From Ruminococcus sp. Phil11 (lineage in GTDB: Bacteria; Bacillota; Clostridia; Oscillospirales; Ruminococcaceae): a stretch of 64,000 bases of DNA. Every line of letters begins with the position of its first letter. Position 1 is the stretch's first letter. The stretch is from positions 1 to 64,000 of the forward strand of contig MSGZ01000040.1 of assembly GCA_001940925.1 (NCBI GenBank). Reading direction: 5' to 3'. Shown one piece after another: positions 1 to 64,000 of this stretch. The notes under the pieces are model-generated. The model was not told where the DNA came from. It saw only the letters and a program-made list of their open reading frames with translations, and made no database searches. The translations under genes and the position numbers were made by a program.

Positions 1-771
1 GATCTTCTTGCCGCCGATCGACGTACCGATCGACATGATGACGGAACAAAGCAGCATGATCCATACCGGCATTTTGACTGCACCGCCTTCTCCGCCTCCG
101 TTTGAAAGCAGAAGGCACATCAGGATGACACCCATGAATTTCTGACCGTCCTGCGCGCCGTGCATGAAGCTCATGGCACAGGCTGCACCGATCTGACCGT
201 TCCGAAAGATCCCTTCTGTTTTTCGCCGGTCAACATTGAAGAAGATGACCGTCACCAGTTTGCATACCGCATAGCCGAGAATAAAGCCGAGCACGACCGA
301 GATCACGAGACCGTAGATGACCTTGATCCATTCGTGACCGTTCACGCCGGAAAGGCCGCCGTGCATCGCAATCGCTGCACCGGTCAGGCCTGCAATCAGC
401 GCGTGGCTTTCACTGGTCGGTATTCCGAAATACCACGCGAGCACAGCCCATATCACAATCGCAAGCAAGGCTGCTGACAGCGCTACGATCGCAGCATGCG
501 AGTTCGTTCCGAAATCGACCATATTGGCAATCGTCTGCGCGACTGTCGCATTGACCGAGCTCATGATGAACACACCGAGAAAATTGAAGAATGCCGACAT
601 CAGAATTGCAGGGCGCGCCTCCATACATCGGGTCGTTACGCAGGTTGCGATCGCATTCGGACAGTCTGTCCAGCCGTTGACGAAAATGACGCCGAGGGTC
701 AGACCGACTGCCAGCATCAGAAGCGGGTTGGATGTTACCTGTTCCCAGAAATAGACAAATGATAGATCCAT
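1..771 (-). CDS. pit: PiT family inorganic phosphate transporter, partial (C-terminus beyond window)
   Basis: Membrane symporter that takes up inorganic phosphate with a cation. The 257 codons present are the N-terminal part; the frame is still open at base 1. The start at 771 follows an AGAAGGAAACT ribosome site. PiT signatures are visible: an NGWTDCPNAIAT stretch (residues 32-43), GIPTSESHA (116-124), and a second-half HGAQDGQ motif around residue 205. Hydrophobic segments fill most of the protein between a glycine-rich N-terminus and a charged loop around residues 175-190. Transcribed alone from the sigma-A promoter at 824-852. Family assignment is firm; ion specificity (H+ or Na+) cannot be read. 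Confidence 0.93.
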   Translation of the reverse strand, partial: MDLSFVYFWEQVTSNPLLMLAVGLTLGVIFVNGWTDCPNAIATCVTTRCMEARPAILMSAFFNFLGVFIMSSVNATVAQTIANMVDFGTNSHAAIVALSAALLAIVIWAVLAWYFGIPTSESHALIAGLTGAAIAMHGGLSGVNGHEWIKVIYGLVISVVLGFILGYAVCKLVTVIFFNVDRRKTEGIFRNGQIGAACAMSFMHGAQDGQKFMGVILMCLLLSNGGGEGGAVKMPVWIMLLCSVIMSIGTSIGGKKI

Positions 772-823
772 AGTTTCCTTCTCTCCGATACAACTGTAAT
801 CCAGATATTTTTCTGCCGTATAT

Positions 824-852
824 ATTATAGCATAAACCGCAATTTTTTTCAA
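824..852 (-). promoter_or_regulatory. sigma-A promoter for the phosphate transporter
   Basis: On the minus strand, -35 TTGAAA (847-852), a 17-bp spacer, and -10 TATAAT (824-829), about 50 bp upstream of the transporter start codon. Confidence 0.8.
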
Positions 853-1229
853 GCGGCAGATTTTCGTCGTCCCAGATAGCATCCTCAGTATAGCAGGTTT
901 GACGAACATTTGCAATCCGCAGCAAAACCAGCTACCCTGTTTATTTGAAAGGATCCCTTGCTATTCTCTTGATTTCTTTCATTTCCTTACATTTTCACGT
1001 CCTCGTACGATTTCAGTTGTGCAGCACGATTTGAATGCAGATACGTACAATTCACATATAATTCTATATAATCACATCTGAAGGAAACAAAAAAGGACAT
1101 AAAATCTCTGATTGAAAATATACAGAATCTTCAGCTGAGCGTATTAAGGTGAAAGCGAATATCCGCATTCTAAACTTTGCAGAGAAATAGCATATCGACG
1201 ATCTTGGGCACGGAATGTGAATATAGAGA
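853..1229. other. intergenic region without recognisable gene
   Basis: About 380 bases, AT-rich, between the phosphate transporter promoter and the terminator of the MBL gene. No frame has a credible ribosome site or family likeness. I see no RNA gene or repeat. It may mark where the AT-richer accessory region begins. Confidence 0.5.
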
Positions 1230-1263
1230 AACCGCCGTCTGCATTGTTTTGCAGACGGCGGTT
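1230..1263 (-). terminator. intrinsic terminator after the MBL hydrolase gene
   Basis: Perfect 13-bp inverted repeat (AACCGCCGTCTGC and its complement) with an 8-nt loop, followed on the minus strand by TTTCTCTAT. It lies 33 bp past the MBL stop codon. Confidence 0.75.
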
Positions 1264-1295
1264 CTATTCCGTATATGCAATCAGCACTTCCGATC

Positions 1296-2108
1296 TCATG
1301 ATCTGACTGTTTCTCCGCTGTGAAGAGCAATGAGCTTGTCTCCCATAATTGTTTTCATCATCTCAAAGGCCGGGATTCCGGTACAGTGCCCGCTGTAAAA
1401 GACCGTATCGAGCCGTGAAAGCTCCTGCGCCGTCTGAATGATGACTGCTTTTTCTTCCTCGGTATGCTCACCCTCACGCTTCATCATATGGAATCCCGTG
1501 ATAACATAATCGGGATAGCTGTCAAACAGTTCCCTGTATCTGTCAAGGATATTGAGTATCCCGTTATGAGCGCAGCCGGACAGCAGCCAGCGTTTGCCGT
1601 TCTGCATGATAACAAGACACTGCTCGTGGGTGAAATCATCCTCAACTTTTTCATCGTTCTTTATGCAGGACAGCTTTTTGTTCCCTTGCGGATAGCACCG
1701 CCTGCCTGTGATGCCGCTGAACAGGAACAGCTCGTCATCTATCATCAGATCACCGTCAATCAGCCGGACATTCGGCAGTTTGAGGATATCTGTATCAATG
1801 CCAATATAGCGTTCACCGTTGTAATGCGGCTCTGCGGCTTTCTTTTGCATGATAATCTGTGCAGTATGGTTCAACTCAGAGAACGGGAGTATCCCGCCCG
1901 AGTGGTCATAGTGACCGTGACTCAGTATCACAGTATCAACAGCGGTCAGGTCTATACCGAGAACTTCTGCATTCTTTACAACTGCATCCGTCTGCCCCGT
2001 GTCGAGCAGGAGCTTATGCTTTTCAGTCTCAATATAGATCGAAAGGCCGTGCTCTGCGATACAGTTTTCAGCTCCGCAGGTATTCTCTACAAGTGTAATG
2101 ACCTTCAT
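1296..2108 (-). CDS. MBL-fold metallo-hydrolase (COG1237-like)
   Basis: 270-residue metallo-beta-lactamase fold protein. The metal-binding motif SHGHYDHSGG is at residues 63-72, with an LLLDTGQ strand before it and further ligand candidates in SGCAHNG and SGHCTG near the C-terminus. It resembles the archaeal/clostridial group annotated as dihydropterin ribofuranosyl-aminobenzene phosphate synthase-like, but the substrate is not known. Its ATG overlaps the stop of the upstream NifX-like gene (TGATG), so the two are translationally coupled. That pairing suggests work on a metal or metal cofactor, which is inference. Cytoplasmic; no signal peptide. Confidence 0.85.
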   Translation of the reverse strand: MKVITLVENTCGAENCIAEHGLSIYIETEKHKLLLDTGQTDAVVKNAEVLGIDLTAVDTVILSHGHYDHSGGILPFSELNHTAQIIMQKKAAEPHYNGERYIGIDTDILKLPNVRLIDGDLMIDDELFLFSGITGRRCYPQGNKKLSCIKNDEKVEDDFTHEQCLVIMQNGKRWLLSGCAHNGILNILDRYRELFDSYPDYVITGFHMMKREGEHTEEEKAVIIQTAQELSRLDTVFYSGHCTGIPAFEMMKTIMGDKLIALHSGETVRS

Positions 2109-2494
2109 CAGTGCTTACCGCAGGAGTGACTGCCGCAGGAATGCTCCTCGCCGTGTTCATGGTGATGATCGCAGGTCGGATTCTCATTCTGAACGAGTGT
2201 CTGTGAAAGGAAAGCCCGTACCGCATCGTCAGCACTGCCCGTGTTGCCGCCGTAGAGCGCGATGCCAGCTTCCCGCATCGCCATTTGCGCGCCTCCGCCG
2301 ATCCCGCCGCAGATCAGAACGTCAGCCTGAGCGTTTTTCAGAAAACCCGCAAGCGCACCGTGTCCTGCGCCCATTGTTCCGACTACCTGCTCGCTGATGA
2401 TTTTGCCGTCTGCTACATCATAGAGCTTGAACTGCTCTGTTCTGCCGAAATGCTGGAAGATCTGTCCGTTTTCATAGGTTACTGCAATTCTCAT
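2108..2494 (-). CDS. NifX/NifB-type iron-molybdenum cluster-binding domain protein with His/Cys tail
   Basis: 128-residue protein of the dinitrogenase Fe-Mo cofactor-binding (NifX/NifY) family: starts MRIAVTYENGQIFQHFG and has the usual GxGxGA and ICGGIGGGA loops. The C-terminal 20 residues are very rich in His and Cys (CDHHHEHGEEHSCG), a likely extra metal site. I chose the ATG at 2494 because AAAGGAGG sits just upstream; an earlier in-frame ATG at 2590 lies across the promoter. No nitrogenase genes are nearby, and in non-diazotrophs such proteins are generally of unknown role. First gene of a two-gene unit with the MBL hydrolase, divergent from the ArsR regulator. Confidence 0.85.
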   Translation of the reverse strand: MRIAVTYENGQIFQHFGRTEQFKLYDVADGKIISEQVVGTMGAGHGALAGFLKNAQADVLICGGIGGGAQMAMREAGIALYGGNTGSADDAVRAFLSQTLVQNENPTCDHHHEHGEEHSCGSHSCGKH

Positions 2495-2522
2495 GATTAT
2501 GCCTCCTTTCTGAGTTATGTCA

Positions 2523-2551
2523 AGTATACCATTTTTACTGGCTGGTGTCAA
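2523..2551 (-). promoter_or_regulatory. sigma-A promoter for the NifX-like/MBL operon
   Basis: Minus strand: -35 TTGACA (2546-2551), 17-bp spacer, -10 TATACT (2523-2528). GTCAAGTAT occurs twice in direct repeat here (2519-2527 and 2547-2555), one copy over the -35 and one just past the -10. That could be an operator or partly a by-product of the promoter hexamers. Confidence 0.75.
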
Positions 2552-2583
2552 GTATGCAGCGCGATTTCTGATTAGAACCACTA

Positions 2584-2612
2584 TTGACATTTTTCTGTTT
2601 GTATGATATAAT
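2584..2612 (+). promoter_or_regulatory. sigma-A promoter for the arsR-like gene
   Basis: -35 TTGACA (2584-2589), 17-bp spacer, -10 TATAAT (2607-2612): a near-consensus promoter 30 bp from the regulator start codon and back to back with the NifX-like promoter. A single repressor bound here could control both directions. Confidence 0.85.
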
Positions 2613-2641
2613 ATAGAAAATCATCAATATGAGGTGAGTGA

Positions 2642-2953
2642 ATGGAACTGACAAACAAGCAGATCACCGTGATATTCAAGGCACTGTGCGATGAGAACAG
2701 AGTGCAGATTCTCAGAATCCTGCAAAATGGTGAGCTATGTGCCTGTCATCTTCTGGAGGCGCTGAATCTGAGTCAGCCGACACTTTCGCATCACATGAAG
2801 GTGCTCTGTGACAGCGGGCTTGTTGTCGGCAGAAAAGATGGCAAATGGATGCACTACTCCATTTCAGAAGAAGGTACGGAGATCGCCGTGAAGGCTCTGC
2901 GTGAGCTGACAAAAGTCGATTTATCAGAAAGCGAAGAATGCTGCTGTAAATAA
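2642..2953 (+). CDS. ArsR/SmtB family metal- or metalloid-sensing repressor
   Basis: 103-residue winged-helix protein. The helix before the recognition helix carries ELCACHLLEAL (residues 31-41), the position of the ArsR ELCVCDL metal-binding box with both cysteines kept. The recognition region LSQPTLSHHMKVL follows. The last residues are ECCCK, an additional thiol cluster. Such proteins are dimers that leave DNA when they bind As(III), Sb(III), Cd, Zn or similar ions. A hairpin terminator follows at once, but the downstream thiol/permease genes point the same way. Ligand identity is inference: two Cys in the box favour a thiophilic ion or metalloid. Confidence 0.92.
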   Translation: MELTNKQITVIFKALCDENRVQILRILQNGELCACHLLEALNLSQPTLSHHMKVLCDSGLVVGRKDGKWMHYSISEEGTEIAVKALRELTKVDLSESEECCCK

Positions 2954-2982
2954 AATATCCGTGGAAACACGGGATTTTATTT
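2948..2982. terminator. hairpin terminator after the arsR-like gene
   Basis: Stem-loop with a CCGTG/CACGG core and GAAA loop, extended by an A-rich left arm (AAATAAAAT) and T-rich right arm (ATTTTATTT). It may be partial, letting some transcription through to the genes downstream. Confidence 0.6.
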
Positions 2983-3028
2983 GCAGTATGTATAGACAGA
3001 TTCAAATATATGTATCGGAGGTCTACTT

Positions 3029-3466
3029 ATGAAACACACAGAAATTGCAAGTGAGCTTTTCTCAAAGCGGTATTACTGTTCTCAGGCGGTGCTGGCAGCA
3101 TTTGCCGAGGAGCTTGGAATGACAAAGGAACAGGCACTCAGAGTCGGTGCTTGCTTCGGCGGCGGTATGTGCAAGGCTGAGGTCTGCGGTGCGTGTACGG
3201 GTGCGCTTATGGCGCTCGGACTGAAATACGGTATGTGCGAAGACGGTGACATTGAAAGCAAGCAGAGAGCAAACAGCTATGCCGTGCGTTTTCTTGATGA
3301 GTTTGCAAAGCAGAACGGTTCTTACATCTGCCGGGAGCTGCTTGACTGTGATATTGCTACCGATGAGGGCAAGGCTTATGCAAGGGCAAATGGGCTGTTT
3401 GCGACGGAATGTCCGAAGCTGATAGAGAGTGCCGTTCTGATCGCTGAAAAGCTGATAAACGAATAA
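3029..3466 (+). CDS. C_GCAxxG_C_C family redox-associated protein
   Basis: 145-residue protein with the family's spaced cysteines: C17, C42, C48, C53 and C56 in GACFGGGMCKAEVCGACTGA, plus later cysteines around 111, 116 and 133. The family is widespread in anaerobes, often beside oxidoreductases or metal transporters, and its chemistry is not established. Start ATG at 3029 with a GGAGG site. It sits between the ArsR regulator and the permease and is probably part of the same metal/thiol response. Cytoplasmic, no signal peptide. Confidence 0.88.
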   Translation: MKHTEIASELFSKRYYCSQAVLAAFAEELGMTKEQALRVGACFGGGMCKAEVCGACTGALMALGLKYGMCEDGDIESKQRANSYAVRFLDEFAKQNGSYICRELLDCDIATDEGKAYARANGLFATECPKLIESAVLIAEKLINE

Positions 3467-3476
3467 GAATAATAGA

Positions 3477-3494
3477 GCCGTATGAAAATACGGC
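3477..3494 (+). terminator. small hairpin, possible attenuator between the C_GCAxxG gene and the permease
   Basis: GCCGTAT and its complement around a GAAA tetraloop, followed by TTACTTTCTAT. The T-tract is weak, so read-through into the permease is likely. Confidence 0.4.
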
Positions 3495-3551
3495 TTACTT
3501 TCTATACGTTAAATTGACTGATTTCAATTTGTCTATGGAAGGAGGTGCGTT

Positions 3552-4553
3552 ATGGAGATTTGGGACTGTATACAAGACGAAATTCTCGGTATGAAATGGC
3601 TGAACAGGCTGATAGGAACGATACTAAATGCCTGCGGCCTTGATACAAGCGGAAAAATCGGCGGAAGTGTGCAGTTTTTCGTCTATGATGTGATCAAGAT
3701 TATGACGCTGCTCAGCGTGCTGATATTTCTTATATCCTATATTCAGAGCTATTTCCCGCCTGAGAGAACAAAAAAGATACTCGGACATTTTCACGGTATC
3801 GGTGCAAACTGCATTGCCGCATTGCTCGGCACGGTAACACCATTCTGCTCCTGCTCGTCGATACCGCTGTTTATGGGATTTACAAGTGCAGGGCTGCCGC
3901 TGGGTGTGACATTCTCATTTTTGATCTCATCGCCAATGGTTGACCTCGGCTCTCTGATTCTTCTGATGAGCATATTCGGCTGGAAGGTCGCTGCGGTGTA
4001 TGTGATCGTCGGGCTTGTAATAGCAGTAGCCGGAGGTACGCTGATCGAAAAACTGCACCTTGAAGATCAGGTCGAGGCGTTTATAAGAAACGGTAAGAGC
4101 ATTGACACTCCGCAGAACGAGCTGACAAAACGTGACAGGCTGAAATACTCATGGGAACAGGTCACAGGAACGGTAAAAAAGGTCTTTCCCTATGTACTGG
4201 TTGGTGTGGGTATTGGTGCAGTTATCCATAACTGGATACCCGAAGAATGGATCATAAAGGTGCTTGGAACTGGCAATCCGTTCGGCGTTATCATAGCTGC
4301 GATCTGCGGAATACCGATGTATGCCGATATATTCGGCTGCATCCCCATTGCAGAAGCACTCGTCGCAAAAGGCGCAAAACTCGGTGTTGTTCTTGCATTT
4401 ATGATGGGCGTTATCACACTGTCGCTGCCGTCAATGATCATGTTGAAAAAGGTTATCAAGCCGAAATTACTCGGCATTTTCATTGCAATCTGTACGGTCG
4501 GAATTATCCTTGTGGGATATTTCTTCAATCTCATTCAGAATTACATTATTTAG
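3552..4553 (+). CDS. ArsP/DUF318-type permease
   Basis: 333-residue polytopic membrane protein of the ArsP_1 permease family (PF03773), with about eight hydrophobic segments and a charged cytoplasmic loop near residues 175-205. The family hallmark TPFCSCSSIP is at residues 96-105, the Cys-X-Cys thought to handle thiophilic ions or organoarsenicals. A second hallmark, IPMYADIFGCIPIA, is in the C-terminal half. Starts at ATG 3552 after GGAGG. Only 12 bp separate it from the thioredoxin-like gene, so they form an operon. Related genes act in efflux of organoarsenicals, Cu or Zn; the true substrate here is open. Confidence 0.88.
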   Translation: MEIWDCIQDEILGMKWLNRLIGTILNACGLDTSGKIGGSVQFFVYDVIKIMTLLSVLIFLISYIQSYFPPERTKKILGHFHGIGANCIAALLGTVTPFCSCSSIPLFMGFTSAGLPLGVTFSFLISSPMVDLGSLILLMSIFGWKVAAVYVIVGLVIAVAGGTLIEKLHLEDQVEAFIRNGKSIDTPQNELTKRDRLKYSWEQVTGTVKKVFPYVLVGVGIGAVIHNWIPEEWIIKVLGTGNPFGVIIAAICGIPMYADIFGCIPIAEALVAKGAKLGVVLAFMMGVITLSLPSMIMLKKVIKPKLLGIFIAICTVGIILVGYFFNLIQNYII

Positions 4554-4565
4554 GAGGAAACAATC

Positions 4566-4901
4566 ATGGCACTATTCGGAAAGAAAAAGGAAGAAGTTAA
4601 GCAGGAGAAGCCTTGTTGCTGCGGCGGAAAGGTTGACGGTATCTGCTGTATCAAAGTCCTCGGTTCTGGATGCAAAGCCTGCCATCAGCTTTATGACAAT
4701 ACCCTGAAAGCTGTGGAGGGGTTGGGCATCAAGGTCGAGTATATCACCGATCTGCAAAAGATCATGGAGTACGGTGCAATGTCAATGCCTGCGCTTGTGA
4801 TAAATGAGAAGGTCGTGTCGGTGGGCAGAATTTTGAAGCCTGCGGAGATCTCAGGCATGATAAAGGATATGCTGGATAAGCCTGAGTCGAATGGTGAATA
4901 A
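4566..4901 (+). CDS. small thioredoxin-fold protein (redox-active disulfide protein 2 type)
   Basis: 111-residue protein. A lysine-rich N-terminus with a CCCGG cysteine cluster (residues 17-21) leads into a thioredoxin fold whose active site is CKAC (36-39), with the cis-proline in MSMPALVIN (Pro75). Resembles the TM0996/MTH895 glutaredoxin-like family. In genomes this type often sits next to ArsP permeases. A likely role is reducing or handing over thiol-bound metal(loid), which is inference. GGAGG precedes ATG 4566. Confidence 0.88.
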   Translation: MALFGKKKEEVKQEKPCCCGGKVDGICCIKVLGSGCKACHQLYDNTLKAVEGLGIKVEYITDLQKIMEYGAMSMPALVINEKVVSVGRILKPAEISGMIKDMLDKPESNGE

Positions 4902-4910
4902 ACCGCGCAT

Positions 4911-5095
4911 CTCGCATAATTCTCCAATACCTGCAAACACTACCGGAAGCAGTATACTGCAAATACCATTGAAACAAGGAGAACAGAACGAAATGAAAGC
5001 AACCGGTATTGTGAGAAGAATCGACGATTTAGGGCGGGTGGTGATTCCGAAGGAAATTCGCAGGACCATGCGACTGCGGGACGGCGACCCCTCAC
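4911..5095 (+). repeat. first copy of the duplicated AbrB/SpoVT 5' region
   Basis: This stretch, leader plus the first 33 or so codons of an AbrB-type gene, recurs in the same orientation at 26918-27105 with only scattered substitutions, including the non-coding leader (CGCATAATTCTCC, CCTGCAAACACTACC, GGAGAACAGAACGAAATG). The leader holds a perfect 12-bp palindrome, GCAGTATACTGC. Confidence 0.8.
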
Positions 5096-5169
5096 TGAAA
5101 ACATTGACACAGGATTTGGTGTTCTGTATAGGGTTAGAATCGACGAAGGAACGGTACATCGGGAATTGA
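4993..5169 (+). pseudogene. truncated AbrB/SpoVT-type transcription regulator
   Basis: The first 33 residues (start MKATGIVRRIDDLGRVVIPK) are a textbook SpoVT-AbrB swapped-hairpin DNA-binding domain. Homology stops right after LRDGDP, and the remaining 25 or so residues resemble nothing I know. Full relatives have about 80-180 residues, with EIF and a dimer domain after this point. The ribosome site (AGGAGAACAG) is intact. Bases 5100-5330 after the break look like debris of another gene. Read as a broken gene; the same 5' end is also broken at 26.9-27.1 kb. Confidence 0.75.
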
Positions 5170-5272
5170 ACAGGACATGGAATGATTATTCCGGCTGCAA
5201 GTGCCGTGCAAAGGCGTGGGGAAAAGGACAGCATCGTCACGGTCGTGAAGGAAACTTACAATGACATCAACG

Positions 5273-6361
5273 TCAGGCGATCGAACAGGTTGTGCACACA
5301 CGCTCTGATGACACTGCAATATCGTAATACGCATAAATAAAAACGGAGAGGAACCGTCTTTTCCTCTCCGTTATTGTCATTAGACCGCGTTCTGCTGCCT
5401 CATGAAGCTGCTCATCAGCGATACGCCAATTTTCCGAATCGGGACTGCCCATATTGAAGCTGCCGCCCTCGATCAGGATAAACTCGTCATTTACCGCTGT
5501 TGGAACTGTCGTGTTATTCTCCGCTGTTGTGACCTGTTCTGTTGGATCTACGGCCTTTTGTACTCCGGTTTGAACGGCAGTATTCTGCGAAGTCTGCCAC
5601 CCCGAATCACCAAAGCTGCTTTCTAAGCTGTCCTTATTCAGTGTGAGATTCAACACGATACCGATGATAATTGCACAGCCCGCCCATGCAAGCGGTTTTG
5701 CTGAATACTTTTTATCTTTATTCTTTTGGGTAACTTCTGACAGCACATAACCCATAAGCACAAAGAAAAGGAGCATTGCAAGATTTTGCAGGATAATGAG
5801 CCATTTTGCAGTCTGATAATCGAGGAATGCGAAGTGCGTTTGGAACGTGATACAGTTTATGATGCCGTTTTTCAGGAACAGCCGGAGCCCCGCGCCTGAA
5901 ATACCAGTCAGTATCACATTGAATACGATCTTTCTCTTGTCGGGCAGTTTTGCGGTCATGGCTTTCATGTGCAGCCCGATATGCACGCCCATGAGAATGA
6001 ATGACCAATAGCTGAACGCAAGATGCAGGGTACGTGCGGTCATCACATTGATCAGCCCGTACAGAAAGGGGACTGCGTGTCCGCTCATAGCCATTCCGCT
6101 GAGTGCTGTCAATGCTATTGACACAAGCATCAGCGTGTTCACAGCCGTCATTGCGATACGGTAGGGCGAATACGTCCCTTTGAAAACAGACTGATACCAT
6201 TTGCGGTTGAGGAGATGATGCAGCACAAGCGCTGCGGTCATGCCGATGCCCAGCCACTCGTGAAGCACATCGCCCGTTACCTGAAAAGCCATAAGAAACA
6301 GCAAAAGGACTGTCAGCACCACATCGACGATCCTTTTGATGATACCTGTCTTTGTCTGCAT
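5273..6361 (-). CDS. DUF4405 membrane protein with a truncated SUMF1-like C-terminal domain
   Basis: 362 residues as read. Residues 1 to about 235 form a DUF4405-type membrane domain with several helices and paired histidines (VLHHLL, LHLAF, GVHIGLHMKA), as in cytochrome b-like haem or quinone-linked membrane proteins. A linker leads to residues 292-322, which match the start of a formylglycine-generating-enzyme (SUMF1/FGE-sulfatase) domain, FILIEGGSFNMGSPDSEN through DEQLHE. That domain normally has about 200 residues more. The last 36 codons run straight through an intrinsic terminator (5343-5373), so the true 3' end has probably been lost by deletion. Last gene of the TetR/AKR/flavodoxin operon; 16 bp from the flavodoxin. 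Confidence 0.75.
   Translation of the reverse strand: MQTKTGIIKRIVDVVLTVLLLFLMAFQVTGDVLHEWLGIGMTAALVLHHLLNRKWYQSVFKGTYSPYRIAMTAVNTLMLVSIALTALSGMAMSGHAVPFLYGLINVMTARTLHLAFSYWSFILMGVHIGLHMKAMTAKLPDKRKIVFNVILTGISGAGLRLFLKNGIINCITFQTHFAFLDYQTAKWLIILQNLAMLLFFVLMGYVLSEVTQKNKDKKYSAKPLAWAGCAIIIGIVLNLTLNKDSLESSFGDSGWQTSQNTAVQTGVQKAVDPTEQVTTAENNTTVPTAVNDEFILIEGGSFNMGSPDSENWRIADEQLHEAAERGLMTITERKRRFLSVFIYAYYDIAVSSERVCTTCSIA
5343..5373 (-). terminator. intrinsic terminator lying inside the 3' end of the DUF4405 frame
   Basis: Minus strand: AACGGAGAGGAA and its complement around a short loop, then TTTTTATTTATG. A strong Rho-independent terminator that ends transcription of the operon before the frame's stop codon at 5273. 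Confidence 0.8.
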
Positions 6362-6377
6362 AACAGTCCCTCCCTGT

Positions 6378-7106
6378 TTAATTCATGCTGCTGATCCAGT
6401 CCTGTATTCCGCTTTCGGAGATGCCTGCGTCAAGCCTTTTTCCGTCAAGCCAGTTTCCGCTGCCTGCCTGTGATGCGAGGCTGCTTCCGCTTCTGCCGAT
6501 GCCGCTGCCGCCTGATGTGCAGAACGGAATGACCGTCTTGCCGTCAAAATCGTGCGCCTCAACGAACGTACTCATGATTCTGGGCGCATCGCCCCACCAG
6601 ATCGGGTAGCCGATATAAACGGTGGTGTAGCTTTCCAGATTGACCGTATCATTTGCGATGGCAGGACGCACATTCGGATCGTTCATCTCGATGGTTGTGC
6701 GGCTGTTCTTGTCGTGCCAGTCAAGGTCTGCGTCGCTGTATGGTTCAGCGGGGAGCAGTTCAAACAGATCGCCGTCGGTCACGGTTGCAATGCGCTCCGC
6801 AACGCCCTTTGTCGTGCCGGTTGCGGAAAAATACACAACGATTGTGTCCTTTCCGCTGCTTTCAGTCGTATCCGGATTTTCCGGCTGCGTCTCAGTTTGT
6901 TCGGGGACTGCTTTTTCTTCATCCGGTTTTGCTGCTTCGGTCAATTCAGCAGACTGCTCTGTCTGCTGTGCCTGTGTTTCCTGCCAAGCGTTTTCTGTCT
7001 GTTTTGATGTTTCTGTGGGGACGGAACTGCTTGTGTCCGCATTCCCGCAGGCGGTAAAGCCGAGCATACACATTCCTGCAATTATTGAAAGTAACAGCTT
7101 TTTCAT
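6378..7106 (-). CDS. flavodoxin-like lipoprotein
   Basis: 242 residues from ATG 7106 (AGGTG site; a GTG three codons earlier is possible). A signal peptide with lipobox (LGFTAC, cysteine around residue 20) anchors it outside the membrane. A Gln/Glu/Thr-rich linker runs to about residue 85. Then comes a flavodoxin fold: IVVYFSATGTTKGVA is the FMN phosphate loop, and GYPIWWGDAPRIM is typical of flavodoxin_4 proteins. It probably carries electrons for the neighbouring DUF4405 membrane protein or an extracytoplasmic reductase. An extracytoplasmic FMN protein needs flavin outside the cell, which is unusual but known in gut Firmicutes. Confidence 0.87.
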   Translation of the reverse strand: MKKLLLSIIAGMCMLGFTACGNADTSSSVPTETSKQTENAWQETQAQQTEQSAELTEAAKPDEEKAVPEQTETQPENPDTTESSGKDTIVVYFSATGTTKGVAERIATVTDGDLFELLPAEPYSDADLDWHDKNSRTTIEMNDPNVRPAIANDTVNLESYTTVYIGYPIWWGDAPRIMSTFVEAHDFDGKTVIPFCTSGGSGIGRSGSSLASQAGSGNWLDGKRLDAGISESGIQDWISSMN

Positions 7107-7119
7107 ATCGTTCACCTGC

Positions 7120-8055
7120 TTATTTCATTTCCTTTTCCCAGAAGCGAATCACATTCAACGCAAGACTGTCAGCAACGCTTTCAAGCTCCTTTACCTCATC
7201 GGCAGTCAGCGTGATATTGGCCGCCTTCACTGCGTCTTCAACATGGCTGACCTTTGTGACGCCGATGATCGGCAGAGTTCCCTTTGCGATCGCCCACGCA
7301 ACAGGCACCTGTGCGATGCCTACACCGTACTTTTCAGCGATCTTTCCGAGTGCCTTGTTTATAATCTCCAGCTTGTCAAGAATGGGGTTATAGCTTTCTG
7401 CTCTTGCCGAGCCTGCCGGCAGGGGGTGCGCTGTATCATATTTACCAGAAAGTGCGCCCTGTTCCAGCACCATATAAGAGAAGAATGTGATCCCGTTTTC
7501 CTTGCAGTAATCGAGAATACCCGAATCCTCGGAAGAACGGTTGATAAGGCTGTAATGGTTCTGTACCGCCGAGAGTTTCAGACCGTGAGATTTGAGGATC
7601 TCCGCTGCTTGCCTGATCTCCGCAAGGTTGTGATTGGAAACGCCGATCATCGGCACATTCTCCTTGCCCTCGAAGTATTTTGCAAGCTCCTCCGTCCACT
7701 TCGGAGCGTCCCAGACGTTGTGGATCCAGTAAATATCAAAGCGGTCAAGTTCCATGAGACCAAGCTGCATCTCGATCATGTCCTGCATAGCTGTCGGAGA
7801 TGAGCCGTCAGCACACTGGGGCGTGAACTTATCGGAGATGAGATAGCTGTCTCGCGGCAAGCCCTTCACAAAACCCGCAAGCACCTTTTCGGAAGTGCCC
7901 ATACCGTAGGCATAAGCGGTATCCCACAGGTTCAGACCGTTCTCCATCGCCTTGTCAAATATGGGACGGAGGTTCTCTGCTGCCAGACTGCCGCCGAATG
8001 TTCCGTCATTGCCCCAGGCCCACGCACCGAGTGCGATTTTCGGTAAATTAGTCAT
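7120..8055 (-). CDS. aldo/keto reductase
   Basis: 311-residue NAD(P)H-dependent reductase of the aldo/keto reductase family, a (beta/alpha)8 barrel. It has the LWDTAYAYGMGTSE active-site strand with Asp and Tyr, an IHNVWDAP catalytic-histidine region, and the C-terminal IGVTKVSHVEDA cofactor loop. Start ATG 8055 follows AAGGAGG; the open frame continues upstream into the neighbouring reductase without meaning. Second gene in a row of its family (gap of 13 bp). Substrate unknown; the operon suggests aldehyde or quinone detoxification. Confidence 0.9.
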   Translation of the reverse strand: MTNLPKIALGAWAWGNDGTFGGSLAAENLRPIFDKAMENGLNLWDTAYAYGMGTSEKVLAGFVKGLPRDSYLISDKFTPQCADGSSPTAMQDMIEMQLGLMELDRFDIYWIHNVWDAPKWTEELAKYFEGKENVPMIGVSNHNLAEIRQAAEILKSHGLKLSAVQNHYSLINRSSEDSGILDYCKENGITFFSYMVLEQGALSGKYDTAHPLPAGSARAESYNPILDKLEIINKALGKIAEKYGVGIAQVPVAWAIAKGTLPIIGVTKVSHVEDAVKAANITLTADEVKELESVADSLALNVIRFWEKEMK

Positions 8056-8068
8056 GGTATTATCCTCC

Positions 8069-9106
8069 TTAAATTTTCTGACTGCCTGTAGACCAGACGT
8101 GTTTGTCGTTTGCGTTCGCAGGCTTGTTCTGCGCCATAACGCCTGCCAGCGCATGCGGCACATAGGGTTCTTCAAGATATGCTGTTTCATCATCGGTGAG
8201 TGCCAGTTCGACAGCTTTTGCTGCGCCCTCGATGTGGTGCAGCTTTGTCGCACCGACAACCGGTGCAGTCACCTTTGTCAGCAGCCACGCAAGAGATACC
8301 TCTGTCATGGAAACACCGTGCTTTTCAGCAAGCTCTGCAACCCGGCGGATGATCACTTCATCCTGTTCTTTCGTTGCATCATACTTGAATTTTGCGTATG
8401 TATCTTCCTCGGCACGCTTTGAGGTCTCACCGGGAAGGCGGCTGAGTCTGCCGCTTGCCAATGCGCTGTAGGGTGTCATAGCGATGTTGTCCTCCGAGCA
8501 GAGCATCGCCATTTCTCTCTCCTCCTCACGAAAGATCAGATTGTAATGCCCCTGAACGCTGACGAACTTTGCAAAGCCCTCTTTCTCAGCAAGCGCATTT
8601 GCCTTTGCAAGCTGCCACGCATAGCAGTTTGAAATGCCGATGTAACGTGCCTTTCCCGCCCTGACAACACGGTTCAGACCGTCCAGTATATCGTAGATCG
8701 GCGTGTTCCAGTCCCACATGTGATAAATGTACAGATCAACATAGTCCATACCGAGATTTTCAAGGCTCTTGTTTATCATTCGTTCGATATGCTGCTGTCC
8801 GCTGATACCTGCTTCAATATCAGCAGGCGTTCTCGGCAGAAATTTTGTTGCGACCACAACTTCATCACGCTTTGCAAAATCCTTGAGTGCCCTGCCGACA
8901 AACTGCTCACTCGTTCCCGACTGATAGGCGATTGCGGTATCAAAGAAATTCACACCGAGCGCAAGCCCGCGCCGGATGATCTCACGGGAATGCTCCTCGT
9001 CAATCGTCCATGAGTGCTGACCGTTTGACGCATCACCAAAGCCCATACAGCCCATACAGATTCTTGAAACGTTCAGGTCGGAATTACCGAGTTTTATGTA
9101 TTTCAT
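8069..9106 (-). CDS. aldo/keto reductase
   Basis: 345-residue aldo/keto reductase. Start MKYIKLGNSDLNVSRICMGC; active-site NFFDTAIAYQSGTSE; catalytic His in LYIYHMWDW; and VVGATKLHHIEGA near the C-terminus for NADP(H). Its ATG at 9106 overlaps the TetR stop by 4 bp (ATGA), so expression is coupled to the regulator. It is clearly paralogous to, but not a recent duplicate of, the next reductase. It is the first enzyme of the TetR-AKR-AKR-flavodoxin-DUF4405 operon, which looks like a reductive defence or detoxification unit. Confidence 0.92.
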   Translation of the reverse strand: MKYIKLGNSDLNVSRICMGCMGFGDASNGQHSWTIDEEHSREIIRRGLALGVNFFDTAIAYQSGTSEQFVGRALKDFAKRDEVVVATKFLPRTPADIEAGISGQQHIERMINKSLENLGMDYVDLYIYHMWDWNTPIYDILDGLNRVVRAGKARYIGISNCYAWQLAKANALAEKEGFAKFVSVQGHYNLIFREEEREMAMLCSEDNIAMTPYSALASGRLSRLPGETSKRAEEDTYAKFKYDATKEQDEVIIRRVAELAEKHGVSMTEVSLAWLLTKVTAPVVGATKLHHIEGAAKAVELALTDDETAYLEEPYVPHALAGVMAQNKPANANDKHVWSTGSQKI

Positions 9107-9723
9107 TTTATACCTCCTAGTAACTGCATCACGCAGGAATAAATGATCTCATATATGCTGTGCATCCTGAATTCCATTTTTGCATCACGCATGGCGTCAA
9201 GCTGTTTTTGTGTCGCTACTGAATATGGATATACACCGAACAGAAACGGAAAGAATACGAAGATAAAGCTCTCGCAGTCCGTTTCGGGGAAGAACTTTTT
9301 CACGCAGACCCTCACTGCATCAAGAGAAGCACCGTATGCGACCTTGAACTCCGTCAGCCGTTCGGGGCGTGAGTTTTCCTCCATATCGTAGTGATTCATC
9401 GCAAGGAGTTTCAGAAGCTGTTCATGGCTTTCGAGAGAGTGTGCAAGTGCTGATGCAAAGCCGTCAGCGGACATCATTTCATTTTTCTTTGCAAGCTCGT
9501 TCATTTCCTCAGCCCACAGTTCATACTCACGCTGCATCAGAGCGAGGAAGATTTCCTCCTTGGTCTGAAAATAGTTATAAATAGATGTCCTTGTAAACGA
9601 GGTGACTGCACCGATCTCCTTTATCGTGATCTCCTTGAAACTCATGGTCTGATAGAGTTTTTCGCAGGCACTGACGATTTCGCTTTTTCTTGAAGCAGTC
9701 AGTTCCGGTGAACCTTTGGGCAT
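9103..9723 (-). CDS. TetR/AcrR family transcriptional regulator
   Basis: 206 residues. The N-terminal helix-turn-helix domain (about residues 12-58) contains FTRTSIYNYFQTKEEIF, the TetR recognition-helix signature. The C-terminal all-helical domain binds an unknown ligand. It heads the operon it most likely represses: two 13-bp palindromes (9794-9806 and 9830-9842) surround its promoter. Start ATG 9723 with GGAGAAT. Likely inducers are aldehydes, quinones or other electrophiles, judged only from the reductases it precedes. Confidence 0.93.
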   Translation of the reverse strand: MPKGSPELTASRKSEIVSACEKLYQTMSFKEITIKEIGAVTSFTRTSIYNYFQTKEEIFLALMQREYELWAEEMNELAKKNEMMSADGFASALAHSLESHEQLLKLLAMNHYDMEENSRPERLTEFKVAYGASLDAVRVCVKKFFPETDCESFIFVFFPFLFGVYPYSVATQKQLDAMRDAKMEFRMHSIYEIIYSCVMQLLGGIK

Positions 9724-9793
9724 AGTACATTCTCCTTCTTCTTACTCACGATTCGTGTAGATATTGCTCATGATACAGGTGAACAATCTATTC

Positions 9794-9806
9794 TGACGTT
9801 GTGTCA
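9794..9806. promoter_or_regulatory. TetR operator, downstream copy
   Basis: TGACGTTGTGTCA, an imperfect 13-bp palindrome matching the perfect copy at 9830-9842, placed just downstream of the -10. The two centres are 36 bp apart. Confidence 0.6.
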
Positions 9807-9814
9807 CTATAGAT

Positions 9815-9843
9815 ATTATAGCACCATTCTGACACCGTGTCAA
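9815..9843 (-). promoter_or_regulatory. sigma-A promoter of the TetR operon
   Basis: Minus strand: -35 TTGACA (9838-9843), 17-bp spacer, -10 TATAAT (9815-9820), a full-consensus promoter that would be very strong without repression. Confidence 0.85.
9830..9842. promoter_or_regulatory. TetR operator, overlapping the -35
   Basis: Perfect 13-bp palindrome TGACACCGTGTCA covering most of the -35 and the start of the spacer. Binding here would block RNA polymerase. Confidence 0.65.
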
Positions 9844-9980
9844 TATAAATTTCGCAGATTTATGATTTTCAGCGTTATCAACAAATCCAAAGCATGAAAA
9901 TAGGGTATATCAAACAGAAAGAGAGGCTTCCGTTTGCGGAGGATATCTCCATTGAAAAAGAACGCAAAAAAGGAGTGTTT

Positions 9981-10072
9981 CGCACTCTGCGGAGTGCGAC
10001 TTAGGGCGCTGCCCTAAGAACCCGCGAGCTTTTGAAAAAGCTCGACCAAAACTTTTATTTCGCCTTCGGCGA
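9981..10072. repeat. REP-like cluster of short palindromes
   Basis: Four tight hairpins in 92 bp: CGCACTC/GAGTGCG, TTAGGGC/GCCCTAA, GAGCTTTT/AAAAGCTC and CGCC/GGCG, each with a 2-5 nt loop. Same style as the intergenic elements at 43.7 and 53.1 kb, but not clearly homologous. No credible gene in this region. Confidence 0.55.
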
Positions 10073-10166
10073 GCGCATCCGTAGGTTTCCCGACAGACTG
10101 AGAGCAGCACCCCGTTTCAAAGATGCCGCTCTATCCATCTTTTATAATTCGGTTTTTGAAGAACAC

Positions 10167-10195
10167 TTGACACTTTCCGCCGTTTCCTGTATAAT
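10167..10195 (+). promoter_or_regulatory. sigma-A promoter of the leucine-rich repeat protein gene
   Basis: -35 TTGACA (10167-10172), 17-bp spacer, -10 TATAAT (10190-10195). The predicted leader is long, about 170 nt, and AT-rich, with no riboswitch I recognise. Confidence 0.8.
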
Positions 10196-10369
10196 ATTGA
10201 TCCCCCAATTAAATCTTGAATCAAGTTTCAGGCGAACACAATAAAACAATGTAAAATCGACATTATCGTGAATCAGGTATAAAAGCAATTCAAGAGTTAA
10301 TTGGTACAGCAATAATAACTGACAGAATCATTATAGTCAATAAAAGCGATAATAAAAGGAGGTTTCTAA

Positions 10370-11635
10370 ATGAACCATACACAAAAGCGCGTCCTGAGCA
10401 TTCTTGCGGCTGCCGCAATGACCTGCGGTGCCCTGCCGCAGAGCACCCCGCTGTCCCTGCTTCAGCCTGTACTCACTGCCAACGCCGAAGCATCCGCATA
10501 CGAGGATTTTTCGTATGAAGAAAAGGAGGACGGCGGCATCACGATCAAAGAGTATATAGGCAGCGATGACGCGGTCGAGATTCCTGCGGAGATTGACGGA
10601 AAACCCGTGACCAAGATCGAAGACTGGGCTTTCTTCAATAAGCAGATATCGTCCGTTCTGATTCCGGACAGTATCACAACGATCGGAAGCCAGGCATTCA
10701 ACAGCTGCACCAAACTCAAAGAAGTCGTTCTTCCGGGCTACATCACTGCCATCGCGGACGGATCATTCTCCGGCTGTTCCAGCCTGACAAAAGTAATCAT
10801 GCCGGGCTGTGTGAAAAGCATCGGTATGAACGCATTTTCAAGCTGTACGGAACTGAAGGATCTTCATATACCGGAAAGCGTGACAAGCATCGGCGGAAGT
10901 GCATTCAGGGATACTGCATGGCTGAAGAAAAAGCAGGAGGAAAACCCGCTTGTCATTGTCAATCATATCCTGGTCGACGGCAGTACCTGTAAAAATGAAG
11001 TAGGGATTCCGGAAGATGTGACAAGTATCTGTGACCTTGCATTCAACGGATGCAAGACAATCACATCGGTTTTCATTCCGTCCGGTGTTGAAAGCATCGG
11101 CAGTGATGCATTTTATAACTGCAGCGCTCTGAAGTACATTGACATGCAGGATGGCCTGAAAAAAATCGGAGATAATGCATTTTACTGCGCAGGACTTGAA
11201 AATATCAGAATTCCGGACACTGTAACAGAAATCGGAACTGCTGCATTCTTCGGATGTGAGAATCTGCAATTTGTTGAACTGCCGGAAAATCTGAAAGGAC
11301 TCAAATCCGGCCGTATGGGTACATTCCAGGGCTGCACTTCTCTTGAAACGATCGAGATCCCGGAAAGCGTGACCAATATCGGCGTAATGGCATTTGCGAC
11401 CTGCACACTTCTGGGAAGAGTGATCATTCACGGCAGCACGACTACGATCGGAGCCAGAGCGTTCTACGGCTGTGCACAGAATCTGACACTCTGCGGATAT
11501 GCCGGTTCTCCTGCACAGACCTACGCATCGCAGAACGATCTGAACTTCAAAGAACTGAATGCGAAGTTCTCCGGCGTTTCCCTGACACTCACCGATGATC
11601 TCGGCCTGAACTTCTTTGCGACCGGCGTGCCGTAA
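10370..11635 (+). pseudogene. secreted BspA-like leucine-rich repeat protein, N-terminal part (gene interrupted by mobile element)
   Basis: 421 codons. A signal peptide (residues 1-40, ending ALTANAEA-like) is followed by about ten LRR_5/BspA-type repeats with the pattern xxIPxxVTxIGxxAFxxCxxL. These proteins sit on or leave the cell and bind other cells, host or substrate. The frame then reads LTLTDDLGLNFFATGV, the start of a C-terminal domain common in Ruminococcus surface proteins, and stops after one foreign codon. The domain continues at 25081. Codon 420 is GTG (11627-11629), exactly the shared core of the inserted element. Strong AAAGGAGG site. The truncated product may still be secreted. 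Confidence 0.92.
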
Positions 11636-11651
11636 GCAACACCTTATCAAC
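11627..11651. other. attL of the mobile element
   Basis: Host ACCGGC, then core GTG (11627-11629), ten element bases, then the arm CACCTTATCAAC (11640-11651). Joined with attR it gives a 48-bp near-symmetrical attP. Confidence 0.8.
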
Positions 11652-11669
11652 GATTATTTGGTAAAGTTT

Positions 11670-11685
11670 GGACGGTTGGTTTTAC
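11670..11685 (+). repeat. 16-bp sequence inverted at the recombinase promoter
   Basis: GGACGGTTGGTTTTAC, whose exact reverse complement lies at 23426-23441 just upstream of the serine recombinase. Possibly a binding site for an element-encoded regulator. Confidence 0.7.
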
Positions 11686-11710
11686 AATAAAACCGAAAGG
11701 ACTAACACAA

Positions 11711-11941
11711 ATGATTGATGCGTTGTACAACTATAGGCAGGGCGATATTCACGCCGCCGAGTTCTCCGATGAGTTTAACAAGCTCTGTATCCCCTTTGAA
11801 AATTCGCTTAACGAGGATCAGATTGATGTGTTCCACAAAATCCTCGACTGCGTGAGCAATACTGCCGCCGCTGAGATGAGAGCTGCATACAAGGTCGGCT
11901 TCAAGGACGGTGCAACTATGATGCAGGAGATTCAGGACTAA
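11711..11941 (+). CDS. small acidic protein of unknown function at the left end of the element
   Basis: 76 residues, mostly helical by composition, no membrane segment. The tail NTAAAEMRAAYKVGFKDGATMMQEI resembles short DUF6809-like proteins found in clostridial mobile elements; I am not certain of the family. AAAGGA site 10 bases before ATG 11711, and a clean terminator follows, so this is a real monocistronic gene. It lies immediately beside attL, where accessory or excision-related small proteins are often found, but no function can be assigned. Confidence 0.7.
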   Translation: MIDALYNYRQGDIHAAEFSDEFNKLCIPFENSLNEDQIDVFHKILDCVSNTAAAEMRAAYKVGFKDGATMMQEIQD

Positions 11942-11961
11942 TATATTCATATCATAAGGAA

Positions 11962-12010
11962 AGGGCTATGTCCTCCGTGACCGTGTACGGAAGGCATAGC
12001 CCTGTTTTTT
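11962..12010 (+). terminator. intrinsic terminator of the small left-end gene
   Basis: AGGGCTATG (11962-11970) pairs with CATAGCCCT (11995-12003); an inner stem TCCG/CGGA is also possible; then GTTTTTTCTTTT. Confidence 0.8.
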
Positions 12011-12133
12011 CTTTTCAGATGCTTATTCAGTTTTCGTCTGCAAGGTTCACTATCTTCTTGCCTTGTTTTTTCTCATAGCGTATCATGGCATATGCTCCGA
12101 CGCTTACTTAATATATAACCGCAAAAATTGACT

Positions 12134-13009
12134 TTACTTCTGATCGCACTTCCCGCAGTTACTGCACCCATTGCAGGTCGGACGCATACCACAGGTTGCA
12201 CAGCGTTCACGGAACACAGGTTTATATCTGTCCTCCTCGGTGATCGGATAACCCCAACTATCGTATAGATCAAAGTGGATCGGCTTTCCCTGAAAACTCA
12301 TTCCTGATTTGTGCGCCTGCTGACTTTGGATACTGCCTTCGAGCTTGTAGAGCCTTCCGTCCTTGACGAACCGCCTGCCCGTACCGCAGAACACAAAGGT
12401 CACATTGTTGTCCACGCACTCCTGACGTAACAGCTTTACCCAGTCGAAATGGCAGGGACGAGAGCCGTCATAATTCTCGCCGTCACAGAGGACTTGCTCG
12501 ATTTGTCCTGTTTCGAGATATTTCCGCATACTGACCTGCCCAATAAATGGCGCACACATAACGCCCTTGTGCTTGAAAGGCAGCTCAAGCAGTATGGGGA
12601 TACGCTCGTCTGCACGCCGCTGATTCTCGGCGGTGACGTTGAAAAAGATATTGTCCCAGCCCTCGCCCCAGTCCTTCGGCAGATGTTCGGCTACTCGTTC
12701 GGGGCGCTTTGTCAGCAGAAAGAACACCACATCGCTACGTATCTTCATCAGCTCCCACGCTTCCTCACGCCACTCATCTGCCTCGGCAAGAAAGAAATCC
12801 GAGGTCATACAAACTCTGATCTGCTCTCCGCTTTTTATCTTGTAGTTTCCCTTGCGGTCTTTCTGTATCGGGTAGTTGAAGCCTGCCTTCGTGCGGTATA
12901 TATGCGAGCCGTCCTGATCTCTCAGCTTGTCGAGGAAGTACATATAGCAATGGTCACAGCCCTCGCTTTTCTTGATACACCCGTGCCAGGGGTTCCAGAT
13001 ATCGTGCAT
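12134..13009 (-). CDS. DUF5131 (phage Gp37/Gp68-like) protein
   Basis: 291 residues. N-terminus MHDIWNPWHGCIKKSEGC followed by DHCYMY gives a CX6CX2C triad at C11, C18 and C21, reminiscent of a radical SAM iron-sulfur site; the fold in this family is thought to be radical-SAM-like. MTSDFFLAEADEW and LLTKRPERV are family-typical blocks. The C-terminus (CATCGMRPTC..CSNCGKC) holds two more CX2C pairs, a likely second metal site. The family occurs in phages and mobile elements with no settled function; DNA or RNA modification is often suspected. Its start at 13009 adjoins the YjbR-like stop at 13011, so they are co-transcribed. Confidence 0.85.
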   Translation of the reverse strand: MHDIWNPWHGCIKKSEGCDHCYMYFLDKLRDQDGSHIYRTKAGFNYPIQKDRKGNYKIKSGEQIRVCMTSDFFLAEADEWREEAWELMKIRSDVVFFLLTKRPERVAEHLPKDWGEGWDNIFFNVTAENQRRADERIPILLELPFKHKGVMCAPFIGQVSMRKYLETGQIEQVLCDGENYDGSRPCHFDWVKLLRQECVDNNVTFVFCGTGRRFVKDGRLYKLEGSIQSQQAHKSGMSFQGKPIHFDLYDSWGYPITEEDRYKPVFRERCATCGMRPTCNGCSNCGKCDQK

Positions 13010-13010
13010 A

Positions 13011-13775
13011 TTATTTTCCTTTCAGCGCAGCACTCAGGCTATTCGGAACTCCTCTCGGACCTCTGACAGCAAAAATGCCATATTCAGATTTTAACCGTTC
13101 AAATGTAAACTGCTCAGGCTTGTATTTTTTTATCAGTTTTATCTTCATCAGCTTGGTGATCGTAAGTTCAGACGAATGATAATCATATGGAATATCCACT
13201 TCAGTGACCTTGCACTTGTAAAGAATAGCCGACACAGGTGCGCCGACATACAGAAAAACAGTATCATTTTTCTTGATTCCTGCGCCCTGCTTCCAGTCGA
13301 TCACATCAGCGTCATCGAAAGCATGAACGATGTCATAATACTTCGGATTCGCAGGAACAAGCCACTCCTTCGGCGAGCGCATTTCCTGCTTTTTCTTTTT
13401 TGAAGCAGTCACCTCAAAGCTCATATCTATCAGCCGTGTGATCTCGTCAAGGGGAACTGTACCGTCCAGCACTACCGAAAGCCAGTTTCCACGGCTGATG
13501 TGGTAGCCGATATAATATCCCTCCTGCCGGATCAGCAGGTCACGCAGCAGCATATCACCGAGCTTGACATTGAGCACATCGACAGCGCCCGATTTTTCAG
13601 TGTCGATCTTCTCATAGGTGATATTCATGATAAGGGCATACCATTTCTCGTTATCCTTGTGGCGGAGTATCGCATAATCAGGGAACTTCGCCCATAGATA
13701 CTCGGGTTTGGAGCCGTATTTCTTTTTTGCGTAGGCGAACACCTCGTCCCGCAAGGAATCGTCAATCGTTTTCAT
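13011..13775 (-). CDS. MmcQ/YjbR-like domain fused to a PUA/EVE-like domain
   Basis: 254 residues from ATG 13775 (an earlier frame runs through the HxlR gene and is not credible). Residues 1 to about 115 are MmcQ/YjbR-like: LRDEVFAYAKKKYG at the start, then SRGNWLSVVLDGTVP and IDMSFEVTA. A lysine-rich hinge leads to a C-terminal domain, residues 130-250, with PKYYDIVHAFDDADVIDWKQG and NDTVFLYVGAPVSAILYKCKV, which looks like the EVE/PUA-like fold that reads modified bases. Its start overlaps the HxlR stop by 14 bp. Together with DUF5131 it may act on nucleic acid, but this is inference. Confidence 0.8.
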   Translation of the reverse strand: MKTIDDSLRDEVFAYAKKKYGSKPEYLWAKFPDYAILRHKDNEKWYALIMNITYEKIDTEKSGAVDVLNVKLGDMLLRDLLIRQEGYYIGYHISRGNWLSVVLDGTVPLDEITRLIDMSFEVTASKKKKQEMRSPKEWLVPANPKYYDIVHAFDDADVIDWKQGAGIKKNDTVFLYVGAPVSAILYKCKVTEVDIPYDYHSSELTITKLMKIKLIKKYKPEQFTFERLKSEYGIFAVRGPRGVPNSLSAALKGK

Positions 13776-14130
13776 GCTTGAACCCCCAGACCATGATCGC
13801 ATAGAAGATCGGCTGTAAATCACGCCCCTTTTCGGTAAAGGAATACTCCACATGGGGCGGTATCTCGTTGAACTGCTCACGGTGGATAAAGCCGTCTGCT
13901 TCAAGCTCCTTCAGTGCCGTTGAAAGCATACTTCCTGTGATCTCAGGGAGAGCCTTTTTCAATTCTCCATAGCGCACAGAATCGTGCATACAAAGCTCGT
14001 AAAGTATCTGCGTTTTCCATTTTCCTTGTAATTTCTGCAAAAGCGGTGTCACCGGGCAGTTGCCCTTTTCGGTCACGATGCCCTCCTTGACCTTTACAAG
14101 ATATTCCTCATAGCTCATGTATTCTTCCAT
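13762..14130 (-). CDS. HxlR family transcriptional regulator
   Basis: 122 residues. Winged helix with the HxlR pattern: one Cys near the N-terminus (NCPVTPLLQKLQGKWKTQIL, Cys25), then SVRYGELKKALPEITGSMLSTALKELEADGFI. The lone cysteine is where several HxlR members sense electrophiles or oxidants. It is divergent from the hydrolase/adenylation operon, with 124 bp between, and is its probable regulator. It also leads the YjbR-like/DUF5131 pair on the minus strand. AAGGAGG precedes ATG 14130. Confidence 0.92.
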   Translation of the reverse strand: MEEYMSYEEYLVKVKEGIVTEKGNCPVTPLLQKLQGKWKTQILYELCMHDSVRYGELKKALPEITGSMLSTALKELEADGFIHREQFNEIPPHVEYSFTEKGRDLQPIFYAIMVWGFKHEND

Positions 14131-14183
14131 TGTAAGTCCTCCTTGGTATGGTCTTTGATACTATGTATGTATTTTTATACTAC

Positions 14184-14212
14184 TTGACATATGTTTCTGT
14201 ATATAGTATAAT
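14184..14212 (+). promoter_or_regulatory. sigma-A promoter of the hydrolase/adenylation operon
   Basis: -35 TTGACA (14184-14189), 17-bp spacer, -10 TATAAT (14207-14212), in an AT-rich divergent region shared with hxlR. The leader is about 40 nt. No clear long palindrome; several short GTAT/ATAC pairs could serve the regulator. Confidence 0.85.
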
Positions 14213-14254
14213 ATAACTACTACAAAAAGTCAAGAGGTTAAGGAGGAATTTGCA

Positions 14255-14929
14255 ATGGAAGTCAGAAAGTTTACGGCAGGCGGAAAGGAAGTCACGCTCT
14301 ATCCTGCAAGCATAAGTGACCGTCCGCTGATCGTGCTGAACACATACACGGGTAATGGTAAATCAGTAGCAGAGGAGCTTGGAAAGCTGAATGCGCCAGA
14401 CCACAATCTGCTTGTGATCGGGAATCTGAACTGGGATCACGATATGTGTCCGTGGGAATGTCCTGCACTTTCAAAGAACGACACGCCCTGCACAGGCGGT
14501 GCGGACGAATATCTCGGTCTGCTGCTATCGGAGATACTTCCGATGGCAAAGAAAATGCTTGTCGGACAGCCCACATTTACTGCGATAACAGGTTATTCAC
14601 TGGCAGGACTGTTCGCTCTGTACACACTCTATAAGACCGATGTGTTTGATCGTGCGGCAAGTATGTCGGGTTCGCTGTGGTTTCCCGATTTCAAGAACTA
14701 TATACTTACACACGAAATGCTCCGCAAGCCCGATAAGCTCTATCTTTCCCTCGGTGACAAGGAAGCAAAGGCTCGCCAGCCGCTTCTGAAAACGGTGCAG
14801 GAGAATACTGAATCTATAGCGGAGCATTACCGCGCACTTGGGATAGATGTGACATTCGAGATGAATGAAGGCAACCATTTCAAAGAGCCGGCGCTGCGTT
14901 CGGCTAAAGGAATAGCGGCGATACTGTAA
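14255..14929 (+). CDS. alpha/beta-fold esterase-like hydrolase
   Basis: 224 residues, COG2819-like alpha/beta hydrolase related to enterochelin esterase-type enzymes. Nucleophile elbow GYSLAG at 113-118 (Ser115), a likely acid in the SLGDKEAKA strand, and catalytic His in NEGNHFKEP near residue 207. No signal peptide, so cytoplasmic. First gene of a four-gene run; the adenylation enzyme starts 10 bp downstream. In such a setting it could release or trim an aminoacyl ester or thioester product, or act as a thioesterase. The substrate is unknown. Confidence 0.85.
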   Translation: MEVRKFTAGGKEVTLYPASISDRPLIVLNTYTGNGKSVAEELGKLNAPDHNLLVIGNLNWDHDMCPWECPALSKNDTPCTGGADEYLGLLLSEILPMAKKMLVGQPTFTAITGYSLAGLFALYTLYKTDVFDRAASMSGSLWFPDFKNYILTHEMLRKPDKLYLSLGDKEAKARQPLLKTVQENTESIAEHYRALGIDVTFEMNEGNHFKEPALRSAKGIAAIL

Positions 14930-14939
14930 GGAGGGCAAT

Positions 14940-16412
14940 ATGGGAATTACGATATACGGAATTTTTCAGAAAACGGTACAGGAACATAAAAATGCTCCTG
15001 CAATTATCGAGAATGACAGAACGCTGACATTTGGCGAGCTGTCGAACATGGTGGATATGATTGCGGACAGCTTTCCCGACAACACCCATGCTGTGGGCAT
15101 CGTCATGCGGCACAGGGCGGAAATGATCGCATCTATCCTTGCGGCGCTGAAATCCGGTGCGATGTATGTTCCTGCCGAGCCGACCTTTCCCACAGGGCGT
15201 ATCCGGTACATGATGAATGAAGCAGGAGTGGACTTTATCGTGACGGAAATGCAGTATGCTGATAAGCTGAAAGGTTTTCAGCAGATCTACTCTGACTGTT
15301 CGATCTGTACCGCATCACCTGACAGCAGGGGCAGAGTTTACAGCCAGTCTCCGGACGGTCTTGCTTATGTTCTATACACATCGGGGACAACAGGCCGCCC
15401 GAAGGGTGTTTCAGTAACGAACAAAAACGTCTGCCATTATGTGAGAGCCTTTGAAAATGAGTTTCACCCAAAGCAGGGCGACATCATGCTCCAGTATTCC
15501 GTCTGCTCCTTTGATATTTTTGTTGAGGAAGTGTTTACAAGTCTGCTGAACGGGGCGGCACTGGCGATACCGTCCGATGAGGATAAGACAGATATACATT
15601 CTCTCATGGATTTTGTTGAGCGCCATAAGATAACTATGCTTTCGGGCTTTCCCTATCTGCTGGCGGAGATGAATCATCTTCCCGATATACCGTCCTCTCT
15701 TCGCTTGCTCATCAGCGGCGGAGATGTGCTGAGGGGGCATCATGTCAGCAATTTATTAGAGAAAGCAGAGGTCTACAATACCTACGGTCCGAGCGAAACA
15801 ACGGTATGTGCATCCTATTACCGCTGCCGTGACGGGCAGGTGCTTGATGACGGCACATACCCCATAGGCAAAGCGGTTCTCGGCACAGAGATAAAAATAC
15901 TTGACACGGACGGGAATGAAGTGCCGGACGGCGAAACGGGCGAGATCTGCATTTTCGGCGGCGGCGTTTCAAACGGCTATATAGGAGACCACAACGAAGA
16001 AAACAAGGCGTTTGTCAGACTGCCCGACGGCTCTGTGATGTACCGCAGCGGCGACCTCGGATATTATCTTCCCGACGGAAATATCGCATTTCTGCACCGA
16101 AAGGATACACAGATCATGATCTACGGCAAGCGCGTGGAGGTCATGGAGGTGGAGTCAAAGCTCTATCAGTGCAGCGGTGTCGAGCAGGCGATCGTTCGTG
16201 CATTTACGGACGAGGAAGGGCTGTCGTACATGATCGCCTATATCGTACCGAGTAACAGGGAGCTGAGGGTTTCACAGGTACGCAGAGAGCTGAGTGAAAA
16301 CCTCACGGATTTCATGATACCCGAATTTATCGTGAAAATGCCGCAGATACCCCTTAACACCAACGGAAAACCGGATATGACAAGAATGCCTGTTGTCATG
16401 AAGGAGTGCTGA
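14940..16412 (+). CDS. stand-alone amino-acid adenylation enzyme (NRPS A-domain type, no carrier domain)
   Basis: 490 residues, exactly one adenylation domain. Core motifs: A3 YTSGTTGRPKG (146-156), A4 with the amino-group-binding Asp192 in SFDIFVEEV, A5 NTYGPSETT (280-288), A7 YRSGDLGYY (368-376), A8 QIMIYGKRVEVMEVE, and the A10 lysine in NTNGKPDM near 475. The Asp at the PheA-235 position argues for an alpha-amino acid. There is no condensation, carrier or thioesterase domain, and no separate carrier gene is visible. The activated amino acid may go to a small acceptor, a distant carrier, or coenzyme A. GGAGG precedes ATG 14940. The GNAT gene overlaps or abuts its end. Confidence 0.9.
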   Translation: MGITIYGIFQKTVQEHKNAPAIIENDRTLTFGELSNMVDMIADSFPDNTHAVGIVMRHRAEMIASILAALKSGAMYVPAEPTFPTGRIRYMMNEAGVDFIVTEMQYADKLKGFQQIYSDCSICTASPDSRGRVYSQSPDGLAYVLYTSGTTGRPKGVSVTNKNVCHYVRAFENEFHPKQGDIMLQYSVCSFDIFVEEVFTSLLNGAALAIPSDEDKTDIHSLMDFVERHKITMLSGFPYLLAEMNHLPDIPSSLRLLISGGDVLRGHHVSNLLEKAEVYNTYGPSETTVCASYYRCRDGQVLDDGTYPIGKAVLGTEIKILDTDGNEVPDGETGEICIFGGGVSNGYIGDHNEENKAFVRLPDGSVMYRSGDLGYYLPDGNIAFLHRKDTQIMIYGKRVEVMEVESKLYQCSGVEQAIVRAFTDEEGLSYMIAYIVPSNRELRVSQVRRELSENLTDFMIPEFIVKMPQIPLNTNGKPDMTRMPVVMKEC

Positions 16413-16414
16413 AT

Positions 16415-16879
16415 ATGGAAATAAAGATCAGAAGGGCGGAACTGCCGGAGCTTTCTCTTATCATGGAGTGGCGTATGAGAGTGCTGAGGGAGGTGTTCTG
16501 TCTGCCGGAAGATACGGATATGACGGAGCTTTACTCTGAAAATGAGCAGTATTACCGTGAGCATTTGCGAGACGGCACACATACTGCTGTATTTGCCTGT
16601 GCCGGAGAACGTATCATCGGCTGCGGTGGCATCTGCTATCAGACAGAAATGCCATCTCCCGATAATCCAAACGGAAAGTGCGGCTATCTTATGAACATCT
16701 ATGCCCTGCCGGAATACCGCAGAATGGGTGTAGGCAGGGAGATCGTTTCGTTTCTGATAAAAGATGCACAATTAAAAAATGTTAAAAAGCTGTCGCTTGA
16801 AAGCTCCGAAATGGCGGAAAAGCTGTACCAAAGTACAGGCTTTTTAAGAAACGAACATTTTTATCTGAAGTATTTGTGA
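16415..16879 (+). CDS. GNAT family N-acetyltransferase
   Basis: 154 residues. The acetyl-CoA loop is visible as LPEYRRMGVGREIVSFL (motif A, RxxGxG/A), after a beta strand YLMNIYALP, and the C-terminal ESSEMAEKLYQSTGF is the typical motif B. I prefer ATG 16415, with AAGGAG upstream, to a GTG at 16406 that overlaps the adenylation gene. It could acetylate the amino acid (product) handled by its neighbour or act as self-protection. Fourth-position radical SAM gene begins 9 bp later. Confidence 0.85.
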   Translation: MEIKIRRAELPELSLIMEWRMRVLREVFCLPEDTDMTELYSENEQYYREHLRDGTHTAVFACAGERIIGCGGICYQTEMPSPDNPNGKCGYLMNIYALPEYRRMGVGREIVSFLIKDAQLKNVKKLSLESSEMAEKLYQSTGFLRNEHFYLKYL

Positions 16880-16888
16880 GGTGCTGAT

Positions 16889-17779
16889 ATGGTAATAAAG
16901 GAAATAGAAGTCAAAGGTATTATGACCAAATCGAATCTTCCTGTCTCAGACTATTCGGTCAATCCCTATGTAGGCTGCGCACACGCCTGTAAATACTGCT
17001 ATGCCAGCTTTATGAAGCGCTTTACTGATCACCCCGAACCATGGGGAGAATTTGTTGACGTAAAGAACTGGAAGCCCATACAGAAAGCTGAAAAATATGC
17101 AGGCAAGGAGGCGTTTTTCGGCTCTGTAACCGACTGCTACCAGCCGTGTGAAGCAAAGTATATGCGCACACGTCTGCTGCTCGAACAGCTTCAGGGAAGC
17201 GGTATTTCCATAAGTATCGCCACAAAATCAGACCTTGTTCTGAGGGATTTAGATTTGATCAAGACCTTTCCGAATGCAAGGGTATCTTTTTCAATAAATA
17301 CTCTTGATGAGAAGTTTCGCAGTGAAATGGACAAAGGCGTGAGCATTGAACGCAGACTCGATGCAATGCGGCAGCTTTACGAAGCAGGTATCAAGACAAC
17401 TTGCTTTATTTCACCAATATTCCCCAGAATAACAGACCCGGTCGCTATCATAGAAACGGCGAAAAAGCATTGCAATCTTGTATGGCTCGAAAACCTTAAT
17501 CTCCGGGGAGATTACAGAGTTCGTATTCTGGACTGGATAAATGAAAACCACCCTGAGCTGAATGACTTGTATCATAACATCTACAGTAAAAAAGACCGCA
17601 GCTATTGGAGTGAGCTTGATACAAAGCTGCGTGAGTTTACGGCACGGGAAGGTATGACATATCTGCGAGACGACGATTCACGCATGAGCAGTTTCGGTGA
17701 GCCGCCTGTGGTGGTAAACTATTTCTTCCATGAAGAAGTGAAAAAATCTGCAAAAAATAAATCCAGTAACAAAACATAA
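16889..17779 (+). CDS. SPL-type radical SAM protein
   Basis: 296 residues. The radical SAM cluster motif is CAHACKYC (C30, C34, C37) within NPYVGCAHACKYCYASF, as in spore photoproduct lyase-like/Rv2578c-type proteins (COG1533). The SVTDCYQPCEAKY block (around residues 80-92) is also characteristic of this group. C-terminal tail is lysine-rich. Binds a 4Fe-4S cluster and S-adenosylmethionine; substrate unknown. It is the last gene of the hydrolase-adenylation-GNAT run and ends before the terminator at 17912. Whether it acts in the same pathway or is a passenger cannot be told. Confidence 0.88.
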   Translation: MVIKEIEVKGIMTKSNLPVSDYSVNPYVGCAHACKYCYASFMKRFTDHPEPWGEFVDVKNWKPIQKAEKYAGKEAFFGSVTDCYQPCEAKYMRTRLLLEQLQGSGISISIATKSDLVLRDLDLIKTFPNARVSFSINTLDEKFRSEMDKGVSIERRLDAMRQLYEAGIKTTCFISPIFPRITDPVAIIETAKKHCNLVWLENLNLRGDYRVRILDWINENHPELNDLYHNIYSKKDRSYWSELDTKLREFTAREGMTYLRDDDSRMSSFGEPPVVVNYFFHEEVKKSAKNKSSNKT

Positions 17780-17911
17780 GACAAACTTTCAGTATATCAA
17801 TAGCCCGTAGTCTATTGGAACACCTGCAAACCGTTCCGTACAAGTCCAATTCAGCATTTTGGAGCATACCACAATCGGCACAAACCCTATTGGAACTGAA
17901 CACAAACCGCA

Positions 17912-17957
17912 AGCTCTCGGAAATGCTCTGCAAGCGTTTCTGAGGGCTTTTTCTTTT
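17912..17957 (+). terminator. terminator of the cargo operon
   Basis: AGCTCTCGGAAA pairs with TTTCTGAGGGCT (two G-U pairs), followed by TTTTTCTTTTC. The 130 bases before it carry CTATTGGAAC twice (17813 and 17888) and no gene. Confidence 0.65.
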
Positions 17958-18028
17958 CAGCGGTTAGTTTTCCGCTCCGCAGGGGTGGAGGGCGCTGTGG
18001 GGCTTCTCCGTTCGGCTGACGGGTATTA

Positions 18029-18622
18029 TCAAGCAGAGGACGGCTCGGTGATGCCGTGAGTGGCTTCATACTCCCTGACACGGCGGTAAAAGGTATTTGC
18101 CGACAAGCCCATTCTCCGCATAAAGTCCCTGCCTGTGATGTTCTTCGACTTCCATTCCCCATAAAGCTGACCGAACCTTGTCCAGTCGATTTCAATGGGT
18201 TTCCGTCCCGTATACTTGCCCTGTGTCTTGGCGATCTCGATGCCCTCACGCTGTCGCTGTTTGAGCTGTTCACGCTCCAACTGAGAGAGGGCGGCGAACA
18301 CGGTCAACATGAATTTGCCTGACGGAGTATCGGTGTCGATATTCTCCTTGTGGCTGACGAGAGTAACGCCCTTTTCCGTGAGTGTGTCGATGATGTTCAG
18401 CAAATCCTTTGTGGAACGTCCCAGACGGCTGATACTCTCGATGTAGAGGGTATCTCCTTCACGCACATAGTCAAGCATAGCGTGAAGCTGTGGGCGGTCT
18501 GCGTTTGCTCCCGACATCTTCTCGGAGAAGATGCGGTCAACCTGATAGTCGCACATGATCTCCTGCTGACGGGCTGTCTCCTGATGCTCCGTGGAAACAC
18601 GGATATAACCAATTTTGCTCAT
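18029..18622 (-). CDS. serine resolvase/invertase
   Basis: 197-residue small serine recombinase. N-terminal catalytic domain begins MSKIGYIRVSTEHQ with the nucleophile Ser10; SISRLGRSTKDLL and LSQLEREQLKQRQREGI follow; a C-terminal helix-turn-helix (about 150-190) binds the site. It probably resolves multimers of the circular form or a cointegrate, since the large serine recombinase handles integration. It begins 15 bp past the relaxase stop in the same direction, forming a mobC-relaxase-resolvase unit. Confidence 0.92.
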   Translation of the reverse strand: MSKIGYIRVSTEHQETARQQEIMCDYQVDRIFSEKMSGANADRPQLHAMLDYVREGDTLYIESISRLGRSTKDLLNIIDTLTEKGVTLVSHKENIDTDTPSGKFMLTVFAALSQLEREQLKQRQREGIEIAKTQGKYTGRKPIEIDWTRFGQLYGEWKSKNITGRDFMRRMGLSANTFYRRVREYEATHGITEPSSA

Positions 18623-18637
18623 ACATAAATCCTTTCT

Positions 18638-20050
18638 TTATTCAAGCTGATTTTTCTTTCTTTTTGCAGCTTCTTCATTCTGTAAATACCGCTGAACGGT
18701 TCTCTGACTGTCACGCTTCTGCTGTATCTGCCGTGCAAGCCTGTCCGCTTCTTTTTTGTAGAAATTGTACTCGGCTGAACTCTTGGCGTATTGCTCACGG
18801 AGCTTGGTCTGCATTTCCTTCAAATACTCAACAGTAGGGATTTTCTTGTCGGGAAACATCTCTTTTACCTTAGCAGAATATTCCTTGTACTGCTCCAATT
18901 CATAGGCACAATTCTTGGCATATTTCTTTTGTTCTCTGCCCGTAAGCGAACGGTACTGCTGATTAAATTCCCTGTATTTGAAAAGCTCCGAAAGAACAGG
19001 TAACTGCTCCTCAATCTCGTCAAACTTCTTTTTGGCTTCTTCCATATCGCTCAATGCTTTCATACGCTTTGCAAAGGCGGTATGAGCTGCACTCTCCAAT
19101 TCTTCAAGGGTAGAATTACTTGCGGTCATCTCGTTGAGAGCCTTGCTCGCCGCTTTCATATTCTCACGGTCTGCCCAGTTCTGCAAGCCCTGAGACTGCT
19201 GAAATCTCTCCGCTGTTGTACGGATAATCTTGACTTTCGGGCTGTGCGACATTTGGTATTTATAGCTCTCGATACGCCGCACGATCTGCTTGCTCTCGTA
19301 GAAGTAGCCCAGCGTTTTTGCACGGGTGAATTTTGCCCTCGGATTGCGTTCTTTCTGCTCGGCAAGCATAAATTTCAGGTCGATCTTGTGGTCGGGATTG
19401 TAGTCCACAAGTATGCCGTACTCGGCACACTTGGCAAGGAAATCCGCAAAGTCCTCACTGACCTTGATAACCTCGTCAATGGTTCGTTTAAGCTGTTCTT
19501 TCCATGACATATTCTGCTTGTCAAGCTCCCATTCCCAATGGCTCTTGCCCTTAGACAGATGAGGATTTTCTATCGTCGAAAGTCCGTGCTTTCTGCATAA
19601 CTCGTCCGATACCTGACGGAGCTTTGTCCACGCTCTTTCGGGTATCTTTCCCTGATTATGTTCCGTTTCAAAAGTCTTGCCCGTATAGAAATTTACGTTG
19701 TTTACTATGATGTGGTTATGGATATGTTCATGGTCTACATGGACGGCAAGCACATATTGATACTCGTCATTAAAAAGTGCCTTGCAAAGTTCCTGCCCGA
19801 TAAGCAAAGCCCGTTCGGGTGTGACCTCACCGGGGGCGAACGATTGTATTATGTGCTGGCACTCGCTTCGGCTTCGTCCTGTACCGACTGACTGCCTGAT
19901 GTTTCTGAATTGTTCTGATGCTCCACATGGAGTAGATACGCACAAGTTGCTAACAACATATTTGCCGTCTGCGGTTTTGTCTGGGTTGCAGATATAAGCA
20001 ATTGCACCGTATGTTCCCGTGTGGATCGTATGGATACGAGTAATCGCCAA
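18638..20050 (-). CDS. MobA/VirD2-type relaxase
   Basis: 470 residues. Nicks the element's transfer origin and leads the DNA strand in conjugation. Motif III histidines are clear: HVDHEHIHNHIIVNNV (104-119). The N-terminus MAITRIHTIHTGTYGAIAYICNPDKT is typical of clostridial mobilization relaxases, with the catalytic Tyr probably in that region. The C-terminal third is a long charged, coiled-coil-like region. The start codon is TTG at 20050 with AGAGG nearby, and the gene overlaps mobC by about 200 bp. Needs a helper ICE for the secretion channel. Confidence 0.92.
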   Translation of the reverse strand: MAITRIHTIHTGTYGAIAYICNPDKTADGKYVVSNLCVSTPCGASEQFRNIRQSVGTGRSRSECQHIIQSFAPGEVTPERALLIGQELCKALFNDEYQYVLAVHVDHEHIHNHIIVNNVNFYTGKTFETEHNQGKIPERAWTKLRQVSDELCRKHGLSTIENPHLSKGKSHWEWELDKQNMSWKEQLKRTIDEVIKVSEDFADFLAKCAEYGILVDYNPDHKIDLKFMLAEQKERNPRAKFTRAKTLGYFYESKQIVRRIESYKYQMSHSPKVKIIRTTAERFQQSQGLQNWADRENMKAASKALNEMTASNSTLEELESAAHTAFAKRMKALSDMEEAKKKFDEIEEQLPVLSELFKYREFNQQYRSLTGREQKKYAKNCAYELEQYKEYSAKVKEMFPDKKIPTVEYLKEMQTKLREQYAKSSAEYNFYKKEADRLARQIQQKRDSQRTVQRYLQNEEAAKRKKNQLE

Positions 20051-20601
20051 ACTTCCTCTAACCTCTCTTTCATATCGGCAATATCTTCATCGTAAAGTTT
20101 GCCGCCTTTGTTGACACGGTGGGCTACCTGATTGAACGAATTGGAGATAGACGAAATATACCTTGCTATCTGCTTGATGTCCTCGGTATCTTCCTCCACA
20201 TTCATCACGGTGAGTGCAGAATAACGGCAAAAATCGCCCCTGCTTCTGAACGATGTTTCCGCATATCTGCGGTTGATCGCTTCAAGCTCCATGTCGTTCA
20301 CTCGGAATGTGATAAGGTGCTTGCGTACCTCGCTCGGCTCGGTGTCCTGCGGTGGTGATTCGCCCTCGGCATTTTCGGGCGGTTCGGTGAAATCAACCTC
20401 GCCCGTTTCGGTGACTTCAAGCATTGGAACAGGCTCGGCATCGGTGTCCTCGGCGGTTGTCTGCTCGTCACTTTCGGACTGCAATTCTTCCTGCATTTCG
20501 TCCGCATAGGTGTGGGCAAGTTCTTCCGCAAGTTCCTCGACTTGCTTGTGTTTGAACAGCTTTGCAAGGAAACCCTTTTCGGGCTTTTTGAATATTGACA
20601 T
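19849..20601 (-). CDS. MobC-like relaxosome accessory protein
   Basis: 250 residues from ATG 20601 (AAAGGAG site). A basic N-terminus (KKPEKGFLAKLFKHKQ) and an acidic low-complexity linker to about residue 90 precede a MobC/ribbon-helix-helix-type domain: ITFRVNDMELEAINRRY through SSISNSFNQVAHRVNKGG, the MobC hallmark. It would help the relaxase at oriT. The last 65 residues lie in the 202-bp overlap with the relaxase gene in another frame. They have low-complexity composition, so the functional part may end before the overlap. Confidence 0.87.
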   Translation of the reverse strand: MSIFKKPEKGFLAKLFKHKQVEELAEELAHTYADEMQEELQSESDEQTTAEDTDAEPVPMLEVTETGEVDFTEPPENAEGESPPQDTEPSEVRKHLITFRVNDMELEAINRRYAETSFRSRGDFCRYSALTVMNVEEDTEDIKQIARYISSISNSFNQVAHRVNKGGKLYDEDIADMKERLEEVWRLLVSIRSTREHTVQLLISATQTKPQTANMLLATCAYLLHVEHQNNSETSGSQSVQDEAEASAST

Positions 20602-20624
20602 TGTGTCTCCTTTCTGTATCTCGG

Positions 20625-20665
20625 TCGGCTGTGCCGACCTCTCAGGGGTCTTAGGGGAATTTTCC
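20625..20665. repeat. two short palindromes ahead of mobC
   Basis: GGTCGGC/GCCGACC with a 3-nt loop, then AGGGGAA/TTCCCCT. They lie in the mobC leader next to the long palindrome at 20677 and belong to the candidate oriT region. Confidence 0.5.
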
Positions 20666-20676
20666 CCTGACAAGCC

Positions 20677-20717
20677 GTATAAAGTTTACGATTTTCCATA
20701 ATCGTAATACTTTATAC
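20677..20717. repeat. long inverted repeat, candidate oriT core
   Basis: 17-bp left arm GTATAAAGTTTACGATT and 18-bp right arm AATCGTAATACTTTATAC, complementary with one extra base, around a 6-nt loop TTCCAT. It lies directly upstream of mobC/relaxase, where IME origins of transfer usually are. I do not recognise a known nic sequence. Confidence 0.55.
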
Positions 20718-20737
20718 CGTGCTTGTGAAAATTGATC

Positions 20738-20799
20738 GGGCGTTCCACGCCCTCACTTGTTTTTCGCCGTTCTACGGCGTTTTTTCACGCTTCTGCGTG
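20738..20799. repeat. three tandem hairpins in the candidate oriT region
   Basis: GGGCG-TTCCA-CGCCC (20738-20752), CGCCG-TTCTA-CGGCG (20765-20779, then six T) and CACGC-TTCT-GCGTG (20786-20799). Regular spacing and similar loops suggest protein binding or transcription stop. No gene is visible from 20602 to 21237. Confidence 0.55.
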
Positions 20800-21150
20800 T
20801 TTGGAGCTATGCGATTTCTCTCTGTCTCGCACGGCTCTGAGAGTATTTTACCGGGGTTCGGCGCAGTTATGATGCTGGGTGGGCGGCAGTCTGGTGAAAC
20901 CTTCCGTTCGGCTCTCCCTGAGCCGATTTTGAATGTCGATATGCTTATCGTTACATTCAAATTTTTGCCCTGTCTGACTGCCTATGAAAAACACCCTTCA
21001 CTTATCTACCGTGAAATTTGAGGTTTCGGGCATGATTTTCTGAAAAGTTTACAATTTGTTCATGACGATTCTCCCTCTTGCATAGTTTCAACACGGGATT
21101 TCTGTTGATGATGACAATGATTTTAGAGGGTGGATTTCTCGGAAATGGGA

Positions 21151-21179
21151 TTGCATTTTCGGGGGCGGTGTGTTATAAT
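21151..21179 (+). promoter_or_regulatory. promoter of the epimerase-like gene
   Basis: -35 TTGCAT (21151-21156), 17-bp spacer, -10 TATAAT (21174-21179), about 60 bp before the start codon. Confidence 0.7.
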
Positions 21180-21237
21180 TTAGGAGCAGAAGCAAATATT
21201 TAGCTTGCTTCGTAAAATACAGCTTTTGGAGTTTTTT

Positions 21238-22104
21238 ATGAATATTCTGATTATTGGCGGTACAAGATATTTTGGTATGCCTATGACAAACGATCTGATT
21301 GGCAAGGGGCATAATATCACAATCGCTACAAGAGGGAAAACACCTGACCACTATGGTGATTCAGTCTCAAGAATTATATTTGACAGAGCTGACGAAAACA
21401 GTATAATCAAATCGTTCAGCGGAAAGTATTATGATGTAATAATTGATAAGATAGCTTACTCCTCAAATGATGTGAAACGGCTTTTAGATCATGTCCGTTG
21501 TGGGAAGTATATTCTAATGTCAAGCTCGGCAGTCTACAAGGATATTCACGTCGATACAAGTGAGGGAGATTTCTCGGCAGAGATACATTCTCTCAAATGG
21601 TGTGAGCGTTCCGATTATGATTATGCAGAGGTCAAACGGCAGGCGGAATGTGCTGTTGTCCAGCAGTTTCCTGACCAGCATTATGTAGCTGTTCGTTATC
21701 CCGTTGTTATTGGCAACACTGACTATACGAAACGACTATATTATTACATTGAGTGCATACAGAATGAAACGCCGATGTTTATAGATGATATGGATTCGAG
21801 AATTAGTTTTATCCATGAGGACGATGCTGGTTTATTCTTATCGCATTTAGTTGATACAGAAATATCGGGAGCGATCAACGGCTGTTCAGACGGTGACATC
21901 TCACTCAGGGAAATGATTTGTTATATTGAAGAAAGGCTCAATAAAAAAGCAATCATTACGCCAAATGGAACACCCGCACCGTATAACGGTTATCCCGAAT
22001 ATGCAACCTTGAATACGAGCAAGGCAAAGCAAACTGGATTTTCTTTTTCAGGTATTAAGGACAGATTTTATGAGACAATAGATCACTACATTCAATCACT
22101 CTGA
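21238..22104 (+). CDS. NAD-dependent epimerase/dehydratase family protein (extended SDR)
   Basis: 288 residues. Rossmann NAD-binding motif at the very start, MNILIIGGTRYFGMP (GGTxxFG form), then LMSSSAVY as the catalytic Ser region and YAEVKRQAE as YxxxK. The conserved VRYPVVIGNTDYT strand follows. This is the group of NAD-dependent epimerases that starts with GGTRFFG, related to mRNA-binding/plastid CSP41-like proteins; sugar-nucleotide substrates are typical but unproven. More AT-rich than its neighbours. It sits inside the mobile element between the transfer region and the recombinase module, with its own promoter, so it is cargo. Confidence 0.85.
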   Translation: MNILIIGGTRYFGMPMTNDLIGKGHNITIATRGKTPDHYGDSVSRIIFDRADENSIIKSFSGKYYDVIIDKIAYSSNDVKRLLDHVRCGKYILMSSSAVYKDIHVDTSEGDFSAEIHSLKWCERSDYDYAEVKRQAECAVVQQFPDQHYVAVRYPVVIGNTDYTKRLYYYIECIQNETPMFIDDMDSRISFIHEDDAGLFLSHLVDTEISGAINGCSDGDISLREMICYIEERLNKKAIITPNGTPAPYNGYPEYATLNTSKAKQTGFSFSGIKDRFYETIDHYIQSL

Positions 22105-22323
22105 TTACAACTGAATATCCCAAACCTATGCAGAGCAACACCAGCTCTGCATTTTTTATGCCCATTTCAAAATTCCCCATAACAATTTCACGATAAGAAA
22201 AGTTTTATGGCGCACTCAACTTCTTGCGCAATGCGAATAGACTTCCCCCCGAAAGTGCGCTATAATTTTAGTGTGGGGCTGAGTAGTTCGGCTCGACTAA
22301 AAATTCAGAATGGTGGTGATGAT

Positions 22324-22653
22324 ATGGCTACAACTTCTATCGCTGACAAGCTGGCGAAGCTCGAAAAGAAGATCGCCAAGCGACAGGCAACGATCGCAGA
22401 GGAGCAGAAGCAGCTCGAAAAGGAAATGGAGGAGTACAACAAGCTCTACCTGACAGCTCTTGCAAGCAAGTATAAGCTGAGTGGCAAAGACCTGTTTTCC
22501 GCTATCGAGCGTGAGCATGATCAGCTTGAAAAGCTCCGTGACGGCGGTATGTCTGATTCGGATATTGATAGTCTGACGGACAGCTCTCCTGCGGATAAGG
22601 ACAAGGCTACTCTGTATGAGGATTCTCCCCGTACTCTGTTTGACGAGGATTGA
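22324..22653 (+). CDS. small coiled-coil protein of the recombinase module
   Basis: 109 residues. Residues 5-50 are a heptad-rich, Lys/Glu/Gln coiled coil (KLEKKIAKRQATIAEEQ), then a short helical domain (SGKDLFSAIEREHDQLEKL) and an acidic tail. Small proteins of this form precede serine recombinases in many clostridial elements; function unknown. ATG 22324 with a GGTGGTGAT site. A TATAAT at 22260-22265 suggests a promoter for this gene and the three downstream. Family not named with certainty. Confidence 0.7.
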   Translation: MATTSIADKLAKLEKKIAKRQATIAEEQKQLEKEMEEYNKLYLTALASKYKLSGKDLFSAIEREHDQLEKLRDGGMSDSDIDSLTDSSPADKDKATLYEDSPRTLFDED

Positions 22654-22669
22654 TGAAAGGGGGCTTTGA

Positions 22670-23155
22670 ATGAGTGAATACATTTACAAGGTTGGGAACG
22701 ATTATGAGAGTGACAATAAAGAGTATGTCGCTCTCAATACAGACAAAGGACAGCAGATAACGGTTGCCCTCGCCGCAAGCGGTATCCCGTTCAAAGGGCG
22801 TTTCGACAAAGAGCGTATGCTGTTCAATTATGACGGCATTTACAAGGAGTCCGTTGATGAAATTATCGCAAAATTCACCTCGGACGAGTATGCCGAACAG
22901 CGTAATGAGTTAGCGGAGCATAAGGGCGATGACTGCCTTTATTTTCTGCCTGCCGTCGCAAAGCTCCTGCGTATGACGGAGGGTACACTTAGGCGCAGAC
23001 CTCTTGACATTCAGCTTGCCGTCTGCAAGCGGTATGTCGATAACTGGTACTGCGATACTTACACGATACAGCATGAGCTGAAAGATGCGATGATGCTGAT
23101 TACCAAACTCGAAATGACAGACAGCGAGAAAGAGAAAGCTGTCGGAAAGGACTAA
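22670..23155 (+). CDS. mobile-element accessory protein of unknown function
   Basis: 161 residues, no membrane segment. Reads as two parts: an N-terminal beta-rich segment (YVALNTDKGQQITVALAASGIPFKGRF) and a helical C-terminal segment with LRMTEGTLRRRPLDIQLAVCKRY. I do not recognise the family. AAAGGGGGC site before ATG 22670; 16 bp after the coiled-coil gene and 3 bp before the next small gene, so one transcript leading to the recombinase. Its constant place in such modules hints at control of excision or transfer, which is inference. Confidence 0.65.
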   Translation: MSEYIYKVGNDYESDNKEYVALNTDKGQQITVALAASGIPFKGRFDKERMLFNYDGIYKESVDEIIAKFTSDEYAEQRNELAEHKGDDCLYFLPAVAKLLRMTEGTLRRRPLDIQLAVCKRYVDNWYCDTYTIQHELKDAMMLITKLEMTDSEKEKAVGKD

Positions 23156-23158
23156 AAT

Positions 23159-23347
23159 TTGAATACAACATCTGCCGTAGAAAAGAGAGAGAAGGCAGTT
23201 GACTATGTATCTGATGAGGGTATCAAGGTGAGAGTTTCTTACCCTGATGATGTTCCCGAAACGATCAGACAGCAGAAGATCAACAAGATGTACGATATTT
23301 TCCTCGGTGCAATGCGCCGCAACGGAACAAAGGAAACAACTGAATGA
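23159..23347 (+). CDS. 62-residue protein with TTG start, ahead of the recombinase
   Basis: Starts at TTG 23159 after GGAAAGGA; no ATG is available until codon 41. Sequence contains VSDEGIKVRVSYPDDVPETIRQQKINKMYDIF, probably a small strand-helix fold. The codon use and tight spacing (3 bp after the previous stop) support a real gene. No family recognised. Confidence 0.6.
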   Translation: MNTTSAVEKREKAVDYVSDEGIKVRVSYPDDVPETIRQQKINKMYDIFLGAMRRNGTKETTE

Positions 23348-23390
23348 TCTGGCAATCTGCCGAAAAATGATTACAGTTACAAGAACGCTG

Positions 23391-23419
23391 TTGCAATTTT
23401 CGGACGGTTGCGCTATGAT
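23391..23419 (+). promoter_or_regulatory. promoter of the large serine recombinase
   Basis: -35 TTGCAA (23391-23396), 17-bp spacer, -10 TATGAT (23414-23419). GGACGGTT/AACCGTCC (23402-23409 and 23434-23441) forms an inverted repeat around the -10, a plausible operator. Confidence 0.7.
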
Positions 23420-23425
23420 ATAGAT

Positions 23426-23441
23426 GTAAAACCAACCGTCC
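23426..23441 (-). repeat. 16-bp sequence inverted at the element's left end
   Basis: GTAAAACCAACCGTCC, the exact reverse complement of 11670-11685. It overlaps the right half of the operator-like repeat at the recombinase promoter. Confidence 0.7.
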
Positions 23442-23462
23442 AATTGCAAACGCAATTGGAGG
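23440..23462 (+). promoter_or_regulatory. hairpin covering the recombinase ribosome-binding site
   Basis: CCAATTGC (23440-23447), loop AAAC, GCAATTGG (23452-23459). The right arm takes up the first two bases of the GGAGG Shine-Dalgarno (23458-23462), so folding would limit translation of the recombinase. Confidence 0.6.
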
Positions 23463-23468
23463 TCAACA

Positions 23469-25025
23469 ATGAAAAGAACAACGAAAACAAATGACGGTAT
23501 CACGGCTATCTATGTACGCCGATCTGTCAGCGACAAGGATAAGGGCAACAACAGCTTGTCCATTTCCGCACAGAAGGAGGAATGCGTCCGCTTTGTAGGT
23601 GACTGCGAGTATCGTATCTATTGCGACGATGGAAAGTCGGGCAAAGATGTGATGCACCGTCCCGCATTTATGCAGATGATGAGCGATGCCCGTGAGGGAC
23701 TTATCAGCAGAATTATCGTGAAAAAATATGACCGTTTCAGCCGTAATATGCGTGAGTATCTTAACATTACGGACGAGCTTGACCGCTACGGTGTGACCGT
23801 TTACTCCCTCTCCGAACCGTTCAATACGGAGACAAAAGAGGGGCGTATGATGCGGAACAATCTGCTGAATTTTGCGGAGTTTGAGCGTGAAACAATCGCC
23901 GCAAGAGTGGCAGATGCGTTCAATACTAAAGCAAGAGAAACGGGCTTTTATCAGGGCGGAAAAGTGCAGTTTGGCTACACTCCCGAAAGAAGAACCATTA
24001 ACGGCAAGACAGGCTCGGTGCTTGTTCCCTCGGAGAATGCAGAAGCGGTGCGTGTGGCATATGACTTATATCAGCACCCCGAAAATTCTCTGACTGATAT
24101 TATCCGCTACATGACGGAGAACGGTATCAATGCTTCAAGACCGACACCACGCACAAAAACAGGCATTTCCAATCTTGACAGGTCGCACCTGAGCCGTATC
24201 CTTGAAAATCCGCTGTATGTAAGGGCGAATAAAGATGTGTACCGCTATTTTCTTTCCAGAGGATATGAGTTGCTTGACGATATTGAAGCCTATGACGGTG
24301 TTCACGGGCTGTTCGTTCACGCTGGCGGTGATGATACACACTTCGTCAAGGTAGCCTACCATGAGGGGCTTGTGGACGGCGATGTGTGGCTGAGAGTGCA
24401 GGACAGAAAGTCGCACCAGAGTAAATTCCCGAACAACGGCAAGGCTATGAACTCTTGGCTTGTGGGTATGGTGAAATGTGCCTGTTGCGGTTATGCGATG
24501 CACTTCAATCATTCCGTTAGAAATGAGGGAAAGAAAGTATATTATCGCTTTCTTGACTACGGCAAATATACGCTGAACGGCTGTCCTACTCCTCCGATTA
24601 AGATGAAGCCGAAACAGGTCGAGGACGCTGTGCTGACGGAAATGAAAAAGCGTATCGAACAGCTCAACATTGAAAAGCATGAGGAAAGCAAGCCCGATGC
24701 CGAAACGGAAAGTATCAAAACTGAAATCGTCCGCCTTGACAGCGAAATTCAGAAACTTATGGAAAAGCTCGCTGATGCCGATACCGTTCTGTTTGACTAC
24801 ATTCAGAAGCGTGTGAGTGCCTTGCACGAACAGAAGTCGGAGCTTGATAAAAAAATGCAGACCATGTGCCGTAAGCGTAAGGCGATCGACACAAAGCCTT
24901 TGGAAGAACCTATGAAGCAGTGGGATAAACTGACGGTGCAGGAAAAGCACGATCTGGCGGCAGCTATGATTGATGTGGTGCTTATTTCCGATGAAACAGG
25001 TATTGAGGTGAAATTCAGCATTTGA
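23469..25025 (+). CDS. large serine recombinase (integrase of the element)
   Basis: 518 residues. N-terminal resolvase domain with nucleophile Ser19 in IYVRRSVSDKDKG and the FSRNMREYL/FAEFERETIAARV blocks. Next is a recombinase domain (about 160-290) with NPLYVRANKDVY, then a zinc-ribbon-like segment (KCACCGYAMHF near 337), a coiled coil (about 395-470) and a short tail. It integrates and excises the element at a 2-bp core. It ends 52 bp before attR, the usual arrangement. The catalytic and DNA-binding parts look intact, so the element may still move. Confidence 0.95.
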   Translation: MKRTTKTNDGITAIYVRRSVSDKDKGNNSLSISAQKEECVRFVGDCEYRIYCDDGKSGKDVMHRPAFMQMMSDAREGLISRIIVKKYDRFSRNMREYLNITDELDRYGVTVYSLSEPFNTETKEGRMMRNNLLNFAEFERETIAARVADAFNTKARETGFYQGGKVQFGYTPERRTINGKTGSVLVPSENAEAVRVAYDLYQHPENSLTDIIRYMTENGINASRPTPRTKTGISNLDRSHLSRILENPLYVRANKDVYRYFLSRGYELLDDIEAYDGVHGLFVHAGGDDTHFVKVAYHEGLVDGDVWLRVQDRKSHQSKFPNNGKAMNSWLVGMVKCACCGYAMHFNHSVRNEGKKVYYRFLDYGKYTLNGCPTPPIKMKPKQVEDAVLTEMKKRIEQLNIEKHEESKPDAETESIKTEIVRLDSEIQKLMEKLADADTVLFDYIQKRVSALHEQKSELDKKMQTMCRKRKAIDTKPLEEPMKQWDKLTVQEKHDLAAAMIDVVLISDETGIEVKFSI

Positions 25026-25054
25026 AAAAGTGCGGAATTTCGGTATTTTTTAGT

Positions 25055-25080
25055 GTTGATAAGGTGATGCGTAGGGTGTG
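25055..25080. other. attR of the mobile element
   Basis: Arm GTTGATAAGGTG (25055-25066, complement of the attL arm), eleven element bases, core GTG (25078-25080), then host ACCGAAGCA. Confidence 0.8.
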
Positions 25081-25893
25081 ACCGAAGCAAACAGCGAATA
25101 CTATCATGTCGTTTTCTCCGGTAAATGTGAGGAAGCAGGACAGGATATCAAATTTGCCCAAAAGAACGGCAAACTCTGCGTGACTGCAAATGTCGCCGCG
25201 CCCCGCATGGATGAGGAGATCACCGCAGAGCTTCAGCGGTTCAACGGCGAATCATGGGAAACAGTTGACAAATGCACCTGTTCCGTCAATGATTATCTTG
25301 AGAATGCAGAGCCGGAAGAAGGCTGGAGCGACGAAAAGAAAGAAGCATTTGATAAGCTGGTCGATACCGTACGGCTTTACGGCAAAGCCTCCTATGCATA
25401 TTTCAACACCCCGGATAATATGCCGGCAGTTACAGACCATTACGTTGATATCCTTCAAGGCGAAAAAGATTACGACGCCTATTGTAAATACAATACCGCT
25501 ACGGCGGAAGATAATTTTGATACGGAAGAAACAGATCTGCTTTCTCTGACACTGAATTCCAGACTCTCCATGCGTTTATACCTTGACGGACTGGCTGAGG
25601 GCGATGAGGCTCAGCTCCGTGATATAAACAAAAATGGTTATCTGTTAGGAAGCTACACTCCGATCACGGCAAAAACCAGCCGGTTCGGTCCCTATTATGA
25701 GATCACAGGCATCTCTCCTCTCAGAATGAATACTATACGTGAGATCTGCTTCAACGGCTTCACCTACCAGTTCACGCCCTTAACATGGTGCTGCCGCATG
25801 AAGGAGTACAGTGAAGAATACAGAGACTATGTGATGGCTGATATTCTGTATGAGTATTATATTGATGCGGAAGCATTCAGCGAAGCAAACTAA
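25081..25893 (+). pseudogene. C-terminal part of the interrupted leucine-rich repeat surface protein
   Basis: 270 codons continuing the domain that begins in the left fragment (LTLTDDLGLNFFATGV then TEANSEYYHVVFSGK). The body alternates hydrophobic strands and acidic loops; LVDTVRLYGKASYAYFN and TGISPLRMNTIREICFNGFTYQF are recurrent blocks in C-terminal domains of Ruminococcus surface proteins. It could be read from GTG 25078, but no Shine-Dalgarno precedes that codon and a secreted domain without signal peptide would be useless. It is therefore the severed 3' half. A 30-codon peptide gene follows 15 bp later. Confidence 0.9.
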
Positions 25894-25908
25894 GAAGGAG
25901 ATTGAATC

Positions 25909-26001
25909 ATGAAAGAAATTTATATTACCCCTGAAGCTGAGATCATTGTATTTGAAGCTGAGGATATAATCACCGACAGTTGGGAGATTACCCCCGCTTA
26001 A
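25909..26001 (+). CDS. 30-residue acidic peptide downstream of the LRR gene
   Basis: ATG 25909 after AAGGAG with ideal spacing; reads MKEIYITPEAEIIVFEAED and ends DSWEITPA. Short peptides beginning MKxxYxxPExExIxF and containing (E)DIIT occur repeatedly in gut Clostridia, often behind secreted proteins; I know of no assigned function. It was probably the second gene of the LRR operon and is now cut off from that promoter by the mobile element. Confidence 0.7.
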   Translation: MKEIYITPEAEIIVFEAEDIITDSWEITPA

Positions 26002-26097
26002 ACGAACAAAAAGCAGGCAGTCCGAAAGGATTGCGCTCATATAGAAGTTTTCCAAAACAACTATAAGCAAAGACCTTTACAGCAGGCTATGAAAAAG

Positions 26098-26132
26098 AAC
26101 AGGCAGTTACTTCGATGAGGTATCTGCCTGTT
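26098..26132 (+). terminator. terminator after the LRR/peptide operon
   Basis: AACAGGCAG (26098-26106) pairs with CTGCCTGTT (26124-26132), with an inner TAC/GTA, then TTCTATTAT. Confidence 0.7.
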
Positions 26133-26154
26133 TTCTATTATAATCTCAATTATC

Positions 26155-26538
26155 TCAAAGGTACGATATATCCGGATGCCTGAACTCCTGGATGAGCTTG
26201 ACATTGCAAAAGCAAACGGAGATCTGCGGAAGGTTATCGCTGCATACAAGAAAGTGGATCTGCTGATCCTTGACGAGTGGCTGATTCGGTGTCTGACGCC
26301 GAATGAGACATATAATCTGCTAGAGATCATTGAAGCGAGGATAGAGCGCTCTATGATTTTCTGTACGCAATACCATGCTGAGGGATGGTACGAGCGACTG
26401 AATCCGGATACCGAAAACGGCAGCCCGATTTGTGACGCAATCATGGACCGGATAACAAACAATGCATATCCTGTCATGATAGACGGAGAAGTTTCAATGC
26501 GGAAAAGGCACGGTCTGCCGGAAGGAGCCGAGCCATGA
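26155..26538 (+). pseudogene. IS21-family istB remnant (C-terminal half)
   Basis: The frame carries the second half of the IstB ATPase/helper protein: [25 protein letters not shown] as the Walker B strand, [16 protein letters not shown]. Homology starts a few codons upstream of ATG 26176 and lacks the N-terminal Walker A part; full IstB has about 250 residues. No istA transposase is present. A remnant of an IS21-like insertion. Confidence 0.85.
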
Positions 26539-26717
26539 CGCTGACAAGGAAAGAACTGGACACGGAATGGCGGACAATGTTCCTGCGCTGCAAAAATCCT
26601 GAAGCGGCTAAGGCTGAAATCCTCACGCTGTTCTCAGAAGAACCCGATGATGAACATCAATGGACGGAACAGGACATCTATGAGCAGTCGCGGAAGATCA
26701 TCCGCAAATACGAATAA
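26535..26717 (+). CDS. 60-residue protein coupled to the istB remnant
   Basis: ATG overlaps the istB stop (ATGA). Charged helical protein with [24 protein letters not shown] small frame after istB is found in some IS21 relatives of Clostridia; role unknown. With istB truncated and istA gone it is probably a relic. Confidence 0.5.
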
Positions 26718-26771
26718 AAGAATCCATATGAGCGGGCCTGTCTGACGTTCTCTCGGGCAGGCTTCCGCTCA

Positions 26772-26858
26772 AGTGCGGTTTTACTCCGGCAGAGTGCGGT
26801 TCTGAGTCCGGCAAGGTGCGGTCGAAAGTCCGTGTCAGTGCAGTTCTGGCGCCGGCAT
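26772..26858 (+). repeat. four imperfect 21-22 bp tandem repeats
   Basis: Copies at 26772, 26793, 26815 and 26837, each close to AGTGCGGTTCTGAGTCCGGC. They follow the istB relic directly and may be transposase-binding repeats of the IS21 right end, which this family carries in multiple copies. Confidence 0.7.
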
Positions 26859-26917
26859 ACACAATTGATGCGAATGTTATTATAGGATTAATTCCTGAAC
26901 GTTCGAGACAGCTTTCG

Positions 26918-27105
26918 CATAATTCTCCTGAACCTGCAAACACTACCAACGGCAGTCAACTGCAAATACCATTGAAAAAAAGGAGAACAGAACGAAATGA
27001 AAGCAACAGGAATTGTACGCAGAATCGATGATTTAGGACGGGTGGTAATCCCGAAAGAGATCAGAAGAACCATGCGGATTAGAGAAGGCGACACCTTGCA
27101 AATTC
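26918..27105 (+). repeat. second copy of the duplicated AbrB/SpoVT 5' region
   Basis: Same orientation and extent as 4911-5095, including leader, ribosome site and first codons; the leader palindrome is here GCAGTCAACTGC. Copies are 22.0 kb apart and bracket the AT-rich accessory region. Confidence 0.8.
26997..27105 (+). pseudogene. truncated AbrB/SpoVT-type regulator, second copy
   Basis: Begins MKATGIVRRIDDLGRVVIPK and keeps the AbrB domain to IREGDTLQI, slightly further than the copy at 4993. The frame stays open for another 120 codons but reads through a CRISPR-like repeat and a terminator and is not protein-like. A broken gene. Confidence 0.75.
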
Positions 27106-27114
27106 GTCACAGCA

Positions 27115-27142
27115 CTACTCCCCGCATCCGCGGGGTTCATCC
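27115..27142. repeat. isolated 28-bp CRISPR-like repeat
   Basis: The 28 bp have a 6-bp palindrome CCCCGC/GCGGGG around ATCC and end GTTCATCC, closely like type I-E repeats (xTxxTCCCCGC..GCGGGGxTxATCC). No second copy is seen at spacer distance on either side and no cas genes are in the window, so it can only be a relic or a coincidence. Confidence 0.35.
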
Positions 27143-27202
27143 CGACACATGGAGGCGGATCGGATCGTTGAAAGCACCCGCGCCGCAGGTTCACGCACAA
27201 CA

Positions 27203-27238
27203 AAAAGCTGCACAGCCTTTTCCGACTGTGCAGCTTTT
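27203..27238. terminator. strong bidirectional terminator
   Basis: AAAAGCTGCACAG and its complement CTGTGCAGCTTTT around a 10-nt loop, T-rich on both exits. It ends the minus-strand membrane protein gene and blocks reading from the accessory side. GC-rich core sequence begins here. Confidence 0.85.
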
Positions 27239-27259
27239 GTTATGCGATCATATTTTTGC

Positions 27260-28234
27260 TTATCCGGCCGGATGCCGGAGCGTATTCCGCAGCACCGCCT
27301 TTTTGCGCAGTCCGGATTCCCGGTACAGATACGACGCACCGACCAGCACGGTGATCCCGCACAGGATCTGGAACGGAAAAACAAGCAGTGCCTGCTCCGG
27401 GATCAGAAATGCCAGGATCGCAACGGCGGACGCAGGCGGCAGCATCAGCCCGATCCGCTTCATGATGCCGTAGACCGCAGGCACCGTCAGGAATGCCGCG
27501 ATGCAGGGCATCAGCGAAAGCCGCACGCAGAGCAGATACCGGAGCACGCAGGCACAGCCTGCACAGAAAAACAGCAGCGCAATCACCGCGGCGGGTCTTT
27601 TGCGTGAGACCGCCTCCGGCTTCCAGAATTCGGTAAACGCGACCAGCAGCGGCGGTGCAGCCGCATACCGAAGATCCAGCTTCAGCGCGGCAAAGATCAC
27701 CGCCGTCACGAGCAGCCAGCGCAGAACAGCCTGCAGAATGCCTGCGGCATCGGGCTTCGGCAGCTTCTCAAACAGCGCATCCGAAAGAATGCCGCAGCGG
27801 ACAAGGATCGCTCGGAGCAGCAGGATCGCTGCGGTCAGAATACAGGCCGCAGCCGTATAAACAGCGGATTCGGTCTGCAGGAGCACCGGCAGCACCGCCG
27901 CCGAGATCATCGGCGCAAAGCTTGTGCGCGAGAGCAGAAACAGCGCGGATGCCAGCAGATAGGCGACACTCATCTGCAGCCAGACCGCCCCCGGCAGCCA
28001 GAGCACGATGCACAGGCCGAGCATCGCACAGACCGCAATCGCAGCAAAGGTATGCAGCGCATCCGTGCGCCATGCGAGCTTCGGCGTCAGCAGCGAACCG
28101 GCCGCGATCGCGGCGACCTCCGGAAAAATGATCTCTTTGTTCTGAAACAGCTCCGCCGCCCCGACCATGCAGCCGATCAGCAAAGCCGCGCAGAGCAGTG
28201 GGACCCATGAAACAAAGCGTTTGCTTTTTGTCAA
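27260..28234 (-). CDS. polytopic membrane protein, family uncertain
   Basis: 324 residues, about ten hydrophobic helices separated by very short loops, positive residues at RKKAVLRN near the C-terminus. A conserved-looking stretch FPEVAAIAAGSLLTPKLAW follows the first helix. The layout recalls HPP-type or FUSC-type membrane proteins, but I cannot place it. Start ATG 28234; monocistronic, convergent with the accessory side and divergent from uppP. Typical GC-rich core codon use. Transport of a small molecule is a guess only. Confidence 0.75.
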   Translation of the reverse strand: MTKSKRFVSWVPLLCAALLIGCMVGAAELFQNKEIIFPEVAAIAAGSLLTPKLAWRTDALHTFAAIAVCAMLGLCIVLWLPGAVWLQMSVAYLLASALFLLSRTSFAPMISAAVLPVLLQTESAVYTAAACILTAAILLLRAILVRCGILSDALFEKLPKPDAAGILQAVLRWLLVTAVIFAALKLDLRYAAAPPLLVAFTEFWKPEAVSRKRPAAVIALLFFCAGCACVLRYLLCVRLSLMPCIAAFLTVPAVYGIMKRIGLMLPPASAVAILAFLIPEQALLVFPFQILCGITVLVGASYLYRESGLRKKAVLRNTLRHPAG

Positions 28235-28342
28235 TTTTCAGCACACTCCTGAAACTTTTTATTTCACAACAGCTTCTATTATAGCACAGCACGGCAAAAA
28301 ATGCAAGGTTCCCCGAAGAAGAAAAACCGCCCCGCCGCAAGC

Positions 28343-28371
28343 TTGACATTGCCGGGAAAATGTGGTATGAT
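28343..28371 (+). promoter_or_regulatory. sigma-A promoter of uppP
   Basis: -35 TTGACA (28343-28348), 17-bp spacer, -10 TATGAT (28366-28371), 37 bp before the start codon. Confidence 0.85.
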
Positions 28372-28408
28372 ATAAAAGTATATCTATGCTTATCATCAGG
28401 AGGAAATT

Positions 28409-29239
28409 ATGAGTATTTTCGATGCAATCATTCAGGCGATCATTCAGGGACTGACCGAGTTTCTGCCCGTTTCCAGCTCCGGACACATCAAGCTGTATCA
28501 GGCAATCACCGGGCAGAGCGTCGAGGAGGGCACCTTCCTGCTCGTGATCCTGCACCTCGGTACGCTCGTGGCGGTCTGCATAGCCTTCCGGGATACGATC
28601 TGGGCACTGATCAAGGAATTTTTCGCGCTCATCAAGGATGTTTTTACCGGCAAGTTCAAGTGGAAAGAGATGAACCCGGAGCGCAGAATGCTCATCATGC
28701 TGTTTATCTCGCTCGTGCTGCTCGTCCCGTTCTACCTCATCAAGGACGTCTTTGAGAACATCACGCTGCCGATCCTCGCACTCTGCTTCCTGTTTACATC
28801 GGTCGAGCTGTTCTTCGCGAGCCGCAAGCGCAATAACAAGAAAACCGCCGGCGACATCACCGTCAAAGACGCCGTCGTGATCGGTCTGTTCCAGTGCGTC
28901 GCGCTGTTCCCGGGTGTCTCCCGCTCCGGCTCGACGATCTCCGGCGGCCTGTTCTCCGGCCTCGAAAAGGAGACTGCCGTCCGCTATTCCTTCGTGCTCG
29001 GCATCCCGGCGATCCTCGGCGGATGTCTGGTCGAGCTGAAAGATCTGCTCGGCGGACAGATCGAGGTCAACCTCGGTGCGACGCTGGTTGGCTTTGTCGT
29101 CGCCGCGATCGTCGGCATCATGGCGATCAAGCTCGTGCAGTGGCTGATCCGTTCCGACAATTTCATCATCTTTTCGATCTATACCTTTGTGATCGCGTGC
29201 GTCACGTTCATTTACTGGCTGGTCGCCGCGAGAGCATAA
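28409..29239 (+). CDS. uppP: undecaprenyl-diphosphatase
   Basis: 276-residue integral membrane enzyme that recycles undecaprenyl pyrophosphate to the monophosphate lipid carrier for peptidoglycan; its overexpression gives bacitracin resistance. Family motifs: GLTEFLPVSSSGH (residues 14-26) and the PGVSRSGSTISGG phosphatase motif (about 168-180). Length matches BacA/UppP. AGGAGG precedes ATG 28409. It shares transcription with ftsK 45 bp downstream. Confidence 0.97.
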   Translation: MSIFDAIIQAIIQGLTEFLPVSSSGHIKLYQAITGQSVEEGTFLLVILHLGTLVAVCIAFRDTIWALIKEFFALIKDVFTGKFKWKEMNPERRMLIMLFISLVLLVPFYLIKDVFENITLPILALCFLFTSVELFFASRKRNNKKTAGDITVKDAVVIGLFQCVALFPGVSRSGSTISGGLFSGLEKETAVRYSFVLGIPAILGGCLVELKDLLGGQIEVNLGATLVGFVVAAIVGIMAIKLVQWLIRSDNFIIFSIYTFVIACVTFIYWLVAARA

Positions 29240-29284
29240 GCTGATAAACAGAGAAACAGATACCCGCGAAAGAAAGGTCACATC

Positions 29285-31972
29285 ATGGCAGAGAAGAAAA
29301 AGACCGGCTCGGCCGGTACAAAAAAGAAAACATCTGCTGCGCCCGCCAAACGCAAGACCGCTGCATCCCGCGGCAGTACCGCGAAAACGACCAGATCCGC
29401 AGCAGGCTCCGCTGCAAGTCAGAAGCAGTCTGAACCGCGGAGCAATCATCTCCGTGCCGTCGGGCTGATCGCGCTCGGCGTGCTGGCGGCACTGTTCTCG
29501 TTCGTTCCGGGCACGAAGGCATGGATGAATATCCAGAACGTGCTGCGCGGACTGTTCGGCATCGGCACGCTGTTTTTGCCTGTTATCCTGATTTATACCG
29601 GCTGGATGATCTCCAAGGAGAAGCGCGTGCAGGCATCCGGCAGCAACTTCTGGGCGATTTTGCTCGTACTGTGCCTCAGCTCCTTTGTGCAGGCATTCTT
29701 CGGCGACCCGCTCGCCGGCACCGAACCGCAGGCCGATCTCACGGCACGCATCGGCAATGCAGTCAAACTGCTCTGGCAGAACGGCAAGGAACTGCGCGGC
29801 GGCGGACTGCTCTCCGGCGTGATCGTCGGGCCGCTGGTCGCTGCCTTTGACGTCATCGGCGCAAGGATCATCATTTCCGTATTCGTGATCGTCGTCCTCA
29901 TGGTGATGACGAACCGCAGCATCCCCGAAATGCTGAAGCTCGCTGCAAAGCCGTTCGTCTGGATCTGGCACGGGATCGTCCGCGCCGCGACAAACGGCAT
30001 GGATCTGATCGACGGCTTTGAACTGGCAGAGGACGAACCCGAGGAGGAACCGGAAAGAAAACCGCTCCCCGACAAGCCGCAGAAATATGTCCGCGGCAGC
30101 AAGCGGGATATCCCGCAGCCGGAGCCGGAAAAGCCGGAGCCCTCCGCACGCCGACGCAGACGGCAGGAGGAAAAGGAGATCGCCTTCATGCTCGATCACA
30201 ATGCCGCACAGCCGCCGGAGATCGACCGGACGGAGCTGCGGAACATCGACATGGATGTGCCGATCTTCAACCACAGCGAACCCGTGCCGGAGGAGGCACT
30301 CAACACCCTGACGCCCGATCTGCAGGACGAAGCCGCAGGCTTCCGCATGTCCCGCGAGGAGGAAGCCTCGCTGGAGGCACTGGCAGAGCAGGCCTCGCTG
30401 GAATCCGATGAGCAGGCAAACCGCCTGCCGTGGCTGGAGAACGACGAGCCCGACGAAAGCGTCTACGAGGAAGAACCGGAGATCCCCTATATCGCGCCGC
30501 GGCTCGAGCTGCTGCACCGTGCGGACAATTCCGTGAACGACGCGGATAAATCCATGGAGCTGCGCGAAAAGGGCAAGCTTCTGGTCGATACGCTGGCAAG
30601 CTTCGGCGTCAGTGTCCGGATCACCGGCATCCGCCGCGGCCCGACCGTCACGCGCTATGAGATCCAGCCCGCAGCGGGCGTCAAGATCGCAAAGATCACA
30701 TCGCTGGCAGACGACATCGGTCTGAACCTCGGCGGAAAATCCGTCCGTATCGAGGCCCCGATCCCCGGCAAGCCTGCCGTCGGCATCGAGGTGCCGAACA
30801 ACACAAAGGATACCGTTTCCCTGCGTGAGATCCTCGAATCCGAGGAGTTCCAAAACTCGCAGAGCAAGCTGACCTTCGCGGTCGGCAAGGATATCGACGG
30901 TCATGTTATCCTCGGCGATATCGCCAAAATGCCGCACATGATCATCGCGGGCACGACCGGTTCGGGCAAATCGGTCTGCACCAATTCCATTATCATGAGC
31001 ATCCTGTTCCATGCCTCGCCGGACGAAGTGCGGCTGATCCTCGTTGACCCGAAGGTCGTCGAGTTCCAGCCCTACGACGGCATCCCGCATCTGCTGATCC
31101 CGGTCGTGACGCAGCCGCAGAAGGCTGCGGGTGCGCTGAACTGGGCTGTGCTGGAAATGGAACGCAGATATATGCTGTGCGCGACCTACGGCGTGCGTGA
31201 CCTGAAAGGCTACAACGCGGTCGCGGAGAAGAACCCCGAGCTGAAAAAGCTCCCGCAGATCGTCATTATCATTGACGAGTTCGCAGACCTGATGATGAGC
31301 AGCGGCAAGGAGGTCGAGGCGGCGGTCATCCGCATTGCGCAGAAGGCGCGTGCAGCCGGCATCCACCTCATTATTGCAACGCAGCGTCCGACCGTGGACG
31401 TCATCACGGGACTCATTAAATCCAACGTCCCCAGCCGCATCGGCATGAGCGTAAAATCGGCAGTCGATTCGCGCACGATCCTTGATACGACCGGTGCGGA
31501 AACATTGCTCGGCAACGGCGACCTGCTGTTCTATCCGAACGGCTGGCGGGAGCCGAAGCGTGTGCAGGGCTGCTTTGTGACCGATCAGGAGGTCGAAGCC
31601 GTCGCGACGTTCTTAAAGAGCAGCGGCGAATCGGTCTACGATACAGAGATCATCGAAGCGGTCGAGCAGGCAATGCCCGCAGCGAAGGGCGAAAAGACCA
31701 GCGACGAGGACATCGGCGAGCTGACCGGTGACGAAGCACTTGTGCTGAAGGCCGCAGAGCTCGCGGTCGATGCCGGACAGCTCTCGACAACGGCACTGCA
31801 GCGGCGCTTAAAGCTCGGCTACGCAAAGGCCGCACGCATTGTGGACGAGCTCGAGGAACGCGGCATCATCGGCCCTTCAGAGGGTGCAAAGCCCCGAAAG
31901 GTCATCATGACGCCCCAGCAGCTCACGGAATGGAAATTACAGCTTGCCTCAAACGGCAGCAAGGTCGAATAA
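29285..31972 (+). CDS. ftsK: FtsK/SpoIIIE DNA translocase
   Basis: 895 residues. Hexameric ATP-driven pump that moves chromosomes through the closing septum at division or sporulation. An N-terminal Lys/Ala/Ser-rich cytoplasmic tail (1-55) is followed by four membrane helices (about 58-205), a long acidic/proline linker, the motor with Walker A AGTTGSGKS (about 554-562) and Walker B VIIIDEFADLM (about 660-670), and a gamma winged helix at about 818-880 (TTALQRRLKLGYAKAARIVDELE) that reads the chromosome polarity sites. Length is typical. Whether this copy is the spore-specific SpoIIIE or the vegetative form cannot be told from sequence alone. Confidence 0.96.
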   Translation: MAEKKKTGSAGTKKKTSAAPAKRKTAASRGSTAKTTRSAAGSAASQKQSEPRSNHLRAVGLIALGVLAALFSFVPGTKAWMNIQNVLRGLFGIGTLFLPVILIYTGWMISKEKRVQASGSNFWAILLVLCLSSFVQAFFGDPLAGTEPQADLTARIGNAVKLLWQNGKELRGGGLLSGVIVGPLVAAFDVIGARIIISVFVIVVLMVMTNRSIPEMLKLAAKPFVWIWHGIVRAATNGMDLIDGFELAEDEPEEEPERKPLPDKPQKYVRGSKRDIPQPEPEKPEPSARRRRRQEEKEIAFMLDHNAAQPPEIDRTELRNIDMDVPIFNHSEPVPEEALNTLTPDLQDEAAGFRMSREEEASLEALAEQASLESDEQANRLPWLENDEPDESVYEEEPEIPYIAPRLELLHRADNSVNDADKSMELREKGKLLVDTLASFGVSVRITGIRRGPTVTRYEIQPAAGVKIAKITSLADDIGLNLGGKSVRIEAPIPGKPAVGIEVPNNTKDTVSLREILESEEFQNSQSKLTFAVGKDIDGHVILGDIAKMPHMIIAGTTGSGKSVCTNSIIMSILFHASPDEVRLILVDPKVVEFQPYDGIPHLLIPVVTQPQKAAGALNWAVLEMERRYMLCATYGVRDLKGYNAVAEKNPELKKLPQIVIIIDEFADLMMSSGKEVEAAVIRIAQKARAAGIHLIIATQRPTVDVITGLIKSNVPSRIGMSVKSAVDSRTILDTTGAETLLGNGDLLFYPNGWREPKRVQGCFVTDQEVEAVATFLKSSGESVYDTEIIEAVEQAMPAAKGEKTSDEDIGELTGDEALVLKAAELAVDAGQLSTTALQRRLKLGYAKAARIVDELEERGIIGPSEGAKPRKVIMTPQQLTEWKLQLASNGSKVE

Positions 31973-31989
31973 ATCAAGGAGGAATCCCC

Positions 31990-32196
31990 ATGAAAAACAA
32001 AAAAGGCAGACTCTTTCTCGCTGCGCTGATGATGCTCGTCAGCATTGCACTCATTATGATCACGACCTACAACATCATCCCGATCAAGCTTGCGGATACC
32101 GCACTGACCCTGCTCGGCGCAGTGCTGTTCCTGCTCGGCACGATCCAGTTTTTCCTCGCAGCTAAAAATAAGAACAAGAAACAGAACAAGACCTGA
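31990..32196 (+). CDS. small two-helix membrane protein
   Basis: 68 residues: basic start MKNKKGR, helices at about 8-28 and 37-57, and a lysine/asparagine-rich tail. AAGGAGG before ATG 31990; 17 bp after ftsK, so probably in the same transcript. No family recognised. Confidence 0.7.
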   Translation: MKNKKGRLFLAALMMLVSIALIMITTYNIIPIKLADTALTLLGAVLFLLGTIQFFLAAKNKNKKQNKT

Positions 32197-32260
32197 AAAC
32201 AGACTGCGTACAGACCGTGAAGAAAGCCGCTGACGCAGTATTTCGGAGAAAGGAGCGGAC

Positions 32261-32803
32261 ATGGCCGATCTGACAAAACACAGCAAATTCCTGAGCCTGA
32301 TCCTGCGGCATCAGCCGGAGACGGCAGGCATTACACTGGACCTGCAGGGCTGGGCTGAGGTCAGGCCGCTGCTCGCCGGAATGCAGAAGGCCGGGCATCC
32401 AGTCACGATGGAAATGCTGGAGGAGATCGTCCGGACGGACGAAAAAATGCGCTATTCGTTCAATTCGGATCACACGAAAATACGCGCCAATCAAGGCCAT
32501 TCGGTTCATGTTGAGCTCGGCCTTGCACAAAAGGAGCCGCCGGAATACCTCTGGCACGGCACCGCGGAACGCTTCCTTGACAGCATCCTTGCGGAGGGAC
32601 TGCGGCCGATGTCGCGGCAGCAGGTGCATCTCTCCGCGGATCCGGAGACTGCCCGGAAGGTCGGGCAGCGACACGGCAAGCCTGTCATTCTGCGTGTGCG
32701 TTCAGGCGATATGCACCGCGACGGTGCCTATTTTTATCAGGCGGACAACGGCGTCTGGCTGACAGACAATGTTCCCGCGGCCTATCTTGATCGCACAGAA
32801 TGA
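32261..32803 (+). CDS. kptA: RNA 2'-phosphotransferase (Tpt1/KptA)
   Basis: 180 residues. Transfers an internal 2'-phosphate of RNA to NAD+, giving ADP-ribose 1'',2''-cyclic phosphate. Conserved blocks: LSLILRHQPETAGI (11-24), the LWHGTAERF strand and HLSADPETARKVGQRHG, with the catalytic Arg/His/Arg set. Bacteria have no tRNA splicing step needing it, so its role is unclear; capping or ADP-ribosylation of nucleic acid ends is one idea in the literature. AAAGGAG precedes ATG 32261. Confidence 0.93.
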   Translation: MADLTKHSKFLSLILRHQPETAGITLDLQGWAEVRPLLAGMQKAGHPVTMEMLEEIVRTDEKMRYSFNSDHTKIRANQGHSVHVELGLAQKEPPEYLWHGTAERFLDSILAEGLRPMSRQQVHLSADPETARKVGQRHGKPVILRVRSGDMHRDGAYFYQADNGVWLTDNVPAAYLDRTE

Positions 32804-33182
32804 CAATCGCTGCATCTGATTCGCAATTTTTGCGGTAAAAATACGGTTTATGCAGGTTTTCAGGACGTTTTTGTGAAAATATGCAGTTCGTTCAGAAAAC
32901 ATGGATGATCCGGTCGCAATCATCGGGAATTTTGAAACACGATTCGCAAAAAACAAGATATTACATCGTTTTATACAGTCCCTCCGGATTAAATGCAGGT
33001 CGGACTGTATATTTATCAGATTCCGGAACGATGCTTGACAAAGTGTCGTTTTCTCGGAAAACATGGAGAATATGAACGCAAAATCTGAGCAGTCTATATG
33101 GCCGGCAGCAGCTTTTGCGCAGAAAAATCATTTTGTACAGAAAATGAGCAGTAATCAAATTCATACAGAAAGGAGCATCCGC
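32804..33182. other. intergenic region with one long-loop inverted repeat
   Basis: 379 bases without a credible gene, locally AT-rich. ATACAGTCC (32973-32981) pairs with GGACTGTAT (33002-33010) around a 20-nt loop, then ATTTATC: a possible terminator of kptA. No clear promoter for the next gene. Confidence 0.45.
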
Positions 33183-35099
33183 ATGACCGGTTTTATCCCG
33201 GTGACCGTGGAGGAGCTGCGGGAACGCGGCATTGAACAGCCGGATTTTGTCTATGTCAACGGCGACGCCTACGTCGATCACCCGAGCTTCGGTGCTGCAA
33301 TCATCTGCCGCATTCTGGAACATGCGGGCTATTCGGTCGCGATGCTCGCACAGCCCGACTGGAAAACTGACCGCGATTTCCTGCGCTTCGGCAGGCCGCG
33401 GCTCGCGTTTCTGGTCAGCGGCGGCAACATCGACAGCATGGTCGCGCATTATACTTCCGCGAAGAAAAAACGCTCCGACGATGCCTATTCACCCGGCAAC
33501 AAGGCGGGCAGACGCCCGGACAGAGCCGTCATCGTTTACTGTCAGAAACTGCGCAGCATCTACGGAAACGATGTGCCGATCCTCATCGGCGGGCTGGAAG
33601 CGTCACTCCGCCGCTTTGCACACTATGACTACTGGGACAACAGCGTGCACCCCTCGGTACTGCTCGAAAGCGGCGCGGATATCCTGAGCTTCGGCATGGG
33701 CGAGCACAGTATGCTTGAGCTGGCGTCGCTGCTGGATTCCGGCGTGCCCGTCAGCGAGATCCGCGATGTCCGCGGCACATGCTACCTCTGTGACCCCGCG
33801 GAAACACCGTTCGGCTCCGCGGAATGTCCGTCCTACGAGCAGGTAAAGGAAAGTAAGGAGGCCTATGCAAAGGCCTGCCGTATCCAGTACGACCAGCAGG
33901 ATGAGGTCTACGGGAAACGCATCATTCAGCGGCACGGGCGCAGAATGCTCGTGCAGAACCCGCCCGCGACCTCGCTGACGCAGCAGGAGTTCGACGACCT
34001 CTACAGACTCCCGTTCCAGCGCACCTATCACCCGATGTATGAGGCGGAGGGCGGCGTTCCCGCAATCAAGGAGGTGCGCTTCTCAATCACGCACAACCGC
34101 GGCTGCTTCGGCTTCTGCAATTTCTGCTCGATCGCGCTGCATCAGGGCAGACGCATGACGATGCGCTCGGAGGAATCGGTCATCGAGGAGGCAAAGTATC
34201 TGACCACGCTGCCGGATTTCAAGGGCTATCTGCACGATGTCGGCGGCCCGACCGCGAATTTCCGGCATCCTTCCTGCGAAAAGCAGTTACAGCACGGTCT
34301 CTGCAAGGGCAGAAAATGTCTGGCACCGGAGCCCTGCAAAAATCTGCATGTCGATCATCAGGATTATCTCCGGCTGCTCCGGAAGCTCCGCGCACTCCCA
34401 AAGATCAAGCGCGTATTTATCCGCTCCGGCATCCGGTATGACTATCTGCTGGCCGATAAAAATGACGAATTTTTCCGCGAGCTCGTGCGGTATCATGTCT
34501 CCGGACAGCTCAAGGTCGCGCCGGAGCACTGCTCGAATCATGTGCTCGACAAAATGGGCAAGCCGCATATCGAATATTACAAGGCATTCCAGAAACGCTT
34601 TTATGAGCTGACAAAATCCATGAATATGGAGCAGTATCTCGTGCCGTATCTGATGAGCAGTCATCCCGGCAGCACCATGAAGGACGCGATCGCACTCGCC
34701 TGCTTTCTGAAGGAGGAGGGCATCCGGCCGGAGCAGGTGCAGGATTTCTATCCGACGCCCGGCACAATCTCAACCTGTATGTTCTACACCGGACTGGACC
34801 CGTATACACTGGAACCGGTTTATGTCCCGCGCACGCCGAAGGAAAAATCCGAGCAGCGTGCCATGCTGCAGTATTTCAAGCCGGAAAACCATGCGCTGAT
34901 CCGGCAGGCACTGATTCAGGCAGGCCGCCGCGACCTGATCGGCAGCGGACCGCACTGCCTCGTCCCGGCAGACCCCGCAGCGGACAGAAAGCAAAGTCCG
35001 CAGAAAAACGCGCACCGTCCCCGGAAGCAAAACGGCGGACAGCGGCAGAACGGCGGGCAGCATAAGCCGCAGAAGCCGGGAAAGCAGCGCAGAAAATAA
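33183..35099 (+). CDS. YgiQ family radical SAM protein
   Basis: 638 residues. N-terminal half includes a B12-binding-like Rossmann region (ICRILEHAGYSVAMLAQP) and SGGNIDSMVAHYTSAKK, typical of YgiQ. The radical SAM triad is GCFGFCNFC (about residues 306-314). An SHPGSTMKDAI block and a basic, Gln/Lys/Arg-rich tail from about 600 finish the protein. I chose ATG 33183 with AAAGGAG; 40 codons of upstream open frame have no homology. Function of the family is unknown. Confidence 0.93.
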   Translation: MTGFIPVTVEELRERGIEQPDFVYVNGDAYVDHPSFGAAIICRILEHAGYSVAMLAQPDWKTDRDFLRFGRPRLAFLVSGGNIDSMVAHYTSAKKKRSDDAYSPGNKAGRRPDRAVIVYCQKLRSIYGNDVPILIGGLEASLRRFAHYDYWDNSVHPSVLLESGADILSFGMGEHSMLELASLLDSGVPVSEIRDVRGTCYLCDPAETPFGSAECPSYEQVKESKEAYAKACRIQYDQQDEVYGKRIIQRHGRRMLVQNPPATSLTQQEFDDLYRLPFQRTYHPMYEAEGGVPAIKEVRFSITHNRGCFGFCNFCSIALHQGRRMTMRSEESVIEEAKYLTTLPDFKGYLHDVGGPTANFRHPSCEKQLQHGLCKGRKCLAPEPCKNLHVDHQDYLRLLRKLRALPKIKRVFIRSGIRYDYLLADKNDEFFRELVRYHVSGQLKVAPEHCSNHVLDKMGKPHIEYYKAFQKRFYELTKSMNMEQYLVPYLMSSHPGSTMKDAIALACFLKEEGIRPEQVQDFYPTPGTISTCMFYTGLDPYTLEPVYVPRTPKEKSEQRAMLQYFKPENHALIRQALIQAGRRDLIGSGPHCLVPADPAADRKQSPQKNAHRPRKQNGGQRQNGGQHKPQKPGKQRRK

Positions 35100-35115
35100 T
35101 CGGAGGGAACGCATC

Positions 35116-35346
35116 ATGATGATGATAATTGACCGTTTTGAGGGTGATCTCGCCGTGATCTCGATGTATGATGAGGCGACCGGCGAGGTATTCTATAAGA
35201 ATCTTCCGGCGGACTGGCTGCCGGACGACGCCGCTGAGGGCGATGTGCTCGTCAAGGCAGACGGCAGATACGCAGTCGATACAAAGGAGACCGAAAAGCG
35301 CAGAGCGGCTGCGGCGGATAAGCTCAGCGGCCTGCAGGAGGACTGA
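35116..35346 (+). CDS. DUF3006 domain protein
   Basis: 76 residues. Begins MMMIIDRFEGDLAVI, the usual DUF3006 opening, a small beta-barrel-like domain common in Firmicutes, often beside MBL hydrolases. GGAGGG before ATG 35116; one base separates its stop from the flavoprotein start. Function unknown. Confidence 0.85.
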   Translation: MMMIIDRFEGDLAVISMYDEATGEVFYKNLPADWLPDDAAEGDVLVKADGRYAVDTKETEKRRAAAADKLSGLQED

Positions 35347-35347
35347 T

Positions 35348-36589
35348 ATGCCGCATCTGCTGATCGTCGGCTGCGGTGCTGCGGGCATGTATGCTGCCGT
35401 ACATGCGGCGCGGTGCGGGTGCAGCGTGACGGTTCTGGACGGGAACGACCGCCCCGGTCATAAGCTGTCGATCACCGGAAAAGGACGCTGCAACGTCACA
35501 AATGCCTGTGACCTTGACACATTTATGCAGAATGTCCCGCGCAATCCGCGGTTTCTGTACTCCGCACTTTCGCGGTGTATGCCGGCGGATGTGCAGGCGT
35601 TTTTTGAGGCCGAGGGCGTCCCGCTGAAAACCGAACGCGGCAGGCGGGTCTTTCCGCAGAGCGACCGCGCAGCCGATATCGTCGGCGCGCTGCTGCACGC
35701 AATGCAGGATGCAGGCGTCACCGTGCATCTGAACAGCCGCGTCAAAAAGCTCATATTATCTGAAGATTCCTGCACCGGCGTGATCCTTTCCGACGGCTCT
35801 GAGCTCCGTGCAGACGCCGTTCTGCTCGCAACCGGCGGCATGAGCTATCCGCGCACCGGCTCCCGCGGCGACGGCTACCGTCTTGCGGAGCAGGCCGGAC
35901 TTGCCGTCATCCCGCCGCAGCCCTCGCTGATCCCGCTGGAAACCGCCGAATCCGATGCCGCAGAGATGCAGGGGCTCTCCCTGCGCAATGTGACGCTGAC
36001 CGTCACGCAGGGCAAAAAAGTGATATTTACGGAGCTGGGCGAGATGCTGTTCACGCATTTCGGCATCTCCGGACCGCTGGTGCTGTCCGCAAGCTGCCGC
36101 ATGGACCCGCAGAAGCTTGACAGTTATCTGATGAAGATCGACATGAAGCCTGCACTGACGCCGGAGCAGCTTGACGCGAGAATGCTCCGCGATTTTGCCG
36201 CGCAGCAGAATAAGGATATCGTCAATGCGCTTCGCGGCCTGCTCCCCGCATCCATGATCCCTGTGATGCTGAACCGCGCAGGCATCCCGCAGACGCAGAA
36301 GATCCACGATATTACGAAGGCGCAGCGCATCGCGCTCGGCAGCTGCATCAAGGGCTTTACGCTCCATGCTTCGGCCATGCGCCCGGTCACGGAGGCAATC
36401 GTCACAAGGGGCGGCGTCTCCGTGAAGGAGATCAACCCGAACACAATGGAATCCAAGAAAATACGCGGATTATATATCGCGGGAGAGCTGCTGGACGTCG
36501 ATGCGTATACCGGCGGCTACAATCTGCAGATCGCATTCGCGACCGGCTATGCGGCGGCACTGGCTGCTGCGGAAACGGAGTCTGCATAA
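35348..36589 (+). CDS. FAD-dependent oxidoreductase of the HI0933/BaiN family
   Basis: 413 residues. Dinucleotide-binding motif LLIVGCGAAGMYAA at the N-terminus; SITGKGRCNVTN (about 40-51) and GMSYPRTGSRGDGY are family signatures; C-terminal IRGLYIAGELLDVDAYTGGYNLQIA binds FAD. The family includes the bile-acid 3-dehydro-4-reductase BaiN, but most members are uncharacterised, so a bile-acid role should not be assumed. Start ATG 35348 lies one base past the DUF3006 stop; coupled translation is likely. Confidence 0.93.
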   Translation: MPHLLIVGCGAAGMYAAVHAARCGCSVTVLDGNDRPGHKLSITGKGRCNVTNACDLDTFMQNVPRNPRFLYSALSRCMPADVQAFFEAEGVPLKTERGRRVFPQSDRAADIVGALLHAMQDAGVTVHLNSRVKKLILSEDSCTGVILSDGSELRADAVLLATGGMSYPRTGSRGDGYRLAEQAGLAVIPPQPSLIPLETAESDAAEMQGLSLRNVTLTVTQGKKVIFTELGEMLFTHFGISGPLVLSASCRMDPQKLDSYLMKIDMKPALTPEQLDARMLRDFAAQQNKDIVNALRGLLPASMIPVMLNRAGIPQTQKIHDITKAQRIALGSCIKGFTLHASAMRPVTEAIVTRGGVSVKEINPNTMESKKIRGLYIAGELLDVDAYTGGYNLQIAFATGYAAALAAAETESA

Positions 36590-36606
36590 AAAAAGGAGGG
36601 ACGGCT

Positions 36607-37284
36607 TTGGAAAACCTGTTTGCGGGAATTGTCGGCGAACTGGTCGTGACTGTGCTCCGTGTCCTGCTTATCATCATCATTTCCGCCGTGGCCGGTGCGC
36701 TGATCGCTGCCGTTGCCGGCGGCGGGCTCGGCTATCTCTCCGAACGAAAGAAGCGTCTCAATGCTGTCGCCAAAACCGCTGACAGCTATGTCGTCAACGG
36801 CAGAATTGCGGATGCTGAAACTGTGACCGTTCACGAAAAGGATACCGTGAAATATCATCACAAGTTTGCCGTCCGTTATGCAGATGAAAACAATACGGAG
36901 CGGCGCGCTTATCTCGGCATCAGCACGACGACCCCGCTCCCCTACCGCGTCGGCGACCCGATCCCGCTGCGGATCATGCCGGTGCCGGTGCTCACTCCGC
37001 TCGCCGATGCCTTTGACCCGAACCGCGGTGCAGACGGAAAGCTGCCCGGGCTGATTGCATTCCGGAGCTGGCTCGGCCGTCCCGTGGACGAGACCGGCAC
37101 GGTCATGCCGGAGGAGGACTACATCCAGCTCATGAAGGATCTGGAATCAGCCGCCGAAAATGACCGCTCGCGGGCATTCCGCTGGTTTATCCTCGGCAGC
37201 GCGCTGACGCTCCTTGCAATTCTGATGCTCACTTCCTGCGGACATTCGGTCATTGATGAGGCTTCCCGGAACACCATGCTCTGA
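36607..37284 (+). CDS. membrane protein of unknown function, TTG start
   Basis: 225 residues. TTG at 36607 follows AAAAAAGGAGGG; no ATG lies near. An N-terminal helix (about 10-48) with a Gly/Ala-rich end, a cytoplasmic or external beta-rich domain (VTVHEKDTVKYHHKFAVRYADE, then RVGDPIPLRIMPVPV) and a C-terminal helix (about 192-212). The middle part recalls DUF3592-type domains; assignment is weak. 17 bp after the flavoprotein gene. Confidence 0.7.
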   Translation: MENLFAGIVGELVVTVLRVLLIIIISAVAGALIAAVAGGGLGYLSERKKRLNAVAKTADSYVVNGRIADAETVTVHEKDTVKYHHKFAVRYADENNTERRAYLGISTTTPLPYRVGDPIPLRIMPVPVLTPLADAFDPNRGADGKLPGLIAFRSWLGRPVDETGTVMPEEDYIQLMKDLESAAENDRSRAFRWFILGSALTLLAILMLTSCGHSVIDEASRNTML

Positions 37285-37316
37285 ACATTCACCTGACAGA
37301 CGAAATGAGGTTATCT

Positions 37317-37577
37317 ATGAACTTTAACGATGATTTTTTTACAATGCTTGGCCTGTTTATCACCTGCGTTGTGCAATTTGTATTTTATCTGATTGCGTTT
37401 ATAGTGCTTCTGATTCTTGCACACCGCGCCGGTCAGCGTTTCAAAGAAAGCCTGTCCGAGCAGGCACGAAAACAGTATAAGGGCTTCCGGATTGCGGCAT
37501 TTATCTGCGGCGGTCTGACGCTGCTGATGCTGCTCATCGGTGCTGCTGCATATATCATGGGGTTCGCGCTTCTGTGA
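37317..37577 (+). CDS. small membrane protein
   Basis: 86 residues with two helices (about 8-32 and 58-84). I prefer ATG 37317, which has GAGG seven bases upstream, over the ATG at 37305. No family recognised; lies between the preceding membrane protein and uvrA. Confidence 0.6.
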
Positions 37578-37635
37578 GCTGACCTGCATTGCAGGCATCC
37601 ACTTTTTGTATTTCCTGAAAGAAAGGTCTGTTTCC

Positions 37636-40455
<2,820 letters not shown>

Positions 40456-40506
40456 ATCATATTTTCTCCCGCAGCAGCATAGGATAAGGCAGGTGAACGG
40501 ACAGAT

Positions 40507-41262
40507 ATGCAGTACAGGGAATACGGAAAACAGAATCCGAAAACAGTCGTCCTGCTGCACGGCGGCGGACTTTCATGGTGGAATTTCCGCGCAGAGGCTG
40601 AACTGCTGCAGGACACATATCATGTGATCCTGCCGGTTCTTGACGGCCATGCGGGCAGTGACCGGCATTATACGTCGATCGAAGATAACGCGGCGGCACT
40701 CATTGCGTTCATCCGTGAGATACCGGGCGGCTCTGTCGATCTGCTCGGCGGCGTCTCGCTCGGCGCACAGACCGTGCTGGAAATGCTCGCGCAGAGCCCC
40801 GATATCTGTAAACATGCTTTTGCAGAAAGCGCGATGGTGCTTCCGTCCCGCATCACCGAATGCATGATCGGACCGGCGTTCGGCTGCTGCTATCCGCTGA
40901 TCCGGAAAAAGTGGTTTTCGCGGCTGCAGTTCCGCTCCCTGCATATTCAGGAGGAACTGTTCGATGAATACTACCGCGATACCTGCGCGATCACGAAAAA
41001 AGATATGATCGCATTTCTCCGCGCAAATGCATCCTATCCGCTGAAAGAGGCGCTGCGGGACTGCACTGCGGATGTGCATATTTTTTTCGGGGAAAAGGAA
41101 ATCCGAGGAATCCGGAAATCTGCGGAACTGTTACAGGAAAGCATTGCGGGAAGCACACTGCATATCCTGCCGGGAATGCGGCACGGTGACTTCTCGGTCA
41201 ATCATGCTGCGGAATATGCGCAGTGCGTCCGTGAGGTGCTGAACGGACCGCCTGCGCTGTGA
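40507..41262 (+). CDS. alpha/beta hydrolase
   Basis: 251 residues. VVLLHGGGLSWWNF forms the oxyanion region, GGVSLGAQT the nucleophile elbow (Ser near residue 84), and the His is in MRHGDFSVNHA near the C-terminus. Single domain with cap helices around 120-165; no signal peptide. Substrate not predictable. It starts 51 bp after uvrA and 21 bp before yabP. Confidence 0.88.
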   Translation: MQYREYGKQNPKTVVLLHGGGLSWWNFRAEAELLQDTYHVILPVLDGHAGSDRHYTSIEDNAAALIAFIREIPGGSVDLLGGVSLGAQTVLEMLAQSPDICKHAFAESAMVLPSRITECMIGPAFGCCYPLIRKKWFSRLQFRSLHIQEELFDEYYRDTCAITKKDMIAFLRANASYPLKEALRDCTADVHIFFGEKEIRGIRKSAELLQESIAGSTLHILPGMRHGDFSVNHAAEYAQCVREVLNGPPAL

Positions 41263-41283
41263 GAATCCGGTGAGGGGAGAACC

Positions 41284-41547
41284 ATGGGAACAGAGCATAA
41301 CGCGATACTTGAAAACCGCGAAAAACTGCAGTTATCCGGCGTGACGGCGATCGACAGCTTTGACGACCGCGCCGTCGTGCTGTACACAAACTGCGGACAG
41401 CTGACGATCCTCGGACGGAATCTGCAGATGCAGCAGATCAGCGTGGAGACCGGCGATGTGACCGTCGAGGGCGAGGTGCAGGCCATGCGCTACAGCGACC
41501 GCGACCGCACCGCTCCCGCCGGACTGCTCGGGCGGATGCTGCGATGA
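41284..41547 (+). CDS. yabP: sporulation protein YabP
   Basis: 87 residues, YabP/YqfC family: LENREKLQLSGVTAIDSFDDRAV followed by LTILGRNLQMQQISVETGDVTVEGEV. Needed for spore cortex or coat formation in Bacillus. GGGGAGA before ATG 41284; stop overlaps the yabQ start (ATGA), the conserved yabPQ pair. Confidence 0.93.
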   Translation: MGTEHNAILENREKLQLSGVTAIDSFDDRAVVLYTNCGQLTILGRNLQMQQISVETGDVTVEGEVQAMRYSDRDRTAPAGLLGRMLR

Positions 41548-41936
41548 CGCCGCATCTGTCTGTTTCACAGGAGCTGACCCGCTTCGCACAAAGCCTGCTG
41601 CTCGGCATTCCCGCGGGACTGCTGCTCGACCTGTTCCGGACGCTCCGCGCCCTGCTGCCGCATCACCCGCTGACGGTGTTCCTTGAGGACGCGCTTTATA
41701 CGTTTCTGCTGTGTTTTCTGCTGCAGTGCTTTATCTGGATGTACGCAGACACCGTCCTGCGCTGGCAGTATGCATTCGGGGAAATGACCGGTCTGGCGGT
41801 CTATCTGCTGACGGCAGGAACGGTCTGGAGCAGAGTGCTCCGGCGGGTCTGTACGATCCGGCAAAAAATCCGCAGCATATTTGTAAAAAATACTGAAAAA
41901 GAAAAGCCTGCTGAAAAAATCACAGAAAGCACTTGA
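41544..41936 (+). CDS. yabQ: spore cortex biosynthesis protein YabQ
   Basis: 130 residues, several hydrophobic helices from residue 12 to 115 and a lysine-rich tail, as in YabQ membrane proteins required for spore cortex assembly. Context (yabP before, divIC and S1-domain gene after) matches the Bacillus order, which supports the call despite weak sequence conservation in the family. Confidence 0.88.
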   Translation: MTPHLSVSQELTRFAQSLLLGIPAGLLLDLFRTLRALLPHHPLTVFLEDALYTFLLCFLLQCFIWMYADTVLRWQYAFGEMTGLAVYLLTAGTVWSRVLRRVCTIRQKIRSIFVKNTEKEKPAEKITEST

Positions 41937-41962
41937 CGAATCGCAGGCTTTGCTGTATAATA
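41934..41962 (+). promoter_or_regulatory. promoter of the divIC/S1-domain operon
   Basis: -35 TTGACG (41934-41939, overlapping the yabQ stop), 17-bp spacer, -10 TATAAT (41957-41962), 80 bp before divIC. Confidence 0.8.
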
Positions 41963-42041
41963 ATCATGTATCCGTATCGGATGCGACAGATAGAAACACG
42001 GACGGCAGTCCCGTCCGCATTGTCAGAACGGAGACCGAGAC

Positions 42042-42368
42042 ATGGAACGCAATAAGGGTATACGCCGCGAGAAAGCAAAGCAGCGCAGACATGCCATACT
42101 GGAATGGCTTGTCACCCGCATTGCCGCCGTCATTCTGCTGATCGCCTGCATCATTTCCTTTGTATCAACGCAGGCGACGCTCAATGAAAAGCGGCAGGAG
42201 CAGGCGGAGCTGGAAGCTGCGATCGAGCAGGCAAGAGATGAATATATGGAGCTTGAAAAGTTCGTGGATGCGGACGATCTGAAGGGTTATATGGAAAAGG
42301 CCGCGATCGAGGATCTGAATTACGCCTACCCCAACGAAAGACGCTTTTATGATACATCCCGGAACTGA
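42042..42368 (+). CDS. divIC: septum formation initiator, DivIC/FtsB family
   Basis: 108 residues: basic cytoplasmic start (KGIRREKAKQRR), one membrane helix (about 24-44), then an extracellular coiled coil (EKRQEQAELEAAIEQARDEY) and a short domain ending IEDLNYAYPNERRFYD. Part of the FtsL-DivIB-DivIC complex at the septum. Own promoter upstream; 17 bp to the S1-domain gene. Confidence 0.92.
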   Translation: MERNKGIRREKAKQRRHAILEWLVTRIAAVILLIACIISFVSTQATLNEKRQEQAELEAAIEQARDEYMELEKFVDADDLKGYMEKAAIEDLNYAYPNERRFYDTSRN

Positions 42369-42385
42369 GCACAGAAAGGAACAGT

Positions 42386-42835
42386 ATGCAGCTGGAAATC
42401 GGACAGATCTATGAGGGGCGTGTGCGGAGCATCACGCAGTACGGCGCATTTGTGGAGGTCTGCGGCGAAAATGAGCAGGACTCCGCGACGGGCATGGTGC
42501 ATATCTCCGAGGTCGCAAATACATTTGTGAAGGAGATCCGCGATTTTCTGCACGAGAACGACACCGTGCGGGTCAAGGTCATCGGCGTGAATCCGCAGGG
42601 AAAGATCAGCATGTCGGTCAAGCAGGCGGAGGAGCCGAAACCGCAGGATAAGCCGCAGCGGAAACCGCGCGATCCGCAGAAGCCGCGTATCTACGAGCCG
42701 AAGCGGTCTGTGCCGCAGTCGGAGATGAGCTTCGAGGATAAGCTGCTGCATTTTAAGCAGGCAAGCGAGGAAAAGATCTGCGATCTGAAGCGCGGCAGCG
42801 AGCGCAGAAGCGGCTCCCGCAGCAGAAGAAGCTGA
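42386..42835 (+). CDS. S1 RNA-binding domain protein (YabR-like)
   Basis: 149 residues. One S1 domain (about 1-80) with GQIYEGRVRSITQYGAFVEV and GMVHISEVANTFV, then a long basic Lys/Arg/Ser/Pro tail with SFEDKLLHFKQASEEK, a motif typical of YabR/GSP13-like proteins. Binds RNA, probably on ribosomes. Conserved place after divIC. Terminator follows at 42844. Confidence 0.92.
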   Translation: MQLEIGQIYEGRVRSITQYGAFVEVCGENEQDSATGMVHISEVANTFVKEIRDFLHENDTVRVKVIGVNPQGKISMSVKQAEEPKPQDKPQRKPRDPQKPRIYEPKRSVPQSEMSFEDKLLHFKQASEEKICDLKRGSERRSGSRSRRS

Positions 42836-42843
42836 ACGATCAG

Positions 42844-42876
42844 AAGAGGCATCCGTTTCCGCGGAGCCTCTTTTTT
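42844..42876 (+). terminator. terminator after the S1-domain gene
   Basis: AAGAGGC (42844-42850) pairs with GCCTCTT (42866-42872) with an inner TCCG/CGGA stem, then a run of T. Confidence 0.85.
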
Positions 42877-42897
42877 GTTACCGGAAAGGACACACAA

Positions 42898-43650
42898 ATG
42901 AAAGACGATTTTTTCCGCAGGCGCATCCTTGACCTTGCGGAGCAGGCAGACCGCACCGGCCGCTATACCTTCACGGATTTCCTGACCGCTGCGGAGTATG
43001 CCGAATATCTCGCCGTGCGGAATCAGCTCCCCCGCTGCGGCTGTACGGTCTGGGGCGGGCATGAGGACGCAGACCGCGTCATGCTGCGCTTCGGGAGCGA
43101 GGAGCAGCTCGGTTATTCGGAAGAATTCCCGATTGTCTGCGTTGCCGTGATGCCGGCGCAGGAGAAATTTGCGGAGCAGCTCAGTCACCGTGATATTTTA
43201 GGAGCAGTGATGCACCTCGGCATAGAGCGCGGTCAGACCGGCGATATCCTGACCGTGAACAAGTCGGCGTACCTGTTCTGCACGCCTGCAATGGGCGAGT
43301 ATATCTGCCGGGAGCTGACACGCGTCCGGCATACAACCGTCACATGCAGCATCACGGATAAGCTGCCGGAGACTGCCGAAACACATTTTGAATCCGTGAC
43401 CGTGCAGGCCGCCTCAGAGCGCGTTGACGGCATCATTGCAAAGCTGTATCACATTTCCCGCGGGGAATGCCTTGCGCTGTTCCGCGCCGGAAAGATCGCG
43501 CTGAACGGTGCCGTGACCGAGAACAGCAGCGCGCAGCTCAAAACCGGCGACGTCGTCTCAGTACGCGGCTGCGGCAAATTCCGCTATGCGGGCATCACCG
43601 GCACCACGCGAAAGGGAAACCAGATCATTGAAGTGGAGAAGTATGTATGA
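42898..43650 (+). CDS. ylmH: YlmH-like S4-domain RNA-binding protein
   Basis: 250 residues. N-terminal YlmH domain with FTDFLTAAEYAEYLAV and MHLGIERGQTGDIL; C-terminal S4 domain (about 170-245) with ASERVDGIIAKLYHISRGE and FRAGKIALNG. YlmH binds stalled 50S/peptidyl-tRNA complexes in ribosome quality control in Bacillus. GAAAGGA before ATG 42898. Confidence 0.93.
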   Translation: MKDDFFRRRILDLAEQADRTGRYTFTDFLTAAEYAEYLAVRNQLPRCGCTVWGGHEDADRVMLRFGSEEQLGYSEEFPIVCVAVMPAQEKFAEQLSHRDILGAVMHLGIERGQTGDILTVNKSAYLFCTPAMGEYICRELTRVRHTTVTCSITDKLPETAETHFESVTVQAASERVDGIIAKLYHISRGECLALFRAGKIALNGAVTENSSAQLKTGDVVSVRGCGKFRYAGITGTTRKGNQIIEVEKYV

Positions 43651-43654
43651 GGTG

Positions 43655-43885
43655 CCTCCGGCGGATTTATAATGGGCTCCGCCCAAACCCGCCAAAGGGA
43701 CACTGTCCCTTTGGAATCCCACTATAGAAAAAAAGAGAGGAAATACATTCTTTTTTATTATAATGGGGTCTGGGGACAATGTCCCCAGCGAGGGGGATGG
43801 GGGCGAGTAGCCCCCATTTTTGATCCGTCGGAGACACTTTATCTACAAGCTGTAGCATCCGCGAAGCGGATACCTTTTTCAAAAA
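43655..43885 (+). repeat. palindrome-rich intergenic element, copy A
   Basis: A chain of short-loop palindromes: GGGCTCCGCCC, AAAGGGACACTGTCCCTTT, GGGGACAATGTCCCC, GGGGGCGAGTAGCCCCC and a GCGAAGC end. The central part and both ends recur in inverted orientation at 53031-53212 (copy B). A non-coding dispersed repeat of REP or MITE type. Confidence 0.8.
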
Positions 43886-43923
43886 TAAACGACTTTTTAC
43901 AATTTACGAAGAAGGTGAACGGA

Positions 43924-44085
43924 ATGACTGCCGACAGATACCTGACATATTGGTGCAGCAATGACGATTGGTGGGATTATGACGAAAACGGAAAACCTGT
44001 TATCCTGCCAACGGCTCCGGAAGAAGCACAAGAAAGCTATCGGTATTATCTTGAACAAAAAAGAAAAAACGCCAAACCGCCCTGA
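43924..44085 (+). CDS. 53-residue hypothetical protein
   Basis: ATG 43924 after GAAGGTGAAC; sequence has YWCSNDDWWDYDENGKPVILP and a basic tail, rich in Trp/Tyr/Asp. Ends in its own terminator. It follows the dispersed repeat and has no known family. The frame extends upstream into the repeat, which I exclude. Confidence 0.5.
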   Translation: MTADRYLTYWCSNDDWWDYDENGKPVILPTAPEEAQESYRYYLEQKRKNAKPP

Positions 44086-44106
44086 ATAATCAAGGCGGTT
44101 TTCTCA
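44075..44106 (+). terminator. terminator overlapping the 53-residue gene end
   Basis: AACCGCC (44075-44081) pairs with GGCGGTT (44094-44100), followed by TTCTCATTT; the stem begins before the stop codon. Confidence 0.7.
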
Positions 44107-44176
44107 TTTACTGCGCATGAACCCATGCATTTCCGGGCATACTGTCAGCAAGATCCAAGCAAGGGAGATGCAGAGT

Positions 44177-44953
44177 ATGGCATACCGGAAAGTCGTGATC
44201 GCGGGGCTGGATACCTCCCGGCTCGCGGTGCTGACAGAGGACGAAAAAATGCAGCTGCTCCGCGAAATGCAGGAGACCGGCAGCGAAGAAGCGCGGGAAA
44301 AGCTGATCCTCGGGAACCTGCGGCTCGTGCTCAGCGTGATGCAGCGGTTCACCGGCCGCGGCGAGGATCCCGACGACCTGTTCCAGATCGGGGTGATCGG
44401 CCTGATGAAAGCGATCAACAATTTCGACCTGTCAAAGGATGTGCGCTTTTCGACCTACTGCGTCCCGATGATCGCGGGCGAGCTGCGGCGGTATCTGCGG
44501 GATTCCCACGCGGTCAAGGTCAGCCGTTCGCTGCGCGATCTCGCGTATAAGGCACTGCAGGCAAGGGAGCGTCTGACCGCGGCGCTGAACCGCGAACCGA
44601 CCGCCCGCATGATCGCGGAGGAGATCGGCGCGGAGACCGCGGACGTCGTCACGGCATTGGAAAGCATCAGCGATCCCGTTTCGCTCTACGAGCCGATCTA
44701 TTCGGATTCCGGCGATCCGCTCTGCCTGATCGACCAGATCGGCGACCCCGACAGCAGTGAACAGAACTGGATGTCCGAGCTTGCCCTGCGGGACGCGCTG
44801 GCCTCTCTCGGCGACCGGGAAAAAAATATCCTCCGCCGGCGTTTCTGGCAGGGCAAAACGCAGGTGGAGGTCGCGCAGGAGATCGGCATATCGCAGGCAC
44901 AAGTCTCGCGCATTGAAAAAGCCGCGATCGCGAAGATCAAGTCGCAGCTGTGA
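44177..44953 (+). CDS. sigG: sporulation sigma factor, SigG-type
   Basis: 258 residues from ATG 44177 (GGGAG site). Opening RKVVIAGLDTSRLAVLT is SigG-like. Region 2 reads ARDKLI-type EEAREKLILGNLRLVLSVMQRF and DDLFQIGVIGLMKAI; region 3 KVSRSLRDLAYKAL; region 4 GISQAQVSRIEKAAIAKI. Directs late forespore transcription. SigF is the close alternative, but the N-terminus and SRSLRD favour SigG. No spoIIAB-type anti-sigma gene adjoins, also as expected for sigG. Confidence 0.93.
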   Translation: MAYRKVVIAGLDTSRLAVLTEDEKMQLLREMQETGSEEAREKLILGNLRLVLSVMQRFTGRGEDPDDLFQIGVIGLMKAINNFDLSKDVRFSTYCVPMIAGELRRYLRDSHAVKVSRSLRDLAYKALQARERLTAALNREPTARMIAEEIGAETADVVTALESISDPVSLYEPIYSDSGDPLCLIDQIGDPDSSEQNWMSELALRDALASLGDREKNILRRRFWQGKTQVEVAQEIGISQAQVSRIEKAAIAKIKSQL

Positions 44954-44960
44954 TCATCAG

Positions 44961-45431
44961 TCATTTCGCCGCCTTTATTTTGTTGACCTGGGCCATGATC
45001 TTATCGACCCATTCGTCATCGGGCGGGCCGATCTGAAACACGCGGAAGCCGTAATACTGCCCGTTCTGATAGACGGAGCGGTCGTCGTCCACATGCAGGT
45101 CAATGCGGTAATGCGCAGGATATTTCGAGGGCATCGGGTCTTTATGCTCCGCCTGCACCTCCTTCTCATGCCGCGCACCGTTCACAATACTGTCAATACG
45201 GATGCCGTAATGCCGGAACAGTGAGCGGATATAAAACGGCGTGCGGAACGAGGTCGTATACACCCAGATCTCGCAGCCCGCTTCCCGCAGACGGCGCATC
45301 AGCTCAATCGTTCCCTTCCGCAGCCGCTCGTGATAGATCTTATTCCACGGAAAACCGAGCGGCGGCTCGAGCGTGAAGCCGTCCTCCTCCGCAACAAACA
45401 GGGTATCGTCCAGATCAAATGAGATGCGCAT
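44961..45431 (-). CDS. HAD-superfamily hydrolase
   Basis: 156 residues. Motif I FDLDDTLF (residues 5-12), motif II WVYTTSF, and motif IV HVDDDRS near 115. A small HAD phosphatase with little cap. Substrate unknown. Convergent with sigG (7 bp between stops); followed upstream by the YigZ gene on the same strand. Confidence 0.88.
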   Translation of the reverse strand: MRISFDLDDTLFVAEEDGFTLEPPLGFPWNKIYHERLRKGTIELMRRLREAGCEIWVYTTSFRTPFYIRSLFRHYGIRIDSIVNGARHEKEVQAEHKDPMPSKYPAHYRIDLHVDDDRSVYQNGQYYGFRVFQIGPPDDEWVDKIMAQVNKIKAAK

Positions 45432-45440
45432 AAAAACCTC

Positions 45441-46061
45441 TTAATAGCTGACAAAATGTGTTTCAAGCTGCTCGAGCGCGGGCTTTCCGTTGTAAAGCTC
45501 CGTCAGGGCAGCTTCCATTTTCTCATATTCCGATTCCGGAATATCAAAAAGCAGCGTGACCTTATCGCTGAAATCGCTGCCCGCATCCTTGATGCCGTAC
45601 TGCGGCAGCAGGTGACTTAATGTGCCGTAAAAGCTGTAATCCGTTTCGAGCCTGATGCGGAGCGATTCCTTGAAATGCAGCAGCTCCGCAGTTTTGACGG
45701 ATTCCGCCGCCGCACCGGAATAGGCTCTTGTCAGACCCGGTGCGCCGAGCAGTACGCCGCCGAAATAACGCGTCACAACGCAGCAGACGTCGGTCAGCCC
45801 GGATTTCTGCAGCACGCCGAGCACTGGGATCCCGCCGGTGCCCTGCGGCTCGCCGTCGTCGCTGTAGCGGGTCGCGGCGGGCTCCCGCAGGATATACGCC
45901 CAGACATTATGACGCGCCTTGTGATGCTTCGCCTTCACCGTCTCGATGATCTCCCGGCATTCGTCCTCCGTTTTCGCGGGGAAAAGCTGCGCGATGAATT
46001 CCGAGCGTTTTTCGGTGATGCTGCCCTCACAGGGCGCAGAAACTGTGGTAAATTCGATCAT
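45441..46061 (-). CDS. YigZ/IMPACT family protein
   Basis: 206 residues. N-terminal UPF0029/IMPACT domain with KRSEFIAQLFPAKTEDE, AYILREPAATRYSDDGEPQGTGG and VTRYFGGVLLGAPGLTRAY, then a DUF1949-like domain. Conserved in bacteria, thought to bind nucleic acid or regulate translation; not proven. GGAGA before ATG 46061; 9 bp from the HAD gene. Confidence 0.92.
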   Translation of the reverse strand: MIEFTTVSAPCEGSITEKRSEFIAQLFPAKTEDECREIIETVKAKHHKARHNVWAYILREPAATRYSDDGEPQGTGGIPVLGVLQKSGLTDVCCVVTRYFGGVLLGAPGLTRAYSGAAAESVKTAELLHFKESLRIRLETDYSFYGTLSHLLPQYGIKDAGSDFSDKVTLLFDIPESEYEKMEAALTELYNGKPALEQLETHFVSY

Positions 46062-46072
46062 AGCGTTCTCCG

Positions 46073-46594
46073 TTATCTTGACAGGTATTCAAAGCAGATA
46101 TATTCCCGCGTATCGGGAAATTTCAGGATCCCGTAGCTTCTGCTGCCGGTGCCGGCCGGATAATAGACAAGCACCGCAGCACCGGTAATGTCCCTGTCTG
46201 TGATGCGCGAAAACGGCAGATGCAGCGGAAAGGCATCGAGCCCCTCGTCCGGGTCTGCACATTCCCCCGCCGTTTTGCCGTACCAGTAAGCCGCAGTGCC
46301 GGGTTCCGGCTCCGGCGTATCGAGATGATAGTGATCCGTCAGCGTATCCTCAAACTGCGCCGCTGTATCCTCCGGCAGTGTAAAAGCGTACATATACAGC
46401 TTGCTCAACAGCAGCCGACGCTGCACAAAGCGCAGATTTTCCGCACCCTCCTGCGGCAGAAAAGGCACTCTGCCGTCGTCCTCAATATAAGCCAGATAGC
46501 TGCTGTATGTCCGGAATCTGCCCGCATAGCAGAGCAGGGCGATGCCCGCAAGCAGCAAAACCGGCAGCGCGATCAGTCGTTTTTTCTTCATCAT
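46073..46594 (-). CDS. membrane-anchored hypothetical protein
   Basis: 173 residues: basic start MMKKKR, one helix (about 7-25), then an extracytoplasmic domain with YSSYLAYIEDDGRVPFLPQEG and a Tyr/Asp-rich end. Its ATG overlaps the tmcAL stop (ATGA), so it is translated with tmcAL. No family recognised. Confidence 0.7.
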   Translation of the reverse strand: MMKKKRLIALPVLLLAGIALLCYAGRFRTYSSYLAYIEDDGRVPFLPQEGAENLRFVQRRLLLSKLYMYAFTLPEDTAAQFEDTLTDHYHLDTPEPEPGTAAYWYGKTAGECADPDEGLDAFPLHLPFSRITDRDITGAAVLVYYPAGTGSRSYGILKFPDTREYICFEYLSR

Positions 46595-47781
46595 TTCACC
46601 ATGCCGATCATAGCCTTATAGTCAGCGTCCGCAGGATTGATGCGCCGCTGCGCCAGTCCGTAGACCGAGGTCGCGCGTGCTTCCAGTTCGGCGCAGGCCT
46701 TCTGTGCGGGTCCCAGCTCCGCCAGCTTTGCCAGCGATGTACCGTACGGCAGCGTCGTACCGGCGTTTTTGGCCGCCGTCAGGATATCCCGTCCGCGCTC
46801 GGAGATCGCAAGGATCCGGCCGTATGGCGGCGGGCTCTGCGTGTCCTCCGGCTTGATGCCGATCAGCAGATCGAGCAGGATGCGCCGGATGCGGGACATC
46901 GGATACCGCTTGCTCTTGATCGAGAGCAGCAGCGATTCCAGCGATGTCTCATTGCGGGCGGCAAGGATCTTGTTTTCGAGCCCCTGCCCGACCTCCGGCA
47001 GCGCGGCAATTTCCTCTGCGGTCGTCGTCCGCAGCTTATAGAGCAGTACGCGTTCCAGATGCTCGAACCGCGCGATCATGCCGGTCGCGGCACATGCGCT
47101 GATCGCGTCGGAGGAATTTTCCGGCACCAGATCGTCGAAATCGTCACTGTGATTTTCCATGAGCTGACGGATCAGCGAGGCACTTGCGATCTTGCCGGTC
47201 GCGGTCATGCCGTCGTGCATCTCATTGCGCTTGATCGTGAACGGCTGGATCTTCAGCTTGACCGCGACCATTGCCTTCAGGTATTCGATCGCGAGCGTGT
47301 TGTTCGGATAGCTGAACAGCATCCCGATCTCGTCGCCGTAGGTCTGCCGGATCAAGATCTGCAGTGCCTTCGGATACGAATTGCCGAGCTTCATCAGGTC
47401 CTCCAGCTCCGGACGCTTTGCGCAGGCATAGCTCGCCTTGACCGCTCCGGTCAGCAGCGAGAGGTCGCCGCACTCGCTCCCGAAGGAGAGCTCATCCACG
47501 CAGCCTAAGCCCTTCAGAATATACATCGCGCCCTTCGCATAGGTCTCCGCGGAGCTCAGGCAGTACGCGACCGGCAGCTCAATGACCAGATCGGCGCCGC
47601 AGCGGACGGCAGTCTTTGCACGCTCAAACTTGTTGAGCACAGCCACATCGCCGCGCTGCACAAAGTTGCCGCTCATCAGGGCAACGATATGCGTCGCGCC
47701 GTTTTTGCGCGTCTCCTCGATATGATACAGATGTCCGTTATGGAAAGGATTATATTCACAAATGATTCCGCTGATCTTCAT
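46591..47781 (-). CDS. tmcAL: tRNA(Met) cytidine acetate ligase
   Basis: 396 residues. Start MKISGIICEYNPFHNGHLYHI is the nucleotidyltransferase HxGH motif of TmcAL/YlbM, which uses acetate and ATP to make N4-acetylcytidine at the wobble base of elongator tRNA-Met. MSGNFVQRGD, FGSECGD and SMPMSRIRR-like YPMSRIRRILL blocks support it. It lies back to back with ackA, an acetate-metabolism gene. AAGGAGG before ATG 47781. Confidence 0.95.
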   Translation of the reverse strand: MKISGIICEYNPFHNGHLYHIEETRKNGATHIVALMSGNFVQRGDVAVLNKFERAKTAVRCGADLVIELPVAYCLSSAETYAKGAMYILKGLGCVDELSFGSECGDLSLLTGAVKASYACAKRPELEDLMKLGNSYPKALQILIRQTYGDEIGMLFSYPNNTLAIEYLKAMVAVKLKIQPFTIKRNEMHDGMTATGKIASASLIRQLMENHSDDFDDLVPENSSDAISACAATGMIARFEHLERVLLYKLRTTTAEEIAALPEVGQGLENKILAARNETSLESLLLSIKSKRYPMSRIRRILLDLLIGIKPEDTQSPPPYGRILAISERGRDILTAAKNAGTTLPYGTSLAKLAELGPAQKACAELEARATSVYGLAQRRINPADADYKAMIGMVK

Positions 47782-47904
47782 GTAAAAGCCTCCTTGCTGT
47801 CAGTGGGACCCGTTCTGTATGCCGCTTTGCCGTCATTCCGGACAAACCGGAAGCGGAATCGGCGTACTCTGCAATGCGAAATGCGGATTTTTTCACAAAC
47901 CCTC

Positions 47905-47933
47905 TTGCAAGTTGCAGGAATTTCGTGTATAAT
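47905..47933 (+). promoter_or_regulatory. promoter of ackA
   Basis: -35 TTGCAA (47905-47910), 17-bp spacer, -10 TATAAT (47928-47933), about 70 bp before the start codon. Confidence 0.8.
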
Positions 47934-48004
47934 AAAGAATGCGACTGACCGTTCCGGGAACGGACGTCAACAGAAGTTTCTATATTGGAAAGGAAGAGTT
48001 TATT

Positions 48005-49204
48005 ATGTTAATTCTCGTAGTCAACGCCGGCAGCTCCTCGCTGAAGTACCAGCTCATCAATATGGAGGATGAGAGCGTTCTCGCAAAGGGCAACTGCGAC
48101 CGCATCGGCATCGACGGCCATGTGAGCCACAAGACTGCGGACGGCAGAACCGTTGATGCAGACTGCAATTTCCCGACCCACACCGAGGCCTTTGAAAAGC
48201 TCGTCGAGGTGCTGACGACCGGCGATGCTGCCGTCATCAAGTCCATGGACGAGATTTCCGCTGTCGGCCACCGCATCGTTCAGGGTGCAGAGGTCTTTGA
48301 CCGTCCCTGCCTTGTCACACCGGAGATTATCGACAAGATCGACGACCTCAGAGAGCTGGCACCGGTCCACAACCATGCACATGCACTTGCACTGCGTGCC
48401 TGCACCGCGGTCATTCCCAAGACCACCCCGCAGGTCGTTGTCTTTGACACCGCATTCCACCAGACCATGCCGCCGAAGGCATACATGTTCGCACTCCCCT
48501 ATGAGGATTACGAGAAGTATCATGTCCGCAAGTACGGCTTCCACGGCACCTCTCACCGCTTTGTTTCTGCGGCACTCGCAGAGGCAATGGGCAAGGATAT
48601 CAAGGATCTGAAGATCGTCTCCTGCCACCTCGGAAACGGCTCCTCTATCACCGCTGTTGAAGGCGGCAAGTGCATCGACACCTCCATGGGCTTCACCCCG
48701 CTGGACGGTATCCTGATGGGTACCCGCTGCGGCGCGGTCGATCCGTCCGCTGTCACCTTCGTTGCGGATAAACACGGCTTCACGCCGGACGAGATGAGCC
48801 AGTACATGAACAAGAAGTCCGGCTTCCTCGGCATTTCCGGTATCTCCTCGGATAACCGCGAGATCACCGCTGCTGCGGAAAAGGGCGACAAGCGCGCGAT
48901 CCTCGCAACCGAGATGCTCGCATATCAGATCCAGCGCTACATCGGCGCATACACCGCTGCAATGAACGGCGTGGATGCTGTCCTGTTCACCGGCGGCATC
49001 GGCGAGAATTCGTGGGAAGTCCGCGAGCGCGTCTGCAGCAACATGAGCTACTTCGGCATCGAGATCGACAAGGAGCTCAATAAGAACACCCGCGGCAAGC
49101 TGATGAAGATCTCGACACCGGAAGCCAAAACCGAGGTCTGGATCGTTCCGACGAACGAGGAGCTTCTGATCGCACGCGATACGCTTGCACTGATCTCGAA
49201 ATAA
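48005..49204 (+). CDS. ackA: acetate kinase
   Basis: 399 residues. Converts acetyl phosphate and ADP to acetate and ATP, the main ATP-yielding step of acetogenic fermentation. Signatures: LVVNAGSSSLKYQL (4-17), HRIVQGAEVF, KYGFHGTSHRFV, and GFTPLDGILMGTRCG, with GGIGENS near the C-terminus. Length standard. The usual partner pta is not in the window. GAAAGGAAGAG before ATG 48005. Codon use is strongly biased, as in highly expressed genes. Confidence 0.98.
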   Translation: MLILVVNAGSSSLKYQLINMEDESVLAKGNCDRIGIDGHVSHKTADGRTVDADCNFPTHTEAFEKLVEVLTTGDAAVIKSMDEISAVGHRIVQGAEVFDRPCLVTPEIIDKIDDLRELAPVHNHAHALALRACTAVIPKTTPQVVVFDTAFHQTMPPKAYMFALPYEDYEKYHVRKYGFHGTSHRFVSAALAEAMGKDIKDLKIVSCHLGNGSSITAVEGGKCIDTSMGFTPLDGILMGTRCGAVDPSAVTFVADKHGFTPDEMSQYMNKKSGFLGISGISSDNREITAAAEKGDKRAILATEMLAYQIQRYIGAYTAAMNGVDAVLFTGGIGENSWEVRERVCSNMSYFGIEIDKELNKNTRGKLMKISTPEAKTEVWIVPTNEELLIARDTLALISK

Positions 49205-49335
49205 CCGAATCAAAAGGATATACTCTATTATAACACTCTTGATGCATAAAAGGCAAGGCATTTTTGCTTGACGTTTTATACAAATTTAAGAGTTGAATTT
49301 TGGCACACTGAAAATCGGAAACGGAGGCCGGCTTC

Positions 49336-49905
49336 ATGTCGAATTTCAAGGATGTTCTCAAAGGATTCTTCCGGGACGATTCCGGGGAGGACGATTATGT
49401 GCTTCCGCTGGATGAAAGCGGCAAGCTGATCCGCCCCATGGGGACGGTCAAAGCGGTCGCCCACAGCTTTAAGACAAGAAGCCGCTCCGGATCGGATTCA
49501 GGTTCCGCTCTGCCGGAGAAGCTTCCGCTGGACGACGAATCCCGCGCGCTGCTGGAGATCGCAAATGCGGTGCGCGACAAGGCCTATGCAAAGTATTCCG
49601 GCTTCCGGGTCGGGGCTGCGCTGGTCGGAGAATCCGGTCAGGTGTATCTCGGCGTCAACATCGAGAACGCGTCGTATCCGGCCGGAATCTGCGCGGAGCG
49701 TGCTGCACTCTGTGCCGCGGTCACTGCGGGCGAGCAGCGTTTCTCCGCAATCGCGATCGTCGGCGGCGATGACGGCGAACCCTGCTATCCCTGCGGCATC
49801 TGCAGGCAGGCACTCGCAGAATTCTGCGGGCCGGAGCTTCCGGTCATTCTCGCAGACGGCGTGTATCCGCTCGGCGGACTGCTGCCGCATTCCTTTGCAT
49901 TATAA
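49336..49905 (+). CDS. cdd: cytidine deaminase with N-terminal extension
   Basis: 189 residues. The C-terminal 125 residues are a zinc cytidine deaminase: CAERAALCAAV (catalytic Glu with the first Zn cysteine) and PCYPCGICRQAL (two more Zn cysteines). Typical enzymes have about 130 residues; here some 60 residues precede, beginning MSNFKDVLKGFFRDDSGED with low-complexity Ser/Arg at 45-58, likely disordered. Pyrimidine salvage. GGAGG before ATG 49336. Confidence 0.92.
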   Translation: MSNFKDVLKGFFRDDSGEDDYVLPLDESGKLIRPMGTVKAVAHSFKTRSRSGSDSGSALPEKLPLDDESRALLEIANAVRDKAYAKYSGFRVGAALVGESGQVYLGVNIENASYPAGICAERAALCAAVTAGEQRFSAIAIVGGDDGEPCYPCGICRQALAEFCGPELPVILADGVYPLGGLLPHSFAL

Positions 49906-50069
49906 ACAGACGAGGCAGGAAGCAGGGGCATAGTACCGTGCCTCTTGCCTCTCTGCAGTTCCGGAAGTGAAATGCGAGGCGTAACCTTGTACGGTTACTA
50001 TTCACTATTCACTGATTTCCGATAGCAAATAAAGAAAGAAACAAAAAGAACAAAAAGAAGGGTGATACC

Positions 50070-51710
50070 ATGCGCAGAATGCGAGCCTTGCTTCTGACGC
50101 TGCTGCTGACCGCACTGTTCTGCTGCGGCTGCGGCGAGGATGAAAATGTCATCAAGGGCGCAGGGCATTCCTTTTCGTACTGTCTGGTCGGCAATCCGGA
50201 TACGCTGGACCCGCAGCTCGCGGAGAATGCTTCGGCAAAGACCGTGCTGGCCAATCTGTTCGAGGGACTGCTCACGCTGGATGCCGCAGGCAGTCTGCAG
50301 AACGGCGTCGCCGAATCCTATACAGTCTCTGATGACATGCTGCATTATTCCTTCACGCTGCGGAAGGATTCTTACTGGTACGATGCATACGCGGAGAACA
50401 GCGGGTTCGGCAAGGACGCGAAGAAAAACGTCACAGCGCAGGATTTTGTCTTTGCGTTCCGGCGGCTGTTTGATCCGAAATACAGCTCCCCGAATGCAGA
50501 GGCGTTCAGCTGCCTCAAAAATGCGCGGGAGATCATGGCGCAGCGGCTCGCACCGTCGAATATCGGCGTGGAGGCAAAATCCGACTACGAGCTGGAATTT
50601 ACGCTTGAGCGGCCGGATACCGGCTTTCTCATGCTGCTGACGTCCCCTGCTGCAATGCCGTGCAGTCAGGAGTATTTCGAGAACAGCAAGGGGCGATACG
50701 GGCTGGATGAGGCGTCGGTCATCGGAAACGGCAGCTTTGCCATGTCGCGCTGGCTGTACGACCCCTACGGCAAATACAACGTCGTGCAGCTGGTACGAAA
50801 CCCGCTGAACCACGAGGTCAAGCGCATCTTCCCGACGGAGCTGAACCTCTACATCGAGGAATCCGATGCGGATGCCGCAGCGATCTTCACAGAGGGCAAT
50901 GCCGAATGCTATGTGACGACACAGAACAGTCTGGTCGGGCGTTCGGAATATCAGGCAGAAGGCAGCTACAGCATCACGCTCGGGCTGATCGCCAATCCGG
51001 ATTCGCATTTCGCCGATGCGAATGTCCGCAGTGCTATGGCACTGACGCTCGACCGCGGGCGGTTCCCGGCAGACGATCAGGATATCCGCAGAGCATCGGG
51101 CATTCTGCCGCCGGGCATCACGATGCTGAACAAAAGCTGCCGCGAGCTGATCGCAGACGCAGCCTTCCAGAACTATGATCCGCCCGAAGCGGACCGGCTC
51201 TATCACAAGGCGATGCGCAAGCTCCGCATCTCCGAGTTGGAGGAGGGCAAGGTTCTGGTCTGCGCCGGCATGATGGACTACACGATCTTAGCGGAGGTGC
51301 TTGACCTCTGGCGCGACGAGCTTGACCTGCATTTCAGCATTGAGGAGGTCACGGAACCGGAATACGAATCACGGCTCGCTTCCGGGGACTACGCCCTCGC
51401 GCTGTATGCGGTCACCGGTGCGTATCACGATGCGCCGTCCGTCTTTGAAAATGTGATCTCGGACAGCAGGCTGCACTGTGCGGAAGCCGCTTCGGTCAGA
51501 ACGCTTCTGGAGCAGGCCGCCGCCGTGCCGAATCTCACGGACTGCGTGGAGCTCTACCGACAGGCAGAGGAAGCGATCCTCTCAGACAATTGCTTCATCC
51601 CGCTGTTCTATAAGCAGCGGTATCTGATCTGCAAGCAGGGCGTTTCGGATGTTGTGTTCAATCCGTTCAGCGGACAGGTGCAGTTTTCCGAAGCGAAATT
51701 TTATCAGTAA
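50070..51710 (+). CDS. oligopeptide/nickel-type ABC transporter substrate-binding lipoprotein
   Basis: 546 residues, SBP_bac_5 family (OppA/DppA/NikA-like). Signal peptide with lipobox near ALFCCGC; then GNPDTLDPQLAENASAKTVLANLFEGLLT, the usual opening, and IGNGSFAMSRW in the middle. Anchored outside the membrane. No permease or ATPase genes adjoin on either side, so it is an orphan binding protein that must share a transporter encoded elsewhere or act as a receptor. GGGTGAT before ATG 50070. Confidence 0.92.
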   Translation: MRRMRALLLTLLLTALFCCGCGEDENVIKGAGHSFSYCLVGNPDTLDPQLAENASAKTVLANLFEGLLTLDAAGSLQNGVAESYTVSDDMLHYSFTLRKDSYWYDAYAENSGFGKDAKKNVTAQDFVFAFRRLFDPKYSSPNAEAFSCLKNAREIMAQRLAPSNIGVEAKSDYELEFTLERPDTGFLMLLTSPAAMPCSQEYFENSKGRYGLDEASVIGNGSFAMSRWLYDPYGKYNVVQLVRNPLNHEVKRIFPTELNLYIEESDADAAAIFTEGNAECYVTTQNSLVGRSEYQAEGSYSITLGLIANPDSHFADANVRSAMALTLDRGRFPADDQDIRRASGILPPGITMLNKSCRELIADAAFQNYDPPEADRLYHKAMRKLRISELEEGKVLVCAGMMDYTILAEVLDLWRDELDLHFSIEEVTEPEYESRLASGDYALALYAVTGAYHDAPSVFENVISDSRLHCAEAASVRTLLEQAAAVPNLTDCVELYRQAEEAILSDNCFIPLFYKQRYLICKQGVSDVVFNPFSGQVQFSEAKFYQ

Positions 51711-51755
51711 TACGGGGAAAAACAAGCAAATACGGGTGTGGAAAGGAAAATCTTT

Positions 51756-52226
51756 ATGTTCAGGCAATGGGTCGGCCTTTTGGAAAAAGAGGGCTGGAAG
51801 ATCACGATGCGGGAAACAGAGGCAGCTGTTCCGGAGGAGATCAGCGACCGCTATCCGGCACCGGCTGCATGGGCGGCGTTCATCGCGCCGGTTTCCGAAT
51901 GCGTCAGCGGGGACGGCAAAGTCCGCTTCCTGACGTTTGAGGACTATCAGACGCAGCGGGACGGCTTCCGCTGGAATGAGCCGGAGCTCCGGAGCACGGA
52001 GGCTGCGGGCAACGATCACGAGATGCGCGCTGCGGTGACCGGCTTCTGGAATTATCATCTGCCGATCGTGCACTGCACCGGCGATCCGTATGCATATTAC
52101 GCGATCGACACGCAGTTCGGCAGCGTCGTCTACGGCGAAGCACCGGAATTTGAAACGGCTGAGGTCGCAGCCGAAAGCTTTGAGCAGTTCATCCAAAAGC
52201 TCATTGACGGCGCGATCAAGCTCTGA
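51756..52226 (+). CDS. SMI1/KNR4-like (SUKH) protein
   Basis: 156 residues from ATG 51756 (AAAGGAAA site; GTG 51738 is the alternative). Helical opening FRQWVGLLEKEGWKITMRE, then the SUKH-type core YPAPAAWAAFIAPV, and FWNYHLPIVHCTGDPYAYYAID near the end. SUKH proteins are often immunity proteins for toxins, but single copies also occur with no toxin nearby, as here. Assignment moderate. Confidence 0.7.
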   Translation: MFRQWVGLLEKEGWKITMRETEAAVPEEISDRYPAPAAWAAFIAPVSECVSGDGKVRFLTFEDYQTQRDGFRWNEPELRSTEAAGNDHEMRAAVTGFWNYHLPIVHCTGDPYAYYAIDTQFGSVVYGEAPEFETAEVAAESFEQFIQKLIDGAIKL

Positions 52227-52252
52227 GGAAATACAGAAAACGGAGGACGGTC

Positions 52253-53017
52253 ATGCGTGCTGTCACATGGAATGTCAACGGACTGAGAGCCTGCGAAAAG
52301 AAAGGCTTTGCTGACTTTTTCAGGGAAATAGATGCAGATTTCTTCTGCATTCAGGAGACAAAAATGCAGGAGAATCAGCTCTCTGCGCTGAGCTGGTCGG
52401 CGGAGGGCTATCACGCGTTCTGGAACAGCGCCGAGAAAAAGGGCTATTCCGGCACGGCGGTCTTTGCAAAAAAGGAGCCGCTTTCCGTCACTAAGGAAAT
52501 GACGACCGGCGGCATCTCAAATGAGGGCAGAGTGCTGACGCTGGAATATCCGGATTTCTATCTGGTCAATGCCTATGTGCCGAATGTCCGGCGCGATCTG
52601 ATCCGCATCCCGCTGCGCATGGAGTGGGAGGACGCGCTGCGTGCGCATCTGCTGGCACTGGACGAAAAAAAGCCGGTGCTCTACTGCGGCGACCTCAACG
52701 TCGCGCATCAGCCGATCGACCTGAAAAACGCGAAGTCCAATGAGGGCAACGCGGGCTATACCGCAGAGGAGCGCGCCAAAATGACCGAGCTTCTGGCGGC
52801 AGGCTTCACGGACGCATTCCGCAGCAAATACCCCGACCGCACCGATGCGTATACATGGTGGTCGTACATGGGCAGAGCGCGGGAGAAGAACGTCGGCTGG
52901 CGCATTGACTACTGGATCCTGTCAAACCGCCTTGCTGACCGCATTGACGATGTCATCATCCACAAGGATACCATGGGCAGCGACCACTGCCCGCTGGAAC
53001 TCCGGATCTCACTGTAA
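52253..53017 (+). CDS. xth: exodeoxyribonuclease III
   Basis: 254 residues. AP endonuclease/3' exonuclease of base excision repair, EEP fold: VTWNVNGLRAC (4-14), the metal Glu in CIQETKMQ (32-39), YCGDLNVAHQPIDL and the C-terminal GSDHCPLELRI with the catalytic Asp-His pair. GGAGG before ATG 52253. Confidence 0.97.
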   Translation: MRAVTWNVNGLRACEKKGFADFFREIDADFFCIQETKMQENQLSALSWSAEGYHAFWNSAEKKGYSGTAVFAKKEPLSVTKEMTTGGISNEGRVLTLEYPDFYLVNAYVPNVRRDLIRIPLRMEWEDALRAHLLALDEKKPVLYCGDLNVAHQPIDLKNAKSNEGNAGYTAEERAKMTELLAAGFTDAFRSKYPDRTDAYTWWSYMGRAREKNVGWRIDYWILSNRLADRIDDVIIHKDTMGSDHCPLELRISL

Positions 53018-53030
53018 AGCGGTATCTGCG

Positions 53031-53212
53031 ATGCATCCGTAATGAGGGCTCCGCCCTCAAACTCCCGCTGGGGACATTGTCCCCAGACCCCATTATTATA
53101 AAATGTATTCACCCCATTTTACACATAACGGGATTCTTAAGGGACAGTGTCCCTTAAGCGGGGCTTGGGGCAGAGCCCCATTATCAATCATCGCGCAGCG
53201 ATACCTTTTTCA
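53031..53212 (-). repeat. palindrome-rich intergenic element, copy B
   Basis: Inverted relative to copy A (43655-43885). Shared blocks: GAGGGCTCCGCCCTC, GGGGACATTGTCCCC followed by AGACCCCATTATTATA, AAGGGACAGTGTCCCTT, and the end GCGCAGCGATACCTTTTTCA. It separates two convergent genes. Confidence 0.8.
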
Positions 53213-53222
53213 ACAAACTGAA

Positions 53223-53251
53223 CCGCCGGTATGTTTGATGCATACCGGCGG
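53223..53251. terminator. bidirectional terminator between exonuclease III and the PASTA protein
   Basis: Perfect 11-bp stem CCGCCGGTATG/CATACCGGCGG with a 7-nt loop; T-rich on the plus-strand exit (CTGTTTTGTTTT), weaker on the minus. Confidence 0.8.
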
Positions 53252-53261
53252 CTGTTTTGTT

Positions 53262-55157
53262 TTACATGAATGCACCAAGCTGTCTGAATGCGGCTTCGAT
53301 GTTCTCGGAAATGGTGTCAAACGTGCAGGTGTCAGAGTGCAGAAGGTAACTGCCGATCTCAGCTTCCTGCTTGGTTTCGGCATCAATCAGCACCGCAAAT
53401 ACCTTTGCGTTCGGTTCTTCACAGTCAACGATCACATTTTCCGGAATCGGGTCTTTTCCGAACCTGAACAAAGAACTGCTGCCCAGTATCTCGTAATTCT
53501 CATTGCGCACCGCGATGCAGTAACATGCAGCTTTTTGGTCATCCGGCGCAGCAAAACCTGTTGTATCTCTGAATGTGATCTTCTGTACGGGAACTGCAGC
53601 ATCAGAAGCGACCTTGCAGACGACCACAGAGCCGACGGGAACTTCCTCTTCAAATGCTTTGTCCTGTTCTAAAACCGTCCCGGCAGGCTCGCTGTCCGTT
53701 TCGACAAGCTCCACTGAAAGCAGCAGCCCGAGCTCATCCGTCACTTTCTTCGCTTCTTTCCAGTCCACGCCCCGGAAATCCGGCACATAGACCGTATCAT
53801 TCGGATTCCCCGTGCTGATATATACGCGCACCGTTTCTCCGATCGCAACCGCCGTTCCGGCAGGCGGATCGGTTTTGGCTGCATCGCCTGCGCGGGTATA
53901 CGGATCGTCAATATGGCAAAGCTCAAATTTGAGCTCCCGTTCTTCGATCTCGCGCTTGGCAAATTTCTGCGGCGTATTGGTGAGATCGGGAATCTTCACG
54001 GTCTCCTGCTTCGCACCGAGACTGACCGTCACGCGCACCGTTTCTCCGATCGTACCCGCCGTGCCCGGCTTCGGCTCCATGCTGATGATTTTGCCCTCCG
54101 GAACATTCGCATCGTATGCATAATGCTTGTCGATCGCAAAGCCCTCTGCCCAGATGACCTCCTGCGCTGCCTCAAAATCCATGCCCTCGGCATCCGGCAC
54201 GGTTGACGGGTCGCCCTCTTCGCCGATATAGACCTCCAGCGTGACCTTCTCACCCGGCTTGACCCAGTATCCCTCGCCGTCATAACGGTAGTAAGGCCGC
54301 GTTGTATAGATAAGGTCCTCTGTTTTGAACGGCTGAACCGACATCGTCACAACGTCACCGACTTCAAATCGCGGCGCGTCAGCCTGAATTTCCTGATCCG
54401 TGAAAACAAATGCACTTTCTGATACATGCGCAAAAAAGGATCTCGCCTTGCTGACCGTGACGCCCTTTTCCTCCAGCATCCCCTTTGCTTCCTCATACTG
54501 CATATCATGGATTGCCGGGATCCAGACCATGCTGTCAAATTCATCGGTAATCTCAAAATCCACGGTACCGAATACGCCCGGTGCCCGGCCTTCCTCTGTC
54601 AGATTGTACAGCGTATAGCTGCCTGCCGGAAGCTGCGGGAAATTGACAATATATGTGCTGCGGTTATTTGCCGCAACGCGCACCGCATCCGGTGCACCGA
54701 CTTCGCAGTCCGCGACCCTTGCGCCGTACTGAAACACGACAAACCTTCCGCTGACGCCGATCTCCTCATCGGTCGGATTGTGCATCTCAAGCTGCACGCC
54801 CGTCGGGACTGCGACCTTGACCTCCATATACGGCACGGTCGTGTTCTGTTCCGTTCCTGCCGAATATGCCGAACCCGGATCTGTGCTGACAGTTGTTTTC
54901 ATTCTGCTGATACCGTAGATCAGTGCCGCATTCAGTCCGATGCAGACCGCGACCGCAGCCGCGATGCCCGCTCTGCCGAAATGCAGCGGTTCTTTCTTTT
55001 TCATGATTCCGTGCTGTGTCATAACGATTCCTTCCTGCGCCGACTGCGCGTCCTGCGTCACCCCGGCTGCATCCTGCGGTTCCGTTTTCTGAACCGCAAA
55101 CGCCGCATAGTCCTCCGGCAGGTCGCTCAGAGCATCCAGAATATCCAACGGTTTCAA
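53262..55157 (-). CDS. transmembrane PASTA-repeat protein paired with an ECF sigma factor
   Basis: 631 residues. Cytoplasmic N-terminus (about 1-62; MKPLDILDALSDLPEDYAAFAV, an acidic helical segment as in anti-sigma domains), one membrane helix (about 63-83), an Ig-like/beta domain (110-205), then four PASTA repeats (about 213-285, 317-385, 386-455 and 458-525) with VPDxxGxxxxxA patterns, and a C-terminal beta domain. PASTA domains bind peptidoglycan or muropeptides. Its start overlaps the sigma stop by 4 bp. Inference: a wall-sensing anti-sigma. Unlike PrkC-type proteins it has no kinase domain. Confidence 0.88.
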   Translation of the reverse strand: MKPLDILDALSDLPEDYAAFAVQKTEPQDAAGVTQDAQSAQEGIVMTQHGIMKKKEPLHFGRAGIAAAVAVCIGLNAALIYGISRMKTTVSTDPGSAYSAGTEQNTTVPYMEVKVAVPTGVQLEMHNPTDEEIGVSGRFVVFQYGARVADCEVGAPDAVRVAANNRSTYIVNFPQLPAGSYTLYNLTEEGRAPGVFGTVDFEITDEFDSMVWIPAIHDMQYEEAKGMLEEKGVTVSKARSFFAHVSESAFVFTDQEIQADAPRFEVGDVVTMSVQPFKTEDLIYTTRPYYRYDGEGYWVKPGEKVTLEVYIGEEGDPSTVPDAEGMDFEAAQEVIWAEGFAIDKHYAYDANVPEGKIISMEPKPGTAGTIGETVRVTVSLGAKQETVKIPDLTNTPQKFAKREIEERELKFELCHIDDPYTRAGDAAKTDPPAGTAVAIGETVRVYISTGNPNDTVYVPDFRGVDWKEAKKVTDELGLLLSVELVETDSEPAGTVLEQDKAFEEEVPVGSVVVCKVASDAAVPVQKITFRDTTGFAAPDDQKAACYCIAVRNENYEILGSSSLFRFGKDPIPENVIVDCEEPNAKVFAVLIDAETKQEAEIGSYLLHSDTCTFDTISENIEAAFRQLGAFM

Positions 55158-55711
55158 ACGAATCCCTCCTTTTCAAGATGCTGTTTCAGCTTCTTCCGAA
55201 TGCGGTGCAGCTGCACGCTGACCGCGCTGACCCGCATCTGATGCGTTTCCGCAATGACCTGCACAGGCTTTGCGAAATAATACCGTTCCAGAAACATCTG
55301 CCGGGACTGTTCCGGCAGCACATCCAGGAACTGCCGGAGTGCGGCCGTCAGTGCGCGCCGGTCAACCGCAGCTTCCACTGTTTCCTTTGCCGGAATCACC
55401 TCTGCAAGCTCATCCAGTGTTTGCGTGACCTGATTCCCGCCGCGCTTTAACCGGGTATTCCTGCGCAGCTGATCCGTTGCCGCGCGGCGAAGCAGGGTCA
55501 CGAGATAATTTTTCAGATTGTTCGGTACATGCGGGGGGATGCTGTTCCATACAGCCAGCAGCATTTCATTCACGCATTCCTCTGCGTCCTCCGCACTGCC
55601 GAGCATCTGCTCCGCGACTGAAAAGCACAGTCTGCCGTAAGCCGTTCTGATCTCTGCGAGTGCCTGTTCATCGCGCTTCTGCAGCAGCGCTATGATCTGT
55701 TCGTCCTGCAT
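55154..55711 (-). CDS. ECF-type RNA polymerase sigma factor
   Basis: 185 residues from ATG 55711 (GGAGG ten bases upstream). Region 2: LAEIRTAYGRLCFSVAEQMLGSAEDAEECVNEMLLAVW; region 4: LPEQSRQMFLERYYFAKPVQVIAETHQMRVSAVSVQLHRIRKKL broken across typical sites. No region 3, as in ECF factors. Co-translated with the PASTA membrane protein, its likely anti-sigma. Upstream sequence carries TGAAAC about 50 bases before the start, similar to the other ECF operon, possibly an autoregulated promoter. Confidence 0.92.
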   Translation of the reverse strand: MQDEQIIALLQKRDEQALAEIRTAYGRLCFSVAEQMLGSAEDAEECVNEMLLAVWNSIPPHVPNNLKNYLVTLLRRAATDQLRRNTRLKRGGNQVTQTLDELAEVIPAKETVEAAVDRRALTAALRQFLDVLPEQSRQMFLERYYFAKPVQVIAETHQMRVSAVSVQLHRIRKKLKQHLEKEGFV

Positions 55712-55834
55712 GTCTGCATCACCTCCTGCACATATAATCGCTGTCTGCACGGAAATCTTACACCTGTTTCAAAAAAATTTCCCGTTTCTGATTGTACCAT
55801 AATCCCGCCGGACGGTCAAGCCATCCGGCAGAAA

Positions 55835-55866
55835 AAAGCAGTTCCGCAAAAAAGCAGAACTGCTTT
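55835..55866 (-). terminator. terminator of the sigma-serpin operon
   Basis: AAAGCAGTTC and its complement GAACTGCTTT around 12 bases; on the minus strand TTTTTTCTGCC follows. It begins 18 bases after the serpin stop codon. Confidence 0.85.
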
Positions 55867-55883
55867 CAGAGCACTTTTACCGC

Positions 55884-57137
55884 TCATGCTGATTCAGAAA
55901 GATTCTTCACAACGCCGAGAAAAACCGGCAGATGTGTATTCGTATCAACGATCATGAAAATGAACGGGCGGTCAAGGATCACGTATTTCGTCTCATCGGT
56001 TACGAGCGCACCGTTTGTACGCAGCGTCACTGCCGTGACGGCAGCAGCCTTGGTGCCTTCCGCGTCAACCTCCACATGCGTTTTATGGATCACCGTGTCG
56101 ATGTGAAGCGAAACAGTTTCAGAAATGCCGGAGAAATCCGCATCGTCGGAGAACGCCTGCGGCATTCCCATTTCCGGCAGTATCCCCTGCAGCTCCGTGT
56201 CGGTATCGAACGCGAACGGCGGGATGCCTGCCCGCACCTCGTTCCCCTGCACATCGGTCAGCAGCTTATAAAGTGACTTGCCGTCCAGCGATGCAAGGTA
56301 TTCGTCCGGGGACATGTCCTCCGGCGGCAGAATGCCCGCAAAGGCATAGGGGCCGTCGTAATCCCGCAGAAAGCCCTCCGCGCCGTCCAGCGAGAGATAC
56401 GCCTGTTCGTCCGAATACATCATCTCAACTTCGGTTGTAGTGCCGTCCGCATTCAGGAAATCCCGCGTCTTGATGTCGTCCTTCTCGTACTTGTCCTTCC
56501 ATTTCGCGTCAAAGCAGACCGCATTGACCAGCACCATCATATTCTGCGGTGACAGCCGTTCGATCACCTTCGGGATCATATCGTCGGTATGCTTTTTCAC
56601 CCAGCCGTTGATCTCCTTGACCGTGCTCTGGTCAAACGGCGCGAGAAAGCTGTCCGCGCCGAACCATTCCCGGTTGACGTTCAGGAACTCCGGCCGGACG
56701 GTAAAATCCTTGTCCCGCATCCAGATCGCGTTCGCGGTCTCCAGCTTGCAGCGGTCGGTATGCGGCTGCTCCGTGCGCCACGCATAGAGATACTGATCGA
56801 GCGTTTCCAGCGGGATGTCCCCGCCGAGCACCTGCTGCATTTCGGTGCGCGTATCGCCTGCCGCGCCGTTCGCGGTCATGGTCATGGCCTGCATGACGGA
56901 ATACGGCGAGAGCATCACATTTTCGCCGCTTTTCGTCTCATAGACGCGCCGGAACAGATCCAGTGCAAAATCTGCCTGCTGCGTGCAGAAGGGTTCATCC
57001 GCAGCCTTCGGCTCGATCTCCGCCGCATAAACAGCACCGGACTGACCGGCTGCCGGCTGCGGCGTATCTGTCCCACACGCAGTCAAAGTCTGCAGCAGAA
57101 GCACCGCCGCAGGCAGTAACCAAAGCTTCCGTTTCAT
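55884..57137 (-). CDS. serpin lipoprotein (protease inhibitor), downstream copy
   Basis: 417 residues. Lipoprotein signal with lipobox LTACG (Cys21). Serpin fold from about residue 50: MLSPYSVMQAMTMTANGAAGDT, the breach region NAVCFDAKWKDKYE, the hinge DAEGTKAAAVTAVTL and the closing LDRPFIFMIVD. The small-residue hinge (P15 Gly to P9) means it can insert the loop and trap a protease. By hinge counting the scissile bond lies near LRTNGAL, around Asn-Gly or Thr-Asn. Anchored outside, it could block host or competitor proteases. 19 bp after the other serpin. Confidence 0.93.
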   Translation of the reverse strand: MKRKLWLLPAAVLLLQTLTACGTDTPQPAAGQSGAVYAAEIEPKAADEPFCTQQADFALDLFRRVYETKSGENVMLSPYSVMQAMTMTANGAAGDTRTEMQQVLGGDIPLETLDQYLYAWRTEQPHTDRCKLETANAIWMRDKDFTVRPEFLNVNREWFGADSFLAPFDQSTVKEINGWVKKHTDDMIPKVIERLSPQNMMVLVNAVCFDAKWKDKYEKDDIKTRDFLNADGTTTEVEMMYSDEQAYLSLDGAEGFLRDYDGPYAFAGILPPEDMSPDEYLASLDGKSLYKLLTDVQGNEVRAGIPPFAFDTDTELQGILPEMGMPQAFSDDADFSGISETVSLHIDTVIHKTHVEVDAEGTKAAAVTAVTLRTNGALVTDETKYVILDRPFIFMIVDTNTHLPVFLGVVKNLSESA

Positions 57138-57156
57138 AGTCAGTCCTTTCTCCGGT

Positions 57157-58398
57157 TCAGTCGTTCACGGCATTCAGAATGCCCGTAAAGACCGGCAGCA
57201 TCGTTTCGTCATCCACGATCATGTAGATGAACGGACGGTCAAGGATCACGCTGTGGGGCGGCTGCTCCGGCGCGCAGGAATCCACCGCGACCTCCGTCAC
57301 GGCGGCGGCCTTGGTACCCTTTGCGTTCACATCAATGAACGTCTTTTGGTAGACCGTGCTGATATTGACAGCGATATCCGTCATTTCGGAGAAATCCGCA
57401 GCATCGAAGGCCTTTTCCATGCCCATGGCCTTCAGCGTATCATTCAGTTCCATGCCGTCCGTGACCTGAAACTGCGGCATTTCGATATAGACCTCGGCAT
57501 CCGCCGCGCCGGTCAGCAGCCCGCGCAGGGACTCCGGCGTCTGCATCGCGAGATACGCCTCCGGGGTCAGACCCTGCTCCGGCAGGATCGCCGCAAAGCT
57601 GTAGCCGTTTTTATAGGGTTTCAGAAAGCCGTCCGCGCGCTCGTCCCCGATAAAGACGGATTCCGTGCTGTTCATCATCATGACATTCTGCTGCTGGCCG
57701 CCTGCCGTCGTAAAGACGCCGGTATCCGGCTCCTCAAACGGCTCCTTCCATTTCGCATCGAAGGAGACCGCATTGAACAGATACATCACAGTCTCCCCGC
57801 TGATCTCTTGGAGGAGCTCCGGGATCATGCCGTCTGTTTTGTCATTGCACCAGCTGTTGATATCGTTCAGGGTCGTCCCGTCAAACGGAGCCTTGTAGAT
57901 CTCCGCATCGTAATAGCCGACAGCGTTTTTCAGAAAATCATTCTTGACCGAAAAATCCTCCGCATCGCGGTACCAGATCGAATTGGCGGTTTTCATCACG
58001 GTTTTCCGTGCATTCTGCCGCTCGTAATTGAGCCCGCTGTTCAGCGTGTCCAGCGGCAGACCGCCGAGCACCTGCTCCATTTCGGCGCGCGTATCGCCTG
58101 CCGCGCCGTTCGCGGTCATCGCGAGTGCCTGCATCAGCGAATACGGCGACAGCAGAACATTTCTGCCCTCACGGGTCTTGGCGGCCTCCTGCATCAGCGA
58201 GAGCGCAAAGGCGGTCTGTCCCTGCAGAAATGCCTCATCCGGCTTCGTGCTTTCGCTGCCGGTGCTCCGCATCCCGGCGGTCAGCTCCACGGCCTTTGCG
58301 GAATGCCCGAGGGAGATCCCGCTCCCTGCGCCGCAGCCTGTCATCGTCGTCAGCAGCAGCATTGCCGCTGCAATTGCTTTGATCCTTGTGTGTTTCAT
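57157..58398 (-). CDS. serpin lipoprotein (protease inhibitor), upstream copy
   Basis: 413 residues. Signal peptide with a lipobox TMTGCG. Serpin core as in the neighbour: LSPYSLMQALAMTANGAAGDT, LFNAVSFDAKWKEPFE, hinge NAKGTKAAAVTEVAV, closing LDRPFIYMIVD. The reactive loop differs: by hinge counting P1-P1' falls near VDSCAPEQ, so the target protease should not be the same as for the sister serpin. Inhibitory hinge residues are intact. Similar secreted serpins (siropins) are known from Eubacterium siraeum in the same order. Confidence 0.93.
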   Translation of the reverse strand: MKHTRIKAIAAAMLLLTTMTGCGAGSGISLGHSAKAVELTAGMRSTGSESTKPDEAFLQGQTAFALSLMQEAAKTREGRNVLLSPYSLMQALAMTANGAAGDTRAEMEQVLGGLPLDTLNSGLNYERQNARKTVMKTANSIWYRDAEDFSVKNDFLKNAVGYYDAEIYKAPFDGTTLNDINSWCNDKTDGMIPELLQEISGETVMYLFNAVSFDAKWKEPFEEPDTGVFTTAGGQQQNVMMMNSTESVFIGDERADGFLKPYKNGYSFAAILPEQGLTPEAYLAMQTPESLRGLLTGAADAEVYIEMPQFQVTDGMELNDTLKAMGMEKAFDAADFSEMTDIAVNISTVYQKTFIDVNAKGTKAAAVTEVAVDSCAPEQPPHSVILDRPFIYMIVDDETMLPVFTGILNAVND

Positions 58399-58410
58399 TG
58401 TAATGTCTCC

Positions 58411-59313
58411 TTATTCATTCTCCGGCAGTGTCCCGACCGAAAATTTCGCTTCCTGTCCGTTGTAGAAAACCGCGTAGTCGCCTTCCTCTGCCGCTTCGAT
58501 GCCGAAATCCGAAAGCGAGACCTTCCATTCATAGGTCTGACCCGGTTCCAGCTGTACCCCGCGGATATCCGCGAAATGCTCGACCGGCTCGCGGGAAAAC
58601 GGCGTGTAGCTGACCGCTTCCCCGAGGAACTGCTCAAGCCCGAAATCCTCAAACCATACATCCGTTTTTTCGGTACCCTCATTGGTCAGAAGCACCCTGA
58701 TTTCGCTGACACCCGCGCCGTAGATCTCATCTCCGGTGCTGACCGTGACAGCCTTTGCCTGCTCCGGCTCAGAGGGCAGCGGCGCGTCCGCAGCGATCTC
58801 AAAGCTTGTGACCAGCTCGCCGCTGTCGCCGATGTGTATGTTATACACGCCCTCCGGCAGCGGCAGATCGTAATGCGCCGCGATCTTTGCCGTAAAGACT
58901 GTTGTATCCTGCGGCAGCGCGGTCTGCGCCAGACAGGTAAAGCAGTCGCGTCCCTCAGCATACGGGATTTTCACTTCCCTGCCGTTTTCCATCCGGTAAA
59001 GCCGGAACATGGATTCCGAAAAGCAAAATTCCGCATCTGTCTTGTTCGTGACGTTCACACGGATCTCCTCGGTATCCGGGCGGTAGCGTTCCTGCTCCGG
59101 GCTGACGGAGACCAAACTGTTGTCCGTCCACCAATAGGTGCCGCAGAGCACGCCCTCCGCCGGATCGGCATCAGGTTCCTCCGCCGCAATGTCAAGCATA
59201 TCGGCTTCTGCGGCAAACTCCCCCGTTTCCGGTGCGCCGGCGATCTCATCCGTTCCGCAGGCCGTCAGGCACATTGCCGTTGATAAGATACATAAAAGGA
59301 CTGTTTTTTTCAT
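58411..59313 (-). CDS. lipoprotein with two Ig-like domains
   Basis: 300 residues from ATG 59313 (GGGAGGG site). Lipobox CLTACG, Cys19. Two beta-sandwich repeats follow: about 55-165 (LCGTYWWTDNSLVSVSP, RVNVTNKTDAEFCF, VYNIHIG) and 185-295 (VSTGDEIYGAGVSEIRVLLTNEG, FGIEAAEEGDYAVFY), resembling bacterial Ig-like Big_14-type domains. Between the anti-sigma and the serpins in one operon; could bind wall or ligand, or help display the serpins. Function unknown. Confidence 0.78.
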   Translation of the reverse strand: MKKTVLLCILSTAMCLTACGTDEIAGAPETGEFAAEADMLDIAAEEPDADPAEGVLCGTYWWTDNSLVSVSPEQERYRPDTEEIRVNVTNKTDAEFCFSESMFRLYRMENGREVKIPYAEGRDCFTCLAQTALPQDTTVFTAKIAAHYDLPLPEGVYNIHIGDSGELVTSFEIAADAPLPSEPEQAKAVTVSTGDEIYGAGVSEIRVLLTNEGTEKTDVWFEDFGLEQFLGEAVSYTPFSREPVEHFADIRGVQLEPGQTYEWKVSLSDFGIEAAEEGDYAVFYNGQEAKFSVGTLPENE

Positions 59314-59335
59314 GACGATCCCTCCCGTCATTCTG

Positions 59336-60220
59336 TTACCCGTTTTGTTTATGTTCCTTCAGGTAATCCATGAATTCCGTGACGATCTGTTCCAGCTCCG
59401 CGTGGTCAAGGTTATATGCCTTGATTTTCACGTTCAGTCCGCTGACTTGAAACAAGGCTTCTTCTTCCTGCCTGTTCGGATCGCTTGAACCTGCATACGA
59501 AACAGGCGTGTCACCGCCCCTTCCGGTATACAGCATCAAATTGATATAGTGTGACAGATCGTCAGATTTTTTGTAGCAGAACGTATTTGTGTCTGAAACA
59601 GTCAGATCCGGTTCTGTTTCTGAAACGAAGAATCCGGGTTTTCCGTCCTCATAATTAAAATCGTTGGTCACTTCATACTTCGACAGACCGCCGAGCGTTT
59701 CCGGCATCGCATCCAGCCCGTAGTGTTCCAGAATCTCTGCCTCAGTTTTCGTGACAAAGACGGCGTGTCCCGGTGTCCCGGCAGAATCCGCACCGTTTGT
59801 ATCATGCGTTTCCGCGTTCTGCTTTCCGACGTTTTTGCCCGGACGGTCAAAGCCGTGGTTATCATCCGCAGCACCGCTGACCGTATCTTTTTCAGCATTC
59901 GTAAAACTGTTTTCTTCCGCCGAAGAATTACAGCTATCTTCCTCCGAAGATTCCTCTGCCATTTCAGGCGCATAATCCGCTGCAGCATCATCCTTCGCGC
60001 CATCCTGCTCGGAATTGATACCGGATGTCGCTGCCGTATTCTCCGTGTACATCATGTTGTTTCTCGTCGCCGCAAACCCGACACCGACCGTCAGAAGCAG
60101 ACAGCCTGCAAACGCCGCTGCAGCGCGGGTCATGATGCGGATGCGTCTTGTATGCTCCCGCTGATACGCCGCACTTCTGCGGAACACCTCAGCCTGGAAT
60201 TCCTCATTCGTCATTCTCAT
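59336..60220 (-). CDS. candidate anti-sigma factor (single-pass membrane protein)
   Basis: 294 residues. Cytoplasmic basic N-terminus (1-30; MRMTNEEFQAEVFRRSAAYQ), one helix (about 31-52), a long acidic, Ser/Glu/Asn-rich linker to about 150, then an external domain (155-290) with KTEAEILEHYGLDAMPETLGG and LDHAELEQIVTEFMDYL. Its start overlaps the ECF sigma stop by 4 bp, the usual sign of a sigma/anti-sigma pair. The short cytoplasmic tail is not a classic zinc anti-sigma domain. Confidence 0.78.
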   Translation of the reverse strand: MRMTNEEFQAEVFRRSAAYQREHTRRIRIMTRAAAAFAGCLLLTVGVGFAATRNNMMYTENTAATSGINSEQDGAKDDAAADYAPEMAEESSEEDSCNSSAEENSFTNAEKDTVSGAADDNHGFDRPGKNVGKQNAETHDTNGADSAGTPGHAVFVTKTEAEILEHYGLDAMPETLGGLSKYEVTNDFNYEDGKPGFFVSETEPDLTVSDTNTFCYKKSDDLSHYINLMLYTGRGGDTPVSYAGSSDPNRQEEEALFQVSGLNVKIKAYNLDHAELEQIVTEFMDYLKEHKQNG

Positions 60221-60768
60221 ACTGCAAGCTCACCGTCCTTTCCGATCAGATCCCGCAGCGTGTTCTTTGCGCGGTAGAGCAGATTGTCCACCTGCTTGCG
60301 GGTCTTTTTCATGATCCGCGCTGCATCCGCGTAGGAGTATTCCTCGAAATACACCAGATGCACCGCGAGCTGCTGATCCTCCGGGAGCCTGCGCAGTGCC
60401 TCATTGACTTTGCGCTTCTCCTCGCTGCGGATCGCCTGTTCCTCCAGATCTGTCTCGTCAGACAGGAAGGGCTCCGCTTCGTCAAGCGGGACCTGTGCCG
60501 CACGCTTCCGCTTACGCAGATAGTCAAGTGCTCTGCTGCGTGCGATCACGAACAAAAAGGTTTTGAAGGAATCCTTGAAATTGAACTTGCGCGGGTGGAC
60601 AACAAGATACATGAACACATCCGCGGCGATATCCTCCGCGGCACAGATATCGTGCACGTATCTCTGGATGAAAAAGGTCACCGGATCACGGTATTCCTCG
60701 ATAATCCCGGCAAAGGCCGATTCATCCCCGTCCAGCCAGCGGCGGTAATAGCTTGCGCCGTTGTCCAT
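60217..60768 (-). CDS. ECF-type RNA polymerase sigma factor heading the serpin operon
   Basis: 183 residues from ATG 60768 (GGAG six bases upstream; in-frame ATGs at 60780 and 60801 are possible). Region 2: FAGIIEEYRDPVTFFIQRYVHDICAAEDIAADVFMYL split over the usual helices, with FKTFLFVIARSRALDYLRKRKR; region 4: LPEDQQLAVHLVYFEEYSYADAARIMKKTRKQVDNLLYRAKNTL likewise. First gene of sigma, anti-sigma, lipoprotein, serpin, serpin. A CCTGAAACGTACCGG stretch about 45 bases upstream may be its own target. Confidence 0.92.
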   Translation of the reverse strand: MDNGASYYRRWLDGDESAFAGIIEEYRDPVTFFIQRYVHDICAAEDIAADVFMYLVVHPRKFNFKDSFKTFLFVIARSRALDYLRKRKRAAQVPLDEAEPFLSDETDLEEQAIRSEEKRKVNEALRRLPEDQQLAVHLVYFEEYSYADAARIMKKTRKQVDNLLYRAKNTLRDLIGKDGELAV

Positions 60769-60913
60769 AGTGTTCTCCATTCTGCTGAAAGCTGCTTTCA
60801 TATACCGGTACGTTTCAGGCGGGGGTTTTCCTTATTCAGATACAGAAATTCGTGATTTTGCACAATAGAAATACTCGTGTATTAGCAAATATAGAGAAGT
60901 ATGTCTCATTTGC

Positions 60914-60942
60914 TTGCAATTTTGACGATATTGTGCTATAAT
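60914..60942 (+). promoter_or_regulatory. sigma-A promoter of a possible small RNA
   Basis: -35 TTGCAA (60914-60919), 17-bp spacer, -10 TATAAT (60937-60942). It is followed within 100 bases by a terminator and not by a gene. Confidence 0.75.
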
Positions 60943-60948
60943 CGAATC

Positions 60949-61041
60949 AAACTTCTTCACACGGATCCCGGATTCCCTCATCCGGGCGTCCGAAAAACCC
61001 TCTCCACAGAAAGCCGTCCGTTCCGGGCGGTTTTCCTTTTT
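60949..61041 (+). ncRNA. candidate small RNA of about 93 nt
   Basis: Bounded by a good promoter and a terminator (CCGTCCG-TTC-CGGGCGG at 61014-61030, then T-rich). Its 5' half folds into CGGA-CCCGGAT-loop-ATCCGGG-TCCG (60962-60992). It contains no start codon with ribosome site. Not an RNA family I recognise; it could also be a leader that lost its gene. Confidence 0.4.
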
Positions 61042-61109
61042 ATAGAAGTATTATACAATATTGCGAAAAAAAAAGCAAGCATCCCGTGCAGGAGTTTTTG
61101 CGTTTTCAC

Positions 61110-61138
61110 TTGACAGTCCGGCGCAGTTGTGCTATAAT
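61110..61138 (+). promoter_or_regulatory. sigma-A promoter of the decarboxylase operon
   Basis: -35 TTGACA (61110-61115), 17-bp spacer, -10 TATAAT (61133-61138): full consensus. The leader is about 185 nt. Confidence 0.88.
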
Positions 61139-61193
61139 CATTTTATTAGGGAAAGGCAATCTGCACCTGAATCATCATTTACTCGCCGCGGCC

Positions 61194-61252
61194 GCATCGC
61201 ACCGATGCACCGCCTTGGTACGGTGGCTTCGTGCAGGGTGCTTTTTCTCTTT
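61194..61252 (+). promoter_or_regulatory. leader with mutually exclusive hairpins and an attenuator-like terminator
   Basis: Terminator form: GCACC (61199-61203) with GGTGC (61237-61241), inner TGCAC/GTGCA and GCC/GGC pairs, then TTTTTCTCTTT (61242-61252). Competing form: GCATCG-CAC-CGATGC (61194-61208), which takes the left arm of the terminator. Upstream CTGCACC near 61162 can also pair with GTGCAG in the right arm. Suggests control by attenuation; no known riboswitch class recognised. Confidence 0.55.
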
Positions 61253-61328
61253 ATCAGTCAGATTTTTTACCGTGCAGGGCTCCGGCATTCTGCACCGGAA
61301 TATGCAAAAAGGATCGGTCAAGCAGAAC

Positions 61329-62777
61329 ATGGATCTTGAACAGCAGAAGCGCGCCCCCGTCTACGAGGCGCTGGAACGGCTCCGCAGACAGCGGGTCGTC
61401 CCGTTTGATGTACCCGGACACAAACGCGGCAGAGGAAACCCGGAGCTCGTGCGGCTCCTCGGGGAACAGTGCGTCGGCATCGACGTCAACTCCATGAAGC
61501 CGCTGGATAATCTCTGTCATCCGGTCTCCGTCATCCGCGATGCCGAGGAACTGGCTGCGGATGCCTTTGGTGCCGCACATGCATTTTTCATGGTCGGCGG
61601 CACGACCTCTGCGGTGCAGAGCATGATCCTCTCCGCGTGCAAGGCCGGGCAGAAGCTCATCGTTCCGCGCAATGTCCACAAAAGCGTCATCAATGCACTG
61701 GTGCTCTGCGGCGCGATCCCGGTTTATGTCAACCCTGATGTGGAACCGCGCATCGGCATTTCGCTCGGCATGGAGCTTTCACAGGTCGAGCAGGCAATCC
61801 GGGATAACCCCGATGCCGTTGCCGTGCTGGTCAACAACCCGACCTATTACGGTATCTGCTCTGATATCCGCGGCATCGTGAAGCTCGCACATGCGCACGG
61901 AATGCTCGTGCTGGCCGATGAGGCACACGGCACACATTTTTATTTCAATGATGACCTGCCGGTCTCTGCAATGGCCGCCGGTGCCGATATGGCGGCAGTC
62001 TCCATGCACAAATCCGGCGGCAGCCTGACACAGAGCTCTCTGCTGCTGCTGAATACCGGCGTCAATGAGGGCTATGTCCGCCAGATCATCAATCTGACAC
62101 AGACGACAAGTGCCTCGTATCTGCTAATCTCCAGCCTTGATATCTCCCGCCGGAACCTGGCACTCCGCGGACGGGAATCCTTTGCAAAGGTCATGCAGAT
62201 CGCTGAATACGCCCGCTCCGAGATCAACGAGATCGGCGGGTATTACGCCTACAGCTCCGAGCTCTGCAACGGCACGAGCTGCATGGGCTATGACGTCACG
62301 AAGCTTTCCGTTTATACGCGTGATATCGGTCTTGCGGGCATCGAGGTTTATGACCTGCTCCGCGATGAATACGACATTCAGATCGAGTTCGGCGATATCG
62401 GCAACATTCTCGCCTATATCTCGATCGGCGACCGGATGCAGGATATTGAGCGGCTGGTCGGCGCACTGGCTGATATCAAGCGGCTCTATTCCTGCGATAC
62501 GACCGGTATGCTTTCGCAGGAATATATCCCGCCGAAGGTCGTTGCAACCCCGCAGGAGGCATTCTACGCAGACAAGGAGATGCTCCCGCTCGAACAGACA
62601 AGCGGCCGCATCTGCTCGGAGTTTGTCATGTGCTATCCGCCCGGTATCCCGATCCTTGCCCCCGGTGAGATCATCACCGACGACATCATCCACTATATCC
62701 GCTACGCAAAGGAGAAGGGCTGCTCCATGCAGGGCACGGAGGACCCCGAGATCGAGCATCTGAATGTGTTAAGGTAA
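61329..62777 (+). CDS. speA: Orn/Lys/Arg decarboxylase (PLP-dependent)
   Basis: 482 residues. Fold-type I decarboxylase like Bacillus SpeA: start PVYEALERL, then VVPFDVPGHKRGRGN, GGTTSAVQSMI as the phosphate-binding region, LADEAHGTHFYF with the PLP Asp, and Lys228 in SMHKSGGSLTQSS forming the Schiff base. Length fits the short SpeA/YaaO group. ATG 61329 is preferred; the frame stays open upstream through the leader. Beside spermidine synthase it should supply agmatine or a diamine; arginine versus lysine/ornithine cannot be decided from sequence. Confidence 0.92.
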   Translation: MDLEQQKRAPVYEALERLRRQRVVPFDVPGHKRGRGNPELVRLLGEQCVGIDVNSMKPLDNLCHPVSVIRDAEELAADAFGAAHAFFMVGGTTSAVQSMILSACKAGQKLIVPRNVHKSVINALVLCGAIPVYVNPDVEPRIGISLGMELSQVEQAIRDNPDAVAVLVNNPTYYGICSDIRGIVKLAHAHGMLVLADEAHGTHFYFNDDLPVSAMAAGADMAAVSMHKSGGSLTQSSLLLLNTGVNEGYVRQIINLTQTTSASYLLISSLDISRRNLALRGRESFAKVMQIAEYARSEINEIGGYYAYSSELCNGTSCMGYDVTKLSVYTRDIGLAGIEVYDLLRDEYDIQIEFGDIGNILAYISIGDRMQDIERLVGALADIKRLYSCDTTGMLSQEYIPPKVVATPQEAFYADKEMLPLEQTSGRICSEFVMCYPPGIPILAPGEIITDDIIHYIRYAKEKGCSMQGTEDPEIEHLNVLR

Positions 62778-62835
62778 CCGGATACGGCAGATGACCTGCA
62801 AACAGCGTCATCTGCCCTGTAATAAGGGGACGTAT

Positions 62836-62985
62836 ATGAAACATACAATGATTGCCGCAGCCGTTGCAGCAGTATACCTGATCGTCAGCCTGCTGACCGA
62901 CGGCTGGGCATGGACATGGATCATCTGGATATTCTACGGCATATACCGCATCACCGATATGGTGAAGAAATCAAATGACGAGTAA
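62836..62985 (+). CDS. small membrane protein in the polyamine operon
   Basis: 49 residues with two hydrophobic stretches (MIAAAVAAVYLIVSLL and WTWIIWIFYGIY) and a charged end. AAGGGG before ATG 62836. Lies between the decarboxylase and spermidine synthase in the same direction. No family recognised. Confidence 0.6.
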   Translation: MKHTMIAAAVAAVYLIVSLLTDGWAWTWIIWIFYGIYRITDMVKKSNDE

Positions 62986-62995
62986 GGGAACAGAC

Positions 62996-63226
62996 ATGTT
63001 TTTCAAGAAGAAGGAACAGAAAACACCTGCGAAACCGCTGCTTCCGGTGCAGGAAGATATCCGCAGCGAAATGTATCAGGCGATCCTGCAGACCATGAAA
63101 ACGGCACTCTCCGATCCAAGCTGCCAATATACACCGGAGGCACTGTTTGAGAAAATCTGCCCGCCCGGCTTTTTTACCGAGGAAGAATGCGCAAAGCTGC
63201 TGAAAGAAGCAACCGGGCAATCATAA
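62996..63226 (+). CDS. 76-residue cytoplasmic protein in the polyamine operon
   Basis: ATG 62996 after AAGGGA. Lys-rich start MFFKKKEQK, helical middle RSEMYQAILQTMKTAL, and PGFFTEEECAKLLKEA at the end, an EF/SAP-like helix. Unrecognised; 24 bp before speE. Confidence 0.6.
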   Translation: MFFKKKEQKTPAKPLLPVQEDIRSEMYQAILQTMKTALSDPSCQYTPEALFEKICPPGFFTEEECAKLLKEATGQS

Positions 63227-63250
63227 CCCTGAAATAAAGGAGGAACAGAA

Positions 63251-64000
63251 ATGGAATTCTGGTTTTCCGAAATGCATACGGACAATGTCAAGGCGTCGAT
63301 CCGCTGCGAAAAGCAGCTTTACAGCGGACAGAGCGATTTTCAGCGCATCGACGTTTTTGATTCCGCGGAGTTCGGACGCTTTCTCGTTTCCAACGGCAGC
63401 GTCATCTTCTCCGAAAAGGACGAGTTCATCTATGACGAAATGATCGTCCATGTGCCGATGGCAGTGCATCCGGATGTGAAGCATGTTCTGGTCATCGGCG
63501 GCGGAGACGGCGGCGTCGCGAGAGAGCTCTCGCATTACGACGAGATCAAGACGATCGACGTCGTGGAGCCGGACGAGATGTTCGTCGATGTCTGCCGCGA
63601 ATACTTCCCGGATAACGCAAAGGGGCTTGACGACCCCAGAGTCACGATCTACAATCAGGACGGCCTGCGCGCACTGCGTACCCGTCACGGCGAATATGAC
63701 CTCATCATCAACGATGCGACCGATCCCTTCGGGCATACCGCGGGACTGTTCACCAAGGAGTTCTACGGCCTCTGCTACAAGGCACTCAAGGACGACGGCA
63801 TCATGGTCTACCAGCACGGCAGCCCGTTCTATGACGAGGATGAGGGCGCATGTCAGTCCATGCACAAAAAGGCGTTCCGCGTGTTCCCGATCTGCCGTGT
63901 CTATCAGGCGCATATCCCGACCTGTCCGGCGGGCTACTGGCTGTTCGGGTTCGCGTCCAAGAAATATCACCCGCTCCGCGATTTTGACGCGAAACGCTGG
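63251..64000 (+). CDS. speE: spermidine synthase, partial (3' end beyond window)
   Basis: First 250 codons. Transfers the aminopropyl group from decarboxylated S-adenosylmethionine to putrescine. Signatures: MEFWFSEMHTDN start, SEKDEFIYDEMIVHVPM, VLVIGGGDGGVARELSHY and the active-site loop NDATDPFGHTAGLF. The conserved loop usually reads DSxDPxGP, so N-D-A-T-D-P-F-G-H is a mild deviation near the substrate. AAAGGAGG before ATG 63251. Confidence 0.95.
   Translation, partial: MEFWFSEMHTDNVKASIRCEKQLYSGQSDFQRIDVFDSAEFGRFLVSNGSVIFSEKDEFIYDEMIVHVPMAVHPDVKHVLVIGGGDGGVARELSHYDEIKTIDVVEPDEMFVDVCREYFPDNAKGLDDPRVTIYNQDGLRALRTRHGEYDLIINDATDPFGHTAGLFTKEFYGLCYKALKDDGIMVYQHGSPFYDEDEGACQSMHKKAFRVFPICRVYQAHIPTCPAGYWLFGFASKKYHPLRDFDAKRW

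Follow-up and report, generated by a model that had tools for sequence, protein, structure and literature searches.

The window, that is, the whole 64-kb stretch of DNA analysed here, comes from contig C40 of the 3.7-Mb draft genome of Ruminococcus sp. Phil11 (46 contigs, 94.6 % complete). The window includes no tRNA gene. In it, a gene for a BspA-type leucine-rich repeat (LRR) protein is split by 13.5 kb of additional DNA, and the features that make up the split gene and its surroundings are:

10370–11629, + strand: N-terminal part of the LRR_5 (BspA-type) gene, 420 codons, product probably secreted
11629–25079, + strand: integrative and mobilizable element (IME), 13,451 bp
25081–25893, + strand: C-terminal part of the split LRR protein, 270 codons, without a Pfam match
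25909–26001, + strand: gene for a 30-aa peptide, conserved behind homologs of the LRR gene

The LRR ORF (10370–11635) ends at a stop codon at 11635, within the element, with a single codon (CCG) separating ...LGLNFFATGV from the stop, and the open frame restarts at 25081 with TEANSEYYH. The C-terminal part, which appears to have no signal peptide of its own, contains neither a stop codon nor a frameshift in its 270 codons. Both halves of the gene are still open; a retained switch would predict the same.

The first-pass annotation proposed that the frame broken at 11629 is resumed at 25081, and that removal of the insert would leave one frame of 690 codons (420 plus 270). Both proposals are borne out by the ORFs and by comparison with homologs. 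When the two halves were searched separately, residues 1–420 of the N-terminal part corresponded to residues 65–497 of L004, from the congener G024, and residues 1–270 of the C-terminal part to residues 498–770 of the same protein, the two matches abutting, with 61 % and 66 % identity, respectively. L005, L006 and L009, an intact paralog within the host genome, are also contiguous across the junction in the same register. Of the 13 homolog frames examined, these four cover both halves in full, all of them gapless at the junction and all lacking the element; in the remaining nine, coverage of the N-terminal part is partial or nil. The full homologs come from other species or, in the case of L009, are a paralog. 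At the DNA level, G024 has the same locus: the upstream region, the gene and the small peptide gene all correspond, with the 13.5 kb as additional sequence in the window. The peptide gene, also picked out in the first-pass annotation, lies directly behind the LRR homolog at all six loci checked. It had been anticipated that related genomes might carry the halves as separate genes without the element, or a homolog that does not align across the junction. No full homolog behaved in the second way. The first was seen in part, once, on contig C7 of G024, where a C-terminal part stands with neither an N-terminal part nor the element beside it; this orphan looks like a remnant and is outweighed by the four contiguous homologs.

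The ends of the element are made up as follows:

11615–11651, + strand: attL, composed of the host half-site TTTGCGACCGGC, the core GT (11627–11628) and the element half-site with its arm CACCTTATCAAC
11640–11651, − strand: left-end inverted-repeat arm GTTGATAAGGTG, 12 bp
25055–25066, + strand: right-end inverted-repeat arm GTTGATAAGGTG, 12 bp
25055–25091, + strand: attR, composed of the element half-site, the core GT (25078–25079) and the host half-site GACCGAAGCAAA

The arm GTTGATAAGGTG is present in inverted orientation at both ends with no mismatches. At up to one mismatch it gives two matches where 0.19 are expected, and none of 100 shuffles reached two; the inverted arms are as expected for attP. 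A search of 396 genomes of the family with the left-end sequence (up to two mismatches) found 27 copies, including that in the window, in 19 genomes, and none with a control pattern. Both ends were paired only for the window copy and a copy in R. albus 7, and two left-end patterns matched no left end in L105–L120. The trinucleotide GTG noted earlier at both edges is indeed present at 11627–11629 and 25078–25080, but only part of it belongs to the crossover core. Among the copies, the base before GT at left ends and the base after GT at right ends are variable, and the crossover was therefore placed at GT; for the right half-sites the GT was fixed by the search pattern, and there it is the variable neighbouring bases, not the constancy of GT, that count as evidence. 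The shared GTG is thus a 2-bp core, GT, followed by one chance base, and because the core is GT the element is written as 11629–25079, which is equivalent to 11630–25080. The 3-bp repeat was dropped as evidence for insertion, since other right junctions differ in its third base. The case for insertion is decided by the contiguous homologs, by the flawless match of the 12-bp inverted arms and by the fit to a target motif described below.

The genes carried by the element are:

11711–11941, + strand: small DUF6809 protein; many related elements also have it beside their left end
12134–13009, − strand: cargo, DUF5131 protein
13011–13904, − strand: cargo, YjbR-domain protein
13762–14130, − strand: cargo, RrpA/RrpB-like winged-helix regulator (below NCBIfam cut-offs)
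14255–14929, + strand: cargo, putative esterase
14940–16412, + strand: cargo, amino-acid adenylation enzyme (TIGR01733 over cut-off)
16406–16879, + strand: cargo, probable GNAT acetyltransferase (labelled by eye; a relative with 40 % identity in L097)
16889–17779, + strand: cargo, radical SAM mobile pair protein B (TIGR04470 over cut-off)
18029–18622, − strand: small serine resolvase, with an attB-like site at 18327 (codon 99)
18638–20050, − strand: MobA/VirD2-type relaxase (PF03432)
19849–20673, − strand: MobC/NikA-like accessory protein (MobC PF05713 over cut-off, NikA-like just below)
21205–22104, + strand: cargo, NAD-dependent epimerase-like protein; nothing in the relatives compared matches this slot
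22207–22653, + strand: recombination-module protein, present in several relatives
22670–23155, + strand: recombination-module protein, candidate regulator or directionality factor, in the closest relatives
23159–23347, + strand: 62-aa protein, candidate directionality factor, just upstream of the large serine recombinase (LSR) gene in many related elements
23469–25025, + strand: LSR, 518 aa, full length

The 13.5-kb insert is an IME, made up of a relaxase, a MobC-like protein, a small resolvase, cargo and a full-length LSR at the right end. It has its own integrase and paired attL and attR sites, its relaxase and MobC-like genes are full length, and it has no conjugation machinery of its own among the 15 ORFs scanned, none of which matched a type IV secretion family (not each ORF was run against both libraries, and the GNAT ORF and smaller ORFs lay outside the scan). 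The LSR gene has no internal stop and its product matches Resolvase, Recombinase and Zn_ribbon_recom only in Pfam, the three expected domains, with no match to DUF4368; as in the earlier impression, the recombinase looks intact. Its stop codon lies 52 bases before the core. Eight related loci have the mobilization and/or recombination modules in common with the window element, with blocks mostly 85–91 % identical, and most of the cargo of the window element has no match there, the relatives carrying other cargo.

In order to establish where related elements sit, 83 right flanks were examined, comprising those of 79 genome_contigs loci (all 80 except L182, which is truncated) and four others. 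A gene for an SNF2-like helicase was found within 200 bases of the LSR stop in 41 of the 83, and 30 of these 41 helicase alignments stop at residues 1091–1094, at TGT|P codons, the rest stopping elsewhere in the protein or running past. Four of the 27 left flanks begin within this helicase, at residue 1090. The name SNF2 is taken from plasmid annotations; in Pfam, ResIII is over the cut-off and SNF2-rel_dom under its own. Relatives of the helicase, all with <60 % identity, were found in 1,285 plasmid records, 671 of them typed as conjugative. Of the 19 sites with an LSR identity of at least about 76 % (L105–L120, G000:C42, a partial LSR at G042:C28 and R. albus 7), ten are in the SNF2-like helicase gene, and an eleventh (L117) is in a different gene with an SNF2 domain. 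Other targets include genes for a pectate lyase, a GH26 mannanase, a DUF6076 protein, an FtsX permease, a CWB2 cell-wall-binding protein, a TraG-type ATPase, a resolvase and, labelled by eye, a MATE-like protein; two of the ten flank ORFs scanned had no Pfam match.

Close relatives of the LSR occur in named species such as Ruminococcus albus and R. flavefaciens and in gut metagenome genomes. The most similar, in R. albus AR67 (99 % identity in the best segment), belongs to a copy in the helicase gene, and R. albus AR67 has no homolog of the C-terminal part of the LRR protein. The host genome itself has a sibling element on contig C42 (LSR 92 % identical). In plasmid pRUMAL01 of R. albus 7, a relative in the opposite orientation, with an LSR that is 90 % identical and frameshifted, splits an LRR-dockerin gene. 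LSRs that are approximately 90 % identical thus occupy the helicase gene, two different LRR genes, the MATE-like gene and others, and closely related LSRs, grouped here by identity and not by a published clustering, use more than three unrelated target genes. Among plasmid records, one relative of the LSR exceeds 80 % identity. A phage origin was considered and rejected: in viral_contigs three of 15 relatives reach 50 % identity, and the best phage record, at 56 %, is an unannotated fecal fragment.

These elements are found most often at a single conserved motif of the helicase; the LRR site ranks as a strong secondary one. LRR genes were rejected as a preferred target, as an LRR gene is at the junction in one of the 83 right flanks (R. 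albus 7) and LRR_5 is very frequent in the genome. That a close relative splits a second LRR gene hints at more than random choice, but the genome as a whole has 152 LRR_5 matches, and with LRR genes this abundant two such hits are unremarkable.

A dyad target motif, TnGCnnnnGGn-GT-nCCnnnnGCnA, was derived from 17 left and 11 right non-helicase half-sites of related elements, and the LRR site fits 11 of its 12 fixed positions. The left half-sites are from left ends found family-wide, for which the LSRs were mostly not identified, and the right half-sites are from elements with LSRs of at least 66 % identity and from the broken LSR of G008:C126. The motif counts exclude the window site, five tandem left ends, one exact duplicate and the helicase sites (four left, 12 right), but retain L117. 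Some of the sites depend on one another: L107 has a flank in common with L112, and two sets (L064 with L092, and L079 with L093 and L170) each stand for a single place. For scoring, a matrix was built from 20 left and 21 right half-sites; helicase sites and L064, the nested site in a resolvase gene, were part of it, but not the window site, the tandem ends, the duplicates or an oddly aligned left end (L083). Scored in this way as two half-sites, independently of the window, the LRR site reaches 19.08, and of the window's 6,203 GT positions attL alone is higher, at 19.11. The next-best GT (18327), scoring 15.0, falls within codon 99 of the resolvase gene that the element carries, and in genome G432 a sibling element is nested in this resolvase gene at residue 99 (L064/L092); the left half-site of that nested insertion is in the matrix, so the resolvase match is only partly an independent test. 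In G024, the homolog without the element retains a site scoring 16.5. When one mismatch is allowed, the whole genome yields 11 matches to the motif (a single place counts for both strands), including attL and an uninterrupted helicase gene on contig C39, against 64 for the reversed control, so that the genome shows no enrichment of the motif.

With the element boundaries, the attP-type inverted arms, the target motif, the mobilization genes, the siblings elsewhere and the uninterrupted homologs established, we are confident that this is an IME with a multi-target LSR that was inserted incidentally in the LRR gene, and not a switch selected by the host; incidental insertion is the most likely origin of the split gene. 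The IME would have entered a strong secondary attB within the surface-protein gene by recombination between attP and attB. In the inserted state the protein is truncated after the LRR region, with its C-terminal domain cut off, and the downstream peptide gene is probably parted from its promoter. Serine integrases regenerate attB at any site, and clean excision with restoration of the gene is therefore to be expected whatever the site. Recombination of attL with attR by the same LSR, perhaps aided by a directionality factor from a gene upstream of it, would leave the two halves joined exactly and in frame.

A permanent knock-out, with an element that has lost the ability to excise and an LRR gene decaying as a pseudogene, is possible though on balance doubtful. 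An intact paralog on contig C36 and the probable absence of a signal peptide from the C-terminal part speak for it, as does the pairwise dN/dS against G024, which is higher for the C-terminal (0.64) than for the N-terminal part (0.44). However, the C-terminal dN/dS against the other three homologs is 0.25–0.30, its codons have stayed free of stops and frameshifts, and the LSR is full length. It is improbable that the element, using a high-scoring attB in a surface-protein gene that the cell can do without, leaves often, which would give a population mixed for the LRR protein and the peptide, a state like phase variation on an ordinary mobile element.

Slightly less probable still is the reversible switch suggested by the first-pass annotation, in which the host would hold on to the element within the LRR gene and activate the surface protein and the peptide by excising it, in the style of sigK or comK. 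Frame restoration is exact, the LSR is full length and both halves are open, and the excision of prophages that mends split genes is a precedent in comK and in sporulation genes (PMC8987985). The window element shares with gene-splitting excision elements (the comK prophage, sporulation elements and fdxN) the serine recombinase superfamily and the rejoining of a gene on excision, but it differs in keeping its mobilization genes and in not being fixed at one locus. Its relaxase and MobC-like genes are full length where transfer functions would have been lost, its relatives occupy many unrelated genes, all four full homologs are unoccupied and the relative in the R. albus 7 LRR gene has a frameshifted LSR, so that the likeness drawn to sporulation excision elements is not supported. 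The LSR scores 123.9 with the XisF model, against a cut-off of 375. An assembly chimera of unrelated DNA, conceivable in a draft of 46 contigs that is 94.6 % complete, can be set aside, as the inverted arms and target motif fit the exact junctions and both halves match one gene.

We class the element with the known gene-disrupting serine-integrase IMEs. In the accounts of streptococcal examples drawn on here (PMC5357655; PMC5704250), such IMEs lie in the snf2, maff2 and traG genes of ICEs of the Tn5252 superfamily and have, like the window element, a relaxase, a single serine integrase beside one end, very short repeats and a disrupted gene. The commonest target found here is likewise an SNF2-like helicase gene, with the caveat that the name comes from plasmid annotations, whereas the hosts are different and the window copy is in a chromosomal surface-protein gene. 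By analogy with prophages, the authors of PMC5357655 put forward the hypothesis that such IMEs excise when the target gene is needed. As with the multi-targeting LSRs of PMC10083194, closely related LSRs here use several unrelated target genes with a common short attB motif, but they differ in lacking DUF4368, which is described there as common in the multi-targeting clade and not obligatory, in having a GT core and in the dominance of the helicase among targets. A literature search found no publication on a Ruminococcus integrative serine-recombinase element with an LRR gene, though we do not claim that none is in print.

As it stands, the value of this case is mainly that of a well-resolved insertion with a defined attB. 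An IME lineage met most often in a helicase gene that is widespread on conjugative plasmids also enters chromosomal genes for surface and fibre-degrading proteins via a short dyad motif. If excision were frequent, ordinary IME traffic would lead to reversible variation of surface proteins in such bacteria.

The integrative and mobilizable element that splits the LRR surface-protein gene carries the B protein of a radical SAM mobile pair, and a small peptide gene lies directly behind the C-terminal domain of the split protein. The two features concerned are:

16889-17779, radical SAM mobile pair protein B
25909-26001, peptide gene

For pair protein A, scanning against NCBIfam gave nothing beyond a weak match (E 0.0019) within the DUF5131 protein at 12134-13009. 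Peptides of the type MKEIYxxPExEIIxFxAEDVITxS are encoded immediately 3' of proteins with the same C-terminal domain at all six homolog loci checked (L059, L226, L227, L058, L013 and L014), and the protein with this domain and the small peptide possibly form a conserved pair. Downstream of the locus, an ORF at 26176-26538 resembles a fragment of an IS21 IstB-type ATPase, a candidate label assigned by eye only.

A sibling element in R. flavefaciens XPD3002 is close to two 32-nt repeats (L114:4683-4782) that are 97% alike and 68 nt apart and that, by their appearance, are candidate CRISPR repeats.

More distant large serine recombinases of the group adjoin the SNF2-like helicase gene that is the commonest target of related elements, but at other residues of it (L133, L152, L164, L167, L168, L171 and L179), as if this gene had been taken up as a target repeatedly. 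At L064/L092, a single place, a related element is nested within the resolvase gene of an element of the same family; the site corresponds to one within the resolvase gene at 18029-18622 in the window, where the target motif, whose score matrix includes the L064 left half-site, places it next after attL, the left junction. Five of the 27 left ends (L069, L077, L079, which is the same place as L170, L082 and L086) abut the apparent right end of another family element. In these cases the elements look to adjoin head to tail, and junction sites thus seem to act as new targets.
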